Shown here in pieces: positions 1 through 64,000 of a stretch of DNA of 64,000 nt. Each line of letters begins with the position of its first letter. Position 1 is the stretch's first letter. A model generated the notes under the pieces. That model worked only from the letters and a program-made list of their open reading frames with translations, did not search any database and was not told the origin of the DNA. This DNA comes from Streptomyces sp. NBC_00376 (GTDB lineage Bacteria > Actinomycetota > Actinomycetes > Streptomycetales > Streptomycetaceae): positions 2,914,001 to 2,978,000 of the forward strand of contig NZ_CP107960.1 of assembly GCF_036077095.1 (NCBI RefSeq), given 5' to 3'. Both the position numbers and the translations under genes were made by a program.

Positions 1-260
1 CCGAGGGTCTCGACATCGCGGGGCTGCTCGATGTCATCGAGGCGGAGATGAAGGACGCCCCGGACCGTCTGCAGTGGGCGATGAACCACTGTCTGGCGCA
101 GATCGGGATCGAGCACGCCGAGTACCGCGCCCGCGCGATCGGCATCGGCGAGCGCCTGGAAGTGCTCAAGGACTACCCGACTCCCCCTAACTGCACGTCC
201 CCGTTCGCGCCGGTCTGGATCGCCGAGCTGGTGCGCCGCCGACAGCAGCAGGAGAGCTGA
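1..260 (+). CDS. DNA alkylation repair protein, C-terminal part (partial)
   Basis: This is the last 85 or so codons of a gene that begins before the window; the frame is open from base 3 and stops at 258-260. The tail contains a conserved IGIEHAEYRARAIGIGE segment, then a Cys-Thr-Ser-Pro-Phe stretch and a basic end. I recognise this as the C-terminus of the DNA alkylation repair family (COG4912, AlkD-like HEAT-repeat glycosylases), which binds DNA carrying alkylated bases. No catalytic residue can be judged from this fragment. The family call rests on the tail alone, so it is moderate. Confidence 0.65.
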   Translation, partial: EGLDIAGLLDVIEAEMKDAPDRLQWAMNHCLAQIGIEHAEYRARAIGIGERLEVLKDYPTPPNCTSPFAPVWIAELVRRRQQQES

Positions 261-333
261 GGGGGTGCTCCGTGGCCCTCGGCGGGCGCGAAAATCGTTC
301 GGCCCGTCGCACGAGTGCGGGCACAGTGCCCCC

Positions 334-1161
334 ATGGACGACGACAGCGGTGGCCGGGGGCTGAACCGGGCCGGGACGATCCGGCGGGAGGGCTCGCTGA
401 GCCGGGTGCCCGCGGCGTTCGCCCCCGTGGTGGCGGCGGCCCGGTCCCGGATCACCGGGGCGTTCGACGGCACGCGGCTGCACAGCGCGTACGTCTACGG
501 CAGCATTCCGCGCGGCACGGCCGTTCCCGGTGTCTCCGATCTGGATCTGCTGCTGGTTCTGCGTACCCGGCCGACCGGGGCCGACGAGGCCGCGGCCCGT
601 GCCGTCGAAGCCGGTCTGGACGCCGACTTCGGGCAGATCGACGGCGTGGGTGCCCTCCTGACCAGTACCGACAGCGTCACCAGCGAGCTCGAACGGCACG
701 ATCTCGGCTTCTTCCTCGCCTGTCTCTGCACCCCGCTGCTGGGTGAGGACCTCGCCGGGCGGCTGCCGCGCTACCGCCCGACCCCGCTGCTCGCCCGCGA
801 GACCAACGGGGACCTGGTGCTGGCTCTGCCCCGCTGGCGGCGCAGGGCCGCCGAGGCGGCCACGGACGCCGAACGCCGCAGCCTCTGCCGCGGGGCCGCC
901 CGCCGGATCGTCCGGTCCGGCTTCACCCTGGTGATGCCGCGGTGGCGCGGCTGGACCAGCGACCTGGCCGAGTCCGCCGAGGTGTTCGCCCGCTACTACC
1001 CGGGCCGTCCGGAGCGGATCGAGCAGATGCGGCTGGCCGCCCGCGTCGGCCGCAGCCCCTCCGCCGACCCTGCCGTCCTCACCACGCTCATCGAGGACCT
1101 CGCGCCCTGGCTGGCGGCCGAGTATCTCGCGGTGCACGGCGAGAAGGCACCGCGCCCCTGA
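334..1161 (+). CDS. nucleotidyltransferase-fold protein (aminoglycoside adenylyltransferase-like)
   Basis: A 275-residue protein. Near the N-terminus it carries the polymerase-beta nucleotidyltransferase signature: YVYGSIPRG, then SDLDLLLVL, the G-S-x(n)-D-x-D arrangement that binds metal and NTP. The remainder looks helical, like the C-terminal half of streptomycin-type adenylyltransferases, but no substrate is identifiable. I prefer the ATG at 334 because the frame upstream of it is arginine-rich and unlike protein. The 3' end overlaps the 3' end of the convergent rhomboid-like gene by 74 bases. It could be an aminoglycoside-modifying enzyme or a housekeeping nucleotidyltransferase; sequence alone does not decide. 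Confidence 0.7.
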   Translation: MDDDSGGRGLNRAGTIRREGSLSRVPAAFAPVVAAARSRITGAFDGTRLHSAYVYGSIPRGTAVPGVSDLDLLLVLRTRPTGADEAAARAVEAGLDADFGQIDGVGALLTSTDSVTSELERHDLGFFLACLCTPLLGEDLAGRLPRYRPTPLLARETNGDLVLALPRWRRRAAEAATDAERRSLCRGAARRIVRSGFTLVMPRWRGWTSDLAESAEVFARYYPGRPERIEQMRLAARVGRSPSADPAVLTTLIEDLAPWLAAEYLAVHGEKAPRP

Positions 1162-1933
1162 TCACCTCGCCCCGCTCCGCCACCCCCCTGCTCACCGCGT
1201 CCCTGACCGCACCGGCCCGGCGCAGCAGCGGCCAGCAGGCCACGCCGAGCAGCAGCGCCAGTGGATGGCCCCAGTCGGTGAGCGGGTTGCTCAGCTCGAC
1301 CAGATCGCTCGCCAGCATCACGCCCAGTCCGCCGAGCACCAGCGTCCGGAGCAGCGGGGTGAACAGCCCGGTGAGCGCGCCCACGCTCGCCATCAGCCCG
1401 AAGCTGATGCCGTAGTCGAGACGGTGCAGCGACGACTCCGGCAGATGCCCGACGACCACGGAGATCGCGACCGGGATCTCCGTGGCGAGCGTCGCCACGA
1501 CATGGCCGAGCACGAACACCGCGGCGGTCCGCCACCCTCCGATGCGGCGTTCCAGCGCGGTCAGTACGAGCGCGAGGACGAAGACCACCGGGGAGCCGAG
1601 CCCGCCGACGGCCCACAGGGCGCTGGCGGTCAGGACGAGCAGCGGGGTCTCCCGGAGGTGCGCGACGTCCGTGCTCGATTCGCGCAGCACGGCGGCGACG
1701 GTGGCGGGATCGGCGAACTCCATGAAGAGGGACGTGCCGACCAGCACCAGCAGATACCCGGAGGTGAACGGGGTACCGGTGGGTGTCGGCAGCAGCCGCA
1801 GCCATCGGCGGGCCCCGCTGTGCGGAGGCGGGGACGGCGGCGGGGCGGCCGGGCCGGGCTGGCGCGGGACGGCGTCGAGCAGCGGAGCCGCGAAGGGTTC
1901 TTCGCGGACCGCCCGGTCCGTACGCTGATGCAC
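1088..1933 (-). CDS. rhomboid-like integral membrane protein
   Basis: About 281 residues if the GTG at 1933 is used; it is preceded by a GGAAAGGGG ribosome-binding site. ATG codons at 1993 and 2023 are weaker alternatives. After a Pro-rich N-terminus come roughly six hydrophobic segments. The body carries a GHVVATLATE motif and an SFGLMASVGALTG segment, as in the rhomboid-like family common in actinobacteria. I do not see a clear rhomboid GxSG serine with paired His, so proteolysis is uncertain. Its 3' end overlaps the convergent nucleotidyltransferase gene, and its 5' end faces the sigma factor gene. Confidence 0.65.
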   Translation of the reverse strand: MHQRTDRAVREEPFAAPLLDAVPRQPGPAAPPPSPPPHSGARRWLRLLPTPTGTPFTSGYLLVLVGTSLFMEFADPATVAAVLRESSTDVAHLRETPLLVLTASALWAVGGLGSPVVFVLALVLTALERRIGGWRTAAVFVLGHVVATLATEIPVAISVVVGHLPESSLHRLDYGISFGLMASVGALTGLFTPLLRTLVLGGLGVMLASDLVELSNPLTDWGHPLALLLGVACWPLLRRAGAVRDAVSRGVAERGEVIRGAVPSRRAPRDTRPPARARGPR

Positions 1934-2069
1934 CGCGCGAGGCCCCTTTCCCTGACAAGCCCCCCGAAGCAACGCCCTACCCTCTGTGATCATCCCCCGC
2001 GCCGTCCATGGCGTGAGCCACACACGCCGCCCGTGAACCGGTCGGGGCGCGTCGCCCGATAGAAGAGGT

Positions 2070-2675
2070 GTGAAGCTGTTGCGCCCCTCGGGGGAGGACC
2101 CGGACGACGACGACGCCCTGCTGCGTGCCGTCGCGAAGGGCGATACGCAGGCCCTGGCGACGCTCTACGACCGGCACGCCGGCTGGCTGCTGGCCCGGCT
2201 GAGCAGACGGTGCACGGATGCCGAGACCGTACGGGAGGTCCTCCAGGACACCTTCGTGACGGTCTGGCGCTCCGCCGCGTCGCACCGCGGGGCCAGGGTC
2301 GGCGGCTGGCTGTGGGTGATCGCCTCGCGCCGGCTGGTGGACGCCCAGCGGGCCCGTGCCCGTACCGATCTCGCCGACCGGGCGGAGCGGACCGGGAACA
2401 ACGAGTGGGCGGCCACCGCGCCGTCCGCCGAGGAGCGGGTGCTCGCCGGGCTGGAGTACGGGGATGTGGGCGCCGCGCTCGACCGGATCTCGCCCGAGCT
2501 GCGCGAGGTCCTGCGCGCCACCGTCATCGACGGGCTGACGACCCGCGAGACGGCCCGGCTCCTCGGCATACCCGAGGGCACGGTCAAGACCCGGGCGATG
2601 CGTGCCAGACGCGAACTGCGGGCCGCGCTGGAGCTGCCGGCCCCGGCGGCCCGGCCGCTGGGAGGAACGGCATGA
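2070..2675 (+). CDS. ECF-type sigma-70 family RNA polymerase sigma factor
   Basis: A 201-residue sigma factor with region 2 (ALATLYDRHAGWLLARLSRR through LQDTFVTVWRS and GWLWVIASRRLVDAQRAR) and region 4 (ISPELREVLRATVIDGLTTRETARLLGIPEGTVKTRAMRARREL), the classic ECF layout without regions 1 and 3. The start is GTG at 2070, just downstream of a GAAGAGG stretch. Its stop overlaps the ATG of the next gene (ATGA), and that product is a zinc-finger membrane protein. The pair therefore reads as sigma factor and cognate anti-sigma factor, co-transcribed with an ABC transporter that may be part of its regulon. Confidence 0.9.
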   Translation: MKLLRPSGEDPDDDDALLRAVAKGDTQALATLYDRHAGWLLARLSRRCTDAETVREVLQDTFVTVWRSAASHRGARVGGWLWVIASRRLVDAQRARARTDLADRAERTGNNEWAATAPSAEERVLAGLEYGDVGAALDRISPELREVLRATVIDGLTTRETARLLGIPEGTVKTRAMRARRELRAALELPAPAARPLGGTA

Positions 2676-3625
2676 CCACGATGGGAGGTGACGGCATGCC
2701 CCACTGGCACGTGAGCGAGGAGCTGGCCGGGCGGTACGCCGCCGGTTCGGTGCCGGAGACGGACGCCTGGTCCGTGGAGAAGCACGTGGAGGCTTGCGGG
2801 GGGTGCGCTGCCCGGCTCTCGGCGGCGGTACGGGCACGGCCGGAGGCGGGGGCGGCACTGGACGCGGTACGCGCGGGGGTGCTGGCCGCGGTGGTGGCGG
2901 AAGGGGTCTCGGAGGAAGAGGTCTCGGCTGAAGGGGCGTCCCCGAGGGAGCCTGCCCGCGGAGTCCGGCGGCGCTCCCCCGGGGCCGCCACCCGCGCCGG
3001 GCGGCTGCTGTGGGCCGCCGGGCCCGCGCTGCGCGGGCCATGGCTGCTGGCGCTGGTGCTGGTGGCCGTCGGGGCCGTCGCGCTGGCGTACGGGGCGGGG
3101 GCCGGGGCCGGTGAGGCCGTCCGCCCGCTGCTCCTCGTCGTCGCGCCGGTGCTGCCGCTCGCCGGGGTGGCCCTCTCCTACGGCCGGCACGCGGACCCGA
3201 TGCACGAGATCACCGCCGCCACCCCGTCCGGCGGGGTGCGGCTGCTGCTGACCAGGACCGCCGCGGTGCTCGCCGTGAGCATCCCGGCGCTCACCCTCGC
3301 CGGGGCGGCGCTGCCGGCCTCCGCCGGACGGCCCGGCGCGGCGGCCTGGCTGCTGCCCGGACTCGCGATGACGCTGGCGGCGCTCGCCCTCGGTTCGTAC
3401 GTCGGCTGCCGCACCGGTGCCACGTCCGTCGCCGTGGCCTGGGCGGCCGCCGTCGTCCTGCCCGCCTTCGCCGCGTCGCCCCCGGCCTCCGTCGCCGCGG
3501 CGGCCTCGGCCGCCCGGTACTTCGCGGGCCCCGCCGCACAGGCCGGCTGGGCGGCGGGCGCGCTGGTGTGCGCCGCGCTGCTCGCCGTACGCCGTAGATC
3601 CTTCGACCATCTGGAGACGTTGTGA
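2672..3625 (+). CDS. zinc-finger (zf-HC2) anti-sigma factor with membrane domain
   Basis: 317 residues starting at the ATG that overlaps the sigma stop, with GGAGGAA upstream. A second in-frame ATG at 2696 also has a good ribosome-binding site. The N-terminus holds HVEACGGC, the H-x3-C-x2-C motif of zinc-binding anti-sigma domains that hold ECF sigma factors inactive. The rest has about six hydrophobic segments, more than the single helix of a classic anti-sigma factor. It therefore resembles a fusion of the anti-sigma domain with an ABC-2-like membrane part. The neighbouring ATP-binding gene begins 10 bases after its stop, supporting a functional link to the transporter. Confidence 0.82.
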   Translation: MTTMGGDGMPHWHVSEELAGRYAAGSVPETDAWSVEKHVEACGGCAARLSAAVRARPEAGAALDAVRAGVLAAVVAEGVSEEEVSAEGASPREPARGVRRRSPGAATRAGRLLWAAGPALRGPWLLALVLVAVGAVALAYGAGAGAGEAVRPLLLVVAPVLPLAGVALSYGRHADPMHEITAATPSGGVRLLLTRTAAVLAVSIPALTLAGAALPASAGRPGAAAWLLPGLAMTLAALALGSYVGCRTGATSVAVAWAAAVVLPAFAASPPASVAAAASAARYFAGPAAQAGWAAGALVCAALLAVRRRSFDHLETL

Positions 3626-3635
3626 GCGTGAACGC

Positions 3636-4439
3636 ATGAGCGGCACCGAGGCCGTGAACACGGTCGAGGTCAGGGCACTGACCGTCCGGCACCGCAGGAC
3701 GACCGCGCTCGACGCCGTCGACCTGGACTTCGCGCCCGGTGTGCACGGGCTGCTCGGGCCGAACGGGGCGGGCAAGACCTCGCTGATCCGGGTGCTCGCC
3801 ACCGTCGCCGCGCCCTCCGGCGGCCGGGTGGAGCTGCTCGGCAGCGAGGTCGGCGCCGGGTCGGACCACCGCAGCCGGGCGGCGGTCCGGCGCAGGCTCG
3901 GCTATCTGCCGCAGGAGTTCGGCTACTACCCGGGCTTCACGGTCCGCGAGTTCGTCTCGTACGTGGCCTGGCTCAAGGAGATGGACGCGGCGGCGGTCCC
4001 GGAGGCGGTGGAACGCGCGGTGGACCGGGTGGGGCTGACGGACCGGATCGACGCCCGGGTGAAGACCCTGTCGGGCGGCATGGTGCGGCGCGTCGGCATC
4101 GCCCAGGCGATCGTCAACGATCCGGACCTGCTGCTGCTCGACGAGCCGACCGCCGGCCTGGACCCGGAGCAGCGGGTCGAATTCCGGGCGCTGATACGGG
4201 AGCTGGGCCGCACCACCACCGTGATCGTCTCGACCCACCTGGTCGAGGACGTCGCCGCCGCCTGCACCGATGTCACGCTGATCGAGTCGGGCCGGATCGC
4301 GTACCGGGGCACGACACGGGAGCTGACGGAGCTCGGCGACGCCGGGGACGGCGGAGCGGAGCGGCCGGACGGAAACCCGATCGAGCGCGGCTACACCGCC
4401 GCGCTGCGGGCGCACCGGGCGGCGGTGGCGAGCCGATGA
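3636..4439 (+). CDS. ABC transporter ATP-binding protein
   Basis: 267 residues with a full ABC ATPase motif set: Walker A GPNGAGKTS, Q-loop (YLPQEFGYYPGFT), signature LSGGMVRR, Walker B LLLLDEPTAGLDP and switch His in VSTHLVED. The Q-loop with a Tyr-rich stretch is typical of exporters of the ABC-2 class, such as drug, bacteriocin or lantibiotic self-protection exporters. The ATG at 3636 was chosen because upstream frame is a shadow of the anti-sigma gene. Its end overlaps the next gene by ATGA, so it is in one operon with two membrane proteins. Confidence 0.9.
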   Translation: MSGTEAVNTVEVRALTVRHRRTTALDAVDLDFAPGVHGLLGPNGAGKTSLIRVLATVAAPSGGRVELLGSEVGAGSDHRSRAAVRRRLGYLPQEFGYYPGFTVREFVSYVAWLKEMDAAAVPEAVERAVDRVGLTDRIDARVKTLSGGMVRRVGIAQAIVNDPDLLLLDEPTAGLDPEQRVEFRALIRELGRTTTVIVSTHLVEDVAAACTDVTLIESGRIAYRGTTRELTELGDAGDGGAERPDGNPIERGYTAALRAHRAAVASR

Positions 4440-5755
4440 CCGCATCCGCAGCATCCGGGAAGACCACGGCCGGGAAGCCCCCGGCCCACACCGCCCTGCG
4501 CATCGAACTCCGGCGCGGGATCGCCCCCTGGACGGGGCTCGCCGTCGCCGTCACCCTCCTCGTTCCGCTCTGGAGCAAGGCGGCACAGTGGCAGGGCAGC
4601 TGGGGCGAGACACAGTCCCAGCTGCACGCGGCGGCGGCGCTGCTCGGCGGCCCGCTCGTCGCCGCGGCCGCCTGCTGGCAAGGCGGCCGGGAGCACCGCC
4701 GGCGCACCGCCGAACTGCTGCTCTCGGTGCCGCGCAGCCGGTTGGCGCAGGTGACGACGGCCGCGACGCCGATCGCGCTGTGGGCGGCGGCCGGGTACCT
4801 GCTAGCGCTGGCCGTGGTGTTCGCGGCGACGGCTCCGTACACCGGGGCGGGCGCCCCGTCCCTCTCGGTCGTCGTCACGGACCTCGGGATCCTGCTGTCC
4901 ATCGGCTTCGTCGGCTTCGTGGCCGGGCGGCTGGTGCGGTGGCGGCTGACCGCCCCGGTGCTCGCGGTCGTGCTGTACCTGCTCCTGGGGGCCCCGGGCT
5001 ACATGGAGGCGGATGCCCGGTTCCTGAGCCCCGGCGAGGAGTACGCGCTGTCGTCGTGGGTCCCGGTGTGGTGGTTCGCGCCGGTCCTGCTGGCCTGGAC
5101 GGGCGGCATCGCCGCCACCGTGCTGCTGGCGTACGCGGCACGGCGGCGCCTGCCGGCCGTCGTACCGCTCGCGCTGGCGGTAGCGGCCGGAGCGGTGATC
5201 GTGCACACGGGCGCCGGCCTGTTCCGGGACGACCCGAACGCGACGCGCAAGGTCTGCTCGGCACCGGAACCCGGCGTGCCTCAGCTCTGCGTGAAGGCGC
5301 CCGACGCCCCGGCGCTGCCCAGCGTGTCCGCTGCCCTGGCCGGCATGTTCTCGCGCCTGGAGGGCGTACCGGGCGCACCGGTCAGGTACGTGGATTCCGG
5401 GTTCGACCCGAAGGACGGCGAAGCCGCTCTCGGCTCGGCGACGCGCGGCTGGAACCTCACCCGGAACGAGCTGACCGACCCTCAGGCGTATGCCTCGAAC
5501 ACCGCCCTGAGCCTGGTGGACCGCGACTGTCCGGACGGCATGAGGACGAGCGACCGCAAGCCGGCCGACCGGGTGCAGTTCACGGACGACGCCGTACGCG
5601 CCTGGCTGGCCGGCGACGACTCCACCTGGGACCCGGAGGCCCGCCCCCTCGTCGCCCGCCTCGATGCCATGCCCGAAGCCGACCGCAGGGCCTGGCTCGG
5701 CCGCTTCCTGGCCACGCTGGAGAGCTGCACGGCCGCGGAGGTGCCTGCCCTGTGA
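4436..5755 (+). CDS. ABC transporter membrane protein with large C-terminal soluble domain
   Basis: 439 residues. The N-terminal half has about six hydrophobic segments consistent with an ABC-2-type permease. From about residue 265 onward it becomes soluble, with several Cys and no further membrane segments. That tail, probably extracytoplasmic, is not one I recognise. It starts within the ATP-binding gene (ATGA) and ends in a GTGA overlap with the next membrane gene, so it should be translated as part of the sigma/anti-sigma/ABC operon. Substrate is unknown. Confidence 0.75.
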   Translation: MTASAASGKTTAGKPPAHTALRIELRRGIAPWTGLAVAVTLLVPLWSKAAQWQGSWGETQSQLHAAAALLGGPLVAAAACWQGGREHRRRTAELLLSVPRSRLAQVTTAATPIALWAAAGYLLALAVVFAATAPYTGAGAPSLSVVVTDLGILLSIGFVGFVAGRLVRWRLTAPVLAVVLYLLLGAPGYMEADARFLSPGEEYALSSWVPVWWFAPVLLAWTGGIAATVLLAYAARRRLPAVVPLALAVAAGAVIVHTGAGLFRDDPNATRKVCSAPEPGVPQLCVKAPDAPALPSVSAALAGMFSRLEGVPGAPVRYVDSGFDPKDGEAALGSATRGWNLTRNELTDPQAYASNTALSLVDRDCPDGMRTSDRKPADRVQFTDDAVRAWLAGDDSTWDPEARPLVARLDAMPEADRRAWLGRFLATLESCTAAEVPAL

Positions 5756-6375
5756 GCTCTCAGCCGGCCCGTGCCGCTCTCCCCCTCCTCTACATCCGCT
5801 CCCGCGCCCTCCCCCTCACCGCCACCACCCTGACGTGCATCACGCTCGTCGCGGCATGGGCCGCCCACTGGCTGCAGAGCCGGCCGTACTTCGACCACAC
5901 CGCCCGCGTCCCGGTCGTCGTGCTGGCCCCGCTGCTCGCCTCCGCCGCGATCGGCACCAGCCTGCACTCGCACAGCGACGAGCTGGACCGGACCGCCGTG
6001 GGCCGGTGGTGGCCGCGCCGGCTGCTGCATCTGCTGGTGCTGACCGCCGTGACGGCGGGGGCGCTCGCGGCAGCCGTCCCGGGTCACCCTGAGGAGTTCG
6101 GCGTACCGGCCATGGTGCGCAACGTGCTCGGTGCGACGGGGGTGGCCGCGGCCTCCGTCGCGCTGCTCGGTGCCCGGCTGAGCTGGCTGCCGATGACGGT
6201 CTACGGCGGCGCCGTCTACCTGGCGGCGCCCCGCACCCCGGGCGGCGCGGCGGCGGTGTGGGCCTGGCCCATGCAGCCGGGTCCGCAGGGTGCGGCGTGG
6301 GCGGTGGCCGTGACGGCGTACGTGGCCGGGGCGGCGCTCCTCGCGGTGCGCGGCGCACGCCCGGAGCGCGGGTAA
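5752..6375 (+). CDS. hydrophobic membrane protein, second transporter subunit
   Basis: 207 residues starting at GTG 5752, which overlaps the TGA of the preceding gene. It has about five hydrophobic segments, including TTLTCITLVAAWAAHWL, PVVVLAPLLASAAIG and two near the C-terminus. No family motif is visible, but its position makes it the likely partner permease of the upstream ABC subunits. It is the last gene of the operon that begins with the sigma factor at 2070; the next gene is 113 bases downstream. Confidence 0.65.
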   Translation: MSSQPARAALPLLYIRSRALPLTATTLTCITLVAAWAAHWLQSRPYFDHTARVPVVVLAPLLASAAIGTSLHSHSDELDRTAVGRWWPRRLLHLLVLTAVTAGALAAAVPGHPEEFGVPAMVRNVLGATGVAAASVALLGARLSWLPMTVYGGAVYLAAPRTPGGAAAVWAWPMQPGPQGAAWAVAVTAYVAGAALLAVRGARPERG

Positions 6376-6488
6376 TCGCCGTCGCCCTCCCGGCACGCGG
6401 GGCGGATCCGGCAATCCACTGGCCCCGGGCCGCGCCGACCGGACAGGATGGCGGGGAACCCGCCCGCCATCCACCGGAGACCCGCGCC

Positions 6489-7181
6489 ATGCCCGACACG
6501 TACCACTCCGACACCCTCGCCCCCGTCACGCTCGACCGCCGCGAAGGCCCGTACGGCGAGGTCGTGCTGCGGAGGCGGGGTGACGACTTCGAGATCATCG
6601 CCAACGGGTGCTTCCTGATGGACACCTCGGACGGGCGCTCCGAGCGGCTGCTGATCGACGCGGCGCTGGCCGCGCTGCCGACCGGCCGGACCGCTCCGTC
6701 GGTGCTCATCGGCGGTCTCGGCGTCGGTTTCTCGCTCGTCCGGGCCGCCGCCGAGCCGAGGTGGGGGCGGATCGTCGTGGCCGAGCGGGAGCAGGCGATC
6801 GTGGACTGGCATCTTCAGGGGCCGCTGGCCGCGATCTCCGGTGCGGCGCTCGCCGATCCGCGGACCGGGATCCTGACGACGGATCTCGTCGAGTACCTGC
6901 GTACGACTACGGACCGTTACGACGCCCTGTGTCTGGACATCGACAACGGGCCGGACTGGACCGTCACCGAGGACAACACGAGCCTGTACTCCCCCGCCGG
7001 TCTGGCGGACTGCCGGGAGCGGCTGACGCCGGGCGGCGTTCTCGCAGTGTGGTCCGCACAGCCGTCCGCCGACTTCGAACAGGCCCTGCGGAATGCCGGA
7101 TTCGATGGGGTAAGAACCGAAGAGGTAAGCGTTGCCCGAGGTGTGCCCGACGTGGTGCATCTCGCACTTCGGACAGGCTGA
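6489..7181 (+). CDS. spermidine synthase-like methyltransferase-fold protein
   Basis: 230 residues. GEVVLRRRGDDFEIIANGCFLMDTS at the N-terminus and VLIGGLGVGFSLV form the nucleotide/SAM-binding part of the spermine/spermidine synthase fold. VVVAEREQ gives the acidic residue after beta-2, and DALCLDIDNGPDW lies where the catalytic Asp region is expected. These stand-alone proteins are common in Streptomyces and are annotated as spermidine synthases, but true aminopropyltransferase activity is unproven. The start is the ATG at 6489 after GGAGA. The leader contains an 8-bp inverted repeat (GGATGGCG/CGCCATCC, 6446-6472). A GC-rich hairpin follows the gene. Confidence 0.75.
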   Translation: MPDTYHSDTLAPVTLDRREGPYGEVVLRRRGDDFEIIANGCFLMDTSDGRSERLLIDAALAALPTGRTAPSVLIGGLGVGFSLVRAAAEPRWGRIVVAEREQAIVDWHLQGPLAAISGAALADPRTGILTTDLVEYLRTTTDRYDALCLDIDNGPDWTVTEDNTSLYSPAGLADCRERLTPGGVLAVWSAQPSADFEQALRNAGFDGVRTEEVSVARGVPDVVHLALRTG

Positions 7182-7202
7182 GACCCCCCACCGGGTATCC
7201 CC

Positions 7203-7224
7203 GGCCCCCGGAAGTCCGGGGGCC
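7203..7224 (+). terminator. hairpin terminator after the spermidine-synthase-like gene
   Basis: GGCCCCCGGA at 7203-7212 and TCCGGGGGCC at 7215-7224 are perfect inverted copies beginning 21 bases after the stop codon. There is no T-run, as is usual in Streptomyces. Confidence 0.6.
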
Positions 7225-7404
7225 AAGTGCCACAAGACCGACACTCCGCCACCTCTTCGCGTCCGAGGCGTTACACCCTGCGTAGCCGAGAGGAGTCCGC
7301 TGCCTTTACGCTGCTGACCGGTAACGGGATCACCGACGAAATCCACAAGCGAAGACCGTGCGTCCGGGGGAATGGCCCCCGCGAGAACGGGCAGGGGCGG
7401 GGCG

Positions 7405-8142
7405 ATGGAACAGACACACACCACCCACAACGGTGTCGCGGCCACCCCGGGCGCGCAGCGCCGGGTGCTGGTGGTCGAGGACGACGCCACGATCGTCGAT
7501 GCCATTTCCGCCCGGCTGCGGGCCGAGGGCTTTCTGGTGCAGACGGCACTCGACGGTCCCGCGGCGGTGGACGCGGCCGAGGCGTGGCAGCCCGATCTGA
7601 TGGTGCTCGACATCATGCTTCCCGGCTTCGACGGCCTGGAGGTCTGCCGCCGTGTGCAGGCCCAGCGGCCGGTGCCGGTGCTGATGCTGACCGCCAGGGA
7701 CGACGAGACGGACATGCTGGTCGGCCTCGGGGTCGGCGCCGACGACTACATGACCAAGCCGTTCTCGATGCGCGAGCTGGCGGCGCGGGTCCATGTCCTG
7801 CTGCGCCGGGTCGAGCGCGCGGCGCTGGCCGCGGTGACGCCGCGCAGCGGGATACTGCGCCTCGGCGAGCTGGAGATCGATCACGCGCAGCGCCGGGTCC
7901 GGGTCCGCGCCGACGACGTCCACCTCACGCCGACCGAGTTCGACCTGCTGGTCTGTCTGGCCAATACTCCGCGCGCGGTGCTCTCCCGGGAGCAGCTGCT
8001 GGCGGAGGTCTGGGACTGGGCGGACGCCTCCGGCACCCGTACGGTCGACAGCCACATCAAGGCGCTGCGCCGGAAGATCGGCGCGGAGCGGATCCGTACC
8101 GTGCACGGTGTCGGTTACGCCCTGGAGACGCCGGCTCCATGA
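7405..8142 (+). CDS. OmpR/PhoB-family response regulator
   Basis: 245 residues. The receiver domain starts at RRVLVVEDD, with phosphoacceptor Asp69 in LMVLDIMLPG, conserved Thr in LMLTARDDE and Lys in DDYMTKPFS. A winged-helix output domain follows (LTPTEFDLLVCLANTPRAVLSREQLL through TVDSHIKALRRKIG). The ATG at 7405 is preceded by a G-rich ribosome-binding site; an in-frame ATG at 7372 is less likely. It overlaps the histidine kinase by ATGA, so the two form a cognate pair. They sit directly upstream of kgd, a neighbourhood I remember from other Streptomyces genomes. Confidence 0.92.
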   Translation: MEQTHTTHNGVAATPGAQRRVLVVEDDATIVDAISARLRAEGFLVQTALDGPAAVDAAEAWQPDLMVLDIMLPGFDGLEVCRRVQAQRPVPVLMLTARDDETDMLVGLGVGADDYMTKPFSMRELAARVHVLLRRVERAALAAVTPRSGILRLGELEIDHAQRRVRVRADDVHLTPTEFDLLVCLANTPRAVLSREQLLAEVWDWADASGTRTVDSHIKALRRKIGAERIRTVHGVGYALETPAP

Positions 8143-9215
8143 CCCGGCCCGGTTCCGGACTGCGTCCCTTCTCGGTCAAGGCCAAGATGAGCACGCTCGT
8201 CGTGGTCTCGGTGTTCATCACCACCGGGCTGCTGATGGTGGCCGTGCGCACCAGGACCGAGTTGCGGTTCATCACGGTGTTCTCGGTGATCGCGACCCTG
8301 CTCATAACCCAGTTCGTGGCGCACGGTCTGACCTCGCCGCTGGACGAGATGACCACGGTGGCCCGGTCGATATCGCACGGCGACTACACCAGACGGGTGA
8401 GCGGCGCCGACCGGCGCGACGAACTCGGCGACCTGGCCCAGACGATCAACCGCATGGCGGACGATCTGGAGGCCGTGGACCGGCACCGCAAGGAGCTGGT
8501 CGCCAATGTCTCGCACGAACTGCGAACACCCATCGCGGCGCTGAGAGCCGTGCTGGAGAACGTCGTGGACGGGGTGTCCACCGCCGATCCCGAGACGATG
8601 CGCACGGCGCTGAAGCAGACCGAGCGGCTCGGCAGGCTGGTGGAGACGCTGCTGGACCTGTCCCGGCTGGACAACGGGGTGGTCACGCTCAAGGCCCGCC
8701 GTTTCGAGGTGTGGCCGTATCTGTCGGGCGTGCTGAAGGAGGCGAACCTCGCCGCGGGGCACCGCCGGCTGCCGTCCGGTTCCGGGAACCACACCCGCAA
8801 GGACGTCCATCTGCACCTGGACGTGTCGCCGCCGGAGCTGACCGCGCACGCGGACGCGGAGCGACTGCACCAGGTGGTGGCCAATCTGATCGACAACGCC
8901 GTCAAGCACAGCCCGCCGCACGGCCGGGTCACCGTGCTGGCCCGGCGCGGGGCCGCCCCGGAGTCCCTGACCCTCGAAGTCATGGACGAGGGTCCCGGCA
9001 TTCCGGAGTCCGAGCGGCACCGGGTCTTCGAGCGCTTCAACCGCGGCGAGGTGCCCTCCCCGCACGGTCCGGGCAGCGACGGCGGCACGGGCCTCGGGCT
9101 GGCGATCGCCCGCTGGGCGGTGGATCTGCACGGCGGACGCATCGGCGTGGCCGAATCCGTTCGCGGCTGCCGCATTCAGGTCACTCTTCCGGGGATCCCT
9201 CAGCAGCGAGGTTGA
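8139..9215 (+). CDS. sensor histidine kinase
   Basis: 358 residues. Two hydrophobic helices (STLVVVSVFITTGLLMVAV and FITVFSVIATLLITQFVAHG) are separated by only about ten residues, so there is almost no extracellular sensor loop. A HAMP segment follows (SPLDEMTTVARSISHGDYTRR). Next come the phospho-His motif NVSHELRTPIAALRA and the ATPase domain with N box NLIDNAVKHS, DEGPGIP and GGTGLGLAIARW. It is translationally coupled to the response regulator. The short loop suggests sensing within or at the membrane, which is an inference from architecture. Confidence 0.92.
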   Translation: MTRPGSGLRPFSVKAKMSTLVVVSVFITTGLLMVAVRTRTELRFITVFSVIATLLITQFVAHGLTSPLDEMTTVARSISHGDYTRRVSGADRRDELGDLAQTINRMADDLEAVDRHRKELVANVSHELRTPIAALRAVLENVVDGVSTADPETMRTALKQTERLGRLVETLLDLSRLDNGVVTLKARRFEVWPYLSGVLKEANLAAGHRRLPSGSGNHTRKDVHLHLDVSPPELTAHADAERLHQVVANLIDNAVKHSPPHGRVTVLARRGAAPESLTLEVMDEGPGIPESERHRVFERFNRGEVPSPHGPGSDGGTGLGLAIARWAVDLHGGRIGVAESVRGCRIQVTLPGIPQQRG

Positions 9216-9472
9216 CATAGGGTTCGAACCGGAAGGGCGCGTTCTGCGTGTTCCGTTCAAGGGGTGCGGTCCAGGGGGCCGTAGCCGCGGTCCCACGTAC
9301 CCAAAAAGCAGCGGAACCGTGCTTGTTTCCCGCCAATTCCCGTACCGAAACCCGCCTTCCGATGTGACTTGCGCGACGAAGACCGGCCCGGCCTGCGTGG
9401 AACGGCCGGGGAGGCGTAGCCTTGATTTCCGCTGTCCATCACCTTGTGAAGCGGAAGAGGGCGGTTGCCGCC

Positions 9473-12400
9473 GTGTCGTCTCAGTCCCCCAGTAACTCGA
9501 GCATCTCGACCGACCAAGCCAGCCCGGGTTCGAACCCGGCCGCTGCTTTCGGGCCCAATGAGTGGCTCGTCGACGAGATCTACCAGCAGTACCTCCAGGA
9601 TCCCAATTCGGTCGATCGCGCCTGGTGGGACTTCTTCGCCGACTACAAGCCGGGTACGTCCGGCACGGCGGACAAGCCCGTTCCCGGCGTCCCGGCCGCA
9701 GCGGCCGCGGTGACCCCGGCCGCGCCGCCCGCGCCCGCGCCGGCCACCCCGGCCGCACCCGCTCCGGCCCCCGCGGCCCCGGCCCCCGCACAGGCCGCCC
9801 CCGCCGCTGCTCCGGCAGCCCCGGCGAAGGCCGCCCCGGCTCCGGCCGCGAAGGCCGCCGAGCCCGCCCCGGCCAAGGCCGCGCCGGCCACCGAGGCCCC
9901 GGCCGGACCCGAGTACGTCACTCTGCGTGGCCCCTCGGCCGCCGTCGCGAAGAACATGAACGCCTCGCTGGAGCTGCCGACGGCCACGTCCGTCCGCGCC
10001 GTCCCGGTGAAGCTGCTCTTCGACAACCGCATCGTCATCAACAACCACCTCAAGCGCGCCCGGGGCGGGAAGATCTCCTTCACGCACCTCATCGGGTACG
10101 CGATGGTGCAGGCCCTCAAGGCCATGCCGGCGATGAACCACTCCTTCGCGGTGAAGGACGGCAAGCCGACCCTGGTCAAGCCGGACCACGTCAACCTCGG
10201 TCTGGCCATCGACCTGGTGAAGCCGAACGGCGACCGCCAGCTGGTCGTCGCGGCCATCAAGAAGGCCGAGACGCTCAACTTCTTCGAGTTCTGGCAGGCC
10301 TACGAGGACATCGTCCGCCGCGCCCGCAACGGCAAGCTCGGCATGGACGACTTCACCGGCGTCACCGCCTCGCTGACCAACCCCGGCGGCATCGGCACCG
10401 TCCACTCCGTGCCCCGCCTGATGCCCGGTCAGGGTCTCATCATGGGCGTCGGCGCGATGGACTACCCGGCAGAGTTCCAGGGCACCTCCCAGGACACCCT
10501 GAACAAGCTGGGCATCTCCAAGGTCATGACGCTGACCTCGACGTACGACCACCGGGTCATCCAGGGCGCCGCCTCCGGCGAGTTCCTGCGGATCGTCGCC
10601 CAGCTGCTGCTCGGCGAGAACGAGTTCTACGACGAGATCTTCAAGTCGCTGCGCATCCCGTACGAGCCGGTCCGCTGGCTGACGGACATCGACGCCTCGC
10701 ACGACAGCGACGTCACCAAGGCCGCGCGGGTCTTCGAGCTGATCCACTCCTACCGGGTCCGCGGCCACGTCATGGCCGACACCGACCCGCTGGAGTACCG
10801 CCAGCGCAAGCACCCCGACCTGGACATCACCGAGCACGGCCTCACCCTGTGGGACCTGGAGCGGGACTTCGCGGTCGGCGGTTTCGCCGGCAAGTCGATG
10901 ATGAAGCTCCGCGACATCCTCGGTGTGCTGCGCGAGTCGTACTGCCGCACCACCGGCATCGAGTTCATGCACATCCAGGACCCGAAGCAGCGCAAGTGGC
11001 TCCAGGACCGGGTGGAGCGCCCGCGCGCCCAGCAGCCCGAGCGCGAGGAGCAGCTGCGGATCCTGCGCCGGCTGAACGCCGCCGAGGCGTTCGAGACGTT
11101 CCTGCAGACCAAGTACGTCGGCCAGAAGCGGTTCTCGCTGGAGGGCGGCGAGTCCGTCATCCCGCTGCTCGACGCGGTCATCGACTCCGCCGCCGAGGCC
11201 CGCCTCGACGAGGTCGTCATCGGCATGGCCCACCGCGGCCGGCTCAACGTCCTCGCCAACATCGTGGGCAAGTCGTACGCCCAGATCTTCCGCGAGTTCG
11301 AGGGCAACCTCGACCCCCGGTCGATGCACGGCTCCGGCGACGTCAAGTACCACCTGGGCGCCGAGGGCACCTTCACCGGTCTGGACGGCGAGCAGATCAA
11401 GGTCTCGCTGGCCGCCAACCCCTCGCACCTGGAGGCGGTCGACCCGGTCCTGGAGGGCATCGCCCGCGCCAAGCAGGACATCATCAACAAGGGCGGCACG
11501 GACTTCACCGTCCTGCCCATCGCGCTCCACGGCGACGCGGCCTTCGCGGGCCAGGGCGTCGTCGCCGAGACGCTCAACATGTCGCAGCTGCGCGGCTACC
11601 GCACCGGCGGCACCGTGCACGTGGTGATCAACAACCAGGTCGGCTTCACCGCCGCCCCGGAGTCCTCGCGCTCCTCGATGTACGCCACCGACGTGGCGCG
11701 CATGATCGAGGCGCCGATCATCCACGTCAACGGCGACGACCCCGAGGCCGTCGTCCGGGTCGCGCGGCTCGCCTTCGAGTTCCGCCAGGCGTTCAACAAG
11801 GACGTCGTGATCGACCTCATCTGCTACCGCCGCCGCGGTCACAACGAGGGCGACAACCCGGAGTTCACCAACCCGCAGATGTACACCCTGATCGACAAGA
11901 AGCGCTCGGTGCGCAAGCTCTACACCGAGTCCCTCATCGGTCGCGGCGACATCACGCTGGAAGAGGCCGAGCAGGCGCTCCAGGACTTCCAGGGCCAGCT
12001 GGAGAAGGTCTTCGCCGAGGTCCGCGAGGCCACCTCGCTGCCGGCCCCGGCGCACACCCCCGAGGTCCAGCCGGAGTTCCCGGTCGCCGTGACCACCGCG
12101 ATCTCCCCGGAGTTCGTCAAGGTCATCGCGGAGTCCCAGGTCAACATCCCCGACCGGATCACCGTCCACCCCCGCCTGATGCCGCAGATGCAGCGCCGCG
12201 CGGCCTCGGTGGAGAACGGCACGATCGACTGGGGCATGGGCGAGACCCTGGCCATCGGTTCGCTGCTGATGGAGGGCACCCCGGTCCGGCTCGCCGGCCA
12301 GGACACCCGCCGCGGCACCTTCGGCCAGCGCCACGCGGTCCTCGTCGACCAGGTGACCGGCGAGGACTACACCCCGCTGCTCTACCTCTCCGACGACCAG

Positions 12401-13288
12401 GCCCGTTACAACGTCTACGACTCGCTGCTCAGCGAGTACGCGGCGATGGGCTTCGAGTACGGCTACTCGCTGGCCCGCCCGGAGTCGCTGGTCGTCTGGG
12501 AGGCCCAGTTCGGTGACTTCGTCAACGGCGCGCAGACCGTCGTCGACGAGTTCATCTCCTCGGCCGAGCAGAAGTGGGGCCAGACCTCCGGCGTCACGCT
12601 GCTGCTGCCGCACGGCTACGAGGGCCAGGGCCCGGACCACTCGTCCGCCCGCCCGGAGCGTTTCCTCACGCTGTGCGCGCAGAACAACATGACGGTCGCC
12701 ATGCCGACCCTGCCGTCGAACTACTTCCACCTCCTGCGGTGGCAGGTGCACAACCCGCACCACAAGCCGCTGATCGTCTTCACCCCGAAGTCGATGCTCC
12801 GCCTCAAGGCGGCCGCGTCGAAGGTGGAGGAGTTCACCACCGGCGGCTTCCGCCCGGTGATCGGCGACGACTCGGTGAACCCGGCCGAGGTCCGCAAGGT
12901 CGTCTTCTGCGCCGGCAAGGTCTACTACGACCTGGAGGCCGAGCGTACGAAGCGCGGCGCCACGGACGCTGAGGCTGCCAACACGGCGATTATCCGTCTG
13001 GAGCGCCTGTACCCGCTGCCGGGTGCCGAGATCCAGGCCGAGATCGCCAAGTACCCGAACGCCGAGAAGTACCTCTGGACCCAGGAGGAGCCGGCCAACC
13101 AGGGCGCCTGGCCGTTCATCGCCCTGAACCTGATCGACCACCTGGACCTGGCCGTCGGCGCCGACGTCCCGCACGGTGAGCGCCTGCGCCGCATCTCGCG
13201 TCCGCACAGCTCGTCCCCGGCGGTCGGCTCGGCCAAGCGCCACCAGGCCGAGCAGGCCCAGCTGGTCGCCGAGGTCTTCGAGGCCTGA
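9473..13288 (+). CDS. kgd: multifunctional 2-oxoglutarate metabolism enzyme (decarboxylase/dehydrogenase E1 with E2-type acyltransferase domain)
   Basis: About 1271 residues; the actinobacterial SucA/OdhA/Kgd enzyme of the TCA cycle. In order: N-terminal helix [19 protein letters not shown]; an Ala/Pro-rich linker (about residues 60-140); a lipoyl-less E2 acyltransferase domain ending near [12 protein letters not shown] (about residue 360); then the thiamine-diphosphate E1 part with [26 protein letters not shown] and [16 protein letters not shown]. It converts 2-oxoglutarate to succinic semialdehyde or, with E2/E3 partners, to succinyl-CoA. GTG at 9473 follows GGAAGAGGG and gives the usual N-terminus; earlier in-frame starts (TTG 9422, GTG 9446) are less convincing. 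A strong terminator follows. Confidence 0.95.
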
Positions 13289-13304
13289 CCCGCTGCCGTA
13301 CGAA

Positions 13305-13351
13305 CCGAGGGGCCCGGCCCCGCGACTTGCTCGCGGGGCCGGGCCCCTCGG
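13305..13351. terminator. bidirectional terminator between kgd and the convergent fxsT-like gene
   Basis: A perfect 20-bp stem (arms 13305-13324 and 13332-13351) with a 7-base loop, followed on the + strand by TTTT. It lies 16 bases after kgd and 29 bases from the end of the convergent minus-strand gene, so it can serve both. Confidence 0.9.
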
Positions 13352-13380
13352 TTTTCGTGGCCGGTGGTGCGGGGCGCCGG

Positions 13381-16374
13381 CTAGACGACCGGGGGTTCGA
13401 AGTCCCAGTACGGGCGGTTGCGCGAGCGGGCCGAGACCGTATGGACGTGCTGGGCACCGAGGGTGGCCACCAGGTCGCCCAGCGCCTCGTTCTCGACCTT
13501 CTCGGCCCGCTGCCGCTCCCGTACGCCACGCAGGTCCGCGGCATGGGCGATCCGGGCGGAGAGGGTCAGCGGGTGGGTCCGCCCGAGGGTCTCGGTGGCC
13601 CTGGCGATGACCGCGGCCGTCAGCGAGGCCGCGGATTCCGGGTCTCCCACCAGGTTGCGCAGCGCCGAGGCGTTGATGGCGCACCCCAGGGTCCAGGGGT
13701 GGTACTCGCCGACGGCCTGTGTCAACGCGGCGAGGGCCCCTTCCAGGAGCGTATGGGCCTGGTCGCGCTCGCCCACGTTGCGCAGGATCAGTGCGTGGTT
13801 GCCCCGCGTTCCCGCCACGAAGGGGTGCTCCTCGCCGAGCATGCTCAGATAGCCGTCGATGACCTTCTCGCTTATGCCCCTGGCCTGGTCGATGTCCGCG
13901 TGCTCGCGGGCGAAGCAGCTCTGCCCGGCCGCGAACATCATGGTCAGCGGGTCGCCCTCGCCCAGCACGCGCTCGCACCGCTCCAGGACCCGGGTGAACA
14001 GGGTCGAGGCCTTGGCGCGATCTCCCGAGCGGTAGTGGCACAGCGCGAGGTTGTACTCGGCCCGCAGCGTCTGCGGGTTGTCGTTGCCGAGGACCCGCCG
14101 GTGCACCCCGACGCTCTGGTTCTGGAGCGACATCCCGTCGCTGTAGCGACCGAGCAGGCGCAGGTCGGTGGCGTAGTTGGTCTGGGAGGCCAGGGTCCAG
14201 TTGTGCCGCTGGCCCAGGAACTGCCGACGGGCTTCCAGGGTCCGCCGGTTGAGCTCCAGGGACTCCTGGTACCGGCCGAGGAGCCGCAGCGAGACGGCCA
14301 GGTTGTTCTGCGCGTTGAGCGTGCGCGAGTCCTGGTCGCCCAGCAGTTCGCGGTAGGCGGCGAGGACCCAGCCGGACATCTCCAGCGCCTCTTCGTACCG
14401 GCCGAGCCCGCGCAGATCGGCGGCGAGGCCTCCGGCGGCGCGCAGATGCTCCAGATCCTGCACGCCGCGCTCGGCGCGCAGATGGTCCACCGCGGCACGT
14501 TCGATCACTTCCGTACCGGCGTAGTCGCCGACGGCCCGCAGCAGGTTGGCGTAGTGGTAGCTGAGGTCCCAGATCCTGGGGTGGTCCTCGCCGAGGAGTT
14601 CCCGCCAGGCCTTCATGGCGCGTTCGCCCAGCTTGATGCCGGCCCGGTACTCGCCGGAGAGGTACATGTAGCGCAGGCAGTTGAGCACCAGGGACTGCAC
14701 CGCCGGGTCGGTGCTCCTGAGCACGTCGGCCCATTTCAGGTGCGGGGTGATCTCGGCGTAGGCGGGCCACAGGCGGGTGTCGCTGGGCCTGCCGGGGTCC
14801 GCGGCGGCGAGGGCCCGGCGAACCACGTCGATGAACTCCCGGCGGTCCCGCTCGGTCATGTCGTGGCCGACGATCTGGTGGACCATCCGGTGCATGTAGA
14901 GCGATTCTCCGGGGGACGCCTCGTCGAGGACCGACTCGTGGGACTCCAGCCGGACCACGGAGTACTGGCGCAGCTGTGCGATCGCCTTGTTCCACAGCAG
15001 CGGGTCGTTCATCAGGCCGGACACCTGTTCCGGCAGCTCGCCCGCGGGCATTTCCTTCAGCAGCCGCACCGGAATGGAGCCGGGCGCGAAGAAGCTGCAC
15101 AGGCGGAGCAGATCGACGGACTCGGGGACCGTGTCCTTGAGCTTGTTCAGCAGTATCGACCATGCGGTCTGGAAGGCGAGCGGGAAGTCGGCGGAGACCT
15201 TGACGACGTCCTGGTCGATGCCGCCTTCGAGAAGTTCGATGTACTCCTCGACCGACAGGTCGGAGTCGTTCAGCCAGCCTGCGGTCTGGTCGAGGAGGAG
15301 CGGAAGGTCTTCGAGCGCCTCGGCGAGCCGGTCCGCTTCGGCGGGGCTCAGGCGCGGTGCGCGGCGCCGGACGAAGGCGACCGACTCGTCCCGGTTGTAG
15401 ACGGGCACCTCGACGAGGTTGCTGTTGTGCTCGCCCCACTCCGGGTTGCGCGAGGTGATGAGGACGTGTCCGGGGCCGGTCGGCACCAGGTCCCAGATGT
15501 TCTCGGGCTCGTCGGCGCCGTCGAGCACGAGGAGCCAGTGGGAGTGCGGTTCACCGCGGCGCAGCGCGTCCCGCACCGCGCGCAGCCGCTCGCCGTACTC
15601 GACACCGGTGGACAGGCCCAGTTCGGGGGCGAGTTCGGCGAGCCGCTGGCGATAGAGCGCACGCCGGTCGGCGGGCACCCACCAGACCACGTCGTACTCG
15701 GAACCGAAGCGGTAGACGTACTCCGCGGCCAGCTGGGTCTTGCCGACACCGGACATGCCGTACAGCGCCACGACCCCGGCGCCCGACCCGGCGTCCTGGA
15801 GAGCCTGGTACGCCTTGTTGAGCAGTTCCTCACGACCGGTGAACCGGGTGTTGCGCCGCGGTACCCCGCCCCACACCTCGGGGGTGTCGGCCGGGTAGCG
15901 GGGGCCCGGCCGGTGCTCGACCGGCTCGGGAAGCGGTTCGGTGGGCAGGCCGAGGCGGACGAGGAGCCGTCGCTCGGCCTCGTCGGCACCGACGTTGGTG
16001 AGGTCGGCGGTGCCGAGGACCGAGGTGGCGCCGGGCAGTGCCGAAGTGGTGAGGCTGACGGCGGCGAAGCGGTCGGGGTCGGGGGCGACGACCTCGCGCA
16101 GCGCCCTGTTCCACTCGTCGTGCGTGCGCGGGCCGAGCTGGAAGTACCAGTCGCTGAGGACCAGCAGGACGCGGCCCCTGGAGAGCGTCAGGTCGCGCAG
16201 CGACTCCTCGAGCGGCACCTCCACCGGTGGGTCCCAGCGCTGCTGGACGACCGTCACCCCGCGCCGCTCCAGGCGGTCCCCGATCCAGGTCGCCCAGGCG
16301 CGATTGAAACCGGCGAAACTGATGGTGACGGATTGCGCCCCGGTTGCTCCAACTTGCCTACGCGTTCCGGGCAT
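13381..16374 (-). CDS. fxsT: TIR-like / NB-ARC / TPR protein of an FxSxx-COOH system (FxsT-like)
   Basis: 997 residues. Residues ~13-140 look TIR-like (SVTISFAGFNRAWATWIGDR, then RGRVLLVLSDWYF and HDEWNRAL). The NB-ARC/STAND ATPase follows, with P-loop GMSGVGKTQ (206-214) and Walker B LLVLDGADEPE. From ~590 to the end there are repeated TPR helices (motifs such as LGRYQESLELNRRTL, NNLAVSLRLLGRY). This matches the TPR protein recurrent in FxSxx-COOH peptide loci. STAND proteins act as switchable oligomerising sensors; whether the TIR part has NADase activity is unknown. ATG 16374 has GGGAGAC upstream. It is the last gene of the minus-strand array that includes fxsA and fxsB. Confidence 0.85.
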   Translation of the reverse strand: MPGTRRQVGATGAQSVTISFAGFNRAWATWIGDRLERRGVTVVQQRWDPPVEVPLEESLRDLTLSRGRVLLVLSDWYFQLGPRTHDEWNRALREVVAPDPDRFAAVSLTTSALPGATSVLGTADLTNVGADEAERRLLVRLGLPTEPLPEPVEHRPGPRYPADTPEVWGGVPRRNTRFTGREELLNKAYQALQDAGSGAGVVALYGMSGVGKTQLAAEYVYRFGSEYDVVWWVPADRRALYRQRLAELAPELGLSTGVEYGERLRAVRDALRRGEPHSHWLLVLDGADEPENIWDLVPTGPGHVLITSRNPEWGEHNSNLVEVPVYNRDESVAFVRRRAPRLSPAEADRLAEALEDLPLLLDQTAGWLNDSDLSVEEYIELLEGGIDQDVVKVSADFPLAFQTAWSILLNKLKDTVPESVDLLRLCSFFAPGSIPVRLLKEMPAGELPEQVSGLMNDPLLWNKAIAQLRQYSVVRLESHESVLDEASPGESLYMHRMVHQIVGHDMTERDRREFIDVVRRALAAADPGRPSDTRLWPAYAEITPHLKWADVLRSTDPAVQSLVLNCLRYMYLSGEYRAGIKLGERAMKAWRELLGEDHPRIWDLSYHYANLLRAVGDYAGTEVIERAAVDHLRAERGVQDLEHLRAAGGLAADLRGLGRYEEALEMSGWVLAAYRELLGDQDSRTLNAQNNLAVSLRLLGRYQESLELNRRTLEARRQFLGQRHNWTLASQTNYATDLRLLGRYSDGMSLQNQSVGVHRRVLGNDNPQTLRAEYNLALCHYRSGDRAKASTLFTRVLERCERVLGEGDPLTMMFAAGQSCFAREHADIDQARGISEKVIDGYLSMLGEEHPFVAGTRGNHALILRNVGERDQAHTLLEGALAALTQAVGEYHPWTLGCAINASALRNLVGDPESAASLTAAVIARATETLGRTHPLTLSARIAHAADLRGVRERQRAEKVENEALGDLVATLGAQHVHTVSARSRNRPYWDFEPPVV

Positions 16375-16455
16375 TCAACCGTCTCCCTGCCTCGATTCGA
16401 GCCTTGTCAACATACACCGGAGCCTGGTCGCTCCGGCGGACAATCCCGGGGGTTC

Positions 16456-17871
16456 TCACGGCCTGTGCGGGCCGTTCCTCTGCTGCCATATCACCTTCGC
16501 GGTGGCCACGTATGCCTCCGCACGCGCGAGGTGCCCCGCAGGAGGCGGACAATCGTCCAGACGGTGGTAGAGCGCGATCATCTCGTTGACCAGCACCCGG
16601 CCCTCGCGGGTCAGCTCCGCCGATCCGGCCAGCACGGGGAGTACGGCTCCGACCTGTTCGCGGCAGCGGGCGTGCTCGGCCCAGGCCAGGTCGCGGTGGG
16701 TGACGCGGCGCGCGGAGAGCGCGAACCGCTGCCAGTAATCGGCGAGCGCGATGTGCGAGTAGGCGCCTTGGAGGAGGCCGTCGAAGGGGCGGGGGTCGGA
16801 GCGCCAGGGGGCGAAGTGGCGTGGGGTCGCGTCCTCGTGGTGCAGCGGCAGGAGGGCGCAGAGCGCGGACAGCTTGGTGTGCTGGAGTTCGTGGACGAGG
16901 GTGGAGGCGAAGTAGGCGGGGGTGGCCGGCCTGCTGCTGAGGACGGCACCGAACGCTTCCCGCCTGGTGCCGCTGCAGTGTGCCGTGCCCTCGCCGGCGG
17001 GCCCGGAACCGGGTGGCGGGCCGAGCGGGACGAGGCAGCGGAGCAGGACCGCCGCCTCGGTGAGGCGGTGCTCGCCGCCGATGGCGAGCAGGGGTGCCAC
17101 ACCGGCCCAGGACTCGGCCCAGGCCTTGCGTTCGTGGTCGTCGATATGGGTGGCGGCGCTCAGGCCGTGCCGCTGGAGTCCGCGGCCGTCGGTGCGGTAC
17201 GGGTCGACGTCGTCCAGGGGTACGGGGCCGATGCCCGACTGCACGGCGGGCAGGGCGAGCACCGGCAGCCAGCGCGGGTCGCCCGAGCCGGTCGTGCCGT
17301 CCGGGTGGGTGTGTGCCGATATGGATTCCTGCCCGGTCTCACGCATCGTCAATTCGTCGCCGGAGAAGGCGATGTCGACCGGCGCGGATGCTTCGGTTTC
17401 CGTGCGCAGGGCACCCAGGGTGGGCAGGGACAGGAGCCCGCCGTGCGCGGTGAGCCGGGTCGTGAACGGGATTCCGGCGCGGATCGCGGCCGCGGCGGCC
17501 AGGGCGCTCAAGTGGTCCAGGTCGGCCCGGAGTTCGGGGCCGGGACCGGGGCCAGTGGCGGGTCCGGGGCTGGAGAGACCGCGCAGGCAGCGCTGCGCCC
17601 AGGGGCCCACGAGGGGGTGCAGCAGGACGGTGCGTAGGGCGGTCCGGTCGGCGCGTTCGGCCCTCTCCAGCAGCGCCCAGTCCTGACGGAGGCGGTCGAG
17701 CGCCTGGGGCGGGAGGACGTCGGCGGGTGCCGCCCCGGCCGCGTCGAGCAGGGCCCGCAGCAGGAGGAGCCGTCGGGTGTCCTGATCGCGTACGAGCACG
17801 CCGAGGGTGTCGGCATCGCCCTCGGTGCGGCCGAGTTGACGCAGCATGTGGTCCGGGAGTGGGGGGATCAT
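16456..17871 (-). CDS. HEXXH-motif protein associated with FxsB
   Basis: 471 residues. The core motif is HELQH at 327-331 within STLVHELQHTKLSALCAL, matching the HEXXH-motif domain family that accompanies FxsB-type radical SAM enzymes. HExxH is the zinc-binding, catalytic signature of metallopeptidases, but activity of this family is not something I can confirm. The N-terminal half is Leu/Arg-rich and helical. The ATG at 17871 overlaps the fxsB stop (ATGA), so its translation is coupled to fxsB. A maturation protease for the FxsA peptide is one possibility; a modified substrate or scaffold is another. Confidence 0.82.
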   Translation of the reverse strand: MIPPLPDHMLRQLGRTEGDADTLGVLVRDQDTRRLLLLRALLDAAGAAPADVLPPQALDRLRQDWALLERAERADRTALRTVLLHPLVGPWAQRCLRGLSSPGPATGPGPGPELRADLDHLSALAAAAAIRAGIPFTTRLTAHGGLLSLPTLGALRTETEASAPVDIAFSGDELTMRETGQESISAHTHPDGTTGSGDPRWLPVLALPAVQSGIGPVPLDDVDPYRTDGRGLQRHGLSAATHIDDHERKAWAESWAGVAPLLAIGGEHRLTEAAVLLRCLVPLGPPPGSGPAGEGTAHCSGTRREAFGAVLSSRPATPAYFASTLVHELQHTKLSALCALLPLHHEDATPRHFAPWRSDPRPFDGLLQGAYSHIALADYWQRFALSARRVTHRDLAWAEHARCREQVGAVLPVLAGSAELTREGRVLVNEMIALYHRLDDCPPPAGHLARAEAYVATAKVIWQQRNGPHRP

Positions 17872-19067
17872 CGGCGTTCTCCTGCGGTTGCGTCGGACAG
17901 CCGGGCGGCGACATGGCGTACCAGCCGTTCGAGGTCGGCGCAGTAGACGGACGGGTTGGCGAAGCCGTTCTCTGCGCGGTAGCGGTGTGCGTAGTGGCCG
18001 CCGCCGCAGACGGTCAGCAGCGGGCAGGCGCGGCAGGTGGCGGCCAGCGCGTCGGCGCCCGCCCGGCGGGCGGCCACGCCGGGGTGGCGCAGGGCGTCGT
18101 CGAAGGTGTGGCGGAAGACGTCGAGCCCGGTGGCGGCGGCCGTGTCGTAGGCGGACTTGAGGGAGTCGACCTGCTCGATCGCCCCGTCGGTCTCGACCAC
18201 GATCGCGTCGACGGGATCGAGGCCGAGGGCTTCGGTGGCGCCGGGCAGGCCCAGCAGCAGGGCTATGCACTCCTCGAAGAGCCGGACCCTGGTCTCCCGC
18301 CGTCCGGTGCGCCACCAGCGGTCGAAGACGGTGGTGAGCCAGTCGCCGTACGGGGTCGGGCGGCCGGACGCGGAGCCCGTGCGCGGCAGGCCCGGTGGGG
18401 GGTTCGTCCAGTTGCCGTGCGGCAGCAGCAGGTCGATGGCCGGGGGGTGCAGGTCGAGCAGCGACTCGTACATCTCGATGGGGTCGGTGCGGGGGTCGAC
18501 GACGGTGAGGATGCCGGCGTACGCGTCGGGGTGCCGGTCGGCGAGGAGCCGGGCGCCTCGCGAGGCGGCGGGCCAGGAGGGGCGTCCCGCGTGGTCGGTG
18601 CGCTGGGTGTTGTGGGCGGCCAGGCCGCCGTCGAGACTGATGCCGATGCGTATGCCGTGCCGGGCGAGCGTGGCGGTGCGGGCCTCGGTGAGCAGGGTCG
18701 CGTTGGTCTGGACGGTGGTGTGGACGGTGCAGCCCGCGGGTGCCAGGCCGCGTACCCGGTCGGCGAAGGCGGCCAGCCGGTGGGCGCCCGCGAGCAGGGG
18801 TTCGCCGCCGTGCAGGACGAGCGCGACGTGTCGCAGTCCGTGGGTGGCCGCGTGTTCGGCGATGCGGTGCGCGGTGCGGTCCAGGACGGCGGGTGCGGCG
18901 GCGGCCGGGCGGTCGCGCCAGGTGCGGTCGGGGCCCGCGTAGAGGTAGCAGTAGCGGCAGGCGAGATTGCAGCGGCCGTGCACCTTGACGATGAACTGCC
19001 CGAAGGAGGGCCCGGGTCGGTTCGGCCCGGCACATGGGGGCGTTTTCGGCGTCGCCTGTCGAGACAC
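17868..19067 (-). CDS. fxsB: radical SAM/SPASM protein FxsB-like
   Basis: About 399 residues. The radical SAM [4Fe-4S] motif is CNLACRYC (Cys33, 37, 40 from the chosen start) preceded by FIVKVHGR. GGEP and SLDGG follow. The C-terminal SPASM-like part has CRACPLLTVCGGGHYAHRYR and GFANPSVYCADL, which are hallmarks of FxsB. Family knowledge: such enzymes install three-residue cyclophane crosslinks in the C-terminus of a small partner peptide, here the gene 196 bases upstream. The GTG at 19067 leaves the usual short lead before the motif; GTG 19169 would add 34 low-complexity residues. It overlaps the HEXXH gene. Confidence 0.9.
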   Translation of the reverse strand: MSRQATPKTPPCAGPNRPGPSFGQFIVKVHGRCNLACRYCYLYAGPDRTWRDRPAAAAPAVLDRTAHRIAEHAATHGLRHVALVLHGGEPLLAGAHRLAAFADRVRGLAPAGCTVHTTVQTNATLLTEARTATLARHGIRIGISLDGGLAAHNTQRTDHAGRPSWPAASRGARLLADRHPDAYAGILTVVDPRTDPIEMYESLLDLHPPAIDLLLPHGNWTNPPPGLPRTGSASGRPTPYGDWLTTVFDRWWRTGRRETRVRLFEECIALLLGLPGATEALGLDPVDAIVVETDGAIEQVDSLKSAYDTAAATGLDVFRHTFDDALRHPGVAARRAGADALAATCRACPLLTVCGGGHYAHRYRAENGFANPSVYCADLERLVRHVAARLSDATAGERR

Positions 19068-19263
19068 TCCCGCACCCCCGTGCCGTTCGCATCCGCCGGC
19101 ACGGCCCCCGTCGCCGCCCCGAGGGGAGTATCCCTGGCTCGCCGCGGGGACAAACCCGTGCCCTGTCACGATGTCCTGTTCATCCGGGCCACCGGACCGA
19201 AATCGTGCGGCCCCGGCGCCGTCCCACCGGGCCGGGCCGCGGCCGGAAGGAGACGGCGGCGGG

Positions 19264-19482
19264 TCAGAAGGAGTTGTCGAACCCCCACAACATCTCCCGC
19301 GGCTGCTCGACCCGTCCGCGCAGATCCGCGACCACCTCGGCGAGCACCGGATGGTCCAGTGTCCGCAGTGCCTCCAGATCGAGCGCCAGCAGGTCCGGCA
19401 GCGCGTCCGGTCCGCCGGACGGGCCGTCCGGCGGACCGCCGTCCGGGATGTCCGTGTGCACCGTGCGCACCGTCTCGTTCAT
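19264..19482 (-). CDS. fxsA: FxSxx-COOH-type precursor peptide (FxsA-like)
   Basis: A 72-residue peptide. A Gly/Pro-rich N-terminus is followed by the conserved leader block LPDLLALDLEALRTLDHPVLAEVV and then a C-terminus ending REMLWGFDNSF. The leader and its position immediately upstream of fxsB identify it as the radical-SAM substrate. The family motif is F-x-S-x-x at the carboxyl end. Here the equivalent position is F-D-N-S-F, with Asn in place of Ser, and a Trp precedes it. The ATG at 19482 has a strong GGGGAGG ribosome-binding site 4 bases away. The carboxyl-terminal tail is the probable modified core. Confidence 0.85.
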   Translation of the reverse strand: MNETVRTVHTDIPDGGPPDGPSGGPDALPDLLALDLEALRTLDHPVLAEVVADLRGRVEQPREMLWGFDNSF

Positions 19483-19737
19483 CACGCCTCCCCGTAACAC
19501 CCCTCGCGCCCGCACCGGTGCGCTCGCCCTTGAGCGCCCGGCCGGGCCCGTGTACCTGATGTCCTGTGCGCCGGCACGCGTCCCGCGTACCGGCCGCCAA
19601 TGTACGGATGCCCCGCAGGACCGGGGCTACGCCTTGGCGAAGATGCCGTCGAGCGGCGTCGGTCGTGCGCCGGTCGCACCGCGGCGGCCCGCCACGCGAA
19701 GCCCCACGTCGCCCGCCCCGCGCCGTCCGGCGCCCCG
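19483..19737 (-). other. gap between the vWA gene and fxsA
   Basis: 255 bases without a supported gene. It ends in the fxsA ribosome-binding site and may carry a separate promoter for the peptide cassette, but I see no clear -35/-10 pair and no strong terminator hairpin. Confidence 0.4.
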
Positions 19738-22700
19738 TCAGCGCTCCAGCTCCGCCAGCCGCTCGGCGGTCGCGCCGCCCGCCGATCCGCCGCCGTCCGG
19801 CAGCTTGCGCCATTCCTGGCGGGCCGAGCGGTACGCGTCGCGTGCGGCCCGGGGGCGTCCCGCTCGCTCGTACGTCATGCCCCGCCAGTGGTTGGCCGTG
19901 GCCCCCAGTTCCACCGCTTGCCAGACCTGCTGCGGACTGTCCAGCTCCGCCTCCGCCCGGCCGGCCGCCTCCGCCGCCCCCCGGAACGCCTCGGCCGCGT
20001 CGTCGAGCCGGGCCGGGCGCTGGAGCACCCGGGCGGCGTCCAGGTGGGAGCGGCCCAGCTCCAGCCAGCAGCTTGCCTCGGTCAGCGGGTCGGCCGCCTC
20101 CTGGGCCGCGAGGCCGAAGAGGTGCTCGGCCTCGCGGAGGTCGACCCGGTCCTCGGTGGCACGGTGCCGGAGCATCAGTGCGCGGCCCAGCATCAGCAGC
20201 CGCTCGGCCTGGCGGGTGCTGCCCGCCGGCGTCTCCGTACGGCAGTCGCGCAGCACCCGGATCGCGGCGCCGATGTGCGGGCGGCCGTCCGGCAGCCGGG
20301 CCCGGCGCAGCAGGGTGCCGCCCCATTCGGCGAGCAGGTCGGTGTGGGCGCGCGAGTCGCGGGGGACGTCCCGGGCGGCGCGGGCGAACCAGTCGGCGGC
20401 GGCCACGAGTTCGTCGGGCTCGCCGGTGTGCTCGTACCGGGCGGCGCGGACCCGGCCGGCCCTGATCCGCAGCGCGGCGCGCTGCCGCTGATCGCGTACG
20501 GTCGCCAGGGCCTGTTCGACGAGTGTCGCGGCCTCGTCCGGTTCCTCGCCGGAGCCGAGCAGGGCGTCCACCAGATCGAGCAGGACGCGCACCTCGGTGC
20601 CCAGGGTGTGCCGGCCGCCGCCCTGTTCGAAGGCGGTGCGCAGGGAACGTGCGGCCTGGCCCGCGTACACCCGGGACTGTTCGGTGTCGGCGGTGGCCCC
20701 GGCCAGCTTCAGCATGGTCCTTCCGTGCGCCAGGGGCAGGGTTGTGGGGCGGTTCTCCTGGTCGGGCCAGACATCGGCGAACGCCTCCAGCATTCCGCAC
20801 GCGGCCTGGAGCAGGGCGGTGTCGCCGTCGAGCCGCCACTGCGCCTCCAGGGCCCTCACCCGTTCCAGGGTCAGCCGGAGGGCCTCGGCGGGGTCCAGGC
20901 CGGGGGCCGAGCAGGCGGCCGTGTACTCGCGGTCGGCACGGCGCAGCAGCTCCAGCGCGCCGCGCCGGTCGCCGCGCCGCCGCCGGTCGTCGGCTGCGGC
21001 GTGCAACACCTTGGCCAGTACGGCCCGTTCGCGTACCGCTGCGGGTTGCGCGGCGGCCCGTTCGGCGGCGTACTCGGCCTCGCGGAGCAGTTCGGCGTCG
21101 CCCTGGACCTCCCACAGCCGCAGCACGCAGCGGGCGTATTCCGCCCACAGTGCGGGGTCGGTGTCCGGTTGCTCCTCGCGCACGGCGGCGCCGCGCAGAA
21201 GCTGCACGGCGTCGATGAGGTACTGCACCATGCTGTCCGATTCGAACTGCCGCAGGAGGGCGCGGGCGCTCTCCACCGCGGTGTTCGGGGTCCGTACGGG
21301 GCTCGGGTGGCCCCCGCGTCCGGTCCGCATCACGAACTGCTCGGGCAGGGGCATGAAACGCTCCAGTACGCGGACCGCGACCTCGGCGAAGGGGTGGGGG
21401 ACGCGCGACCCGCCGCTTGCGCCGCTCTCCTCGTTCTCGCCACCCTCCTCGATCCCCCCGTCGGGCGTGCCGTCCTCCAGGGGGTCCGTACCGGCGGTGG
21501 CCGGTGTGGACGGGTATCTGCGTTCGTGCCGGCGTTCGCCGAGCTGGGCGAAGGCCAGGGCCGGGAAGTTCGGCCCGCCCCTGCCGAACCGCTGCTCGAT
21601 GTACTGCGAACAGTGTTTGAGCACGAGCAGCGCCTCGTCGCGGCCCAGCGGGCCGAGCAGCGCCTCCCGGACGCCGGGCACGAATTCGTACCACTGGCCG
21701 TCGTGCTCACCGCCGTCCTCGTTCCTGCTCCGCGTCAGCAACCCGCTGAGCAGCACCTCGGCGAGTTCGGACGGGCCCGAGTGGGGCAGCATCGTGCGCT
21801 GCACCAGCTGCATCACCGGGAGGTGCAGCGGGGCCGCCGCGAGGTAGACGGCCAGTTGCCCGGCGGCGGGTGAGGCCGCCGAGCGGAAGCGGCTGACCAG
21901 CTGGAGCGAGGAGAGTCCATCGCCCGCACGCTGCGCGGCCGCCGCCGGGTGATCGGCCCGCACCCAGCCGACCGCGCCGGAGATCTGTCCCGATCCGGTG
22001 CCGGAGAGCAGCCGGGCCCAGGCCGCCAGCGCCCCTTCCACCGGCGGGAGAACGGGTACGGCGAGGGCCCCCGGGTGCACGGCGGGGCCCGTACCCGGCT
22101 GCTCCACGACCTTGAGCACGGCGGCTCCGCCGGGTCCGTCGCCCCGGGACAGCGAACCGTAGGTGACCGGCAGTCTGGTGCGGTTCCACATCCGCTGCGG
22201 CAGCGGCTGGAGCACGGCGGCCGGGGCCTGCGCGGCCAGCTGGTGCAGCAGCCGGTGGGCCCGGCCGCTGTGCCAGAGCGGACCGGCGCAGTCGCTGACC
22301 AGGACGGTGACCCGGCGGCCGGTCGGATCGCTCAGCCGGTCCGCGGAGTTCAGCGGCGCCGCGGCCGGGTCGGGGCTGCGGCTCACCGCGGCCGCGCCGT
22401 CGGGGCCCTGGTGCAGATAGCGGACCTGCACGTCCCGGAAGGCACCCAACTGAGCGAATATCTGCTGGAGTTCGCCGAACATCCGGTCCCAGACCAGCAT
22501 CGAGGACGAGGCGTCCATGACGCACTGCAGGACCGCCTCGCCCCGGGACACGCCACGGAACACCGGAATGATCAACCCGCCTGCGCGGGCGCTGAGTTCG
22601 GCGGTCGCCGTCTCGTCGAGGGTGCTGCGCAGCGGCGGCGACGCGGGGTGGTAGCGCTGCAACGGCCTGAGTGCGCGCTGGAGTTCGAGGGGTGCGGGCA

Positions 22701-23364
22701 GCGCCGGGGCGGCTGGCACACCGAAGGCGAGGGCGGCCGTACGCCCCTTCCGGGCAGCGCCCGTGCCCGTGCCCGACGGGCCGCCGGGGCGGGCGCGGTC
22801 CGAGGGTCCGGTACGCGGTACGGGGTAGAGCGTGATCCGCCGGTCAGGGTCGCCGGGGTCCGCCCGTGGCAGGGGTTCGTCGCCCGGGGCGTCGTGCGCG
22901 GGCTTCGCGGCGTCGGGCCCTGGGGCCTCGGGCCGCCCGCTCGACGGCGGCTCCGGGGGCAGGCGGACACCCGGAATGTGCCCCTGCCCCCCGGTCACGG
23001 TGTCGGCGTCGGGGTCGGCAGACGGCGCGTCCGGGTGACGGGCCCAGCGGGCCAGCCAGAGCGCGTCGCGCAGCTGCTCGACGTCGGGGTCGAGCCCGGC
23101 CTCGCGCAGCCGCGCCACGAAGGCTGGGAAGAGCCCCGCGTCGTCGAGTCCCGTCCCATGCGGCACCACAACACCGTCGTCGCCGGAACCCGCCTCACGC
23201 GGCACAGCAACACCGTCGTCGGGCCCCGTCCCGCCCAGCACCGCAACACCGTCGTCGTCGGAACCCGCCTCACGCGGCACCACAGCCCTCTCCCCCGCCA
23301 CGCCGTCGCCGTCGCCGGGGTGGTGTTCGCCGTCCGGTCCGTGTCTCGCGCCGGCGCCCGCCAT
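19738..23364 (-). CDS. vWA-domain and TPR protein of a VMAP ternary system (SAV_2336-type)
   Basis: 1208 residues. The N-terminal ~75 residues are a degenerate acidic repeat (PREAGSDDDGVAV-like units). Residues ~78-110 (LFPAFVARLREAGLDPDVEQLRDALWLARW) match the N-terminus of SAV_2336-type proteins. A von Willebrand A domain follows, with MIDAS D284-x-S-x-S288 in CVMDASSSML. The C-terminal third is TPR-like helices. In vWA/MoxR/VMAP systems the vWA protein couples the AAA ATPase to an effector. ATG 23364 sits 8 bases after the MoxR stop, with GAGGTGAT as ribosome-binding site. Confidence 0.85.
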   Translation of the reverse strand: MAGAGARHGPDGEHHPGDGDGVAGERAVVPREAGSDDDGVAVLGGTGPDDGVAVPREAGSGDDGVVVPHGTGLDDAGLFPAFVARLREAGLDPDVEQLRDALWLARWARHPDAPSADPDADTVTGGQGHIPGVRLPPEPPSSGRPEAPGPDAAKPAHDAPGDEPLPRADPGDPDRRITLYPVPRTGPSDRARPGGPSGTGTGAARKGRTAALAFGVPAAPALPAPLELQRALRPLQRYHPASPPLRSTLDETATAELSARAGGLIIPVFRGVSRGEAVLQCVMDASSSMLVWDRMFGELQQIFAQLGAFRDVQVRYLHQGPDGAAAVSRSPDPAAAPLNSADRLSDPTGRRVTVLVSDCAGPLWHSGRAHRLLHQLAAQAPAAVLQPLPQRMWNRTRLPVTYGSLSRGDGPGGAAVLKVVEQPGTGPAVHPGALAVPVLPPVEGALAAWARLLSGTGSGQISGAVGWVRADHPAAAAQRAGDGLSSLQLVSRFRSAASPAAGQLAVYLAAAPLHLPVMQLVQRTMLPHSGPSELAEVLLSGLLTRSRNEDGGEHDGQWYEFVPGVREALLGPLGRDEALLVLKHCSQYIEQRFGRGGPNFPALAFAQLGERRHERRYPSTPATAGTDPLEDGTPDGGIEEGGENEESGASGGSRVPHPFAEVAVRVLERFMPLPEQFVMRTGRGGHPSPVRTPNTAVESARALLRQFESDSMVQYLIDAVQLLRGAAVREEQPDTDPALWAEYARCVLRLWEVQGDAELLREAEYAAERAAAQPAAVRERAVLAKVLHAAADDRRRRGDRRGALELLRRADREYTAACSAPGLDPAEALRLTLERVRALEAQWRLDGDTALLQAACGMLEAFADVWPDQENRPTTLPLAHGRTMLKLAGATADTEQSRVYAGQAARSLRTAFEQGGGRHTLGTEVRVLLDLVDALLGSGEEPDEAATLVEQALATVRDQRQRAALRIRAGRVRAARYEHTGEPDELVAAADWFARAARDVPRDSRAHTDLLAEWGGTLLRRARLPDGRPHIGAAIRVLRDCRTETPAGSTRQAERLLMLGRALMLRHRATEDRVDLREAEHLFGLAAQEAADPLTEASCWLELGRSHLDAARVLQRPARLDDAAEAFRGAAEAAGRAEAELDSPQQVWQAVELGATANHWRGMTYERAGRPRAARDAYRSARQEWRKLPDGGGSAGGATAERLAELER

Positions 23365-23371
23365 CAGCCCA

Positions 23372-24403
23372 TCACCTCGGCCGGTCGAGTCGCTGGATGA
23401 GCAGGTCGGCGAGGCGGTCGCGGCCGGCCGGGGCGGCGGCGTCGGTGAGGTAGATGGCGTTCAACAGCTGGTCCGTGGCGAGGAGTTCGCTGCGGGACCG
23501 CTCCAGGAAGTGGGCGATCAGGTCGTCCCCGGAGCGCGCCGCCTCGTCGCCGAGGTGGGCGCGCACGAAGGTGGCGAGGCGCTGGTGGTCGGGGCGCCCC
23601 AGCTCCAGATGGATGCAGCGGCGCATCAGCGGCGCCGGGAAGTCCCGCTCCCCGTTGCTGGTGAGCACCACGAACGGGAAGGCGGTGCACTGCACCCGGC
23701 CGCCCCGCACCGTCACCTTGTTGCCGTCGTCGTCGAGTACCCGCGCCTCGCCGTCGGGCAGCCGGTCGGCGATCCGCTCCAGCTCCGGAATGCCGAACTC
23801 GCCCTCTTCCAACACGTTGAGCAGGTCGTTCGGCAGGTCGATGTCGCTCTTGTCGAGCTCGTCGATGAGCAGCACGCGGGGCCGGTCCGAGGGAAGCAGC
23901 GCGGTGCCGAGCGGTCCGAGCCGGATGTAACTGCCCACATCGTCCGTGGCCGGGCCGGCGCCCGTGCCGGCTGCGGCGCTGTGCGCGGCGATCTGTACGT
24001 CCTGGAGCCGGGCGATCGCATCGTAGTGGTAGAGGCCGTCCAGCAGTGTCGTCCGGCTCACGATCGGCCAGCGCAGCACCCGGCCGAGCCCCAGTTCATG
24101 GGCGACCGAGTGAGCCAGCGTGCTCTTGCCCGCGCCGGGGGTGCCGGTGACCAGCAGCGGACGCCGCAGATAGAGCGCCGCGTTGATCATTTCGAGCTCC
24201 TCGGCGCCCGGCCGGTGGAGTTCGGCGACGTGCCGGTGGCCGCCGAGGCGCCGGTCGGCGGAGCCGTCCCCGTCCGGCTCGTCGGGGTCCGGGGCGCCAC
24301 GGCTCGCGAAGTCGCGCCAGGGCGGCGGCGGAGGCAACTGCTCGATGCCTTCGTGCGGTTCGCCGGCCCCTCGGTAGATGAGCCACTCGCTGGGTTCACT
24401 CAT
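23372..24403 (-). CDS. MoxR-family AAA ATPase
   Basis: 343 residues. An acidic, Pro-rich N-terminus (1-60) precedes the AAA core. Walker A is GTPGAGKST (87-95), Walker B VLLIDELDKS (178-187), and sensor 1 lies in VVLTSNGERDFP; the arginine finger region is PLMRRCIHLEL. MoxR ATPases remodel or insert cofactors in partner proteins together with vWA-domain proteins, and the vWA gene follows directly. ATG 24403 is preceded by GAGGAA. The gene belongs to the minus-strand array running from trypco1 to fxsT. Confidence 0.9.
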   Translation of the reverse strand: MSEPSEWLIYRGAGEPHEGIEQLPPPPPWRDFASRGAPDPDEPDGDGSADRRLGGHRHVAELHRPGAEELEMINAALYLRRPLLVTGTPGAGKSTLAHSVAHELGLGRVLRWPIVSRTTLLDGLYHYDAIARLQDVQIAAHSAAAGTGAGPATDDVGSYIRLGPLGTALLPSDRPRVLLIDELDKSDIDLPNDLLNVLEEGEFGIPELERIADRLPDGEARVLDDDGNKVTVRGGRVQCTAFPFVVLTSNGERDFPAPLMRRCIHLELGRPDHQRLATFVRAHLGDEAARSGDDLIAHFLERSRSELLATDQLLNAIYLTDAAAPAGRDRLADLLIQRLDRPR

Positions 24404-24491
24404 AACGTGTTCCTCGTCATCACTCGTCCGCCAGGGGCAGCAGTCGAACGTGGTTCACCGTAGTCATCCGGGACACCCCCCGAAAGAGGGT

Positions 24492-26558
24492 TCACGGAGC
24501 CTGCAACAACGGGCCGGGCGTGGGTGGTTGCGGGTTTCCGTAGACCAGGGCGATGCCGTCCGACCAGAACATGTCGGGCCTGCCCTCACGCACCCCTTTT
24601 CTCAGTTCATGGATCTTCTGCGGAAGCCGGTCGGCCACACCCGCCCCGTCGACCGTGTCGACGACCCGTAGGTGGAACTCGGTGCAGGACGCGGCCCGTT
24701 CGGTCCTCGGGCGCCGCCACAGGACCACGCCGAACCCGTCGTCGAGCACCCGCGCGAACCCCGCTACGCTCTGGGCGTCGGTCCGGCCGCCGTAGCGGCA
24801 GAACACCGGGACGGTCTCGTGCGGCAGTCCGCGCAGCTTCGCCGCCACGGGCACGGGTACCCGCATTCCGTCGTCGCAGTCCAGGACGGCGGCCCGGGTC
24901 GGACCGGTGTGGATGCGGTTCCAGCGCGCCTCGCGCTCCCGGACGGCGTCGTCGGACGGGGCGGTGCCCTCGTCCGAGCACCGGACGACCACCGGCCGCT
25001 GGACCCCGAGGGGCCGGCTGTCCGCGGGCAGCTGCCAGTTCTCGACCTCCAGGTCGAGCAGTGCCGGCGGCACCACGACCTGGAGGATCGCGGGGCTGTC
25101 GGGCTCGTCGCACATCCGGAACGCCTTCCCGAGGGAGGCGGCGAGCCTGGCCGGCAGTTCGTCGGCCCTGGTGCCCTGGTAGTTCTCGGTGACGGGCAGG
25201 TCGTCGGCGGTCATCCGGGCGACGACCCGCCAGTCGTACTGGTCCGGCTCCCAGGCGCGGGGCTCCAGATACAGCACGACGAACGTGGGGGCCCGCACCG
25301 GACGGACCGGCTCGTCGGCCGGTTCGGCCGTCCGCACGTGCTCGGCGCCCCGGTCGTACCGGCCCTGGTACCGGAGCCTGGCCATCTCTCGGCGGAACGG
25401 CGGTTTGAGCCGCTCTTTCGCGGTCTCGCGCACCCAGTCCCACAGGGCGTCCTCGGCGCGCTGGGTGGAGGGCACCACATAGGGGCGTTCGGCGGTGATG
25501 GCGCCCATGCAGTAGCGCAGGATCCGCTCCAGCGCCTCGTCGCCCTCGCGGGCGTCGTACAGGACGCCCAGCCCGTCGCGCCAGCCCCGGGGGGCCGGGA
25601 CGCCGACGGTCCGGTAGCCGTACCCGAGGCCGCCGAGGGTGTCGAGCAGGCTGCGGGTGCTGACCGGCGGCGGGAGCTTGGCGAGCCGGCCCAGCAGGTC
25701 GACGCGCTGCTGCGGGGTGAGCGCCGGGCCCGCCACGGCGCCCAGGTCCCGCTGGACGTCCGCCCAGGACTCCTCGTCGTCCACCGGGTTGTTGTGCCGG
25801 TCGGCGTGGTAGCGGTCGTGGGCGTGGAACACGGCCTGGTACGGGTCGTCGGACTCGGCCGTGGCGGCCTGGTCGGGCACGGGCAGCGTGCGCAGCCGCT
25901 CCACGCCGATCGCCGTACCGCCGTTCGTATCCATGGAGCGTGATTTGAGTACGCCGACGACCTCGCCCCTGGCCAGATCGACGACGGGTCCGCCGGACAT
26001 GCCCGCGTACAGCTGGCTCGCCTCGATCAGCACCTGTTCGTCGCCGTCGGCCCAGTCGTCGACGGTGCCCACCACCCGGCACTCCCGGCCGAGCCGCTTG
26101 AGCGCTCCGGCTCCGCCGTCCGCCCAGCCCGCGAAGTAGTACGCGCCGCGGTTCATGCCCGTGGAGCGCTCGCTGAGGTACACACAGGGGTGTTCGACGG
26201 GCCGCAGCAGCTGGATGAGCGCGAGGTCGGGGGCCGGCCAGCCGCCCGTGCCGGGCCACTCCTCGGGCAGGGCCGCCACGACCGTGCCCCCGACCCTGAC
26301 GGCGTCGCCGCCACGAGCGGTCTTGTAGACCACGTTCACCTGACGCCCCCTCCCCTCCATCGCCACGTGCGCGCACGTGAGGACCCAGCTCGGAGCGATG
26401 AAGAATCCGCTCCCCAGGAAGTCGCCGTCGGATCCTTCAGGGGCATACCCGGGCTCCGGACGATGGATGCGCACCGTGGCGTCCTTCACGAGGCGAATCA
26501 GCGCGGATTCGGCGCCGCCCGGCCCCTGCCACGCGCCCCCGCCCGGCGGCTGCGTCAC
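24492..26558 (-). CDS. trypsin-like serine protease with VMAP-type C-terminal domain
   Basis: 688 residues starting at GTG 26558, which overlaps the TGA of the trypco1 gene. The protease domain has a complete triad: His64 in VLTCAHV, Asp111 in APDLALIQL and Ser188 in AGMSGGPVVD. No signal peptide is visible, so it is probably cytoplasmic. A middle helical region (~285-360; PQQRVDLLGRLAKLP) resembles an effector-associated domain. The C-terminus (LQVVVPPALLDLEVENWQL, PVVVRCSDE, FGVVLWRRPR) matches the VMAP-C region as I remember it. This would be the effector of the vWA/MoxR/VMAP system. Its substrate is unknown. Confidence 0.83.
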   Translation of the reverse strand: MTQPPGGGAWQGPGGAESALIRLVKDATVRIHRPEPGYAPEGSDGDFLGSGFFIAPSWVLTCAHVAMEGRGRQVNVVYKTARGGDAVRVGGTVVAALPEEWPGTGGWPAPDLALIQLLRPVEHPCVYLSERSTGMNRGAYYFAGWADGGAGALKRLGRECRVVGTVDDWADGDEQVLIEASQLYAGMSGGPVVDLARGEVVGVLKSRSMDTNGGTAIGVERLRTLPVPDQAATAESDDPYQAVFHAHDRYHADRHNNPVDDEESWADVQRDLGAVAGPALTPQQRVDLLGRLAKLPPPVSTRSLLDTLGGLGYGYRTVGVPAPRGWRDGLGVLYDAREGDEALERILRYCMGAITAERPYVVPSTQRAEDALWDWVRETAKERLKPPFRREMARLRYQGRYDRGAEHVRTAEPADEPVRPVRAPTFVVLYLEPRAWEPDQYDWRVVARMTADDLPVTENYQGTRADELPARLAASLGKAFRMCDEPDSPAILQVVVPPALLDLEVENWQLPADSRPLGVQRPVVVRCSDEGTAPSDDAVREREARWNRIHTGPTRAAVLDCDDGMRVPVPVAAKLRGLPHETVPVFCRYGGRTDAQSVAGFARVLDDGFGVVLWRRPRTERAASCTEFHLRVVDTVDGAGVADRLPQKIHELRKGVREGRPDMFWSDGIALVYGNPQPPTPGPLLQAP

Positions 26559-27094
26559 GATCCGCTTCCGTCGTCCGGCCCGGTGCCGCCCGCGTGCGCC
26601 GGTGCGCCGGTGGGTGCCCCGGCGGACGGATCGGACGGAGCGGACGGGCCGGTGGGAGAGGACGGGGCGGAGGGAGAGGTGGAGGGCGTGGCCGGCTGCT
26701 GCCCCGGCGACTGCGCGGACACCTGCGGGTCGAGGGGCGGCCCGCCGCCGTTCCACGTCAGCGTGACCTTGATCGATCCCTTGGCCTCGCCGTCCGCGAG
26801 CAGCCCGACGACCTTGCCGGACTTCGCGGTGAGCTCGATCCCGAACTCGACGCTGACCTCGTCGGGCCGCACGGCCCGCAGCGGCTCGGCGAGCGAACGC
26901 GCCACGCTGGTCACGACCCCTTGCAGGCTCTCGACCCGGGCCTGCACCCGGTCCGCGATGTTCCCGGCGCCGATGTCCGCGAACGACGGGCCCGAGCCGG
27001 ACTGCGCCAGCTCCTCGGCGCCGGAGATCCGCGCCCAGACCTCCGTACCGTCGGGCATCTCAATGCGCGTAATACGGGCGTCACTGTCACCCAT
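26555..27094 (-). CDS. trypsin-co-occurring domain protein (trypco1, CU044_2847 family)
   Basis: 179 residues. Residues 1-115 form the conserved domain: an opening ITRIEMPDGTEVWARI, a helix (ARSLAEPLRAVRPDEVSVEFGIEL) and GSIKVTLTWNG at its end. The remaining ~60 residues are a Pro/Ser/Gly-rich disordered tail. This small domain is found beside or fused to trypsin-like proteases in conflict and signalling loci, and here it overlaps the protease gene by a GTGA junction. It probably acts as an adaptor for that protease. It is the first gene of the minus-strand array; the intergenic region upstream likely holds its promoter. Confidence 0.85.
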   Translation of the reverse strand: MGDSDARITRIEMPDGTEVWARISGAEELAQSGSGPSFADIGAGNIADRVQARVESLQGVVTSVARSLAEPLRAVRPDEVSVEFGIELTAKSGKVVGLLADGEAKGSIKVTLTWNGGGPPLDPQVSAQSPGQQPATPSTSPSAPSSPTGPSAPSDPSAGAPTGAPAHAGGTGPDDGSGS

Positions 27095-27300
27095 GAAACC
27101 CCCCGTTCCCCAACTACCCGCAGGCTAACGGCAGTACGCGTCCGATGCGAGGCAGATGGACGGGTACGCGGGCGGGTGCGCGGACCGGGACGCGGCAGTG
27201 GTGCGGGGCGGTTCCCGGCGGGTCGGCGGGGGTGAGTGGGGCCGGTCGCGACGGGTCGTGGAGGTGCCGGAGCGCGCGGCCCGGGGACCCGCTCCCGGCC

Positions 27301-27335
27301 TTCGTGGGGCTGCCACCAGGCATTAGGGTTGCCGC
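27301..27335 (+). promoter_or_regulatory. probable promoter of a leaderless transcript
   Basis: TTCGTG at 27301-27306 and TAGGGT at 27324-27329 are spaced by 17 bases, and the ATG of the next gene begins 6 bases after the -10. There is no ribosome-binding site, so the mRNA is probably leaderless. Confidence 0.5.
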
Positions 27336-27518
27336 ATGTACTTCACCGACCGCGGTATCGAGGAGCTGGAGAAGCGGCGAGGCGAGGAAGAGGTCACCTT
27401 CGAGTGGCTCGCCGAGCAGCTCCGTACGTTCGTCGACCTCAATCCCGACTTCGAGGTGCCGGTCGAGCGCCTCGCGACCTGGCTGGCCCGGCTCGACGAC
27501 GACGAGGACGAGGACTAG
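27336..27518 (+). CDS. small conserved acidic protein (DUF6104-like)
   Basis: A 60-residue protein beginning MYFTDRGIEELEKRRGEE, helical, and ending in an Asp/Glu run (LDDDEDED). I recognise it as a short protein conserved across Streptomyces (DUF6104-like); its function is unknown. There is no signal peptide or membrane segment. The start codon closely follows a -10 element, suggesting leaderless translation. It is convergent with the next gene, 16 bases from that gene's stop. Confidence 0.75.
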   Translation: MYFTDRGIEELEKRRGEEEVTFEWLAEQLRTFVDLNPDFEVPVERLATWLARLDDDEDED

Positions 27519-27534
27519 GGGCCAGGACGAACGG

Positions 27535-28392
27535 TCACCCGCGCCCGTCCGCGGGCTCCTCGGCGCCCCTCATCCGGCCGTAGGCGAGCCCGAGCGCCCC
27601 GTGCGCCAGCAGCAGCGCCCCCGCGAGCACCCATCCGCCGCGGCGGCGCCCGATCCCCCAGAGGACCAGCGGCAGCCCGGCCGCGAACTGGGCACCTGCC
27701 AGCGCACGGGCCCTGGGGCCGCGCATCCAGGGGCCGAGGCGACTGCTCTCCACCACGTCGAGTTCGGCTTTCACCGCCTCGCGCCGTCCGGTCCGGGCGA
27801 CCGGTTCCGCTTCGGTCCGGTCGTCGGCCGCCGCGTACAGCCGGTCGCCGGGCGTGTCCGGGTCCAGTCCGGGCGGCAGGATCAGCCCGATCCGGGTCAG
27901 TACGGCGAGCAGCCCGCGCAGCCGGATGCGCGCGTCGGCGTCCGGGTCCGGGCGGATCAGCTCTTCGAGCGCCTGGACGTCCAGCACGGGATCGAGGCCG
28001 AGCCGTTCGGCGAGCGTACGCATCGCCTCGTCCTCACCGGCCGGGGTGCCGTCCGCGAGCCAGACGTAGCCGACCGGGCGGCGGAATCCGGAGGCGAGCG
28101 TGCAGCCGGCCCGGTCGCCGTCCCACCACAGGGCGAGCACGGGCCACGCCGAGCCGACCGCGAGCGCGGCGGCCCAGCCGGCCACGACGCGGTCGACCGG
28201 CTCCACCACGTCCGCGGCACCGGCCTCCGCGACCGCGCCCTGCCAGGGCTTCCCCTCGGGCACGAGGACGGACCATCCGTCCCCGGCGGGAGCGAGCAGC
28301 ATCCGCTCGCGCAGCAGACGGGCCACCGGCCCTACGGTCTCCGGTTCGGCTCGGCACAGCAGCAGCGCCCCCGCGGGAGATGTCGCATTCAT
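27535..28392 (-). CDS. conserved hypothetical protein with C-terminal membrane segment(s)
   Basis: 285 residues. The N-terminal 200 residues look soluble and Leu/Ala-rich (LLLCRAEPETVGPVARLLRE, WPVLALWWDG, GYVWLADGTPAGEDEAM). The C-terminus has one or two hydrophobic helices (GAQFAAGLPLVLWGIG and GWVLAGALLLAHGALGLA). I do not recognise a functional family, though proteins of this shape are conserved in Streptomyces. It starts at ATG 28392, upstream of and divergent from the DUF4097 gene, so the shared intergenic region with AT-rich operator-like boxes may regulate both. Confidence 0.65.
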   Translation of the reverse strand: MNATSPAGALLLCRAEPETVGPVARLLRERMLLAPAGDGWSVLVPEGKPWQGAVAEAGAADVVEPVDRVVAGWAAALAVGSAWPVLALWWDGDRAGCTLASGFRRPVGYVWLADGTPAGEDEAMRTLAERLGLDPVLDVQALEELIRPDPDADARIRLRGLLAVLTRIGLILPPGLDPDTPGDRLYAAADDRTEAEPVARTGRREAVKAELDVVESSRLGPWMRGPRARALAGAQFAAGLPLVLWGIGRRRGGWVLAGALLLAHGALGLAYGRMRGAEEPADGRG

Positions 28393-28473
28393 GCCTCACA
28401 CGCTAGGGCAATTTGCCCATATTTGACGTTCTTTGACCCTCTCGGTGATCCGCCGACGGCATCGCGACGCGCC

Positions 28474-28531
28474 TTGACTTCCCCGATCCGCGATATATCG
28501 TGTTCACCAAGAGATGCGATATATTGCGTCA
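28474..28531 (+). promoter_or_regulatory. promoter with paired GATATAT operator boxes upstream of the DUF4097-PadR operon
   Basis: TTGACT at 28474-28479 and TATCGT at 28496-28501 form a -35/-10 pair with 16-base spacing. The -10 overlaps a near-palindromic GCGATATATCG box; a second box, GCGATATATTG, lies about 26 bases downstream. A/T-rich boxes like this stand out in ~72% GC DNA. The likely binder is the PadR-family protein encoded second in the operon. Confidence 0.6.
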
Positions 28532-28557
28532 GCCGCGCTTCCCAGGAGGTCAGATCC

Positions 28558-29415
28558 ATGCCTGTGTCGACATGGGCCATCGCCGAGCCCCAGAAGCTGA
28601 CCTTCGACGACCCCGTGACGTCGCTCAACGTGCGCATCGTCGGAGGCACCGTCAACGTCGTCGGCACCGAGGAGCCGGCCGCCCGGCTGGAGGTCTCCGG
28701 GATCGAGGGACCGCCACTGGTCGTGACGCTGGAGGACGGCGCGCTCACGGTCGCCTACGAGGACCTGCCCTGGCAGAACTTCCTCAAGTGGTTCGACCGC
28801 AAGGGCTGGCACCGCAGCGCGGTCGTCTCGCTCGCCGTGCCGGCCGGGTCGGCGGTGGAGGTCGGCGTCGTCGGCGCGGGCGCCGTCGTCTCCGGGATCC
28901 GCGGGCGTACGGACGTGAGGGGCGTCACCGGCGACACCACGCTCGTCGGGCTCGCCGGGCCGGTGCTCGCCGACACGGTCTCCGGCAGCGTGGAGGCCCA
29001 GTCGGTGACCGGCGAGCTCCGCTTCCATTCCGTCTCGGGCGATCTGACGGTCGTCGAGGGCGCCGGGGCCTCGGTACGGGCCGAATCGGTCAGCGGCAAC
29101 ATGGTGCTCGACCTGGACCCGACCGGGAAGCCCACCGACATCCGGCTGACCACGGTCTCCGGCGAGGTCGCCATCCGGCTGCCGCACCCGGCGGACGCCA
29201 CGGTCGAGGCCAACACCGCGAGCGGCTCCGTCTCCAACGGGTTCGAGGACCTGCGGGTCAGCGGCCAGTGGGGAGCGAAGAAGATCACCGGCACGCTCGG
29301 CGCCGGGACCGGGAAGCTGCGCGCGACGACCGTCTCGGGATCGATCGCCCTGCTGCGCCGCCCGCCGGCCGAGGACGGTCCGTACGATGCCGAGCCGACC
29401 GGAAAGGTGCTCTGA
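28558..29415 (+). CDS. DUF4097-type beta-repeat protein
   Basis: 285 residues starting at ATG 28558 after a perfect AGGAGGT. The N-terminus holds TFDDPVTSLNVRIVGGTVNVVG. The rest is a repeating beta-strand pattern (VSGSVEAQSVTGELRFHSVSGDLTV, VSGNMVLDL, TTVSGEVAIRLP, TASGSVSNGF), typical of the DUF4097 beta-solenoid family, often called putative adhesins. No signal peptide is visible, so it is probably cytoplasmic. The PadR gene starts one base after its stop, a recurrent pair whose joint role I do not know. Confidence 0.85.
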   Translation: MPVSTWAIAEPQKLTFDDPVTSLNVRIVGGTVNVVGTEEPAARLEVSGIEGPPLVVTLEDGALTVAYEDLPWQNFLKWFDRKGWHRSAVVSLAVPAGSAVEVGVVGAGAVVSGIRGRTDVRGVTGDTTLVGLAGPVLADTVSGSVEAQSVTGELRFHSVSGDLTVVEGAGASVRAESVSGNMVLDLDPTGKPTDIRLTTVSGEVAIRLPHPADATVEANTASGSVSNGFEDLRVSGQWGAKKITGTLGAGTGKLRATTVSGSIALLRRPPAEDGPYDAEPTGKVL

Positions 29416-29416
29416 C

Positions 29417-30430
29417 ATGCCCCCCGTATTCGCCCACGGCCGCCTCCGCCTCTACCTGCTGAAGCTCCTCGACGAGGCCCCTCGCCACGGATACGAGGTG
29501 ATCCGGCTCCTGGAGGAGCGCTTCCAGGGTCTGTACGCCCCCTCGGCGGGCACGGTCTATCCGCGCCTCGCCAAACTGGAGGCCGAGGGCCTCGTCACCC
29601 ATGCCACCGAGGGCGGCCGCAAGGTCTACTCGATCACCGACGCGGGCCGGGCCGAGCTGGCCGGCCGCACGGGCGAACTGGCCGATCTGGAGCTGGAGAT
29701 CCGGGATTCGGTCTCCGAGCTGGCCGCCGAGATACGGGACGACGTGCGCGGCGCCGCCGGTAAGCTGCGCAGCGAGATGCGGGCCGCCGCACACGAGACC
29801 AGGCACACCGGCTCGGGCGCCGGTTCCGGCTCGGGCTCCGGCTCCGGCTCCGGCCGCAAGGGCGACTGGGAGTCCGCCTTCGGCGACCTCGGGGACTTCG
29901 GCGACAAGGAGGCCTGGCGCGCCGCCAAGGAGGAGCTGCGCAAGGCCAAGCAGGAGTGGAAGGAGCAGGCCCGCCGGGCGAAGGACGAGTCCCGCCGCGC
30001 CCGTGAGGACGCCCAGCAGGCCCGCCGTCAGGCCAAGGAGGCCCAGGACCGGGCGCGCGAGCAGATGCAGAACGCCGCCCGGCAGGTCCAGGAGCACTTC
30101 GCACGGGGCGACTGGCCCTCGGGCGTACGGGAGGGACTGGCCGAGATCACCGGCCAGCTCGGCGGCTTCGCCAGGACGGGCACCTGGCCCCCCTACGTCA
30201 AGCCGGAACCGGCCGGGGCCGACGACGACTGGGGCAAGGACACCCCCCGCACCGGCGACCCGGCCCGCGACCTGGACCGGCTGCTCGACCGCTTCCGCGA
30301 CGACATCCGCGACACGGCCCGGGACAGGGGCGTCACTCAGGAGCAGCTCACGGAGGCCCGCCGCCACCTGTCGACGGCGGCGGCCCACATCGGGGCGCTG
30401 CTGAGGAAGGGCGACGACGGGCAGAACTGA
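29417..30430 (+). CDS. PadR-family transcriptional regulator with long coiled-coil extension
   Basis: 337 residues. Residues 1-85 are a PadR winged helix (RLYLLKLLDEAPRHGYEVIRLLEERFQGLYAPSAGTVYPRLAKLEAEGLV, then GRKVYSITDAGRAEL). Most PadR proteins are 100-200 residues; here the rest contains a Gly-Ser linker (~140-150), a strongly charged Ala/Arg/Glu coiled coil (~170-230) and a helical end. It follows the DUF4097 gene by one base. It probably represses its own operon through the GATATAT boxes at the promoter. What signal it senses is unclear. Confidence 0.88.
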   Translation: MPPVFAHGRLRLYLLKLLDEAPRHGYEVIRLLEERFQGLYAPSAGTVYPRLAKLEAEGLVTHATEGGRKVYSITDAGRAELAGRTGELADLELEIRDSVSELAAEIRDDVRGAAGKLRSEMRAAAHETRHTGSGAGSGSGSGSGSGRKGDWESAFGDLGDFGDKEAWRAAKEELRKAKQEWKEQARRAKDESRRAREDAQQARRQAKEAQDRAREQMQNAARQVQEHFARGDWPSGVREGLAEITGQLGGFARTGTWPPYVKPEPAGADDDWGKDTPRTGDPARDLDRLLDRFRDDIRDTARDRGVTQEQLTEARRHLSTAAAHIGALLRKGDDGQN

Positions 30431-30460
30431 CGGGGTGGGGGGCGGTTCGAGGACCCGGGT

Positions 30461-31033
30461 TCAGCCCGCCTCCTTGAACCGCCCCGCCTCGCCCTCCCCG
30501 TCCCCGTACAGCGCGCGGGTCACCGTCACGTACGTCGCGCCATGTGCGGCGAGCACGTCGGCGGCCACTCCGGGGCAGGCGGTGAGGGCCAGCAGGAGGT
30601 GCTCGTCGCCGATGAAGCGGTCCCCGCGCCCCGCCGCGATCCGCAGCGACCGCGTCAGGATGCCTTTCGCCCCGCGGGTGAACGGGCGACGCTTTGCACC
30701 ACGCCGCCGGGCCCGGTCCAGCGCACCCTCCCCATGGGCCTCCTCGACGCGGGCGACGATCTCGGTCACGTCGATGCCGAGACCGGCGAGCGCGTCCGTG
30801 TCCGCCCGGGTCAGTCCGCCGTGGCGGCGGGCCGTGGCCAGCTCGGCCTCGACGGCCGCGCGGCGGTCCACGAGACCGAGCGAGGCGGCGGCGAAGGCGG
30901 CCCGCCCCTCCTGACGGTCCAGCAGGGCCAGCAGCAGATGCTCCTCGGTGACCGATGCCGCGTCGGTCCGTTCGGCATGGGCCACGGCGCCGGTCACGGC
31001 CCTCCGGGCGTCCTTGGTGAATCGTTCGAACAT
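30461..31033 (-). CDS. Clp N-terminal domain protein without ATPase
   Basis: 190 residues beginning MFERFTKDARRAVTGAVAHAERTDAASVTEEHLLLALL. It has two repeats of the Clp-N (double ClpN motif) type, the second containing ITRSLRIAAGRGDRFIGDEHLLLAL-like sequence. The AAA modules of ClpA/ClpC are absent; such stand-alone proteins may act as substrate adaptors or decoys for Clp proteases. The ATG at 31033 overlaps the stop of the HTH gene, so the two are coupled. It is convergent with the PadR gene, 30 bases away. Confidence 0.85.
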   Translation of the reverse strand: MFERFTKDARRAVTGAVAHAERTDAASVTEEHLLLALLDRQEGRAAFAAASLGLVDRRAAVEAELATARRHGGLTRADTDALAGLGIDVTEIVARVEEAHGEGALDRARRRGAKRRPFTRGAKGILTRSLRIAAGRGDRFIGDEHLLLALTACPGVAADVLAAHGATYVTVTRALYGDGEGEAGRFKEAG

Positions 31034-31242
31034 CACTGCCTCCCGTACTTCTTGTGCACGGCCTGCCTGCTGACGCCCAGTTCGGCCGCGATCTCCTGCC
31101 ACGACCAGCCCTGCACGCGGGCGCTCCTGACCTGTACGGCTTCGAGCTGCTCCAGCAGCCGGCGCAGCGCGGCGACCGCCCGCAGCCCCACCCGGGGGTC
31201 ACGGTCACCGGCACGCGCGGCGAGATCCGTCGCTTCAGTCAT
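31033..31242 (-). CDS. small helix-turn-helix protein
   Basis: 69 residues. The C-terminal two-thirds is a helix-turn-helix of the Clp-N-associated type: LRRLLEQLEAVQVRSARVQGWSWQEIAAELGVSRQAVHKKYG. It is translationally coupled to the Clp-N gene (ATGA), and this pair recurs in Streptomyces. The ATG at 31242 begins 6 bases after a TACGTT -10 element and has no ribosome-binding site, so its mRNA is probably leaderless. Two perfect TGTCAA/TTGACA palindromes overlap its promoter, which suggests autoregulation. Confidence 0.8.
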   Translation of the reverse strand: MTEATDLAARAGDRDPRVGLRAVAALRRLLEQLEAVQVRSARVQGWSWQEIAAELGVSRQAVHKKYGRQ

Positions 31243-31244
31243 GA

Positions 31245-31295
31245 TGTCAACGTAGGTTGACACACCTCTGCCTGTCAACCGTGATTGACAGGCAG
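31245..31295 (-). promoter_or_regulatory. promoter with two TGTCAA palindromes before the HTH/Clp-N operon
   Basis: On the minus strand, TTGACA (31278-31273) and TACGTT (31254-31249) form a -35/-10 pair with 18-base spacing. TGTCAAC-gtag-GTTGACA at 31245-31262 covers the -10; CTGCCTGTCAA/TTGACAGGCAG at 31268-31295 covers the -35. Both palindromes are perfect and share the TGTCAA half-site, so they look like operators of the encoded HTH protein. Confidence 0.7.
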
Positions 31296-31372
31296 GGGTG
31301 TGCGGGCGCGGTGTGCGGCGCGCGATGTGGCAGGCGTGGCGTACGGGGCGCGTGGCGCGGTGTACGGGCCGC

Positions 31373-32826
31373 TCAGTCGCGCTCCGTCCCGGCCCCGGCC
31401 CCGGCCCCGGCCCCGGTCACCGTCACTGTGATGCGCGCCCCCTTGCGGGCCTGGACGCGCACCTCTCCGCCGTGGCGACGGACCTCGGCGCGGCCTTCGA
31501 CCGAGACCCGCCACCGCCCTGCGGTCGGCGGCAGCGAGATCTCCGTGGTGCCATGACGGCCCGCCGTATAGGTGAGCCGGTAGACGCGCGCGCTGTCGTC
31601 GTACGTGTCGGAGTGGACGGTTCCGGCGACGGCGGGTGCGTACGGTGTGGCGGTCCGCTCCTTGTTGGCGGCGAAGGCGCCGTTCTCGTCCAGGGCGCAG
31701 TAGCCACCGCCGTAGCACCACACCCAGCCCGCCCAGCCCGAGCTGTAGCGGCTCAGGGAGGCCATCGCGTCCCGGTAGAAGCGGCCCATCTGCGGGAGCT
31801 TGTTGTTCAGCGGGCCCCATTCGCCGACGACGACCGGGATCTTCTGCTGCTTCGGGTACGCGGTGATGGCGGCCTCGTACGACTCGATCCAGCCGGCCGC
31901 CGGGTCGTAGTCGGCACCGGCCTCCATCGCGGTGTTGTAGAAGTGCGGGGCGTAGACGGTGCGGTGGTCCTTGATCGCGCCCAGTCCGGTGGGCACGCCC
32001 TCGCCGACGATGGGGGTGGGCTCGATGAACAGCCAGTTGTCGCGGTCGACCGAACGGACCGCGCGGGCGAGCCGGTTGTACATCGGGGTGATCTGCTGGG
32101 CCTCGATGCGGCGGGCGGCCGTCGGCAGGTCCTCGCCCGCGCCGAGCTCCCCCATCGGCTCGTTGATCAGGTCGTAGCCGAGGACGGCGGGGTGGTGCCC
32201 GAAGCGCTTGGCCACGACCTCCACATCCGTGCCTGGGCGCGCTGGAGGTCGGCGTCCTCGTAGAGGTGGGTGAAGGCGCGCTGCACGGCGGGCTCGAAGT
32301 ACTCCGAGAACCAGTCGTCGGGGTGCGGGGTGAAGGGCAGACCGTCGGTGCGGGTCGCCCAGGCCGGGATGCCTCGGGCGTTGAACGCCGGGCCGAACAC
32401 GTCCTGGTGGGCGTCGAGCAGCACCTGGATGTCGTACTTCTGCGCCCAGTCCAGGACCCGGTCGATCCGGCGCAGATACTCGGCGCTGTAGTGGCCCCGG
32501 CTCGGCTCCAGGTCGTCCCAGAAGAAGAGCAGCCGGGCGAAGTTGAAGCCCTTGGCCCGCAGATCGCGGAAGTGCTTCTCGGTGATGGCGTTCAGCGCCT
32601 GGTCACCGCTGTTCGCCTTGTCCGCGACGCTCCATCCGCGCAGGGTGAGCGTGCGGCCCTGGTCGTCGGTGAGGCTGGGTATGCCGGCCCGTTCCGATGG
32701 TGCCGGGTGTGCTGGGCGCGCCGGGTGTGCGTCGGCGGCGGGGGCGAGGGCCCCCGCCGCGAGCACGAACGAAGTGACGATCGAGGTGAGTACGCTGCCT
32801 GTCCGTATCCGCATCCGTATTCGCAT
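31373..32826 (-). pseudogene. glycoside hydrolase family 5 (endoglycoceramidase-like) gene split by a frameshift
   Basis: Two pieces of one gene in different frames. The first (from 32826) has a signal peptide (VLTSIVTSFVLAAGALAPAADA), then LRGWSVADKANSGDQ and LLFFWDDLEPSRGHYS. The second, from ~32224, continues EVVAKRFGHHPAVLGYDLINEP (acid/base Glu in NEP) and has the nucleophile region VVVGEWGP. At 32220/32221 one G appears missing: reading TGG-GAG-GTC would restore the expected M-W-E-V-V junction. An intact gene would encode a ~484-residue secreted glycosidase. It may be a real pseudogene or a one-base sequencing error; neither can be excluded here. Confidence 0.8.
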
Positions 32827-32858
32827 GGCGCAGATCAGAGCAGCTCACCCCTTACTCC

Positions 32859-33824
32859 TCAAGGGCAGGTGAGCACAATCTTTCCGAACTGGTCGCCCGC
32901 CGCGAGCCGTTCGAACCCTTCGCGGGCCCGGTCCAGCGGCAGCACCTCGTCGATGACGGGCCGTACGCCGGTGGTCGCGCAGAACGCCAGCAGGTCCTCC
33001 AGCTCGTCCTTGGAGCCCATGGTCGAGCCGACGACCTTCAGCTCCAGGAAGAAGATCCGGGTCAGCTCGGCGTGCGAGGGACGGTCGCCGCTGGTCGCGC
33101 CGGAGATGACGAGCGTGCCGCCGGGGCGCAGCGACTTCACGGAGTGGGACCAGGTGGCCGCACCGACCGTCTCGATGACCGCGTCGACGCGCTGCGGCAG
33201 CCGCGCCCCCGGCTCGAACGCCTCGATCGCGCCGAGCTCGACGGCCCGCTTGCGCTTGGCCTCGTCGCGGCTGGTGGCGTAGATCCGCAGCCCGGCCGCC
33301 CGGCCGAGCACGATCGCGGCGGTGGCGACGCCGCCGCCCGCCCCCTGGACGAGGACCGAGTCGCCGGGGCGCACCCCGGCGTTGGTGAAGAGCATCCGGT
33401 ACGCGGTGAGCCAGGCGGTCGGCAGGCAGGCGGCCTGCTCGAAGGTGAGTTCCTTCGGCTTGGGCAGCACGTTCCAGCTGGGGACGGTGACCTGCTCGGC
33501 GAAGGTGCCCTGGTAGCGCTCGGTGAGGATGGAGCGGGGTTCATCCGGGCCGACGCCGTGACCGGTCTGGCCGATGACGGAGTGCAGGACGACCTCGTTG
33601 CCGTCCTGGTCGGTCCCGGCCGCGTCGCAGCCGAGGATCATCGGCAGCTTGTCCTCGGCGAGGCCCACGCCGCGCAGGGACCAGAGGTCGTGGTGGTTGA
33701 GGGAGGCTGCCCGGACATTGACGGTGGTCCAGCCGGGTCGAGCCTCGGGGGCGGGGCGTTCGCCCAGCTCAAGGCCGTTGAGGGGCTGGTCGCGGTCGAT
33801 GCGGGATGCGTAGGCGGCGAACAT
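32859..33824 (-). CDS. zinc-binding-type alcohol dehydrogenase family protein (MDR)
   Basis: 321 residues of the medium-chain dehydrogenase/reductase fold. N-terminal GroES-like part: VRAASLNHHDLWSLRGVGLAEDKLPMILGCDAAG. The Rossmann part has VLVQGAGGGVATAAIVLGRA, the dinucleotide-binding glycine pattern, and DAVIETVGAATW. The zinc-ligand Cys/His pattern of classic alcohol dehydrogenases is not evident, so it may be a quinone-oxidoreductase-like member using NADPH. ATG 33824. It is followed by the GH5 pseudogene in the same direction, with no clear operon. Confidence 0.85.
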   Translation of the reverse strand: MFAAYASRIDRDQPLNGLELGERPAPEARPGWTTVNVRAASLNHHDLWSLRGVGLAEDKLPMILGCDAAGTDQDGNEVVLHSVIGQTGHGVGPDEPRSILTERYQGTFAEQVTVPSWNVLPKPKELTFEQAACLPTAWLTAYRMLFTNAGVRPGDSVLVQGAGGGVATAAIVLGRAAGLRIYATSRDEAKRKRAVELGAIEAFEPGARLPQRVDAVIETVGAATWSHSVKSLRPGGTLVISGATSGDRPSHAELTRIFFLELKVVGSTMGSKDELEDLLAFCATTGVRPVIDEVLPLDRAREGFERLAAGDQFGKIVLTCP

Positions 33825-33910
33825 GGCCCCGACGATAGGCCGGGCACGGGCCGGGCGTAACCGGCCACGGGTGTGACGCGCACCGCGCGGGGTGGGCGGA
33901 CGCGCCGCGC

Positions 33911-34014
33911 ATCCCAGCCCCTCGGCGGTCGAGGAGCGGGGGTCCGGGGGCAGAGCCCGGAATCCAGCCCCTCCGGCGATTGAGGAGCGGGGGGTCCGGG
34001 GGCGGAGCCCCCGG
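33911..34014. repeat. two tandem copies of an intergenic GC-rich repeat
   Basis: Two diverged ~50-base copies (33912-33961 and 33963-34014) share the pattern CAGCCCCTC-GGCG..TYGAGGAGCGGGG-GTCCGGGGGC..GAGCCC. The unit ends in a self-complementary GGGGGC..GAGCCCC part able to form a hairpin. I recognise it as the small interspersed intergenic repeat that is frequent in Streptomyces chromosomes. It lies between the dehydrogenase and malic enzyme genes. Confidence 0.75.
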
Positions 34015-34099
34015 TTACGGGAAGGGGCGGGGTGGGGAACAAGCCCGCCGCAGGCGCACCCCGCACCCGGGAACTCGTACCCCGCCCCGCCCCACCGGC

Positions 34100-35311
34100 T
34101 CAGCGCCGGGCCACACCCTCCGCCCGCGCGGCGGCCGCCACCGCGGCCGTGACCGCAGGCGCCACCCGCTCGTCGAACGGCGACGGGATCACGTAGTCCG
34201 CCGCGAGCTCGTCGCCCACGACGTCGGCCAGCGCGTTCGCCGCGGCGATCTTCATGCCCTCGGTGATCCGGGAGGCCCGGACCTGGAGGGCGCCCGCGAA
34301 GATGCCGGGGAAGGCCAGCACGTTGTTGATCTGGTTCGGGTAGTCGGACCGCCCGGTCGCCACGACGGACGCGTACTTGTGCGCGATGTCGGGGTGGACC
34401 TCGGGGTTCGGGTTCGCCATGGCGAAGACGAACGCGCCGGGCGCCATCGAGGCGACGGCCGCCTCGGGGACCGTACCGCCGGAGACGCCGATGAAGACGT
34501 CGGCGCCCGCCAGCGCGCTCTCCAGCGGACCCGAGATCCCGGCCCGGTTGGTGAGCTCGGCCAGCTCGCGCTTGACCTCGGTGAGGTCCTCGCGGTCCCG
34601 GCTCACAATGCCCTTGCGGTCGGCCACGGCGACGTCGCCGAGCCCCGCCTCCAGCAGGAACTTCGCGATGGCGACGCCCGCGGCGCCGGCGCCGGAGATG
34701 ACGGCGCGCAGGTCGCCGAGGCTCCGGCCGGACAGCTTCGCGGCGTTCCGCAGGGCCGCGAGCGTCACGACGGCGGTGCCGTGCTGGTCGTCGTGGAAGA
34801 CCGGGATGTCGAGCCGCTCCTGGAGCTTGCGCTCGATCTCGAAGCAGCGCGGCGCCGAGATGTCCTCCAGGTTCACGCCCCCGAAGGACGGCGCGAGCCG
34901 GACGACGGTCTCGACGATCTCGTCCGCGTCGGTGGTCGCGAGTGCGATCGGCACCGCGTCGACGCCGCCGAACTGCTTGAACAGGATCGCCTTGCCCTCC
35001 ATCACGGGGAGGGACGCCTCGGGTCCGATGTCACCGAGGCCGAGAACCGCGGTGCCGTCCGTCACGACGGCGACGACCTGCGATTTCCAGGTGTAGTCGT
35101 GGACCAGGTCGGGATTCTCCGCGATGGCGCTGCACACCTTGGCGACGCCGGGCGTGTACGCGAGGGACAGGTCGTCCTTGTCACGGATGGGAACGGTGGC
35201 CTGCACGGCCATCTTCCCTCCGCGGTGGAGAGCGAAGGCCGGATCGAACGGCTCATCGGTGGTGCTGTCAGTGGTGCTGTCGCTGCGAGGATTGACGATC
35301 TCCGCTGCCAT
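34100..35311 (-). CDS. NAD(P)-dependent malic enzyme
   Basis: 403 residues of the short bacterial malic enzyme type. Key segments: AYTPGVAKVCSAIAENPDL, VTDGTAVLGLGDIGPEASLPVMEGKA, INLEDI-like GVNLEDISAPRCFEIE, FHDDQHGTAVVTLAAL (the metal-binding Asp pair) and the Rossmann motif [17 protein letters not shown]. The enzyme oxidatively decarboxylates malate to pyruvate, linking the TCA cycle to pyruvate and reducing power. The usual order in Streptomyces is next to the glutamate-type ABC transporter, as here. Cofactor preference (NAD or NADP) cannot be settled from sequence by eye. Confidence 0.93.
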   Translation of the reverse strand: MAAEIVNPRSDSTTDSTTDEPFDPAFALHRGGKMAVQATVPIRDKDDLSLAYTPGVAKVCSAIAENPDLVHDYTWKSQVVAVVTDGTAVLGLGDIGPEASLPVMEGKAILFKQFGGVDAVPIALATTDADEIVETVVRLAPSFGGVNLEDISAPRCFEIERKLQERLDIPVFHDDQHGTAVVTLAALRNAAKLSGRSLGDLRAVISGAGAAGVAIAKFLLEAGLGDVAVADRKGIVSRDREDLTEVKRELAELTNRAGISGPLESALAGADVFIGVSGGTVPEAAVASMAPGAFVFAMANPNPEVHPDIAHKYASVVATGRSDYPNQINNVLAFPGIFAGALQVRASRITEGMKIAAANALADVVGDELAADYVIPSPFDERVAPAVTAAVAAAARAEGVARR

Positions 35312-35832
35312 GGTGTTGACCCCTTAAGTCTTCATCGTTTGAGGGTGGCCACTCCTGGTTGAGGAGGGGTGGGCGGGCACCGCGTACGTGCCCCACGTCG
35401 GCGGTTGGCCCGCCCCGGCAGGGGGAAATACATACGCGCGGGCGCGCCGCACACGCGCCCTGAGCCCCGGATGAGGGGTGTAAAGGTCTTTCTTACCGGA
35501 CGAACCGCGTCATCGACGAGTCCATATCGGTTCGGTGACGTGACTCATAGTCGAATATCTGGACAAGTCCGCCAAGCGACAAAAGCGTCCACCAGTCGAG
35601 ACGCGCCGCAGATCTTCCGGCGTGATGGTGGAAACCCCAGAGATGGTCCGGCCTCGTGTACCGGCCTCGTGAGGTTCGGGGATCGCCCGTTATCCGATTT
35701 TGACACGAGCAGCGACCAGTTCGAGCCAGTCCGAATGGCAAGATGCCCTAATCCCACAGGGGGGCGACATCCGAAGTCGTGTGTCCATACCGCCTGGTAA
35801 CACCACCCTCACCTGCCGGAGGCAACCCGATC
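35312..35832. other. intergenic region between malic enzyme and the transporter operon
   Basis: 521 bases without a supported gene; it must hold the divergent promoters of the malic enzyme and transporter operon. A TTGACA at 35699-35704 could be a -35 for the transporter, but no -10 at standard spacing is convincing. The distal 100 bases before the lipoprotein gene may be a leader. Confidence 0.5.
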
Positions 35833-36783
35833 ATGACCGCAAGCACCACTCGTCGCACGGCCGCGAAATCCAGGATCGCAGCGGTTTGCGCCATCGCGGT
35901 CGCCGGCACCATGCTGCTGGCCGCCTGTGGCGACCAGACCAAGAACAACCCGCGGAACGACTCGGCATCGGCCCGGGCGCCGCTCGCTGACCTCCTGCCC
36001 AAGGAGATCCAGGACAAGGGCGTCATCAGGGTCGGTTCGGACATCGCGTACCCGCCGGTCGAGTTCAAGGACAAGTCCGGCAACACGGTCGGCATCGACC
36101 CCGACATCGGCGCCGCGCTCGGCAAGCAGCTCGGCGTGACCTTCGAGTTCCAGAACGGCACGTTCGACACGCTGATCACCGGTCTGCGCTCCAAGCGCTA
36201 CGACCTTGCGATGTCGTCGATGACCGACACCAAGGACCGCCAGCAGGGCATCGACTCCGAGACGAAGAAGAAGGTCGGCGAGGGCGTCGACTTCGTCGAC
36301 TACTTCACCGCCGGAGTCTCGATCTACACCCGGAAGGGCGACGACCAGGGAATCAAGACCTGGGCGGACCTCTGCGGCAAGAAGATCGCCGTCCAGCGCG
36401 GCACCGTCTCGCACAACCTCGCCAAGGACGAGTCGAAGAAGTGCACGGGCGGCAAGAAGATCGCGATCGAGACCTTCGACAACGACCTGGAGGCCCAGAC
36501 CCGGCTGCGCAGCGGTGGCGCCGACGCCGGCTCCTCCGACTTCCCGGTGGCCGCGTACGCGGTGAAGACCTCGGGCGGTGGCAAGGACTTCCAGATCGTC
36601 GGCGAGCAGGTCGAGGCCGCCCCCTACGGCATCGCCGTCGCCAAGGGCAACGACCAGCTGACCAAGGCCGTGCAGGCGGCACTGGACGCGATCATCAAGA
36701 ACGGCGAGTACGGCAAGATCATCTCCAAGTGGGGTGTCGAGGCCGGTGCGGTCACCGAGGCCAAGGTGAACGGCGGATCCTGA
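35833..36783 (+). CDS. amino acid (glutamate-type) ABC transporter substrate-binding lipoprotein
   Basis: 316 residues. A lipoprotein signal peptide ends in MLLAAC (lipobox), so Cys would be lipidated and anchor the protein outside the membrane. The mature protein is a polar amino acid binding fold: GVIRVGSDIAYPPVEFKDKSGNTVGIDPDIGAALGKQLG, FDTLITGLRSKRYDLAMSSM and the C-terminal GEYGKIISKWGVE. ATG 35833 follows CGGAGG. The permease and ATPase genes follow. Glutamate/glutamine specificity is inferred from family and gene order, not shown. Confidence 0.9.
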   Translation: MTASTTRRTAAKSRIAAVCAIAVAGTMLLAACGDQTKNNPRNDSASARAPLADLLPKEIQDKGVIRVGSDIAYPPVEFKDKSGNTVGIDPDIGAALGKQLGVTFEFQNGTFDTLITGLRSKRYDLAMSSMTDTKDRQQGIDSETKKKVGEGVDFVDYFTAGVSIYTRKGDDQGIKTWADLCGKKIAVQRGTVSHNLAKDESKKCTGGKKIAIETFDNDLEAQTRLRSGGADAGSSDFPVAAYAVKTSGGGKDFQIVGEQVEAAPYGIAVAKGNDQLTKAVQAALDAIIKNGEYGKIISKWGVEAGAVTEAKVNGGS

Positions 36784-36812
36784 TCAGGGACCGGCGCAGA
36801 AAGGTTCTTCCT

Positions 36813-37763
36813 GTGACTGACATCAAGAAAGCGGGCCCGGCCGACCAGCCGCCCATACCCCTCGCCACGTCCTCCGGTCCCGAGGCGATCAGGGCCATTC
36901 CGGTCCGGCACTACGGCCGGTACGTCTCGGCCGTCATCGCCATCGCCGCGCTCGTCGCGATCGTCTACGCCTTCAGCCAGGGCAAGATCAACTGGGGTGC
37001 GGTCCCGGACTACTTCTTCGACGACCGCATCCTCAAGGGCGTCACCCAGACCCTGCTGCTGACCGCGCTGTCCATGGTCATCGGCATCGTCGGCGGCGTT
37101 CTGCTGGCCGTGATGCGGCTGTCGCGGAACCCGGTGACCTCGTCGATCGCCTGGTTCTACATCTGGTTCTTCCGCGGCACCCCGGTCCTGGTCCAGCTCT
37201 TCGTCTGGTTCAACCTGGGCCTGGTCTTCGAGTACATCAACCTGATGCCGATCTACAAGGACTACTGGTCGAGCTTCATGACGCCGCTGCTGACGGCGCT
37301 GCTCGGCCTGGGTCTCAACGAGGCCGCCTACATGGCCGAGATCTGCCGTGCGGGTCTGCTCTCGGTCGACGAGGGCCAGACGGAGGCGTCGCACGCGCTG
37401 GGCATGAGCCACGGCAAGACCCTGCGCCGCGTCGTGATCCCGCAGGCGATGCGGGTGATCGTGCCGCCGACGGGCAACGAAGTGATCAACATGCTCAAGA
37501 CGACGTCGCTGGTGGCGGCGGTGCAGTTCTACGAGCTGTTCAAGTACGCCCAGGACATCGGGCAGGCGTCCGGAGCCCCGGTCGAGATGTACTTCCTGGC
37601 CGCGGCCTGGTATCTGATCATGACCTCGGTGCTGAGCGTCGGCCAGTACTACCTGGAGCGGTACTACGCGCGCGGTTCGAGCCGCAACCTGCCGCCCACC
37701 CCGTTCCAGAAGGTCAGGGCCAACCTCCTGTCCATCGGCCGCCCGAAGGGAGGCATCGCATGA
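36813..37763 (+). CDS. amino acid ABC transporter permease
   Basis: 316 residues from GTG 36813 (preceded by AAAGG). The soluble N-terminus of ~45 residues is followed by about six membrane helices. The EAA-loop typical of importer permeases is [29 protein letters not shown], which docks the ATPase. [14 protein letters not shown] is the signature segment of the polar amino acid permease family. It sits 29 bases after the lipoprotein gene and overlaps the ATPase by ATGA, so one operon is very likely. Confidence 0.92.
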
Positions 37764-38527
37764 CCGCCACCGCCATGGTGAAGGCCGAGGGCGTCCACAA
37801 GTCCTTCGGCGCCGCGCACATCCTCAAGGGCATCGACCTGGAGGTCGCGCCCCGGGAGGTCTTCTGCCTGATCGGCCCGTCCGGTTCCGGCAAGTCGACG
37901 TTCCTGCGGTGCATCAACCACCTGGAGCAGATCAACGCCGGCCGGCTGTACGTCGACGGCGAGCTGGTGGGCTACCGCCAGAAGGGCGACAAGCTCTACG
38001 AGCTCAAGGACAGTGAGGTCGCGCTGAAGCGCCGGGACATCGGCATGGTCTTCCAGCGCTTCAACCTCTTCCCGCACATGACGGCGATCGAGAACGTCAT
38101 GGAGGCACCCGTCCAGGTCAGGCGCGAGTCCAAGGCCGTCGCGAGGGCCCGGGCCGAGCGGCTGCTGGACCGGGTCGGCCTCGGCGACAAGGCGAAGAAC
38201 TACCCCTCCCAGCTCTCCGGCGGACAGCAGCAGCGGGTGGCCATCGCCCGTGCCCTGGCCATGGAGCCGAAGCTGATGCTCTTCGACGAGCCGACGTCGG
38301 CGCTCGACCCGGAGCTGGTGGGCGACGTCCTGGACGTCATGCGCGGTCTCGCTGAGGACGGCATGACGATGGTCGTCGTGACCCACGAGATGGGCTTCGC
38401 CCGTGAGGTCGGCGACGCGCTGGTCTTCATGGACGACGGCGTGGTGGTCGAGTCCGGCCACCCGCGCGACGTGCTGACCAACCCGCAGCACGACCGCACG
38501 AAGTCGTTCCTGTCGAAGGTGCTTTAG
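37760..38527 (+). CDS. amino acid ABC transporter ATP-binding protein
   Basis: 255 residues with Walker [11 protein letters not shown]-loop [13 protein letters not shown], signature LSGGQQQR, Walker [14 protein letters not shown] and switch His in VVTHEMGF. The ...[11 protein letters not shown] sequence is characteristic of the GlnQ-like polar amino acid family. It completes a three-gene importer with the lipoprotein and permease. A 19-bp hairpin terminator begins 8 bases after the stop. Confidence 0.94.
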
Positions 38528-38535
38528 CAGCAGCG

Positions 38536-38580
38536 GGAGAAGGGCGGTACGGAGCCGAGAGCTCCGTACCGCCCTTCTCC
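38536..38580. terminator. terminator after the amino acid ABC transporter operon
   Basis: Perfect 19-bp stem (38536-38554 with 38562-38580) and a 7-base loop, centred between the transporter and the convergent minus-strand gene at 38599. It can act for both directions. Confidence 0.88.
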
Positions 38581-38598
38581 GTCCGTTCCCTGCTTCTC

Positions 38599-39351
38599 CT
38601 ACTTCTTCGGCAGCAGCTGCGGGCTGAGCAGCAGCTCCCGCAGCTGGGCACGGGTCAGCGGCGGCGTCTTCAGGAGCGGGCCCTGCGCCCGCTCGCCCTT
38701 GAAGCCGGTGCTGTCGCGGACGGACAGCACCCCGCCGTCCTTGAAGGTGAGCCGGCCGGACAGCTCCCTGCCCCACTGCGGCACGCCGTCGTAGTTCATC
38801 GGGTCGCTCCAGGTCGTCAGCACGCGCCCGTCCGGCAGCTTCTCGTTCACGCAGTCCGGCATGGCCGGCACCCCGGGGGCGGCCTCGCACGGGTTTTCCC
38901 CCGCAATGCTGCTTCCGGTCTTCATGTAGCCGATGACGAGGTAGCCGACACCGCCGTCCCTGCGTACCGAGAAGTGCCCGTCCAACGGCCCCTCCAGGTG
39001 CGGCATCTCCCGCTCGGAGGTGTCGCCCTTGATGACGACCGACAGCGAGACCTGATCGATGTCCCCGACGCCCTTGGGCAGCACCTTCGCCAGGTCCTTC
39101 GCCCGACCGCTGTTCCCCGCGAGCTCGACCGGCGCCGCCACCGTGGTCTCCTGCGTGTCGCCGCCCTTCGCGGCCAGGTTCGGCACCACGACGGCCCCGC
39201 CCGCGACCACGGCGGCCGCCGCGACCGAGACGGTGACCCGCCGCCGCAGCCGCACCCGGGCGGCCCCGGCGTACACCGTCCGGGTGGTGGTGGCCGGCGC
39301 TCCCGCGTCGTCCGCGGCCCGCCCCAGCAGCTCGTGCACGTCGTTGCTCAT
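38599..39351 (-). CDS. single-pass membrane protein co-transcribed with a SigE-family sigma factor (putative anti-sigma)
   Basis: 250 residues. Residues 1-38 form a cytoplasmic, Arg-rich N-terminus; one hydrophobic helix follows (VTVSVAAAAVVAGGAVVVPNLA, ~39-60), and a ~190-residue extracytoplasmic part ends the protein. No zinc-binding HxxxCxxC motif is present, so a classical anti-sigma call is not secured. Its ATG overlaps the sigma factor stop, which is the usual arrangement for a membrane regulator of that sigma. It may sense an envelope signal; this is an inference from topology and gene order. Confidence 0.7.
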   Translation of the reverse strand: MSNDVHELLGRAADDAGAPATTTRTVYAGAARVRLRRRVTVSVAAAAVVAGGAVVVPNLAAKGGDTQETTVAAPVELAGNSGRAKDLAKVLPKGVGDIDQVSLSVVIKGDTSEREMPHLEGPLDGHFSVRRDGGVGYLVIGYMKTGSSIAGENPCEAAPGVPAMPDCVNEKLPDGRVLTTWSDPMNYDGVPQWGRELSGRLTFKDGGVLSVRDSTGFKGERAQGPLLKTPPLTRAQLRELLLSPQLLPKK

Positions 39352-39836
39352 ACCAATTCCTCCGCCATCTCGGCGCGCAGCGCCGCCAACCCCCGAGCCG
39401 CGTGGCTCTTGACCGTGTTCTCCCGCATCCCGAGCAGCCCGGCCGTGGCCTCGACGCTCAGGTCCTCCCAGTAGCGCAGGACCAGTACGGCCCGTTGCTT
39501 GTCCGTGAGCCGGGCGAGCGCCGCCCGCACCGCCAGCCCGGTGTCCGTGTCCGGCGCCCGGCCGGCGCGGTCGGGCAGTTCGCCGTAGGACTGTTCGCGC
39601 CGCCAGAACCGGCGGCGGGATGCGATGAAGGTGTTGATCAGCGTCTTGCGCGCGTACGCCTCGATGTTGTCGAGCCGTCCGTACCGCCGCCCCCCGAGCA
39701 CCACCTTGACCAGCGTCGCCTGGACCAGGTCATCGGCTTCGTGCCGGTCGCCGCAGAGCAGGTACGCGCTGCGGAACAGCGCGGTACGTCTGCCTTCGAC
39801 GAAGGCGTGCAGCGCGGCATCGTCATCGATCCGCAT
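39348..39836 (-). CDS. SigE-family RNA polymerase sigma factor
   Basis: 162 residues of the short SigE-like actinobacterial ECF group: ALHAFVEGRRTALFRSAYLLCGDRHEADDLVQATLVKVVL (region 2.1-2.2), IEAYARKTLINTFIASRRRFWRRE (2.3-2.4) and region 4 LTDKQRAVLVLRYWEDLSVEATAGLLGMRENTVKSHAARGLAALR. The ATG at 39836 gives the normal N-terminus. It overlaps the next gene by ATGA. These factors typically answer to cell-envelope or surface cues, but this member's regulon is not evident here. Confidence 0.92.
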   Translation of the reverse strand: MRIDDDAALHAFVEGRRTALFRSAYLLCGDRHEADDLVQATLVKVVLGGRRYGRLDNIEAYARKTLINTFIASRRRFWRREQSYGELPDRAGRAPDTDTGLAVRAALARLTDKQRAVLVLRYWEDLSVEATAGLLGMRENTVKSHAARGLAALRAEMAEELV

Positions 39837-39922
39837 CGTCGGCGCCCCTCTCCGGGTCCGCGGGTGCGGACCGTCTCACCCTTCCAGTGCGGTGGGGTGC
39901 GCAGCGGGTTGCAGCGACGTCA

Positions 39923-39966
39923 GAAACAGATCACGGGCGGTGCGCCCGGAAACAGATCACGGGCGG
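39923..39966. repeat. 18-base direct repeat
   Basis: GAAACAGATCACGGGCGG occurs at 39923-39940 and again, identical, at 39949-39966 (period 26). It lies between the sigma factor and methyltransferase genes. It could be a tandem operator or a recent small duplication. Confidence 0.7.
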
Positions 39967-40008
39967 CACGGCCTTCGGCCGTACCGCCCGCCCCTCCCCC
40001 TCGTCCCG

Positions 40009-40770
40009 CTACTTCACGGCGAGCACCAGGGCGTCCGAGGGCGAGGCCCAGACGGTCCGCGCCTCCCCGAATCCCGCCTCGCGCAGGGTGTCGGTGTGCC
40101 ACCGCACGGGGGGCATGTCGCCGTCCGCGTGCTCGCCGTAGATCTCGTACCGCTCGGCGGTCGGTCCGGCGAGGACCGGGTCCTTGGCGGCCAGCGCCCA
40201 CCAGTCGGCCCAGTCGAGAGCGCCCGCGGCCTTGGCCTGGTCCATGACGGCGTGCCGGTGGGCGCGTTCGGCCGCGTTGATCCGGGGCGTCGCGGTGTCG
40301 ATCATGTGGTCCGCGTTCATGAACACCCCGCCGTCCCGGACGAGCCCGCCGATGTGCCCGTAGAGCGCGGTGAGCGGTTCGGTGTGCAGCCAGTGCAGGG
40401 CGGTGGCGGTGAGGACGGCGTCGTACGAGTCGTACGGCAACCGCCCGGCCCACTCGGGGTCCTTGAGGTCGGCGGTGACGAAGGTGACGCGCTCGTCGCC
40501 GTCGAAGTAGCCGCGTGCGATGGCGAGCAGCGCCGGGTCGAGATCCACGCCGGTACTGGTGGCTTCCGGGAACCGCTTGAGCAGCCGGTCCGTAATACTT
40601 CCCGTACCGCATGCGAGATCGAGCACCCTCGGCCGCGGCCCGACGAGGGCCTCGACCATGTCCAGCATCACCCGGAACCGCTCCTCGCGGTCGGGCATGT
40701 ACCACTCCTGCTGCCGGTCCCAGCTCTCCTGCCAGGCCCGCCAGTCCGTACCTGTCGATGTCTCAGTCAC
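40009..40770 (-). CDS. class I SAM-dependent methyltransferase
   Basis: 253 residues from GTG 40770, preceded by GGAGG at good spacing. A methyltransferase core is clear: RVLDLACGTGSITDRLLKRFP (motif I) then GVDLDPALLAIA (motif II) and DAVLTATALHWL (motif IV region). The N-terminal WQESWDRQQEWYMPDREERFRVMLDMVEAL and the AERAHRHAVMDQ helical lid resemble small-molecule methyltransferases of the Methyltransf_25 type. Substrate is not predictable. It is divergent from the CGNR regulator gene and shares with it an ATGTAAT/ATTACAT inverted repeat. Confidence 0.85.
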   Translation of the reverse strand: MTETSTGTDWRAWQESWDRQQEWYMPDREERFRVMLDMVEALVGPRPRVLDLACGTGSITDRLLKRFPEATSTGVDLDPALLAIARGYFDGDERVTFVTADLKDPEWAGRLPYDSYDAVLTATALHWLHTEPLTALYGHIGGLVRDGGVFMNADHMIDTATPRINAAERAHRHAVMDQAKAAGALDWADWWALAAKDPVLAGPTAERYEIYGEHADGDMPPVRWHTDTLREAGFGEARTVWASPSDALVLAVK

Positions 40771-40781
40771 CAGGAACCTCC

Positions 40782-40816
40782 ATGTAATACCCTGGACCTG
40801 CAAAGGCCCATTACAT
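40782..40816. promoter_or_regulatory. ATGTAAT/ATTACAT inverted repeat in the divergent promoter region
   Basis: ATGTAAT at 40782-40788 and ATTACAT at 40810-40816 are 7-base perfect inverted copies, 21 bases apart, in the 89-base gap between the methyltransferase and CGNR genes. A/T-rich arms in such GC-rich DNA suggest an operator or overlapping -10 elements for the two promoters. Confidence 0.5.
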
Positions 40817-40859
40817 CGTTCGCTGCACCGACCATAGACCCACGCCGTAAGGACTACAA

Positions 40860-41489
40860 GTGGAACTGGCCTATTACTCGGACTACGCCGTGCGTCTGGT
40901 CAACACCGAGGAGCCGGCCCGCAACAAGGACTCCCTCACCTCCGTGGAGGCGGTCCGCGAGCTGTTCGGCGCCAACGGCCAGGCGGCCCGGCGGGCGACC
41001 GACGCGGACGTGACGCGCTTCAGGTCGGTACGGGCCCGGCTGCGCTCGGTCTTCGAGGCGGCCGACGGCGGGGACGAGACACTCGCCGTCGACCTGCTCA
41101 ACTCACTGCTGCTGGAGTTCCCGGTCAGCCCGCAGATCTCCGGCCACGAGACCCGGGACGAGGACGGAAAGCCGGACTGGCACATGCACCTGGCCGACCA
41201 TCCGTCGAACGCGACGGCCGGGTACGCCGCCATCGCGGCGATGGGCCTCGCCTTCCACCTCACCTCGTACGGGGTCGACCGGCTCGGCCTGTGCGAGGCG
41301 TCGCCGTGCCGCAACGCCTACCTCGACACCTCCACCAACCGTTCGCGCCGCTACTGCTCCGACCGCTGCGCGACCCGGGCCAATGTGGCCGCCTACCGGG
41401 CCCGCAAGCGCCTGGAGACGGAACGGGCGGCCGACACCGGCCGCAGCGCGGAGACCGCCCAGGTCACCACACCCAGCACCGACCGCTGA
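40860..41489 (+). CDS. CGNR zinc-finger / ABATE domain putative stress-response regulator
   Basis: 209 residues. N-terminal ABATE-type part begins ELAYYSDYAVRLVNTEE. The C-terminus is a CGNR zinc finger: LCEASPCRNAYLDTSTNRSRRYCSDRCATRANVAAYRARKR, with four Cys and the RNA/DNA-binding basic tail. The family is described as putative stress-induced transcriptional regulators; targets are unknown. GTG 40860 follows TAAGGA. The 3' end overlaps the convergent sodX gene by 97 bases. The divergent methyltransferase is a plausible target. Confidence 0.85.
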   Translation: MELAYYSDYAVRLVNTEEPARNKDSLTSVEAVRELFGANGQAARRATDADVTRFRSVRARLRSVFEAADGGDETLAVDLLNSLLLEFPVSPQISGHETRDEDGKPDWHMHLADHPSNATAGYAAIAAMGLAFHLTSYGVDRLGLCEASPCRNAYLDTSTNRSRRYCSDRCATRANVAAYRARKRLETERAADTGRSAETAQVTTPSTDR

Positions 41490-41860
41490 TCCTTCTTCAG
41501 CGGCCGGTAGCGCGCCCGGACCCTGGCCAGTACGAACTCCTCGGGCACCGTCCCGTAGTCCGTGCTGTCACCGCCCGCGAAGCTGTTGTCGGCCAGCACC
41601 CACCAGCCGCCCCGACGACGCTCGGCGGCCCGCTTGACGACCAGCAGGTCCTGCTGGAACGGATGCCGCAGAATCACCACGTCCCCGGGGCGCACCTCCG
41701 CCCCGTAATGCACCAGCAGCCAGTCCCCGTGATGGAGCGTCGGCACCATCGACGGCCCGGTCACCTCCACCACCTGGAACGGCATCCGCGGGGACATCCC
41801 GCGCCCGCCCTGTCCCCGCGTCAGCTCAGGCACCTCCGGCACCTCCGGCACGTCCCGCAT
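41393..41860 (-). CDS. sodX: nickel-type superoxide dismutase maturation protease
   Basis: 155 residues from ATG 41860, which is preceded by GGGGAGG; an upstream ATG at 41917 lacks a ribosome-binding site. It is a small signal-peptidase-type serine protease: VVEVTGPSMVPTLHHGDWLLVHY holds the catalytic Ser (PSM), and VVKRAAERR with WVLADNS carries the catalytic Lys and the downstream box. It removes the short N-terminal propeptide of SodN, so that the new N-terminal His can bind nickel. The adjacent divergent sodN gene makes the call specific. Confidence 0.92.
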   Translation of the reverse strand: MRDVPEVPEVPELTRGQGGRGMSPRMPFQVVEVTGPSMVPTLHHGDWLLVHYGAEVRPGDVVILRHPFQQDLLVVKRAAERRRGGWWVLADNSFAGGDSTDYGTVPEEFVLARVRARYRPLKKDQRSVLGVVTWAVSALRPVSAARSVSRRLRAR

Positions 41861-42040
41861 CTCTCCGACACCTCCCCGGTCCGTCCAGTACACCGTCCCG
41901 TACAGCGTTACGTACATTCGGCCACTGGTCCCATCCTCGCCCTGGACTTTTGGCCTAAGCCCATGGGGGCACCCACGAAATCACGTCTCTCACCGAGTAA
42001 TGTCCCACCTGAGAAGACGATCACGAGGAAGGACAGCTCA

Positions 42041-42436
42041 ATGCTTTCCCGCCTGTTTGCCCCCAAGGTGAAGGTCAGCGCCCACTGCGACCTGCCCTGC
42101 GGCGTGTACGACCCGGCCCAGGCCCGCATCGAGGCGGAGTCCGTCAAGGCCGTCCAGGAGAAGTACCAGGCCAACGAGGACCCGCACTTCCGGGCCCGCG
42201 CGGTGGTCATCAAGGAGCAGCGCGCCGAGCTCGCCAAGCACCACGTCTCGGTGCTGTGGAGCGACTACTTCAAGCCCCCGCACTTCGAGAAGTACCCGGA
42301 GCTGCACCAGCTGGTCAACGACGCCCTGAAGGCCCTGTCGGCCGCCAAGGCCTCCACGGACCCGGCGACGGGCCAGAAGGCGCTGGACTACATCGCCCAG
42401 ATCGACAAGATCTTCTGGGAGACGAAGAAGGCCTGA
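42041..42436 (+). CDS. sodN: nickel superoxide dismutase
   Basis: 131 residues. The first 14 residues (MLSRLFAPKVKVSA) are the propeptide; cleavage exposes HCDLPCGVYDP, whose His1, Cys2 and Cys6 form the nickel hook. The rest matches the compact four-helix SodN fold (QARIEAESVKAVQEKY and HHVSVLWSDYFKPPHFEKYP). It disproportionates superoxide in the cytoplasm. The ATG at 42041 follows GAGGAAGGA. Family knowledge: sodN is nickel-induced and sodF is repressed inversely through the Nur regulator. A strong hairpin follows the gene. Confidence 0.97.
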   Translation: MLSRLFAPKVKVSAHCDLPCGVYDPAQARIEAESVKAVQEKYQANEDPHFRARAVVIKEQRAELAKHHVSVLWSDYFKPPHFEKYPELHQLVNDALKALSAAKASTDPATGQKALDYIAQIDKIFWETKKA

Positions 42437-42491
42437 CCTTCCAGTCCCTGCTCCGAAGGGGTGCGACCGCTTGCCGGTCGCACCCCTTCGG
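42402..42491 (+). ncRNA. probable s-SodF-type small RNA from the sodN 3' end (approximate limits)
   Basis: Family knowledge: in S. coelicolor the 3'UTR of sodN mRNA is processed into a ~90-nt stable RNA that base-pairs with and silences sodF mRNA. The same arrangement is visible here: the sodN tail, a short UTR, then a 17-bp terminator ending at 42491. The 5' limit is an estimate; sodF is outside the window, so complementarity was not checked. Confidence 0.5.
42453..42491 (+). terminator. terminator of sodN
   Basis: Perfect 17-bp stem (42453-42469 with 42475-42491) and 5-base loop, 16 bases after the sodN stop. It also forms the 3' end of the likely small RNA. Confidence 0.88.
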
Positions 42492-42495
42492 CCGT

Positions 42496-42777
42496 TCCTG
42501 GAGAGGAACGGGAGATCACCTGCGGTGGACGAAGATGACGCCCAGGCAGGCGATCTCGAAGGCCCCGCGCCGGGGCAGTTCAACGACCCCCGCACGGCCG
42601 AACTCCTTGCCGGGGGAAGACTGCGGTTGCCGTTCCACGCACCGGATTCGTTCACGCAGATGCACTGCCCGGGCAGCACCACCCCACTGCTGCGCCCCTC
42701 CCAATTCCCGCCCGAGAACGCTGAGTCGGCGCAGGGTACTCGCCGGCAACCGGGGGGCCCGGGCGAATTCCTGCCGG
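42496..42777. other. gap between sodN terminator and XRE-cupin gene
   Basis: 282 bases. Short open frames here show no homology I recognise and no ribosome-binding site of note, so I call no gene. The lead-in contains a small CGTTCC/GGAACG inverted repeat. Confidence 0.4.
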
Positions 42778-43368
42778 TCAGATCGTGGTCGTGGCCGTGG
42801 GACCCGGCGGCAGGTGGACCGTCATGATCAGGTGGCAGGTCCCGGTGCCGGAGCCGCGGTACGCGTGGGGGGCGTCGCCCTCGAAGGTGGCGGTCTGGCC
42901 GGCTTCGACGGGGTGCTCCTCGCCGTCGACGAGCAGGGTCATCCGGCCGGCGGTGACGCTGATGGTCTCGGTGACTCCGGCCTGGTGGGGGTGGCTGGGG
43001 TACTCCTCGCCGGGCTCCAGTCGCCAGCGCCAGATCTCGACCGGGGCCGGGCCCGAGGTCGTGAGCATGAGCCGGGCCTCGCCGCCCTGCGGCCCGGTCC
43101 ACAGGGGTGCGACGGTTTCGGCGGTCACGACGCGTACGCGACCCTCGGACGGTCCCTGCATCAGGGCGGAGACCGAGATGCCGAGGGTGTCTGCCAGCCG
43201 GACCAGGGTGGCCAGGTTGGGGTTGCCCTGGGCCTTCTCCAGTGCCACCAGGGCCCCCTTGCTGACCTGGGCGCGCCGGCTCAGCTCGTCCAGGGACAGG
43301 CCCGCGCGGGTCCGGGCCGCCCTGACGTTGTACGCGACCGTCCGCAGGGCTGCGGCCGTCTCGGCCAT
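42778..43368 (-). CDS. XRE-family regulator with cupin domain
   Basis: 196 residues from ATG 43368, preceded by GGAGAT. The helix-turn-helix is LRTVAYNVRAARTRAGLSLDELSRRAQVSKGALVALEKAQGNPNLATLVRLADTLGISVSALM. A C-terminal cupin (GEEYPSHPHQAGVTETISVTAGRMTLLVDGEEHPVEAGQTATFEGDAPHAYRGSG) probably binds a small effector or metal. It is divergent from an EamA-type transporter and the two are probably a regulator-target pair. Confidence 0.9.
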   Translation of the reverse strand: MAETAAALRTVAYNVRAARTRAGLSLDELSRRAQVSKGALVALEKAQGNPNLATLVRLADTLGISVSALMQGPSEGRVRVVTAETVAPLWTGPQGGEARLMLTTSGPAPVEIWRWRLEPGEEYPSHPHQAGVTETISVTAGRMTLLVDGEEHPVEAGQTATFEGDAPHAYRGSGTGTCHLIMTVHLPPGPTATTTI

Positions 43369-43401
43369 CTGATCTCCATCCCCGTCACGGATTACTGGAT
43401 T

Positions 43402-43453
43402 GAACCGTGCGGTCATTTGGTTGACACCGACCGGTCGATCCGTTGTACGGTTC
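43402..43453. promoter_or_regulatory. operator-like repeats and promoter between XRE-cupin and EamA genes
   Basis: GAACCGT at 43402-43408 and ACGGTTC at 43447-43453 are inverted copies flanking TTGACA (43421-43426) and TACGGT (43446-43451), a -35/-10 pair (19-base spacing) for the transporter. A GACCGGTC palindrome lies in the spacer. The XRE protein is the natural candidate binder. Confidence 0.5.
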
Positions 43454-43483
43454 GGTCGTTTCAATGATGGTAAGGGATGTGCC

Positions 43484-44320
43484 GTGATCGCTCTGCTCCT
43501 GGCTCTGGGCAGCTCACTCGCATACGGGTGCGCCGACTTCCTCGGCGGTCTCGGTGCCCGCAAGGCCCATGTCCTGCGTACGGTGATGATCGCCGCCCCG
43601 GCCTCGCTCGCGGTCGAGCTGCTGCTGTGGCCGGTGCTCGGGGCCTCGTTCAGCCTCGGTGCCCTGGGCTGGGGTGCCGCGTCGGGGGTCGTCTCCGCCG
43701 CCGCGTTCGCCCTTCTCTACCGCACCCTGGCGATCGGCCCGATGAACGTGCTCTCGCCGGTGACCGCGCTGGTCTCCGCCGCGCTGCCCGTCTGCGTGGG
43801 GCTGTTCCAGGGCGAGCACCTGGGGGCCGCCGGGCTGGTGGGCCTGCCGCTCGCACTGTTCGCGGTGGTGCTGGTCAGCGCCGGGCACGGCGCCGGGGTC
43901 GTGCGCCCGTCCCGTACCGCGCTGCTGCTGGCCCTCGGCGCGGGCGCCGCCATAGCCCTCCAGCTGATCTTCCTGCACCAGGCACCGTCCGACAGCGGTG
44001 TGGCACCGCTGATCATCGGCCGGGCGGTCTCCTCCGCCGTCACCCTGGCCGTCGCCGGGCTGATGTACCGCAAGCTCGGCCCCGAGCGGCCCGCCTACGC
44101 GATGTCGGCCGCCGCGGGCGTCCTGGACTCGATGGCGAACCTGATGTTCCTGCTCGCCGCCCGCAGCGGGGACCTGACCGTCGTCGCCGTGATCACCGCC
44201 CTCTACCCGGCCGGCACGGTCCTGCTCGCCCGCGGCGTGCTCGCCGAACGCATCCACCGCGGCCAGCTCGTCGGCCTGGGCACCGCCGCCGTCGCCGTCG
44301 GCCTCCTCGCCCTGACCTGA
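43484..44320 (+). CDS. EamA/DMT-family transporter
   Basis: 278 residues, almost all membrane: about ten helices, with the internal two-fold repeat of the drug/metabolite transporter superfamily (GWGAASGVVSAAAFALLYRTLAIGPMNVLSPVTALVSAALPV in the first half and SAAAGVLDSMANLMFLLAARSGDLTVVAVITALYPAGTVLLA in the second). GTG 43484 follows TAAGGGATG. It probably exports a small molecule controlled by the divergent XRE-cupin protein. Substrate unknown. Confidence 0.88.
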   Translation: MIALLLALGSSLAYGCADFLGGLGARKAHVLRTVMIAAPASLAVELLLWPVLGASFSLGALGWGAASGVVSAAAFALLYRTLAIGPMNVLSPVTALVSAALPVCVGLFQGEHLGAAGLVGLPLALFAVVLVSAGHGAGVVRPSRTALLLALGAGAAIALQLIFLHQAPSDSGVAPLIIGRAVSSAVTLAVAGLMYRKLGPERPAYAMSAAAGVLDSMANLMFLLAARSGDLTVVAVITALYPAGTVLLARGVLAERIHRGQLVGLGTAAVAVGLLALT

Positions 44321-44374
44321 ACCCACTCACGCACTCGCGCACCCGCCTCGCCCAGGAAACGGAAACACCCGCTC

Positions 44375-45082
44375 ATGACCACCTTCCGCATCGCCCCCGA
44401 CGTCACGGACGCCTTCCCCGACACCCTCATCGCCCTGGTCACCGCCACCGGCCTGCGCGGCCGCGAACCCTGGCCCGACACCGCCGCCGCCCTGGAGGGC
44501 CTGGAGCGGGGGCTCGCCGACGGTGTCTGGCAGCCCGCCGACGAGACCGACCCGCGCATCGAGGCGTGGCACACCGCCTACCGCTCCTTCGGCACCAACC
44601 CGCGCCGCGTCCGGCCCAGCGTCGACGCGCTCGGCCGCCGCTTCACGAAGCGCGGGACTCTGCCGCGTATCAACCCCGCCGTCGACTCGTACAACGCCGT
44701 CTCCGTCCGTCACGGTCTGCCCGCCGGCGCATTCGACCTGGACCACGTCACCGGCGACGTCGACATCCGGTACGCGGACGGCAGCGAGGAGTTCACCCCG
44801 CTCGGCGAGCCCGACGCCGTCGAGAACCCCAAGCCCGGCGAGATCGTCTACGCGGACGCCGGCGGCGTCCTGACCCGGCACTGGAACCACCGCGACGCCC
44901 ACCGCACCCGTGTCACCGAGGACTCCGACCGCGTCGTCCTCGTACTCGAAACCCTCCGCGCCACCCACGACGGCGACCTCGTCGGGGTCGCGGCGGAGGA
45001 GCTGAGGAACCTGCTCGCACCGCACTGCGAACAGACCGCCGTGCAGTACCTCGGGCCGGCGGACCCCAAGGTCACCGTCTGA
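44375..45082 (+). CDS. B3/B4 (tRNA-binding-like) domain protein
   Basis: 235 residues. The fold is that of the B3/B4 domain found in phenylalanyl-tRNA synthetase beta: WHTAYRSFGTNPRRVRPSVDALGRRF, LPRINPAVDSYNAVSVRHGLPAGAFDLD, and a C-terminal DAHRTRVTEDSDRVVLVLE. Stand-alone proteins of this type may act as aminoacyl-tRNA editing or scavenging factors, which is an inference. ATG 44375, 54 bases after the transporter gene and possibly in its operon. It overlaps the convergent regulator gene by 11 bases. Confidence 0.82.
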   Translation: MTTFRIAPDVTDAFPDTLIALVTATGLRGREPWPDTAAALEGLERGLADGVWQPADETDPRIEAWHTAYRSFGTNPRRVRPSVDALGRRFTKRGTLPRINPAVDSYNAVSVRHGLPAGAFDLDHVTGDVDIRYADGSEEFTPLGEPDAVENPKPGEIVYADAGGVLTRHWNHRDAHRTRVTEDSDRVVLVLETLRATHDGDLVGVAAEELRNLLAPHCEQTAVQYLGPADPKVTV

Positions 45083-45767
45083 GACCGTCGTGCCTTCGGG
45101 CGTCGACCAGACCGGTCTCGTAGGCGACGATGACGAGTTGGGCGCGGTCGCGCGCCCGGAGCTTGGCGAGCAGCCGGCCGATGTGCGTCTTGACCGTGGC
45201 CGGGCTCAGCCGGAGGTGCTGCGCGATCTCCGTGTTGGACAGGCCGCGCGCGATCAGGCCGAGCACCTCCAGCTCCCGGTCCGTGACCCCGTCCAGCGAA
45301 CGGGACGGTGGCCGTCCCGGCTCCGGGCGGCGGGCGAATTCCGCGATCAGACGGCTCGTGACCGAGGGCGCGAGCAGCGACTCCCCCGCGGCGACGACTC
45401 CGATGGCGGTGAGGACCTCCGCCGGCGGGGTGTCCTTCAGGAGGAAGCCGGTGGCTCCGGCGCGCAGTGCGGCATAGACGTACTCGTCCAGGTCGAAGGT
45501 GGTCAGGACCAGGACGCGGACCCGGGACGTGGCGGGGTCCGAGCAGATGCGCCGGGTGGCCTCGATGCCGTCGAGTTCCGGCATGCGTATGTCCATCAGC
45601 ACCACGTCCGGCCGTGCGCGCCGGGCCAGCTCGACGGCCTCCGTGCCGGTCGCCGCCTCGCCCACCGCGGTCATGCCGGGCGTGTGATCGACCAGTACGC
45701 GGAAACTGCCGCGCACCATGGCCTGGTCGTCCGCGACCAGCACCCGGACCGGTGCTCCGTCGGTCAT
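45072..45767 (-). CDS. NarL/LuxR-family response regulator
   Basis: 231 residues. Receiver: VRVLVADDQAMVRGSFR with phosphoacceptor Asp59 in VVLMDIRMPELDG, Thr/Lys in LVLTTF and GFLLKDT. The output domain is a LuxR helix-turn-helix (LDGVTDRELEVLGLIARGLSNTEIAQHLRLSPATVKTHIGRLLAKLRARDRAQLV). It overlaps the histidine kinase gene by ATGA. Signal unknown. Confidence 0.94.
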   Translation of the reverse strand: MTDGAPVRVLVADDQAMVRGSFRVLVDHTPGMTAVGEAATGTEAVELARRARPDVVLMDIRMPELDGIEATRRICSDPATSRVRVLVLTTFDLDEYVYAALRAGATGFLLKDTPPAEVLTAIGVVAAGESLLAPSVTSRLIAEFARRPEPGRPPSRSLDGVTDRELEVLGLIARGLSNTEIAQHLRLSPATVKTHIGRLLAKLRARDRAQLVIVAYETGLVDARRHDGLRR

Positions 45768-47017
45768 GTGTTCCGCTCCCCGCCGACCGGCAGCCGGACG
45801 GACACCGCGAAACCGCCCTCCGGGCGCGGACCCGCAGCGAAGCTGCCTTGGTACATCATGGCCCGCTCCCGCATCCCCAGCAGTCCGTGCCCGCCGGGAA
45901 GTTCATGTCCGGTCCGCCGGCGGCCCGCCGGTGGGCCGTCGTCCACGACGTCGATACGGATCTCGCGCGGGTCCGCCGCGACCGTGACCCGGCACCGGGT
46001 CGGGGACGCGTGCCGTACGACATTGGTGACGGCCTCCTGGACGATCCGGTGGGCGGTCACCCGCATCCCCTCGGCCAGTCCCTCCGTGCCGTGGACCGCG
46101 AACCGGATGTCCGTGCCCGCCCGCCCGGCCTCGACACCCAGCGCGTCCAGGCGGCCGAGGTCCGGGACCGGGCCGAGCGGGGCGTCCGGGCCGAGGGGAG
46201 CGTCCGGGGCGAGCTGCGTGCCCGCGCCGGGGGGCGTGCCCTGGCCGCGCAGTACGCCGAGGGTGCGCCGCATCTCGCCCAGGGCGGACCGGCTCGTCTC
46301 CTCGATGATCTTCAGCGCGGCCCTCGCCTCCTGCGGATCGGCGTCCGCGACATGTCCGGCGACGCCCGCCTTGACGGCGATGAGGCTGAGGTTGTGCGAG
46401 ACGATGTCGTGCAACTCCCGGGCGATCCTGAGGCGTTCCTCCGCCACCGCACGCTCCGCGCGACGCCGCTCCTCCCGTACGGCGTCGGCCCGGCGCCCGC
46501 GCACCGTGCGGCCCGCACCCCAGGAACCACCGATCACCAGCACCACCAGCCCGGCCACTCCCACGGCCCCCAACGGGTCCTCGGCCGGGGTGACCACGGC
46601 CTCGCCGAGGTAGACGGCGCCGCCCGCCACCGTCAGTGCAACGGCCAGCGCGGGTACGGAGCGGCGGGCCGGTTCGGCGAGGCCGACCAGGTAGGCCCCG
46701 AAGCCGGCCGCCGCGTACGGCTCGCGCACGATGTCCAGGAGCGAGGCGGCAGCCAGCGCGGCGAGGACGACCGCCAGCACCAGGAGCGGTCGGCGCCTGC
46801 GCACGGCGATGGGCAGACCCACCGCGGCGGCGACCAGGTACCCGGTCCAGAGCGGCCCGGTGTAGTGCGCCTGGCCGTCGCCGGAACCCATCCGGACGAA
46901 TCCGATGTAGACGGCGGTCAGGGACAACGCCGCGACGAGGTCGAGGAGTTGGAGCCTCGGACGGCGGCGGTCGACCGTGGGGATCATGGTCCGACGGTAT
47001 CCGTACGGGCGGCGCAT
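45764..47017 (-). CDS. NarL-type sensor histidine kinase
   Basis: 417 residues with about five to six N-terminal membrane helices, then a HisKA_3 domain (RLRIARELHDIVSHNLSLIAVKAGVAG, phospho-His in ELHD) and an ATPase domain (AHRIVQEAVTNVVRHA, DVVDDGPPAG, GGHGLLGMRERA). It pairs with the downstream LuxR regulator. ATG 47017 directly follows the stop of the upstream gene (TGAATG); ATG 46987 is an alternative. All three genes look like one unit. Confidence 0.93.
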   Translation of the reverse strand: MRRPYGYRRTMIPTVDRRRPRLQLLDLVAALSLTAVYIGFVRMGSGDGQAHYTGPLWTGYLVAAAVGLPIAVRRRRPLLVLAVVLAALAAASLLDIVREPYAAAGFGAYLVGLAEPARRSVPALAVALTVAGGAVYLGEAVVTPAEDPLGAVGVAGLVVLVIGGSWGAGRTVRGRRADAVREERRRAERAVAEERLRIARELHDIVSHNLSLIAVKAGVAGHVADADPQEARAALKIIEETSRSALGEMRRTLGVLRGQGTPPGAGTQLAPDAPLGPDAPLGPVPDLGRLDALGVEAGRAGTDIRFAVHGTEGLAEGMRVTAHRIVQEAVTNVVRHASPTRCRVTVAADPREIRIDVVDDGPPAGRRRTGHELPGGHGLLGMRERAMMYQGSFAAGPRPEGGFAVSVRLPVGGERNT

Positions 47018-47806
47018 TCAGCCGGCCTGTCCGATCAGCACCATGAACGCGATCGCCACCGCGGTCAGCGCGGCCCACCGCAGCGCCGCCGCCCGGCCGG
47101 GTCGCGGCTCCTCGCGCAGCAGGCCGACGCCGGACGGCACCAGTGCGATGCACAGCCCGGCCAGGGCCACCAGTGACATCGGTGTGGTGCCCTTGAGAAC
47201 GCCCAAGGGCAGCGCCGCCGTCAGGCCGAGGGCGACGGCCCTCACCGGCCCGAGCACCCGGGTGCGCCAGGCCCCGAGCGCGAGGACGATCCAGCCCGCG
47301 AGCACGGCGAGATTGAGCGCGGCGAAGACGTGGAAGGCGCCGTAGCCGGCGGTCACGGCCTCGGTGGCGGCCGCGGCGCCGCGCGATCGCACCAGTTGGA
47401 GGGCCAGGTGGTCCACTCCCGCGTGGAAGGCGCGGGCGAACAGCCCGAAGACGACCAGGACTCCGCCCCACAGCCCCCATCCCGGGCTGCGGGCGCCGAT
47501 CCGGGCGGCGAGCACGGCCACGGCGGGCCAGAGCAGCACGCCCCCGGCGGCGAACAGGCCGTACGCCGTGGCCATCAGCGTGGAGTTCCGTTCGTACGCG
47601 GCGAGTTGGTCCGGGTAGAAGAAGTGGAAGCGGACGCGCAGCAGCGCCCCGGCCAGCATCAGGACCGGGCCCAGCACCATGGCGGTGCCGCCTGCCCAGC
47701 GTCCGGTGAATCCGGCTGTGCCCATCCGCTCCACCGGCAGCGCGACGCGCAGCCGGGCACCGATGGCGGTCGCCGGTGTGCCCGTGGGGGCAGTTCGGTT
47801 CGTCAT
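47018..47806 (-). CDS. integral membrane protein co-transcribed with a two-component system
   Basis: 262 residues from ATG 47806; an earlier ATG at 47842 is less likely. It has about seven hydrophobic segments (AMVLGPVLMLAGALLRV through ALTAVAIAFMVLIGQAG) and no recognised motif. It lies immediately upstream of the histidine kinase gene with TGAATG junction, so it may be an accessory sensor or a target. I cannot name its family. Confidence 0.6.
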   Translation of the reverse strand: MTNRTAPTGTPATAIGARLRVALPVERMGTAGFTGRWAGGTAMVLGPVLMLAGALLRVRFHFFYPDQLAAYERNSTLMATAYGLFAAGGVLLWPAVAVLAARIGARSPGWGLWGGVLVVFGLFARAFHAGVDHLALQLVRSRGAAAATEAVTAGYGAFHVFAALNLAVLAGWIVLALGAWRTRVLGPVRAVALGLTAALPLGVLKGTTPMSLVALAGLCIALVPSGVGLLREEPRPGRAAALRWAALTAVAIAFMVLIGQAG

Positions 47807-48108
47807 GCCCCGACGATGCCGCCCCTCCCCCGGCCGGGGCATCGGACCACGGCCGGGACCTCGGGGTCGGACCTGGGTATGACCCGCGTCCGCCGCGCGG
47901 TCACAGAACCCTCCGGGCCGGTTGTTAGATGTGGGATGCAGCCGTGTCGCCGAGGCGATTTCGAGCCATCCACAGGGACCATATGAAGTCGGCCGATACC
48001 TGTCCCCCTTGAGTTACCCCCAGTACAACGGTGAGTTTTCGGGACGGGATCGGTCGGTATGGGCGTACCTGCGCAGGCGACGGGGCTGCGTAATGAGGGG
48101 AGACAGCG
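47807..48108. other. divergent promoter region before the VOC gene
   Basis: 302 bases with no supported gene. It separates a minus-strand three-gene unit from the VOC gene. A GGGGAGACAGCG ribosome-binding stretch ends it. I see no convincing palindrome. Confidence 0.4.
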
Positions 48109-48588
48109 ATGACCACCGAGGGCTTCACCACATGTCTGTGGTTCGACGGACAGGCCGAGGAGGCGGCGGAGTACTACGTCTCGGTCTTCAAGAACTCCCG
48201 CCTCGGGGCGATCGGCCGCTACAACGAGGCGGGGCCGGGGCCCGCCGGATCGGTGATGACGGTCGAGTTCGAGCTCAACGGCCAGAAGTTCGTGGGGGTG
48301 AACGGCGGCCCGGAGTTCACGTTCGGCGAGGCCATCTCGTTCCAGATCCGCTGCGCGGACCAGGCCGAGGTGGACTACTACTGGGGCACTCTCACGGACG
48401 GGGGCGAGGAGGGGCCCTGCGGCTGGCTGAAGGACAGGTACGGACTCTCCTGGCAGGTCGTGCCGGAGGTGCTGCCGGGGATGGTCACCGATCCGGACGG
48501 GGCGAAGGCCGCCAGGACCACCAGGGCGATGATGACCATGAAGAAGCTGGACATCGCCGCGCTGCGGAAGGCCCACGACGAGGGCTGA
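48109..48588 (+). CDS. VOC-superfamily protein (PhnB-like)
   Basis: 159 residues beginning TTCLWFDGQAEEAAEYYVSVFKNSRLG, with EFELNGQKFVGVNGGPEFTFGEAISF and the long DRYGLSWQVVPEVL end: the PhnB/3-demethylubiquinone-like branch of the vicinal oxygen chelate fold. Many are annotated as VOC family proteins of unknown function; some bind metals. ATG 48109 follows GGGGAGA. A 23-bp terminator follows. Confidence 0.88.
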   Translation: MTTEGFTTCLWFDGQAEEAAEYYVSVFKNSRLGAIGRYNEAGPGPAGSVMTVEFELNGQKFVGVNGGPEFTFGEAISFQIRCADQAEVDYYWGTLTDGGEEGPCGWLKDRYGLSWQVVPEVLPGMVTDPDGAKAARTTRAMMTMKKLDIAALRKAHDEG

Positions 48589-48603
48589 GACGCGCCGAGG
48601 ACC

Positions 48604-48664
48604 GGGAAGCGGCGATGCCGGGCAGGGGATCCGTCGGATCGCCTGCCCGGCATCGCCGCTTCCC
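48604..48664. terminator. long hairpin between VOC and MFS genes
   Basis: Perfect 23-bp stem (48604-48626 with 48642-48664) and a 15-base loop, between two convergent genes. Probably bidirectional. Confidence 0.9.
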
Positions 48665-48669
48665 CGCTC

Positions 48670-50151
48670 TCACCGCCGCACGTCGCTCCCCGTCCGCCGC
48701 GGCCCGAGGAAGGCGCCCGCGAGCAGCGCCCCGGCAAGCACCAGCGCCGAGTTGACCAGGATCGCGACCGAGACCCCCGAGAGAACGCCCTCGGGGCCGG
48801 TGTCGCCGAGTGCGGACATCCGGGCGGTGGCGACCGCGCTCATGACCGGGATGCCCATGGTGATGCCGACCTGCTGGGTCATGGTGGCGAGGCCGGTGGC
48901 CAGGCCCTGTTCCTCGTCGGGGAGACCGGAGGTCGCGGTGACCATGAAGCCGACGATCACCAGCATGTTGCCGATGCCGCCGACGAAGGTGGCCACCAGC
49001 AGAAGCGTGATCCAGCCCCCCGACGTCCCGAGCGCCACCAGGGCGAGGGTGGCGACGGCCTGGACGGCTCCGCCGGTGACGATGGTCCTGCGGTTCCCGA
49101 ACCGGCCGACGGCGCGGCCGCCGAGGGTGCCGCCGATCACGGTGCCGATGCCCAGGACGCCGAAGGCGAGACCGGTGGCGAGCGGTGAGTACCCGAGGAC
49201 CTCCTGGAGGTAGAGGGTGAGCAGGAAGACCAGCGAGGTCTCGGTGACGAAGGCGATGAGACCGGCGGTGTTGCCCCAGATGACGCTGCGCCGCTTCAGG
49301 ATGTGTACGGGGACCAGCGGTGCCGCGGCCTTCTTCTCGACGGCACGGAAGGCGACGAGGAGCGCGAGCCCGGCGAGGAGTGCGGCCAGGGTGGTGGGCC
49401 GGGTCCAGCCGGACTCGCCGGCCTGCGTCAGCCCGTAGACGAGCAGGAGCAGACCGCCGGTGACGGTCACGGCGCCGGGGACGTCGAGCCGGGGGCGCGC
49501 GGCGGGCCGGGAGTCGGTGATGACGGCCGGGGCGAGGGCGACCACCAGGGCGGCCACCGGCACGTTGATGAAGAACGCCCAGCGCCAGGAGAGCAGATCG
49601 GTGAGCAGGCCGCCGAGGACGGCCCCGGCGGTGAATCCGGCGGACATCAGCGCCCCGTTGAGCCCCAGGGCACGTTCGCGCAGCGGGCCCTCCTTGAAGG
49701 CGGTGGTCAGCAGCGCGAGCCCGGCCGGGGTGACGGCCGCCGTGGCGAGCCCCTGCAACACCCTTGCCACGAGCAGCACTTCGGGCGAGGTGGCGAGTCC
49801 GCCGAGGGCGGAGGAGAGACCGAGGACGACCATGCCGGCGAGGAACAGCCGCTTGCGGCCGACGAGGTCGGCGACACGGCCGAACAGCAGTGTGAAGCCT
49901 GCGGCGGCGAGCGCGAACGCGGTGGCGATCCACTGGAGACGGGAGAGGGGGAAGCCGAGCCCCTCGCCGACGACCGGCAGTGCCACGTTCAGGATCGAGA
50001 AGTCCACGGCGATCATGAACTGGGCGCCGAGGAGGAGTACGAGGACGAGCTTCTGTCGTCCGGTCATACGGGTTCTCGACGAGGCGGCGGAAGGGGTGAG
50101 GGGAGGCACGGCGGCGGTCGCGCCGGACGGGACCTGGCTGGGTGCGGACAT
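48670..50151 (-). CDS. MFS transporter, DHA2 (EmrB/QacA) family drug exporter
   Basis: 493 residues with about 14 membrane helices. Family motifs: AVDFSILNVALPVVGEGLGF (motif D1), RVADLVGRKRLFLAGM (motif A) and GRVLQGLATAAVTPAGLALL-type helix 5. Proton-driven multidrug export is the usual role. The gene is divergent from a TetR-family gene, and an inverted repeat before it matches one at the tetR start, which indicates TetR control. Confidence 0.9.
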   Translation of the reverse strand: MSAPSQVPSGATAAVPPLTPSAASSRTRMTGRQKLVLVLLLGAQFMIAVDFSILNVALPVVGEGLGFPLSRLQWIATAFALAAAGFTLLFGRVADLVGRKRLFLAGMVVLGLSSALGGLATSPEVLLVARVLQGLATAAVTPAGLALLTTAFKEGPLRERALGLNGALMSAGFTAGAVLGGLLTDLLSWRWAFFINVPVAALVVALAPAVITDSRPAARPRLDVPGAVTVTGGLLLLVYGLTQAGESGWTRPTTLAALLAGLALLVAFRAVEKKAAAPLVPVHILKRRSVIWGNTAGLIAFVTETSLVFLLTLYLQEVLGYSPLATGLAFGVLGIGTVIGGTLGGRAVGRFGNRRTIVTGGAVQAVATLALVALGTSGGWITLLLVATFVGGIGNMLVIVGFMVTATSGLPDEEQGLATGLATMTQQVGITMGIPVMSAVATARMSALGDTGPEGVLSGVSVAILVNSALVLAGALLAGAFLGPRRTGSDVRR

Positions 50152-50191
50152 GATGGGACTCCTCGACGGAGCGGAGACGGGGACGGAGGTT

Positions 50192-50270
50192 TTAACGGGA
50201 CCAGAGTTCCGTTAAGATGGAAGTCACCGTAGCAGAGGAAGAGTTATTAATGGAACTGGAGACCCGTTAT
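50192..50270. promoter_or_regulatory. two TTAACGG-type operators between MFS and tetR-like genes
   Basis: TTAACGGGAC-caga-GTTCCGTTAA (50192-50215) is a near-perfect palindrome placed for the MFS promoter. A weaker copy with identical spacing, TTAATGGAAC-tgga-GACCCGTTAT (50247-50270), covers the regulator's start codon. The two copies share arms, so the TetR-family protein probably represses both genes. Confidence 0.65.
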
Positions 50271-50880
50271 GGCTTCTGAGGGTGTGGAGCCCGGCAGCGT
50301 CCGGCCCGGTGGCCGTACCGCCCGGGTCCGGGAATCGGTCCTGCGGGCGGCGGGCGACGCCCTGGCCGAGCACGGCTTCGACCGGCTGGATCTCGCCGAT
50401 GTCGCGCGCCGCGCGGAGGTCGGAAAGACGACCGTCTACCGGCGCTGGTCCACTCCCACCGGCCTGATCGCGGACCTGCTCGACGACATGGCCGAGCAGT
50501 CCTCGCCCCGCACGGCCACGGGTTCGCTGGCCGAGGACCTCAGGGCCAACGCCCGGCTGGTGGCCACGACCCTCGCCGACCCGCGGCAGGGGGCGCTCTT
50601 CAGGTCCGTGATCGCCGCCGCCACCTGCGACCCGCGCACCGCCGAGGCGCTGCACCGGTTCTACGCGATCCGGATCAAGGAGTGGTCCGGCTGTGTCACC
50701 GAGGCCGTGGAGCGCGGGGAGCTGCCCGCGGGCACGGACGCGGACGAGGTGATCCGCGCCGTGTCGGCGCCGCTCTACTACCGGCTGCTGGCCAGCGGCG
50801 ACCCGCTCGACGAGGCGGCGGCGGACCGGGCCGCCGGGGCGGCCGAGGCGGCGGCCCGGGCGGGCGCGTACGTGAGCTGA
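50269..50880 (+). CDS. TetR-family transcriptional regulator
   Basis: 203 residues. The N-terminal DNA-binding helix-turn-helix is VRESVLRAAGDALAEHGFDRLDLADVARRAEVGKTTVYRRWSTPTGLIADLL. The C-terminal ligand domain is helical and has a TetR_C (AcrR-like) sequence with FYAIRIKEWSGCVTEAVERGELP. It sits opposite the MFS exporter gene; ligand-induced derepression of that exporter is the likely role. Confidence 0.93.
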   Translation: MASEGVEPGSVRPGGRTARVRESVLRAAGDALAEHGFDRLDLADVARRAEVGKTTVYRRWSTPTGLIADLLDDMAEQSSPRTATGSLAEDLRANARLVATTLADPRQGALFRSVIAAATCDPRTAEALHRFYAIRIKEWSGCVTEAVERGELPAGTDADEVIRAVSAPLYYRLLASGDPLDEAAADRAAGAAEAAARAGAYVS

Positions 50881-50921
50881 GGACCGGTGCCACCCGTCCC
50901 CGTGGCGGCGATTCGCGCCCG

Positions 50922-51545
50922 TCAGCCCGCCGGACTGGCGCGCAGCCGCACCGCCCACGGGTGCCCCGCGTCCTGGGCCAGGGAGATGGCCCCGGTCAGC
51001 CAGACGCGCTGGTCCGCGTCGAGGACCGGCAGCGCCATCGCGAAGTCCTGCTCGTCCTTGGGGCGCGGGGACCCTGCCTTGTACAGGAGCTGCACCTCGG
51101 GGCGGAGATACGGGACGCCGCCCTCGGAGACCCGGCCGAGCCGGCCGACCGGCAGCCGGATGCGGGGGTCGCGGCGGAACAGCCAGTCGGCGCCCTCCGT
51201 GTCGTCGAGCATGAGCTGGATGCGCCAGGGCTCGTCGGGCCCCGGGCGGCACCAGATGTCATGCACGTGCGGCGGCAGGATCTCGCCGGGCAGCCAGGGG
51301 CGCAGGGTGCCGGGCGGGTCCGCGGCCCACCACTCCCAGCCCGCCAGGAGCCGCTGGGCGGCGACCTGGTCGCGGCGGAGCAGCAGTACGTCGATGTCGG
51401 CGTGGTCCCGGAAGGCATGGCCCACGGCGAATTCGACCGCGTATCCCCCGGCGATCCACCAGGGGACACGCAACGGTGCGAAGAGGCGTGCGGCCTCGTC
51501 CGGCGGGGGCGGATCCCAAGGGCCCCACGGGGTCTCCGTACGCAT
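50922..51545 (-). CDS. nucleotidyltransferase-like protein (aminoglycoside ANT-type)
   Basis: 207 residues. PWWIAGGYAVEFAVGHAFRDHADIDVLLLRRDQ has the G-G...D-x-D nucleotidyltransferase core. Later segments WRIQLMLDD and RLPVGRLGRVSEGGVPYLRPEVQLLYKAG fit the family of small ANT(2'')/LinB-like proteins. Activity and substrate are not predictable. ATG 51545. Confidence 0.78.
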   Translation of the reverse strand: MRTETPWGPWDPPPPDEAARLFAPLRVPWWIAGGYAVEFAVGHAFRDHADIDVLLLRRDQVAAQRLLAGWEWWAADPPGTLRPWLPGEILPPHVHDIWCRPGPDEPWRIQLMLDDTEGADWLFRRDPRIRLPVGRLGRVSEGGVPYLRPEVQLLYKAGSPRPKDEQDFAMALPVLDADQRVWLTGAISLAQDAGHPWAVRLRASPAG

Positions 51546-51618
51546 GGCCGCAGGCCTCTTCCCCTCTCCGGCGCCGCCCGACGCGGGGTCGGCCGGTCCG
51601 GCTTCGTCCGACGCCGGG

Positions 51619-52545
51619 TCAGTCCGTCTTCAGCAGGTGCCGGTAGCTGTCCGGATGCTCCCGCAGGAACGTGGCCAGGCTCGTCGCCGGATGCCCGGTG
51701 AGGTCCGGCACCGCCTCCGAGACCGTGGCCATCTCACCGGCGGCGATGGCCTCGTACGAGGTCACCCAGCCGGCCACCTCCCAGTCCTCGGCGCCGTACT
51801 GCGCCCGGGAGGCGTAGGCCTCCTCCCGGGTCTCCGGCAGGTAGGTGACGGTCCGGCCGGTGACCCTGGTGAGCTCCTCGGCCGCCTCTGCGAGGGTGAA
51901 CGCCGCCGGGCCCGTGAGGTCGTAGGTGATCCCGTCGTGGCGGGTGTCGTCGCTCTCGGCGTCGGCCAGCAGGACCGCGACCGCGGCGTCGGCGATGTCG
52001 TCGTGCGCCACCGCCGCGACCCGGCCGTCCCCGGCCGGTCCGCGCAGCACCCCGTCGGCGCCGGTCATGGCCGGGATCCCGGCGAGGTACAGGCTGTCGC
52101 GCAGGAAGGTGTGGCGGATGTCGGCGGCCCGGATGTGCGCCTCGGTGTGCCAGTGGTCGCGGGCGAAGGTGAACGTGGCGTCCGGCGCCGCGCCCAGGAA
52201 GGAGACGTACACGATGCGCTCGACGCCCACGGCGACCGCCGCGTCCACGGCCGTCGTGTGCTCGCGCACCCGGTACGGGCTCTCGTGCGCCGAGACGAGG
52301 AACAGTGTGTGCGCCCCGGCCAGGGCACGGCGCATCGCCTCGCCGTCGCCGTACCGGGCGGGCGGCGCGGCCACGGCGCCGGGGAGTTCGGGCAGCCGGG
52401 AGGGGTCGCGCCCGAGGAGCCGCACGGGCACGCCGGCCCGCGCCAGGCGCCGTGCGACCCGGCCGCCGACGGCTCCGCCCGCGCCGGTGACGGCGACGAT
52501 GGGGGCGTCCGGGCTCTCCGGGCCGGTGGGGGGTGGGTTGTTCAT
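51619..52545 (-). CDS. NAD(P)H-binding NmrA-like oxidoreductase
   Basis: 308 residues. A Rossmann start (IVAVTGAGGAVGGRVARRLARAGVPVRLLGR) and GVERIVYVSFLGA follow the NmrA-like/atypical SDR pattern. The catalytic Tyr-Lys pair of classical SDRs is not clear, as is usual for NmrA-type sensors or isoflavone-reductase-like enzymes. Its ATG overlaps the DUF952 gene by ATGA; the two form an operon. Confidence 0.85.
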   Translation of the reverse strand: MNNPPPTGPESPDAPIVAVTGAGGAVGGRVARRLARAGVPVRLLGRDPSRLPELPGAVAAPPARYGDGEAMRRALAGAHTLFLVSAHESPYRVREHTTAVDAAVAVGVERIVYVSFLGAAPDATFTFARDHWHTEAHIRAADIRHTFLRDSLYLAGIPAMTGADGVLRGPAGDGRVAAVAHDDIADAAVAVLLADAESDDTRHDGITYDLTGPAAFTLAEAAEELTRVTGRTVTYLPETREEAYASRAQYGAEDWEVAGWVTSYEAIAAGEMATVSEAVPDLTGHPATSLATFLREHPDSYRHLLKTD

Positions 52546-52901
52546 GCGGGGTCGCCCTCCTTTCGCGGCCAGGGGCGCACCTCCACGACCGCGTCCACCG
52601 GGACGGGGCCGTAGATGTGCGGGAACTCCTCGCCACCGGGCGCGACGGACTCGTACCGTACGGGCACCGGGAGCCGGTCGGGATCGATGACCAGGACCAC
52701 GAGCTCCTGGTCTCCGGTCCCGGCCCCGCTCCCGGCGCCGTACAGCATCTCGGCCACGCCGGGGAGCTGGTGCGGCAGCGAGCAGTGGATGAAGCCCTCT
52801 TCGTGCAGGGTGCGGCCGCGGGTGGACATCTCGTACGTCCCGATCCCGCGGGCCGCCTCCCACAGGGGCCCTTCGGTGAGGTGCAGCAGCAGTTCGGCCA
52901 T
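52542..52901 (-). CDS. DUF952 family protein
   Basis: 119 residues with LLHLTEGPLWEAARGIGTYEMSTRGRTLHEEGFIHCSLPHQLPGVAEM and VLVIDPDRLPVPVRYE, matching DUF952, a small domain of unknown biochemical role. The overlapping stop/start with the NmrA-like gene indicates co-translation. ATG 52901. Confidence 0.9.
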   Translation of the reverse strand: MAELLLHLTEGPLWEAARGIGTYEMSTRGRTLHEEGFIHCSLPHQLPGVAEMLYGAGSGAGTGDQELVVLVIDPDRLPVPVRYESVAPGGEEFPHIYGPVPVDAVVEVRPWPRKEGDPA

Positions 52902-52910
52902 GGGCCAAAA

Positions 52911-54368
<1,458 letters not shown>

Positions 54369-54522
54369 ACAGGGCAATATGGAGCTTTTACTACAAATGA
54401 CAGGAGTGCCACGCCAGGACCAACCCCGATGGCCCCCGATACCCGGGACCGCGCCCGGGGTTGCACCCGCACGGCGCGGTCACGGTCCCGGGAGGGCGGC
54501 GCGTCACAGTCCTGGCGGTGCG

Positions 54523-55542
54523 TCAGGCTCCTTCCGCCAGCAGTCCGGCCTCCACGTCCGGGTCCAGGCCGACCGCGGGCCGGTCCGGTCGCTGCGGCGC
54601 CACCCCGCCCAGCTCCTCCAGCCACTTCCAGGTGTCGGCGACCGTCTCCTCGACCGGGCGGCAACGCAGGCCGGTCGCGTACGCCTTGCTGACGTCCCCG
54701 CAGTGCAGGGTGTCGTACAGCTCGCCCGGCGGCAGCCATACCGGCAGATCGGTCCATGGCTCCACACCGGCCGCGAGGATCCTCTCGGTGGGCGTCCAGC
54801 GCAGTTCCGCGTCGGAGCCGGTGACCCGTGCACAGGCCTCCAGCAGTTGCCCCATGGTGGCGTGCCCCGGCCGGCTGACCAGGTTGTACGGCCCGTGCAG
54901 ACCGCTGCCGGCCGCGTCCAGCAACCAGTTCGCGAGGTCGCGGGCGTCGATGTACTGAAGCCCCAGATCCGGTGTGCCCGGGGCCAGTACGGGTCCGCCG
55001 CGGGCCATCCGCCCCAGCCACCAGGGCAGTCGGCCGATGTTCTCCCAGGGCCCCAGGATCAGTCCCGCGCGGGCGAGCAGGGCCCGGTCCCCGAAGGCGT
55101 CGAGCGCGGCCAGTTCACCGCCGCGCTTGGCCAGCGGGTACGAGACGTCCCCGCCCGCGTCGGGCGAGGCACCGGCCACCAGCGGACCGTCCTCCGACAG
55201 GCCGGCCGGGGTCGGGTAGTCGTACACGGAGCGGCTGGAGACGTACGCGTACCGGGTGGCCCGGTCCGCCAGCAGACGGGCCGCGTCCCGTACGGCCGAG
55301 GGGGCGCCGCTCCAGGTGTCCACCACCAGGTCCCAGGTGTACCCGGCGCCGGAACCCTCGCCGTCGCCCGCCAGGGCGGCCAGGCCGTCCTCGGTGGTGC
55401 GGTCGCCGAGGAGCTCCGCCACTCCGGGCGGGGGCGCGTGCCGGCCGCGGTGGAACACCGTGACCTCCCAGCCCCGCGCCAGCGCCGCCTCGGTGACGGC
55501 GCGCCCCACGAATTCCGTACCGCCCAGCATCAGAAGCCTCAT
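54523..55542 (-). CDS. NAD-dependent epimerase/dehydratase family protein
   Basis: 339 residues from ATG 55542. MRLLMLGGTEFVGRAVTEAALARGWEVTVFHRG is the extended-SDR nucleotide-binding start; YAYVSSRSVYD and the SYPLAKRGGELA (Y-x3-K) form the catalytic region. NAD-dependent sugar or carbohydrate epimerases of this shape act on nucleotide sugars, but Streptomyces members of this subfamily are also called reductases. Neighbours give no pathway clue. Confidence 0.85.
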   Translation of the reverse strand: MRLLMLGGTEFVGRAVTEAALARGWEVTVFHRGRHAPPPGVAELLGDRTTEDGLAALAGDGEGSGAGYTWDLVVDTWSGAPSAVRDAARLLADRATRYAYVSSRSVYDYPTPAGLSEDGPLVAGASPDAGGDVSYPLAKRGGELAALDAFGDRALLARAGLILGPWENIGRLPWWLGRMARGGPVLAPGTPDLGLQYIDARDLANWLLDAAGSGLHGPYNLVSRPGHATMGQLLEACARVTGSDAELRWTPTERILAAGVEPWTDLPVWLPPGELYDTLHCGDVSKAYATGLRCRPVEETVADTWKWLEELGGVAPQRPDRPAVGLDPDVEAGLLAEGA

Positions 55543-55646
55543 GTGCCCGACTCTGCCCGCCGGACGGCCCACTGGGAACCGGTCCTCGCTCTCGGCGGAA
55601 TCGGGAAGCGGTTCGTCACGGCGTGCGGGCGGGCGGGCCGCGTTCG

Positions 55647-56600
55647 TCACGGCGTGCGGGCGAGTGGGCTTCGGTTGCGCAGCAGCCACTGGTGGTAGCC
55701 GGCAGCGCGCCGGGCCGCCTCACGGTAGGCCGCCTCCAGTTCCCCGTACACCGCACCCATGTCGGCGCCCGGCCGGGACACCAGCAGCAGCCGTACGGCG
55801 AGGGGGTCGTCGCGCAGTGGGCGGATGGCCATGTCGTCGCGCGGTCCGGAGGTGGGCTGGCAGGGGGCGACCGCCTCGCCGAGCACGACGAGGGAGGCGG
55901 CGGTGAGGTAGTCGCCGTGCAGGACGGTCGGCGCGAGCCCGGCCTCGCCGAACACCCGGCGCAGCCCGTCCCATTCACCGTCCACCGTGGGGTCGACCAT
56001 CCACCGGTCGCCGGCCAGATCGACGAGGTCGACCACGGGCCGGGCGGCGGCGGGATGGTCCCTGGCCATGGAGATGAACTGCGGTTCGCGGTCCAGGAGT
56101 ACGCGCTGTTCCAGGCCGTCGGGGACGGCCAGCGGGCAGCCCTCGACCTCGTGGACGAAGGCGACGTCGAGCCCGCCCGTCGCGATGTCGCGCAGCAGTG
56201 CGCGGGCCGATACGTCGACCCGCAGCGAGATGTCCGTGTCGGGCAGCCGGAGCCGCAGCCTGCGCAGCCAGCCGCCGATGACGCGGCTCGCGGTGCAGCC
56301 GATGCGCAGCCGCGGCCCGGAGGCCCGGACCGCGTCGGCCTCCGCCTTCGCGTCGCTGACCAGGGCGGTCATCCCGTCGACCAGGGGGCGGGCTCGGCTG
56401 AGGACGGCGCGGCCCAGCAACGTCGGGCGGCAGCCGGTCCGTTCGCGGCTGAACAGTTCGGCGCCCAGGGTGTTCTCGATCCGGCGCAGCTGGGTGGTCA
56501 GGGAGGGCTGGCTCACGCCCAGTCTGCGGGCGGCTTGGTGCAGGCTGCCCGTGTCCGCGATGGCGCACAGCGCCCTGAGGTGTCTCACCTCAAGCTCCAT
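55647..56600 (-). CDS. snpR: LysR-family regulator (SnpR-like)
   Basis: 317 residues from ATG 56600. The helix-turn-helix is MELEVRHLRALCAIADTGSLHQAARRLGVSQPSLTTQLRRIENTLGAELFSRERTG, and a LysR substrate-binding domain follows. It is divergent from snapalysin, the pairing known for snpR/snpA in Streptomyces, where SnpR activates the metalloprotease gene. A T-N11-A palindrome in the intergenic gap is the likely operator. A 21-base direct repeat lies at and just past its stop codon (55611-55662). Confidence 0.88.
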   Translation of the reverse strand: MELEVRHLRALCAIADTGSLHQAARRLGVSQPSLTTQLRRIENTLGAELFSRERTGCRPTLLGRAVLSRARPLVDGMTALVSDAKAEADAVRASGPRLRIGCTASRVIGGWLRRLRLRLPDTDISLRVDVSARALLRDIATGGLDVAFVHEVEGCPLAVPDGLEQRVLLDREPQFISMARDHPAAARPVVDLVDLAGDRWMVDPTVDGEWDGLRRVFGEAGLAPTVLHGDYLTAASLVVLGEAVAPCQPTSGPRDDMAIRPLRDDPLAVRLLLVSRPGADMGAVYGELEAAYREAARRAAGYHQWLLRNRSPLARTP

Positions 56601-56741
56601 ACGGTCGAGCGTAGGGCGGCGGGCGACGGTCGCACCAGACTCCCCAATCGCATCAAAGTCCTTTAATTCACCTTTAGTTGGGGGACGCTTCGACGGCAGT
56701 ACCCGGGGTGGCAGGAGTCCGGTGACAGAGCGGCGACAGGA

Positions 56742-56766
56742 CGGCGATAGGGCGGTGTTATCGCCG
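56742..56766 (+). promoter_or_regulatory. LysR-type operator CGGCGATA-N9-TATCGCCG upstream of snpA
   Basis: An 8-base-arm perfect palindrome with a 9-base spacer, containing the T-N11-A core (T56748, A56760) of LysR binding sites. A TTGACA (56768-56773) follows at once. Position 113 bases before snpA fits an activator site; I see no clear -10 element. Confidence 0.7.
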
Positions 56767-56878
56767 GTTGACATCATCCGCACGGGCTCCCGCTCCCCGA
56801 CACTCTCTGCGTACCGCACCCGTCCGGGTCCGATCATCGGACGGGTTCATCGGACCGGTAACCGGTAGGAGACCCCCC

Positions 56879-57559
56879 ATGAGACACCCCAGGACCGTCA
56901 TGTCGGCCGTGGTCGGCCTCGGCTTCGGCCTCGCGGCCGTGCTCGGCACCGCCCCCGCCATCGCCGCCTCCTCGGCCCCCGCCGCCGCACCCGTCGACAC
57001 CGCTTCGCAGGCCCGCGCGGGCTACACCGCCTACGCCGGGTCGCACGAGAACGCCGCCGCGAACAAGGCGTTCTTCGAGGCGGTCGCCAAGTCCGTGGCG
57101 AAGAAGCGGGCGGCGAACCCCGGCGCCCAGTCGGTCACCGTCGTCTACAGCGCGGCCAACGCGCCGAGCTTCCGCAGCTCGATAGCCAACAGCGCGCAGA
57201 TCTGGAACAGCTCCGTCTCCACCGTCCGGCTGCAGGAAGGCTCGAACGCCGACTTCGCCTACTACGAGGGCAACGACTCCAGGGGCTCGTACGCGAGCAC
57301 CGACGGTCACGGCAACGGGTACATCTTCCTGGACTACGCGCAGAACCAGCAGTACAACTCGACCCGCGTCACCACGCACGAGACCGGGCACGTGCTCGGC
57401 CTTCCGGACCACTACTCCGGTCCGTGCAGCGAACTGATGTCGGGCGGCGGCCCCGGACCGTCCTGTACCAACCCGTACCCCGACGCGAACGAGCGCAGCC
57501 GGGTCAACTACCTGTGGCAGTACGGCTTCGCGGCCGGACTCGCGCGCAGCGCCTCCTGA
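56879..57559 (+). CDS. snpA: snapalysin family metalloprotease
   Basis: 226 residues. Secretion signal ([24 protein letters not shown]) is followed by a propeptide and mature domain. The zinc site [12 protein letters not shown] is the HExxHxxGxxD of the M7 (snapalysin) family. The ATG at 56879 follows AGGAG. It is a small secreted neutral protease probably induced via the divergent SnpR. A 19-bp terminator follows. Confidence 0.93.
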
Positions 57560-57624
57560 CCCCGTACGGTCCGGACGCACCGCACAGCACCACGCCCCAC
57601 CTCACCGCACAGCACCGCGCCACA

Positions 57625-57673
57625 CCGGCCCGAAGCGGCCACCTCGTAGGACGGGGTGGCCGCTTCGGGCCGG
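57625..57673. terminator. terminator after snpA
   Basis: Perfect 19-bp stem (57625-57643 with 57655-57673) and 11-base loop, between convergent genes. Confidence 0.88.
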
Positions 57674-57689
57674 TCTGCGCCCCCTCGCC

Positions 57690-58364
57690 TCAGGCGTGTT
57701 CCAGCGGGAACGCGCCCCGGTGTCCGGTGCCCGCGCCGGTGTCCGGGCGGGGCTCGTACTCGCGGCAGCTCCAGATCTCCTGGACGAATCCGGTGCGCCG
57801 GTCCCACAGGTCCCGGAGATCGCCCTCACCGGCCGCCTCGCGGTAGGCGTCCTTGGCGCCCCGGAAGCAGGCGAGGCCGCCGGACAGTCCGCGCACCGCG
57901 GCCGGGGCCGGGAAGTAGTCCGAGAAGGCGCAGGCGATGCAGGTCTGGAGTCGCACCCCGGGCGGCAGCGCGCGCTGGATGGTGGCGAGCGCGGACGCGA
58001 AGTCGCTCTCGGCACGATGGGACGCGTAGGCCGCACCACCGAACTGCAATTCGAGGCTCAGGTGCGAATCGGGTCGGCGCAGCGACAACAGGCAGCTGAG
58101 CGTTGCCTGGTGGACCGCTCCGTCCCAGATGACCGGGAGCGGCAGGTCCCACTCCAGGACACAGTCGCTCAGCGCACCGTCCACCAGGACGAACCGGTCG
58201 TCGGCCGGTGGCGCGCCGGCGGCCGGGGTGAGGCCGTCGAAGCTCGCGCCCTCGAAGTCGATGCCCCTTGTCCGGAGGCGTAGTTGCTGTCCGTCGGTGG
58301 TGAGGACGACGGCGTCGGAACCCTGTCGGTCCCGGTACCACCCCGCCCATGACTCATCTGTCAT
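57690..58364 (-). CDS. conserved hypothetical protein (DUF6304-like)
   Basis: 224 residues from ATG 58364 (a GTG at 58370 is possible). Segments include ESWAGWYRDRQGSDAVVLTTDGQQLRLRTRGIDFEGASFDGL and a Cys-containing CIACAFSDYFP. It resembles the Streptomyces DUF6304 family, whose function is not known. No signal peptide or membrane helix is visible. Confidence 0.7.
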   Translation of the reverse strand: MTDESWAGWYRDRQGSDAVVLTTDGQQLRLRTRGIDFEGASFDGLTPAAGAPPADDRFVLVDGALSDCVLEWDLPLPVIWDGAVHQATLSCLLSLRRPDSHLSLELQFGGAAYASHRAESDFASALATIQRALPPGVRLQTCIACAFSDYFPAPAAVRGLSGGLACFRGAKDAYREAAGEGDLRDLWDRRTGFVQEIWSCREYEPRPDTGAGTGHRGAFPLEHA

Positions 58365-58429
58365 GGGCACGGACTGTAGCCCGTGCCCATGACAGTCGCC
58401 CGATCGCCCTCCGTTTCACGTCACGGGCC

Positions 58430-58605
58430 TTGTGACCTCGGCGCCTTGTTCCGTTCTCCCCGGTTCCGCTCTCCTCCGTTCCGGGCTCCTGTGTTCCGGG
58501 CCCCAGCGCCCGGGCTCCTCGGGTCCGGCCTCTTCGATTCCGTTCTCCTCGGGTCCGGTCTCCTTCGTTCGCGCGTTCATCGCCCCCGGTCGCGGTGGTT
58601 CGCGG
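58430..58605. repeat. degenerate pyrimidine-rich repeats in an intergenic region
   Basis: Diverged copies of a ~15-20 base TTCCG..CTCCTCGGG-type unit fill the gap between the DUF6304-like gene and the polyprenyl synthase gene. No gene I trust lies here; the frames encode only the repeat. Confidence 0.5.
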
Positions 58606-59733
58606 TCAGTTCGTCCGGCGGGTGACGAACTCCGCCAGGGCCAGGAGGTCGCCGGCCCGGGCCAGGTCGGGGACCGCCCGGGACAGGTGGTGGAGGGCAC
58701 GGGCCATCCGGTCCGCCGCGGCGATCTGCGCCCAGTCCCGGCCGCCGGCCCGGTCGACCGCGTCGGCGGCCCGGCTCACCTCGCCCGGGGTGTTCATCGA
58801 TCCCCGGTAGAGCGTGGCGAGTTCGGCCGCGGCCGGGGTGCCGGAGGTCAGCGCGGCAACGACGGGCAGCGACTTCTTGTGGGCGACGAGATCCGCCCCG
58901 ACCGGCTTCCCGGTCCGCGCCGGGTCCCCCCAGATGCCGATCAGGTCGTCGATGAGCTGGAAGGCGAGGCCCGCCTCCCGGCCGAAGCCGTCCATCCCGC
59001 GGACCGCCCGCTCCTCAGCGCCCGCGTACAGCGCCCCCAGTGCGCACGCACAGCCGAGCAGGGCCCCGGTCTTGGCGGTGGCCATGGTCAGGCACTCGTC
59101 CAGCGTGACCTCGTCGGGGCCCCGGTCCTCGAAGGCGCAGTCGGCCTGCTGGCCCGCGCACAGCTCGATGACACAGGTCGAGAGCCGCGCCGAGGCACGG
59201 GCCGAGGCCGGGTCCGGGTCCTCGGCCAGCAGCCGCTGGGCGAGGGCGAGCATGGCGTCGCCCGCGATCACGGCGTCGGGGATGCCGAAGACCGCCCAGG
59301 CCGTGGGCCGGTGGCGGCGGGTCCGGTCCTCGTCGATGACGTCGTCGTGCAGCAGCGTGAAGTTGTGCGCCAGCTCCACGGCGACGGCCGCCCGTACCGC
59401 CCGTTCCGGATCGCCGCCCAGCGCGCGGGCGGCGGCGAGGACCAGGGCGGGCCGGATCGCCTTACCGGCCGGCCCCGAGGACGGGGTGCCGTCGGCCTCC
59501 TGCCAGCCGAAGTGGTACATCGCGACGCGGCGGATCGATCCGGGTAAGGATTCGACGGCGGCGCGCAGTCGGGGATCGACCAGGGCCCGGGTCTCCTTCA
59601 GGAGAGCCCCGGCCTCCTGGCCCTGCGCCACGAGGGTGGCCGGGTCACCGGGGCCCTGCGCCACCGGGGTGGCCGGGGCGTCGTCGCCCGGGGCCCGGGG
59701 TGTGGGTGGTTGGGGTACATGGTGGGTCTTCAC
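58606..59733 (-). CDS. polyprenyl diphosphate synthase, probable encapsulin cargo
   Basis: 375 residues. The catalytic domain has the first Asp-rich motif DDVIDED (in LLHDDVIDEDRTRR) and the second DDLIGIWGD (in FQLIDDLIGIWGD), the magnesium-binding pairs of trans-isoprenyl diphosphate synthases. The first ~55 residues are disordered, Pro/Ala-rich and contain repeated VAQGPGDPATLVAQG-type sequence; I suggest this is the shell-targeting region. The gene is 90 bases from a family 2B encapsulin gene, where prenyl synthases or terpene cyclases are the known cargo type. ATG 59733. Confidence 0.9.
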   Translation of the reverse strand: MKTHHVPQPPTPRAPGDDAPATPVAQGPGDPATLVAQGQEAGALLKETRALVDPRLRAAVESLPGSIRRVAMYHFGWQEADGTPSSGPAGKAIRPALVLAAARALGGDPERAVRAAVAVELAHNFTLLHDDVIDEDRTRRHRPTAWAVFGIPDAVIAGDAMLALAQRLLAEDPDPASARASARLSTCVIELCAGQQADCAFEDRGPDEVTLDECLTMATAKTGALLGCACALGALYAGAEERAVRGMDGFGREAGLAFQLIDDLIGIWGDPARTGKPVGADLVAHKKSLPVVAALTSGTPAAAELATLYRGSMNTPGEVSRAADAVDRAGGRDWAQIAAADRMARALHHLSRAVPDLARAGDLLALAEFVTRRTN

Positions 59734-59823
59734 TGGGGCGTCCTCCCGAGGCCGCCCCGGGCACCGCTGCCCGGTGGCGGAGGTTGACGGGGCCCGGACA
59801 TCGTCGTCCGGGCCCCCGCGGGG

Positions 59824-61230
59824 CTACCGCCAGCGGCTGACCTCGACGTTCTCCAGTACGCCCAGGGCGTCCGGTACGAGGATGGCCGCGGAGTAGTAGG
59901 CCGTCACCAGATAGGAGATGATCGCCTGCTCGTCGATCCCCATGAAGCGGACCGAGAGGCTGGGCTCGATCTCGTCGGGGATGCCGGTCTGCTGGAGTCC
60001 GATGACGCCCTGCTCGTCCTCACCCGTCCTCATGCAGATGATCGACGTGGTCCGGGCGTCGGTGACCGGGATCTTGTTGCACGGGAGGATCGGCACCCCT
60101 CGCCAGGCCGGCACATGCTGTCCGCCGAGGTCGACGCTCTGCGGTACCAGACCGCGCTTGTTGCACTCGCGGCCGAACGCGGCGATGGCCCTCGGGTGGG
60201 CGAGGAAGAGCTTCGACCCGCGGCGGCGCGAGAGCAGTTCGTCCATGTCGTCGGGGCTGGGCACGCCGTCGTGCGGCTGGAGGCGCTGCCCGTAGTCGCA
60301 GTTGTTGAGCAGCCCGAACTCGCGGTTGTTGATCAGTTCGTGCTCCTGGCGCTCGCGCAGCGCCTCGACCGTGAGCCGCAACTGCTGCTCGGTCTGGTTC
60401 ATCGGCTGGTTGTAGAGGTCGGCGACCCGGCTGTGGACCTTCAGCACGGTCTGGGCGACGCTCAGTTCGTACTCGCGGGGCGCCGCGTCGTAGTCGACGT
60501 ACGTGTGCGGGACGACGGCTTCGCCGACGTGGCCGGCGGAGAGGTCGATCGCCGCCTCGCCGTACTTGTTGGTGCGCTGCTGCGGGATGTTGAGCAGTCC
60601 GGCGAGATGGTCGCGGAGCGGCTGCGCCCGCTCGGCAAGGTTCAGCACATCGGCCCGGTTCAGCGTCAGCACCGTACAGGCGGTGACGGCGCGGGCGGTG
60701 TACTCCCAGACGGCGTCGCCGTCGACCAGGGCCTGGTCCCCGAAGTAGGCCCCGTCGGCATGGACCCCGAGCACCGTCTCGTCCCCGTACGGGCCGGTGC
60801 CGATCTTCTCGACCTTGCCGTGCGCCAGCAGATAGACGCTGTCCGCCACGTCCCCCGACGCGGCCAGCACCTGCCCCGCCGCGATCTCGCGCTGCTCGCA
60901 ACGCCGGGCGAGCTCGCCCAGCACCTCCTCGTCGCCGAAGTCCCGCAGGGCGGGGAGCTCACCGAGCTCGGCGGGGATGACCGCGACCCGGTCACCGGTC
61001 TGAACGAAGGTCACCCTGCCGTCCCCGACCGAGTAGCTCAGCCGGCGGTTCACCCGGTAGGTACCACCTTGCACCTGCACCCACGGCAGCATCTTCAGCA
61101 GCCACCGCGAGGTGATCTCCTGCATCTGCGGGGCGGACTTGGTGGTCGTCGCGAGGTTCCGCGCCGCTGCCGTCCCCAGGCTCTGCTGCGGCGGCAACGA
61201 CGCGTTCTGAACCTCTTCACCAACGGACAT
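59824..61230 (-). CDS. family 2B encapsulin shell protein (with cNMP-binding-like insert)
   Basis: 468 residues. An N-terminal arm and HK97-like segments ([23 protein letters not shown]) flank an inserted domain of the cyclic-nucleotide-binding type ([37 protein letters not shown], about 95-215). The remaining sequence ([69 protein letters not shown]) is the 2B shell core. Such proteins self-assemble into a nanocompartment around their cargo. They were often mislabelled Crp/Fnr regulators. Cargo here is probably the prenyl synthase gene that follows. Confidence 0.92.
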
Positions 61231-61369
61231 CTGTCGTCCTCTCGATTCTTCGGCTGACCTGCGCGAAGAAGCCTTTCAGCACGGAGAGCGGTCGCGCCAT
61301 TACACAAAAGAGTGTGACTAATCGGCTTTGGGCTGGGCACAACGCACAGCGATGTCCGCGAGTCGACTT

Positions 61370-61392
61370 AAGTTGCATCCCCGATGCAACTT
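61370..61392 (+). promoter_or_regulatory. 23-bp NsrR-type palindrome upstream of nsrR
   Basis: AAGTTGCATC/GATGCAACTT, 10-base perfect arms around a 3-base centre, ending 16 bases before the nsrR ATG. Length and symmetry match the 23-bp (11-1-11) layout of NsrR sites. Autoregulation is implied. Confidence 0.65.
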
Positions 61393-61408
61393 ATCTACGG
61401 TGGTCGTC

Positions 61409-61858
61409 ATGCGGCTGACGAGATTCACCGACGTGGCACTGCGCGTACTGATGCGCCTCGCCGTCGTGGAGAACGAGGATCCGCCGACCACCCGGGAGGT
61501 GGCGGCCACCATGCAGGTGCCGTACACCCACACCGCGAAGGTCGTCGCCAAGCTCCAGCACCTCGGCCTGATCGAGGCGCGGCGGGGCCGCGGCGGCGGG
61601 CTCAGCCTCACCGGAGCGGGCCGCTCCGCCTCGATCGGCGGACTCGTCCGGGAGCTGGAGGGGCCCGGCGACGTCGTCGACTGCGAGGGCACCACCCCGT
61701 GCCCCCTGCGCTCGGCCTGCCGGCTGCGCGGCGCCCTGCGTCAGGCGGAGGAGGCCTTCTACGCCTCGCTCGATCCGCTCACCATCACCGAACTCGTCGC
61801 ATCCCCCACCGGACCACTGCTGATCGGCATCAGCAGCGGCCGCCCGGCCCCCGACTGA
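61409..61858 (+). CDS. nsrR: Rrf2-family nitric-oxide sensor NsrR
   Basis: 149 residues. Rrf2 winged-helix with MRLTRFTDVALRVLMRLAV at the N-terminus. The cluster ligands are visible: Asp8, Cys92, Cys98 and Cys104 (DCEGTTPCPLRSACRL), matching the Asp/3-Cys [4Fe-4S] coordination known in S. coelicolor NsrR. NO destroys the cluster and relieves repression of hmp. The ATG at 61409 lies close to the palindrome; the flavohaemoglobin gene follows 105 bases after. Confidence 0.9.
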   Translation: MRLTRFTDVALRVLMRLAVVENEDPPTTREVAATMQVPYTHTAKVVAKLQHLGLIEARRGRGGGLSLTGAGRSASIGGLVRELEGPGDVVDCEGTTPCPLRSACRLRGALRQAEEAFYASLDPLTITELVASPTGPLLIGISSGRPAPD

Positions 61859-61923
61859 GCCGCCGCACGCCACACACCGCACACACCGCGCCAGGGTCCT
61901 CCGCCGGCCTCGCGCTGCCCAAA

Positions 61924-61946
61924 AATACGCATCTCATATACCAATT
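61924..61946 (+). promoter_or_regulatory. NsrR-type operator upstream of hmp
   Basis: The AT-rich 23-bp sequence starting AATACGCATC and ending TACCAATT has the 11-1-11 near-dyad pattern I associate with NsrR sites of Streptomyces flavohaemoglobin genes. It ends 17 bases before the hmp start. Confidence 0.6.
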
Positions 61947-61963
61947 CACAATGAGGAGTCCCG

Positions 61964-63160
61964 ATGCTCTCCGAGACGTCGACCGCCACCGTCCGCGCCA
62001 CCCTGCCCGCCGTGGGCGCGGCCGTCGGAGACATCGCCGATCTCTTCTACCGCAAGCTCTTCGACGCCCACCCCGAGCTGCTGCGCGATCTCTTCAACCG
62101 CGGCAACCAGGCGTCCGGCGCCCAGCGGCAGGCCCTCGCGGGCTCCATCGCCGCCTTCGCGACGCAGCTGATCGAGCACCCGGGCACCCGCCCCGACGTG
62201 ATGCTCGGCCGGATCGCCCACAAGCACGCCTCGCTCGGCGTCACCCCCGCCCAGTACGACATCGTGCACACCCACCTCTTCGCCGCCATCGCCGAAGTGC
62301 TCGGCGACGCGGTCACCCCGGAGGTGGCCGCCGCCTGGGACGAGGTCTACTGGCTGATGGCCGGCGCCCTGATCTCGATCGAGGAGCGGCTGTACGCGCA
62401 GCAGGGCGTCGTCGCCGGCGACGTGTGGCGCGAGTGGGAGGTGGTCACCCGGATCGAGGAGACCGCCGATGTCGCCACCTTCCAGCTCCGCCCCGCCGAC
62501 GGAGCGCCCGCGCCCGCCTTCCGGCCCGGCCAGTACGTCTCCGTACAGGTGGAACTCCCGGACGGGGCCCGCCAGATACGCCAGTACAGCCTCTCCTGCG
62601 CCCCCGGCTCCCGGCTCCGCTCGATCACCGTCAAGCGGGTGCGGGGCGGCGGCTCGCCGGACGGCGAGGTCTCCCGCCACCTGCACACCGAGGTGGAGGC
62701 CGGTGACGTGCTGCGCGTCTCCGCCCCGTACGGCGATCTCGTGCTCGACTCCGCCGACGCACCGCTCCTGCTCGCCTCCGCGGGCATCGGCTGCACCCCG
62801 ATGCTCTCGATGCTGGAGCACCTCGCGGCGACCGGTCACCGCGCCCCGGTCACCGTCGTGCACGGCGACCGCTCCCCCGCCACCCACGCGATGCGCACCG
62901 ACCACGCCCTGCTCACCGGCAAACTCCCCGAATCCGCCGCCCACTTCTGGTACGAGGACCCCGAGCCCGGCCACCCGGCCGACCGCACCGGCCTGGTCGA
63001 CCTGAGCGGCCTCGCCGTCGCCCCCGGCACCCACGCCTACCTCTGCGGCCCGCTGCCCTTCATGCGTGCCGTACGCACCCAGCTGCTGGCCAAGGGCATC
63101 CCGGCGGCCGACATCCACTACGAGGTGTTCGGCCCCGACATGTGGCTGGCACAGGGCTGA
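61964..63160 (+). CDS. hmp: flavohaemoglobin (nitric oxide dioxygenase)
   Basis: 398 residues with the three expected domains: globin (VGDIADLFYRKLFDAHPELLRDLFN to AHKHASLGVTPAQYDIVHTHL), FAD-binding (RPGQYVSVQVELPDG, RQYSLSCAPG) and NAD-binding (LLLASAGIGCTPMLSMLEHL, THAYLCGPLPFM). The ATG at 61964 follows ATGAGGAG. It oxidises NO to nitrate using O2 and NAD(P)H. NsrR, encoded just upstream, is the likely repressor. Confidence 0.96.
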   Translation: MLSETSTATVRATLPAVGAAVGDIADLFYRKLFDAHPELLRDLFNRGNQASGAQRQALAGSIAAFATQLIEHPGTRPDVMLGRIAHKHASLGVTPAQYDIVHTHLFAAIAEVLGDAVTPEVAAAWDEVYWLMAGALISIEERLYAQQGVVAGDVWREWEVVTRIEETADVATFQLRPADGAPAPAFRPGQYVSVQVELPDGARQIRQYSLSCAPGSRLRSITVKRVRGGGSPDGEVSRHLHTEVEAGDVLRVSAPYGDLVLDSADAPLLLASAGIGCTPMLSMLEHLAATGHRAPVTVVHGDRSPATHAMRTDHALLTGKLPESAAHFWYEDPEPGHPADRTGLVDLSGLAVAPGTHAYLCGPLPFMRAVRTQLLAKGIPAADIHYEVFGPDMWLAQG

Positions 63161-63307
63161 ATCCGGCCCACTGCTCGCGGATCTGACCGGTTCGGATCGC
63201 ACACGGTCCGAACAGCCACCGAAGGCACGGCCCGGAGAGCGGCATTCCGGTAAAAGCGGATCAAGGCTGTTCAAGGCTGGTTCCCCCCACGCACGAAGGA
63301 GACGGCC

Positions 63308-63898
63308 ATGTCCTCGCCCATGTCCGCGAGCAGGTTCCTGGAAGTCCTGATGAACGAGGGGCTCACCGTCGTCCAGGTCGGCGACTGGCGCACCCACAAC
63401 CGCAACCACAAGGGCCCCTGGGGCCCGGTCAACGGCGTGATGATCCACCACACCGTCACCAGGGGCACCGAGGCCACCGTGCGCGTCTGCCGCGACGGCC
63501 ACCCGGATCTGCCCGGCCCGCTGTGCCACGGCGTGATCGCCAAGGACGGCCGGGTCCACCTGGTCGGCTACGGCCGCGCCAACCACGCCGGACTCGGCGA
63601 CAGCGACGTACTGCGCGCCGTTGTCGCCGAGAAGCGCCTCCCCGGCGACAACGCGGCCGACACCGACGGGAACAGGCACTTCTACGGCTTCGAGTGCGAG
63701 AACCTCGGCGACGGCGAGGACCCCTGGCCCGAGGCCCAGCTCGAAGCCGTCGAGAAGGCCGCCGCCGCGATCTGCCGCCACCACGGCTGGAACTCCCGCT
63801 CGGTGATCGGGCACAAGGAGTGGCAGCCGGGCAAGGTCGACCCGCGCGGCTTCACGATGGACTCCATGCGGGCCCGCATCCACGACCGGCTCAAATGA
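63308..63898 (+). CDS. N-acetylmuramoyl-L-alanine amidase (PGRP/Amidase_2 type)
   Basis: 196 residues. The zinc site includes His in VMIHHTVTRG, followed by CHGVIAKDGRVHLVGYGRANHAG, and C-terminal VIGHKEWQPGKVDP. FYGFECENLGDG is the conserved central strand. It hydrolyses the bond between muramic acid and the stem peptide of peptidoglycan. No signal peptide is visible, unlike classic secreted amidases, so it may be exported by another route or be phage-derived. ATG 63308 follows GAAGGAG. Confidence 0.9.
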   Translation: MSSPMSASRFLEVLMNEGLTVVQVGDWRTHNRNHKGPWGPVNGVMIHHTVTRGTEATVRVCRDGHPDLPGPLCHGVIAKDGRVHLVGYGRANHAGLGDSDVLRAVVAEKRLPGDNAADTDGNRHFYGFECENLGDGEDPWPEAQLEAVEKAAAAICRHHGWNSRSVIGHKEWQPGKVDPRGFTMDSMRARIHDRLK

Positions 63899-63931
63899 CC
63901 GGTGCCCGCCCGGTACGGCGACAATTGCGGC

Positions 63932-64000
63932 ATGCCCTCCGAAGCCCTCGACCTCTCCCGGCTGCGGCCGGTGCTCCCCTCGCCCCTGCAGCCGGTCGAG
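63932..64000 (+). CDS. start of a gene, possibly PLP-dependent ACC deaminase/D-cysteine desulfhydrase family (partial)
   Basis: ATG 63932 opens a frame to the window edge (MPSEALDLSRLRPVLPSPLQPVE). The opening resembles the N-terminus of the ACC deaminase/D-cysteine desulfhydrase family of PLP enzymes. Only 23 residues are visible, so the product is tentative. Confidence 0.35.
   Translation, partial: MPSEALDLSRLRPVLPSPLQPVE

Follow-up and report, generated by a model that had tools for sequence, protein, structure and literature searches.

Does a cassette that sets an FxSxx-type peptide and its radical SAM enzyme beside a vWA/MoxR/VMAP core work as one system, and which of its proteins would read the modified peptide? 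The cassette lies in a 64,000-nucleotide stretch of Streptomyces sp. NBC_00376 DNA (the window) and comprises eight genes on the minus strand, from 27094 to 13381 (Table 1). Profile matches bear out their single direction and order as first described, and the key motifs are intact. The first-pass annotation also spoke of several overlaps, which is too strong: only the trypco1/VMAP and fxsB/HExxH junctions overlap, by 4 nt each.

Table 1 Features of the cassette and its flanks in the window.
Feature	Position	Strand	Evidence
trypco1 (trypsin-co-occurring domain 1), cassette gene 1	26555..27094	-	PF19493 73 bits, NF041216 69 bits
trypsin-VMAP: trypsin-like protease N-terminal, VMAP-C C-terminal	24492..26558	-	PF13365 58 bits, PF20028 134 bits
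MoxR-type AAA ATPase	23372..24403	-	AAA_5 PF07728 27 bits (cut-off 22), P-loop GTPGAGKS, DELD
vWA protein, SAV_2336 N-terminal domain, MIDAS DASSSM	19738..23364	-	NF041121 483 bits
fxsA, 72-aa precursor peptide, C-terminus LWGFDNSF, leader LPDLLALDLEALRTLDHPVL	19264..19482	-	TIGR04268 48.4 bits (cut-off 28)
fxsB, cyclophane-forming radical SAM/SPASM enzyme, start uncertain	17868..19169	-	TIGR04269 438 bits (cut-off 370); ChlB 9gm3 E 7e-72
HExxH gene, probable aKG-dependent peptide hydroxylase	16456..17871	-	TIGR04267 165 bits (cut-off 40); 22nu E 2e-25; ChlH 8s5f E 4e-6
fxsT, TIR / NB-ARC / TPR, C-terminal tail RPYWDFEPPVV	13381..16374	-	NF040586 878 bits (cut-off 300); PF13676 (TIR_2), PF00931, PF13424 (TPR_12); AF2 models
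FxsT conserved-tail codons, residues 987-993 RPYWDFE	13396..13416	-	top 7-residue conservation, 28 loci
kgd-like 2-oxoglutarate dehydrogenase, convergent flank marking the site	9422..13288	+	PF00676, PF16870, PF00198
DUF4097 'toastrack' protein, divergent flank	27145..29415	+	PF13349 38.7 bits; flank kept in relatives

The first half of the cassette has the make-up of a VMAP ternary system. Genes for the VMAP, MoxR and vWA proteins follow one another 5' to 3' (26558-19738, minus strand), and a trypsin domain is part of the VMAP protein with Trypco1 beside it (PF13365 and PF19493). The trypsin His, Asp and Ser motifs, the P-loops and the vWA motifs DASSSM and VLVSD are intact, as are CNLACRYC in FxsB and HELQH in the HExxH protein. 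Profiles and motifs thus agree with the ternary-type core proposed earlier, namely an AAA ATPase, a MIDAS-bearing vWA protein and a VMAP C-terminus joined to an intact trypsin triad. The label vWA/TPR is drawn from NF041121, the MIDAS motif and the description by Kaur et al.; in Pfam the protein has no vWA match and its TPR matches are all under the cut-off (TPR_12 E 0.07 over the whole protein; ARM_TT21, likewise under the cut-off, E 2e-5 over the C-terminal part), leaving its C-terminal TPRs weakly supported at the level of sequence. In the second half, TIGR04268, TIGR04269, TIGR04267 and NF040586 all score over their cut-offs and are accompanied by TIR, NB-ARC and TPR_12, in agreement with the early reading of a peptide adjoining a cyclophane-type radical SAM enzyme. 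The PADLOC profiles (PADLOC-DB of 2023) matched no defence system and gave only weak or generic single-protein matches; FxsB scored 40 bits against the pVip profile, as another radical SAM protein. The gap of ~255 nt between the vWA gene and fxsA yielded neither a consensus terminator nor a promoter in a scan that covered, for promoters, sigma-70-type patterns only. The palindromic pattern CTCAA[CG]G[GA][CGT]GAG precedes fxsA at a distance of up to 600 nt in 6 of 68 loci, besides a variant in the window, and was discarded as evidence.

This gene combination is already published. An FxSxx type of the VMAP ternary system, in which genes for processing an FxSxx peptide accompany the core and a TIR/AP-ATPase/TPR gene follows as a gene of its own, was described by Kaur et al. 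(2020, PMC7159879). In VMAP ternary systems a trypsin domain of the VMAP protein goes together with Trypco1 or Trypco2, and the vWA protein of the FxSxx type is expected to carry TPRs only. Our cassette resembles their FxSxx type in its VMAP, MoxR, vWA, FxSxx peptide, radical SAM/SPASM, HExxH and TIR/AP-ATPase/TPR genes, and in its trypsin with Trypco1. It differs in the HExxH gene, which is read there as a peptidase gene, whereas the matches here are to hydroxylases. A single chromosomal site with interchangeable versions and the FxsT tail are not among the points described in the part of that paper drawn on here, and a search of the open-access literature, with subscription papers outside its scope, found nothing on this tail or on the site beside the kgd-like gene (the kgd site). 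The joint presence of the two blocks at this site, the three cassette versions found there and the FxsT tail are what is new here.

The FxsA tail FDNSF is F-x-N-x-x and not a literal FxSxx, and asparagine is the commonest residue at the place of the serine in relatives (40/69). The closest solved structure to FxsB by sequence is ChlB. FxsB shares TIGR04269 with the enzymes of the triceptides (three-residue cyclophane RiPPs; MscB, YxdB) and with ChlBH; unlike in those systems, FxsB and the HExxH protein are encoded here by separate genes, and the peptide is part of a gene cluster of conflict type. Links from residue i to i+2 have been reported for MscB (Phe to Ser) and YxdB (Tyr to Asp) (PMC11002830). 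The HELQH and PWRSDPRP motifs of the HExxH protein align with 22nu and ChlH 8s5f, the latter motif with the PWR.D.RP region of the solved relatives. We set aside the peptidase reading of 2020, since family and structure matches point to a peptide beta-hydroxylase, and the product is probably an Fe/aKG-dependent enzyme of this kind. Stand-alone Fxs systems with a fused FxsBH draw on the same FxsA, FxsB and FxsT families, and the window's own genome has one (C1:6828453); these systems have no VMAP core nearby and a different FxsT tail. Among FxsB places with an open reading frame of at least 700 aa, 1 of 29 is near VMAP-C (G035, where an unfused class B gene lies in a long frame).

Judged by its TIR glutamate, its P-loop GMSGVGKT and its modelled C-terminal repeat region as sensor, FxsT has the make-up of an NLR-like (STAND) receptor, in which putative NAD cleavage would follow ligand-driven oligomerisation. 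The glutamate is E87 in the window, a position we take to be the catalytic one. It is present in 23 of 28 loci and absent in 5, so an NADase output is not universal. Near the C-terminus, RP(Y/F)WDFE ranks first in conservation among 991 seven-residue segments (28 loci); tails from a 77-locus set, which had been collected partly by tail pattern, were excluded from this count. AlphaFold2 placed the tail with confidence, at pLDDT values of 94 and 81 for full-length FxsT and 94 and 84 for a TPR-only model. In structural alignments of both models with the KLC1-JIP1 and KLC1-torsinA peptide fusions, the alignment ends with FxsT residues 993 and 994 opposite residues 711 and 712 of the fusion chains. 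JIP1 701-711 is described as a cargo peptide fused to KLC1 that sits in the concave groove, and the KLC cis motif as giving way to W-acidic cargo (PMC6214655). The FxsT tail is predicted to occupy the TPR groove, a position read from the alignment end points only. FxsT 991-997 also aligned opposite ordinary residues of APC/C subunit O, LGN (5a6c) and TTC7B (5dse), and the tail may therefore do no more than cap the structure. Where the site holds a second FxsT-like protein (L212 and L210), this protein has a similar tail, WDFE or WNFE, and no fxsA match of its own. The fused and stand-alone relatives of FxsT end in another sequence, mostly CD(I/V)(D/E)P.., and a C-terminal tail may therefore be general in the FxsT family.

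KLC is the best sequence match for the FxsT TPR region, and APPBP2 and KLC are among its best fold matches, where families missing from the match lists were not counted as excluded. Because both of these TPRs bind short peptides, FxsT is at least as likely a reader of FxsA as the vWA/MoxR/protease part, to which the first-pass annotation had assigned this task. The other part of that proposal, a modified peptide acting as a signal inside the system, is plausible and had been put forward by Kaur et al. (PMC7159879). KLC and APPBP2 are eukaryotic and, unlike FxsT, have neither TIR nor NB-ARC; a common fold is not proof of a common ligand.

From genes, co-inheritance, a site and a tail conservation that are established by computation, we propose the following mechanism. 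FxsA would be produced with its conserved leader, FxsB would probably crosslink Phe68 and residue 70 (F-D-N), and hydroxylation of a residue close by would probably fall to the HExxH enzyme. In FxsT, the C-terminal WDFE tail would keep the KLC-like TPR superhelix closed, and the free C-terminus of FxsA, once modified, would serve as the ligand of this receptor. The FxsA tail may keep FxsT shut, as a guard state, or may displace the FxsT tail and open the receptor. The threshold would come from MoxR, the vWA protein and trypsin-VMAP, which would remodel and cut a partner. One unit with an FxsA-tail/FxsT switch and a protease-core threshold is our best explanation overall, held with somewhat less than even confidence; the gating of FxsT by FxsA is, taken as a part, a shade more tentative.

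Alternatively, the reader could be the vWA protein, whose MIDAS would capture an acidic or modified FxsA tail on which MoxR would pull, with trypsin-VMAP and FxsT freed or silenced and the FxsT tail a mere TPR cap. Both metal-binding aspartates are invariant (27/27 loci), and the fact that the FxsT tail also aligns to ordinary positions in further TPR proteins, together with the different tails of the fused and stand-alone relatives, would fit this arrangement. It is rather doubtful, as the DxSxS pattern, kept by all 11 class A loci, is altered in 3 of the 9 class B loci and in 6 of the 7 of class C. Moreover, one genome (G106) has fxsA, fxsB, the HExxH gene and fxsT at the site with no core, neither MoxR nor vWA; the peptide block can thus be retained with no partner but FxsT. 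This genome also counts against our own explanation. We consider it unlikely, to a greater degree, that FxsA is a peptide toxin or a secreted signal that amplifies a response, its leader cut off by the system's protease, while FxsT and the core respond to another cue, for example phage. Kaur et al. put forward such a role (PMC7159879), and all three trypsin motifs are present in 23 of the 24 VMAP proteins checked, but no transporter is encoded among the eight genes. The supposed releasing peptidase is the HExxH protein with its hydroxylase matches, although a related HEXXH enzyme is reported to cut the peptide backbone oxidatively (PMC12636437).

Returning to the FxsA/FxsT switch within one unit, the unity of the cassette was assessed at the kgd site of 58 near-complete Streptomyces genomes. 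Both blocks are present in 26, the core only in 2, the peptide block only in 1 and neither in 29 (Fisher p 6e-13, for genomes that are related to one another), and gene order is near constant among relatives. Two genomes (G009 and G088) lack a VMAP-C match, yet have MoxR and vWA at the locus. The census left out three VMAP-C matches and the FxsB matches below cut-off, HExxH matches under 71 bits, FxsT matches from other genomes and most of stand-alone type; 45 FxsT matches were typed, among those listed, down to ~742 bits. Inspected by eye, the left-out FxsT and HExxH matches among those listed are all more than 16 kb away from any VMAP-C place. The 77-locus set is all Streptomyces except an Actinacidiphila (L144) and an actinobacterium (L128), both of which have the gene set. 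Among 296 genomes of the class, VMAP-C scored over cut-off in 54; 30 of these, from other genera, were searched for FxsB, which was over cut-off in 19. On inspection of the matches, just two of these genomes, G333 and G272, have FxsB no more than 10 kb from VMAP-C, and neither shows the collinear arrangement of the window; many of the genomes are drafts in which nearness can be missed.

The kgd site holds three versions of the cassette: one with FxsB and the HExxH enzyme and FxsA tails mostly of the ..WGF(N/D).. type, one with FxsB only and ..YYEDAP-type tails, and one with the HExxH enzyme only and W tails. All three keep the core and FxsT, and for the most part the leader, and the enzymes and the peptide tail vary together. 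Different whole-cassette versions at one place in related strains suggest that the cassette acts as one unit. MoxR and FxsT distances correlate at 0.955 (27 loci) and at 0.951 after regression on rpoB, whose own distances correlate at just 0.35 with MoxR and 0.31 with FxsT, which supports a common history of core and peptide-block proteins beyond rpoB. Furthermore, six relatives have the chosen fxsA start inside the stop codon of the vWA gene. Co-occurrence at the site, this correlation and this junction indicate that the two blocks belong together, as had been supposed at first sight, and the eight genes very probably form a single functional unit that belongs to the FxSxx-type VMAP ternary systems. 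The same three lines and the near-constant order make it highly improbable that the blocks are unrelated neighbours in a common insertion hot spot, even though the site takes other inserts: a trypsin-NB-ARC-TPR gene (G006), AMP-binding/thioesterase genes in both loci checked by Pfam (L189 and L190) and a HExxH gene by itself in three genomes.

More speculatively, and distinctly doubtful as a whole, a crosslinked ribosomal peptide might gate a bacterial NLR-like receptor, with the FxsT tail as a cargo-like plug and FxsA as the key, in mutually exclusive lock-and-key cassettes at one site comparable to allorecognition or immune loci. In the literature covered, the roles of FxSxx peptides and VMAP ternary systems are predictions only. 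The comparison of versions at the kgd site makes the role testable, since the same flanks enclose three exchangeable chemistries, a natural core-less version exists and the conserved FxsT tail can be mutated. If the peptide does gate FxsT, a bacterial NLR-like protein would have a post-translationally crosslinked peptide as its ligand.

Eight genes on the minus strand, from 27094 to 13381, make up the cassette in the direction and order given by the first-pass annotation, and curated models assign the expected names by profile matches, except that Pfam yields no vWA match and only sub-threshold TPR matches for the vWA protein. The several overlaps described earlier are confined to two junctions of 4 nt each and are absent from the others; the vWA-fxsA gap is 255 nt. 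Downstream lies the convergent kgd (2-oxoglutarate dehydrogenase) gene and upstream a DUF4097 gene in divergent orientation, with a PadR-type gene beyond it. A defence-system profile search called no defence system for the cassette.

Genes of the cassette in order of transcription
Gene	Position	Strand	Remark
trypco1	27094-26555	minus	first
trypsin-VMAP	26558-24492	minus	second
MoxR	24403-23372	minus	third
vWA protein	23364-19738	minus	identity from NF041121, MIDAS motif and published description
fxsA	19482-19264	minus	fifth
fxsB	19169-17868	minus	sixth
HExxH gene	17871-16456	minus	seventh
fxsT	16374-13381	minus	eighth

The composite is genuine and belongs to a type already in print. In the sections of Kaur et al. 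2020 (PMC7159879) on these systems, peptide-processing genes are present in approximately 20% of actinobacterial VMAP systems, and FxSxx-motif systems combine a radical SAM/SPASM gene, a TPR-only vWA protein, and a separate downstream TIR AP-ATPase TPR gene; the window locus is of this type. As summarized in a passage of PMC10907252, Kaur et al. regard VMAP as sensing invasion and cutting the vWA protein, while that paper's own view locates the sensor on the vWA protein.

The association of the core (VMAP, MoxR, and vWA genes) with the peptide block (fxsA, fxsB and/or the HExxH gene, and fxsT) was surveyed in 58 near-complete Streptomyces genomes. Among 91 VMAP-C places (95 rows over the cut-off, merged), 40 had typed rows of FxsB, HExxH, or FxsT no more than 16 kb away; FxsB was present at 19 of these, in 18 cases 5.4 to 6.8 kb downstream and on the same strand. 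These are 19 of the 65 FxsB places over the cut-off, comprising 1 of the 29 whose open frame reaches 700 aa (G035, an unfused class B gene) and 18 of the remaining 36. The 28 peptide-block loci fetched, including the window, fall into class A (FxsB and HExxH, as in the window; 12), class B (FxsB only; 9), and class C (HExxH only; 7).

kgd was present on the first stretch examined in 25 of the 28 loci, and in genomes G115 and G106 it came into view when the site was retrieved starting from kgd. Genome G088 has its class B cassette (L053), in which fxsT precedes fxsB, away from kgd, and its kgd site is empty. At the kgd site, both blocks occur in 26 of 58 genomes (class A 11, B 8, C 7), the core alone in two (G066 and G091), the peptide block alone in one (G106), and neither in 29 (Fisher p 5.9e-13; the genomes are related, so p-values overstate independence). 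The core of one of the 26, G009, may be decaying because its vWA frame is shortened and VMAP has no match, although MoxR is present; recounted as peptide block only, the table becomes 25, 2, 2, and 29 (p 7e-12, again for related genomes). The DUF4097 flank was also seen in 22 of the 26 (weakly in one of these, G009), and kgd was the only flank found in the other four.

"Neither" denotes no MoxR, vWA, fxsB, or fxsT match above 45 bits within approximately 19 kb of kgd. Read by eye, the rows for these 29 genomes show an empty or almost empty site in 20, where DUF4097 matches no more than 2.2 kb from kgd (in L197 through a second, split match). The other nine carry different content or a rearranged flank, or lack a flank match; L195 is placed with them despite a small split match near kgd. 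Three of the 29 (G011, G072, and G080; L184, L196, and L198) have an HExxH gene adjoining kgd without fxsB or fxsT; in the two loci annotated, L184 and L196, a nickel superoxide dismutase gene and a CGNR/ABATE regulator are nearby. In L182 (G006), a single 1093-aa trypsin/NB-ARC/TPR gene replaces the cassette beside kgd. In L210 (G106) and L212 (G115), the stretch from the class A fxsT to kgd contains a second trypco1, an ORF without a Pfam match, and a second FxsT-like gene, the second FxsT-like proteins having the tails WNFE and WDFE, respectively. The kgd site is a fixed chromosomal site with exchangeable cassette versions.

A further 77 loci were picked by FxsT similarity and hence are near relatives; almost all come from named Streptomyces records. 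The full set (VMAP, MoxR, vWA, fxsA, fxsB, HExxH, and fxsT) was found in 55 of 59 loci with at least 9 kb upstream, and the order was constant in 54 of 56 holding the six genes from MoxR on. The proposal that the two blocks belong together, for which a search of many Streptomyces genomes had been suggested, is supported by their co-occurrence at the kgd site and by the nearly constant gene order.

The cassette genes also share a history. For 27 loci, the correlation between MoxR and FxsT protein distances is 0.955, or 0.951 once rpoB is regressed out; against rpoB distances, the values are only 0.35 for MoxR and 0.31 for FxsT. Mean distances within versus between classes are 0.245 versus 0.368 for MoxR, 0.390 versus 0.572 for FxsT, and 0.080 versus 0.082 for rpoB; therefore, class goes with the cassette and not with the species tree. 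This pattern is as expected if whole cassettes were swapped at the kgd site or persisted there as long-standing alternatives. In class A by itself (11 loci), the correlations with rpoB rise to between 0.69 and 0.85, and partial correlations with MoxR are 0.79 for FxsB, 0.62 for HExxH, and 0.88 for FxsT. In six loci, the fxsA start that was chosen has a 4-nt overlap with the vWA stop codon (class B L034, L035 with a TTG start, and L046; class A relatives L087, L111, and L141), which argues for one operon there. There is strong support for the eight genes being one unit.

Most FxsA precursors of all classes share the leader LPDL..(V/L)DL..LR...HPVL; some class B leaders are shortened or altered, and class C leaders have other residues in the HPVL position. 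The tails vary along with the enzyme set: mostly ..LWGF(N/D/T)(N/S)(A/S)(F/L) in class A (exceptions: WAF in L036, NAF in L038 and L041), mostly ..(A)YYEDAP and variants in class B, and Trp followed by varied residues in class C. All five class B precursors compared with NCBIfam match NF041709 (YxD tail), three over the cut-off, and all five class C precursors hit TIGR04268 weakly and in its leader part only, under the cut-off (E 3e-4 to 0.27). In the review PMC11002830, MscB joins Phe to Ser and YxdB joins Tyr to Asp, two residues on; by position, an F68-N70 crosslink in the window FxsA would fit this spacing. Centred on the pattern CTCAA(C/G)G(A/G)CGAG, a near-palindrome precedes fxsA by 36-53 nt in the window (about 19534) and in L077, L081, L082, L084, and L142; L077, L081, L082, and L090 have a copy at a distance of 150-229 nt (the sole copy found in L090).

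The passages of PMC7159879 on the HExxH gene take it for a peptidase that frees the peptide, whereas NCBIfam now names its family aKG-HExxH peptide beta-hydroxylase. In the window, the protein aligns through the HExxH region with the solved relatives 22nu (E 2e-25) and ChlH 8s5f (E 4e-6). It may also have some cleavage role, since a related HEXXH enzyme, as described in PMC12636437, hydroxylates and is also capable of oxidative backbone cleavage. The window's own genome contains a second, stand-alone Fxs system (L070, G000:C1:6828245-6836151) with an fxsA match, a fused FxsBH frame, in whose hydroxylase-like part the HExxH motif was not found, and an FxsT relative whose tail differs.

The genes, motifs, co-inheritance, and conservation of the FxsT C-terminal tail (RPYWDFE) are read directly from sequence, and the position of this tail is predicted; the tail may act as a plug in FxsT's own TPR groove. 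As members of their families, FxsB probably crosslinks the peptide and the HExxH protein probably hydroxylates it. The modified FxsA tail would compete with, or stabilize, the FxsT plug, and the MoxR-vWA-VMAP protease part may tune this interplay. Of 28 loci, 23 retain the TIR glutamate at the position we take to be its place in FxsT, and five have another residue there; TIR catalysis therefore cannot serve as the output in all of them.

Beyond PMC7159879, our analysis strongly supports one unit, places interchangeable versions of it at a fixed site, updates how the HExxH gene is read, and offers a receptor-plug reading of FxsT as a testable hypothesis.
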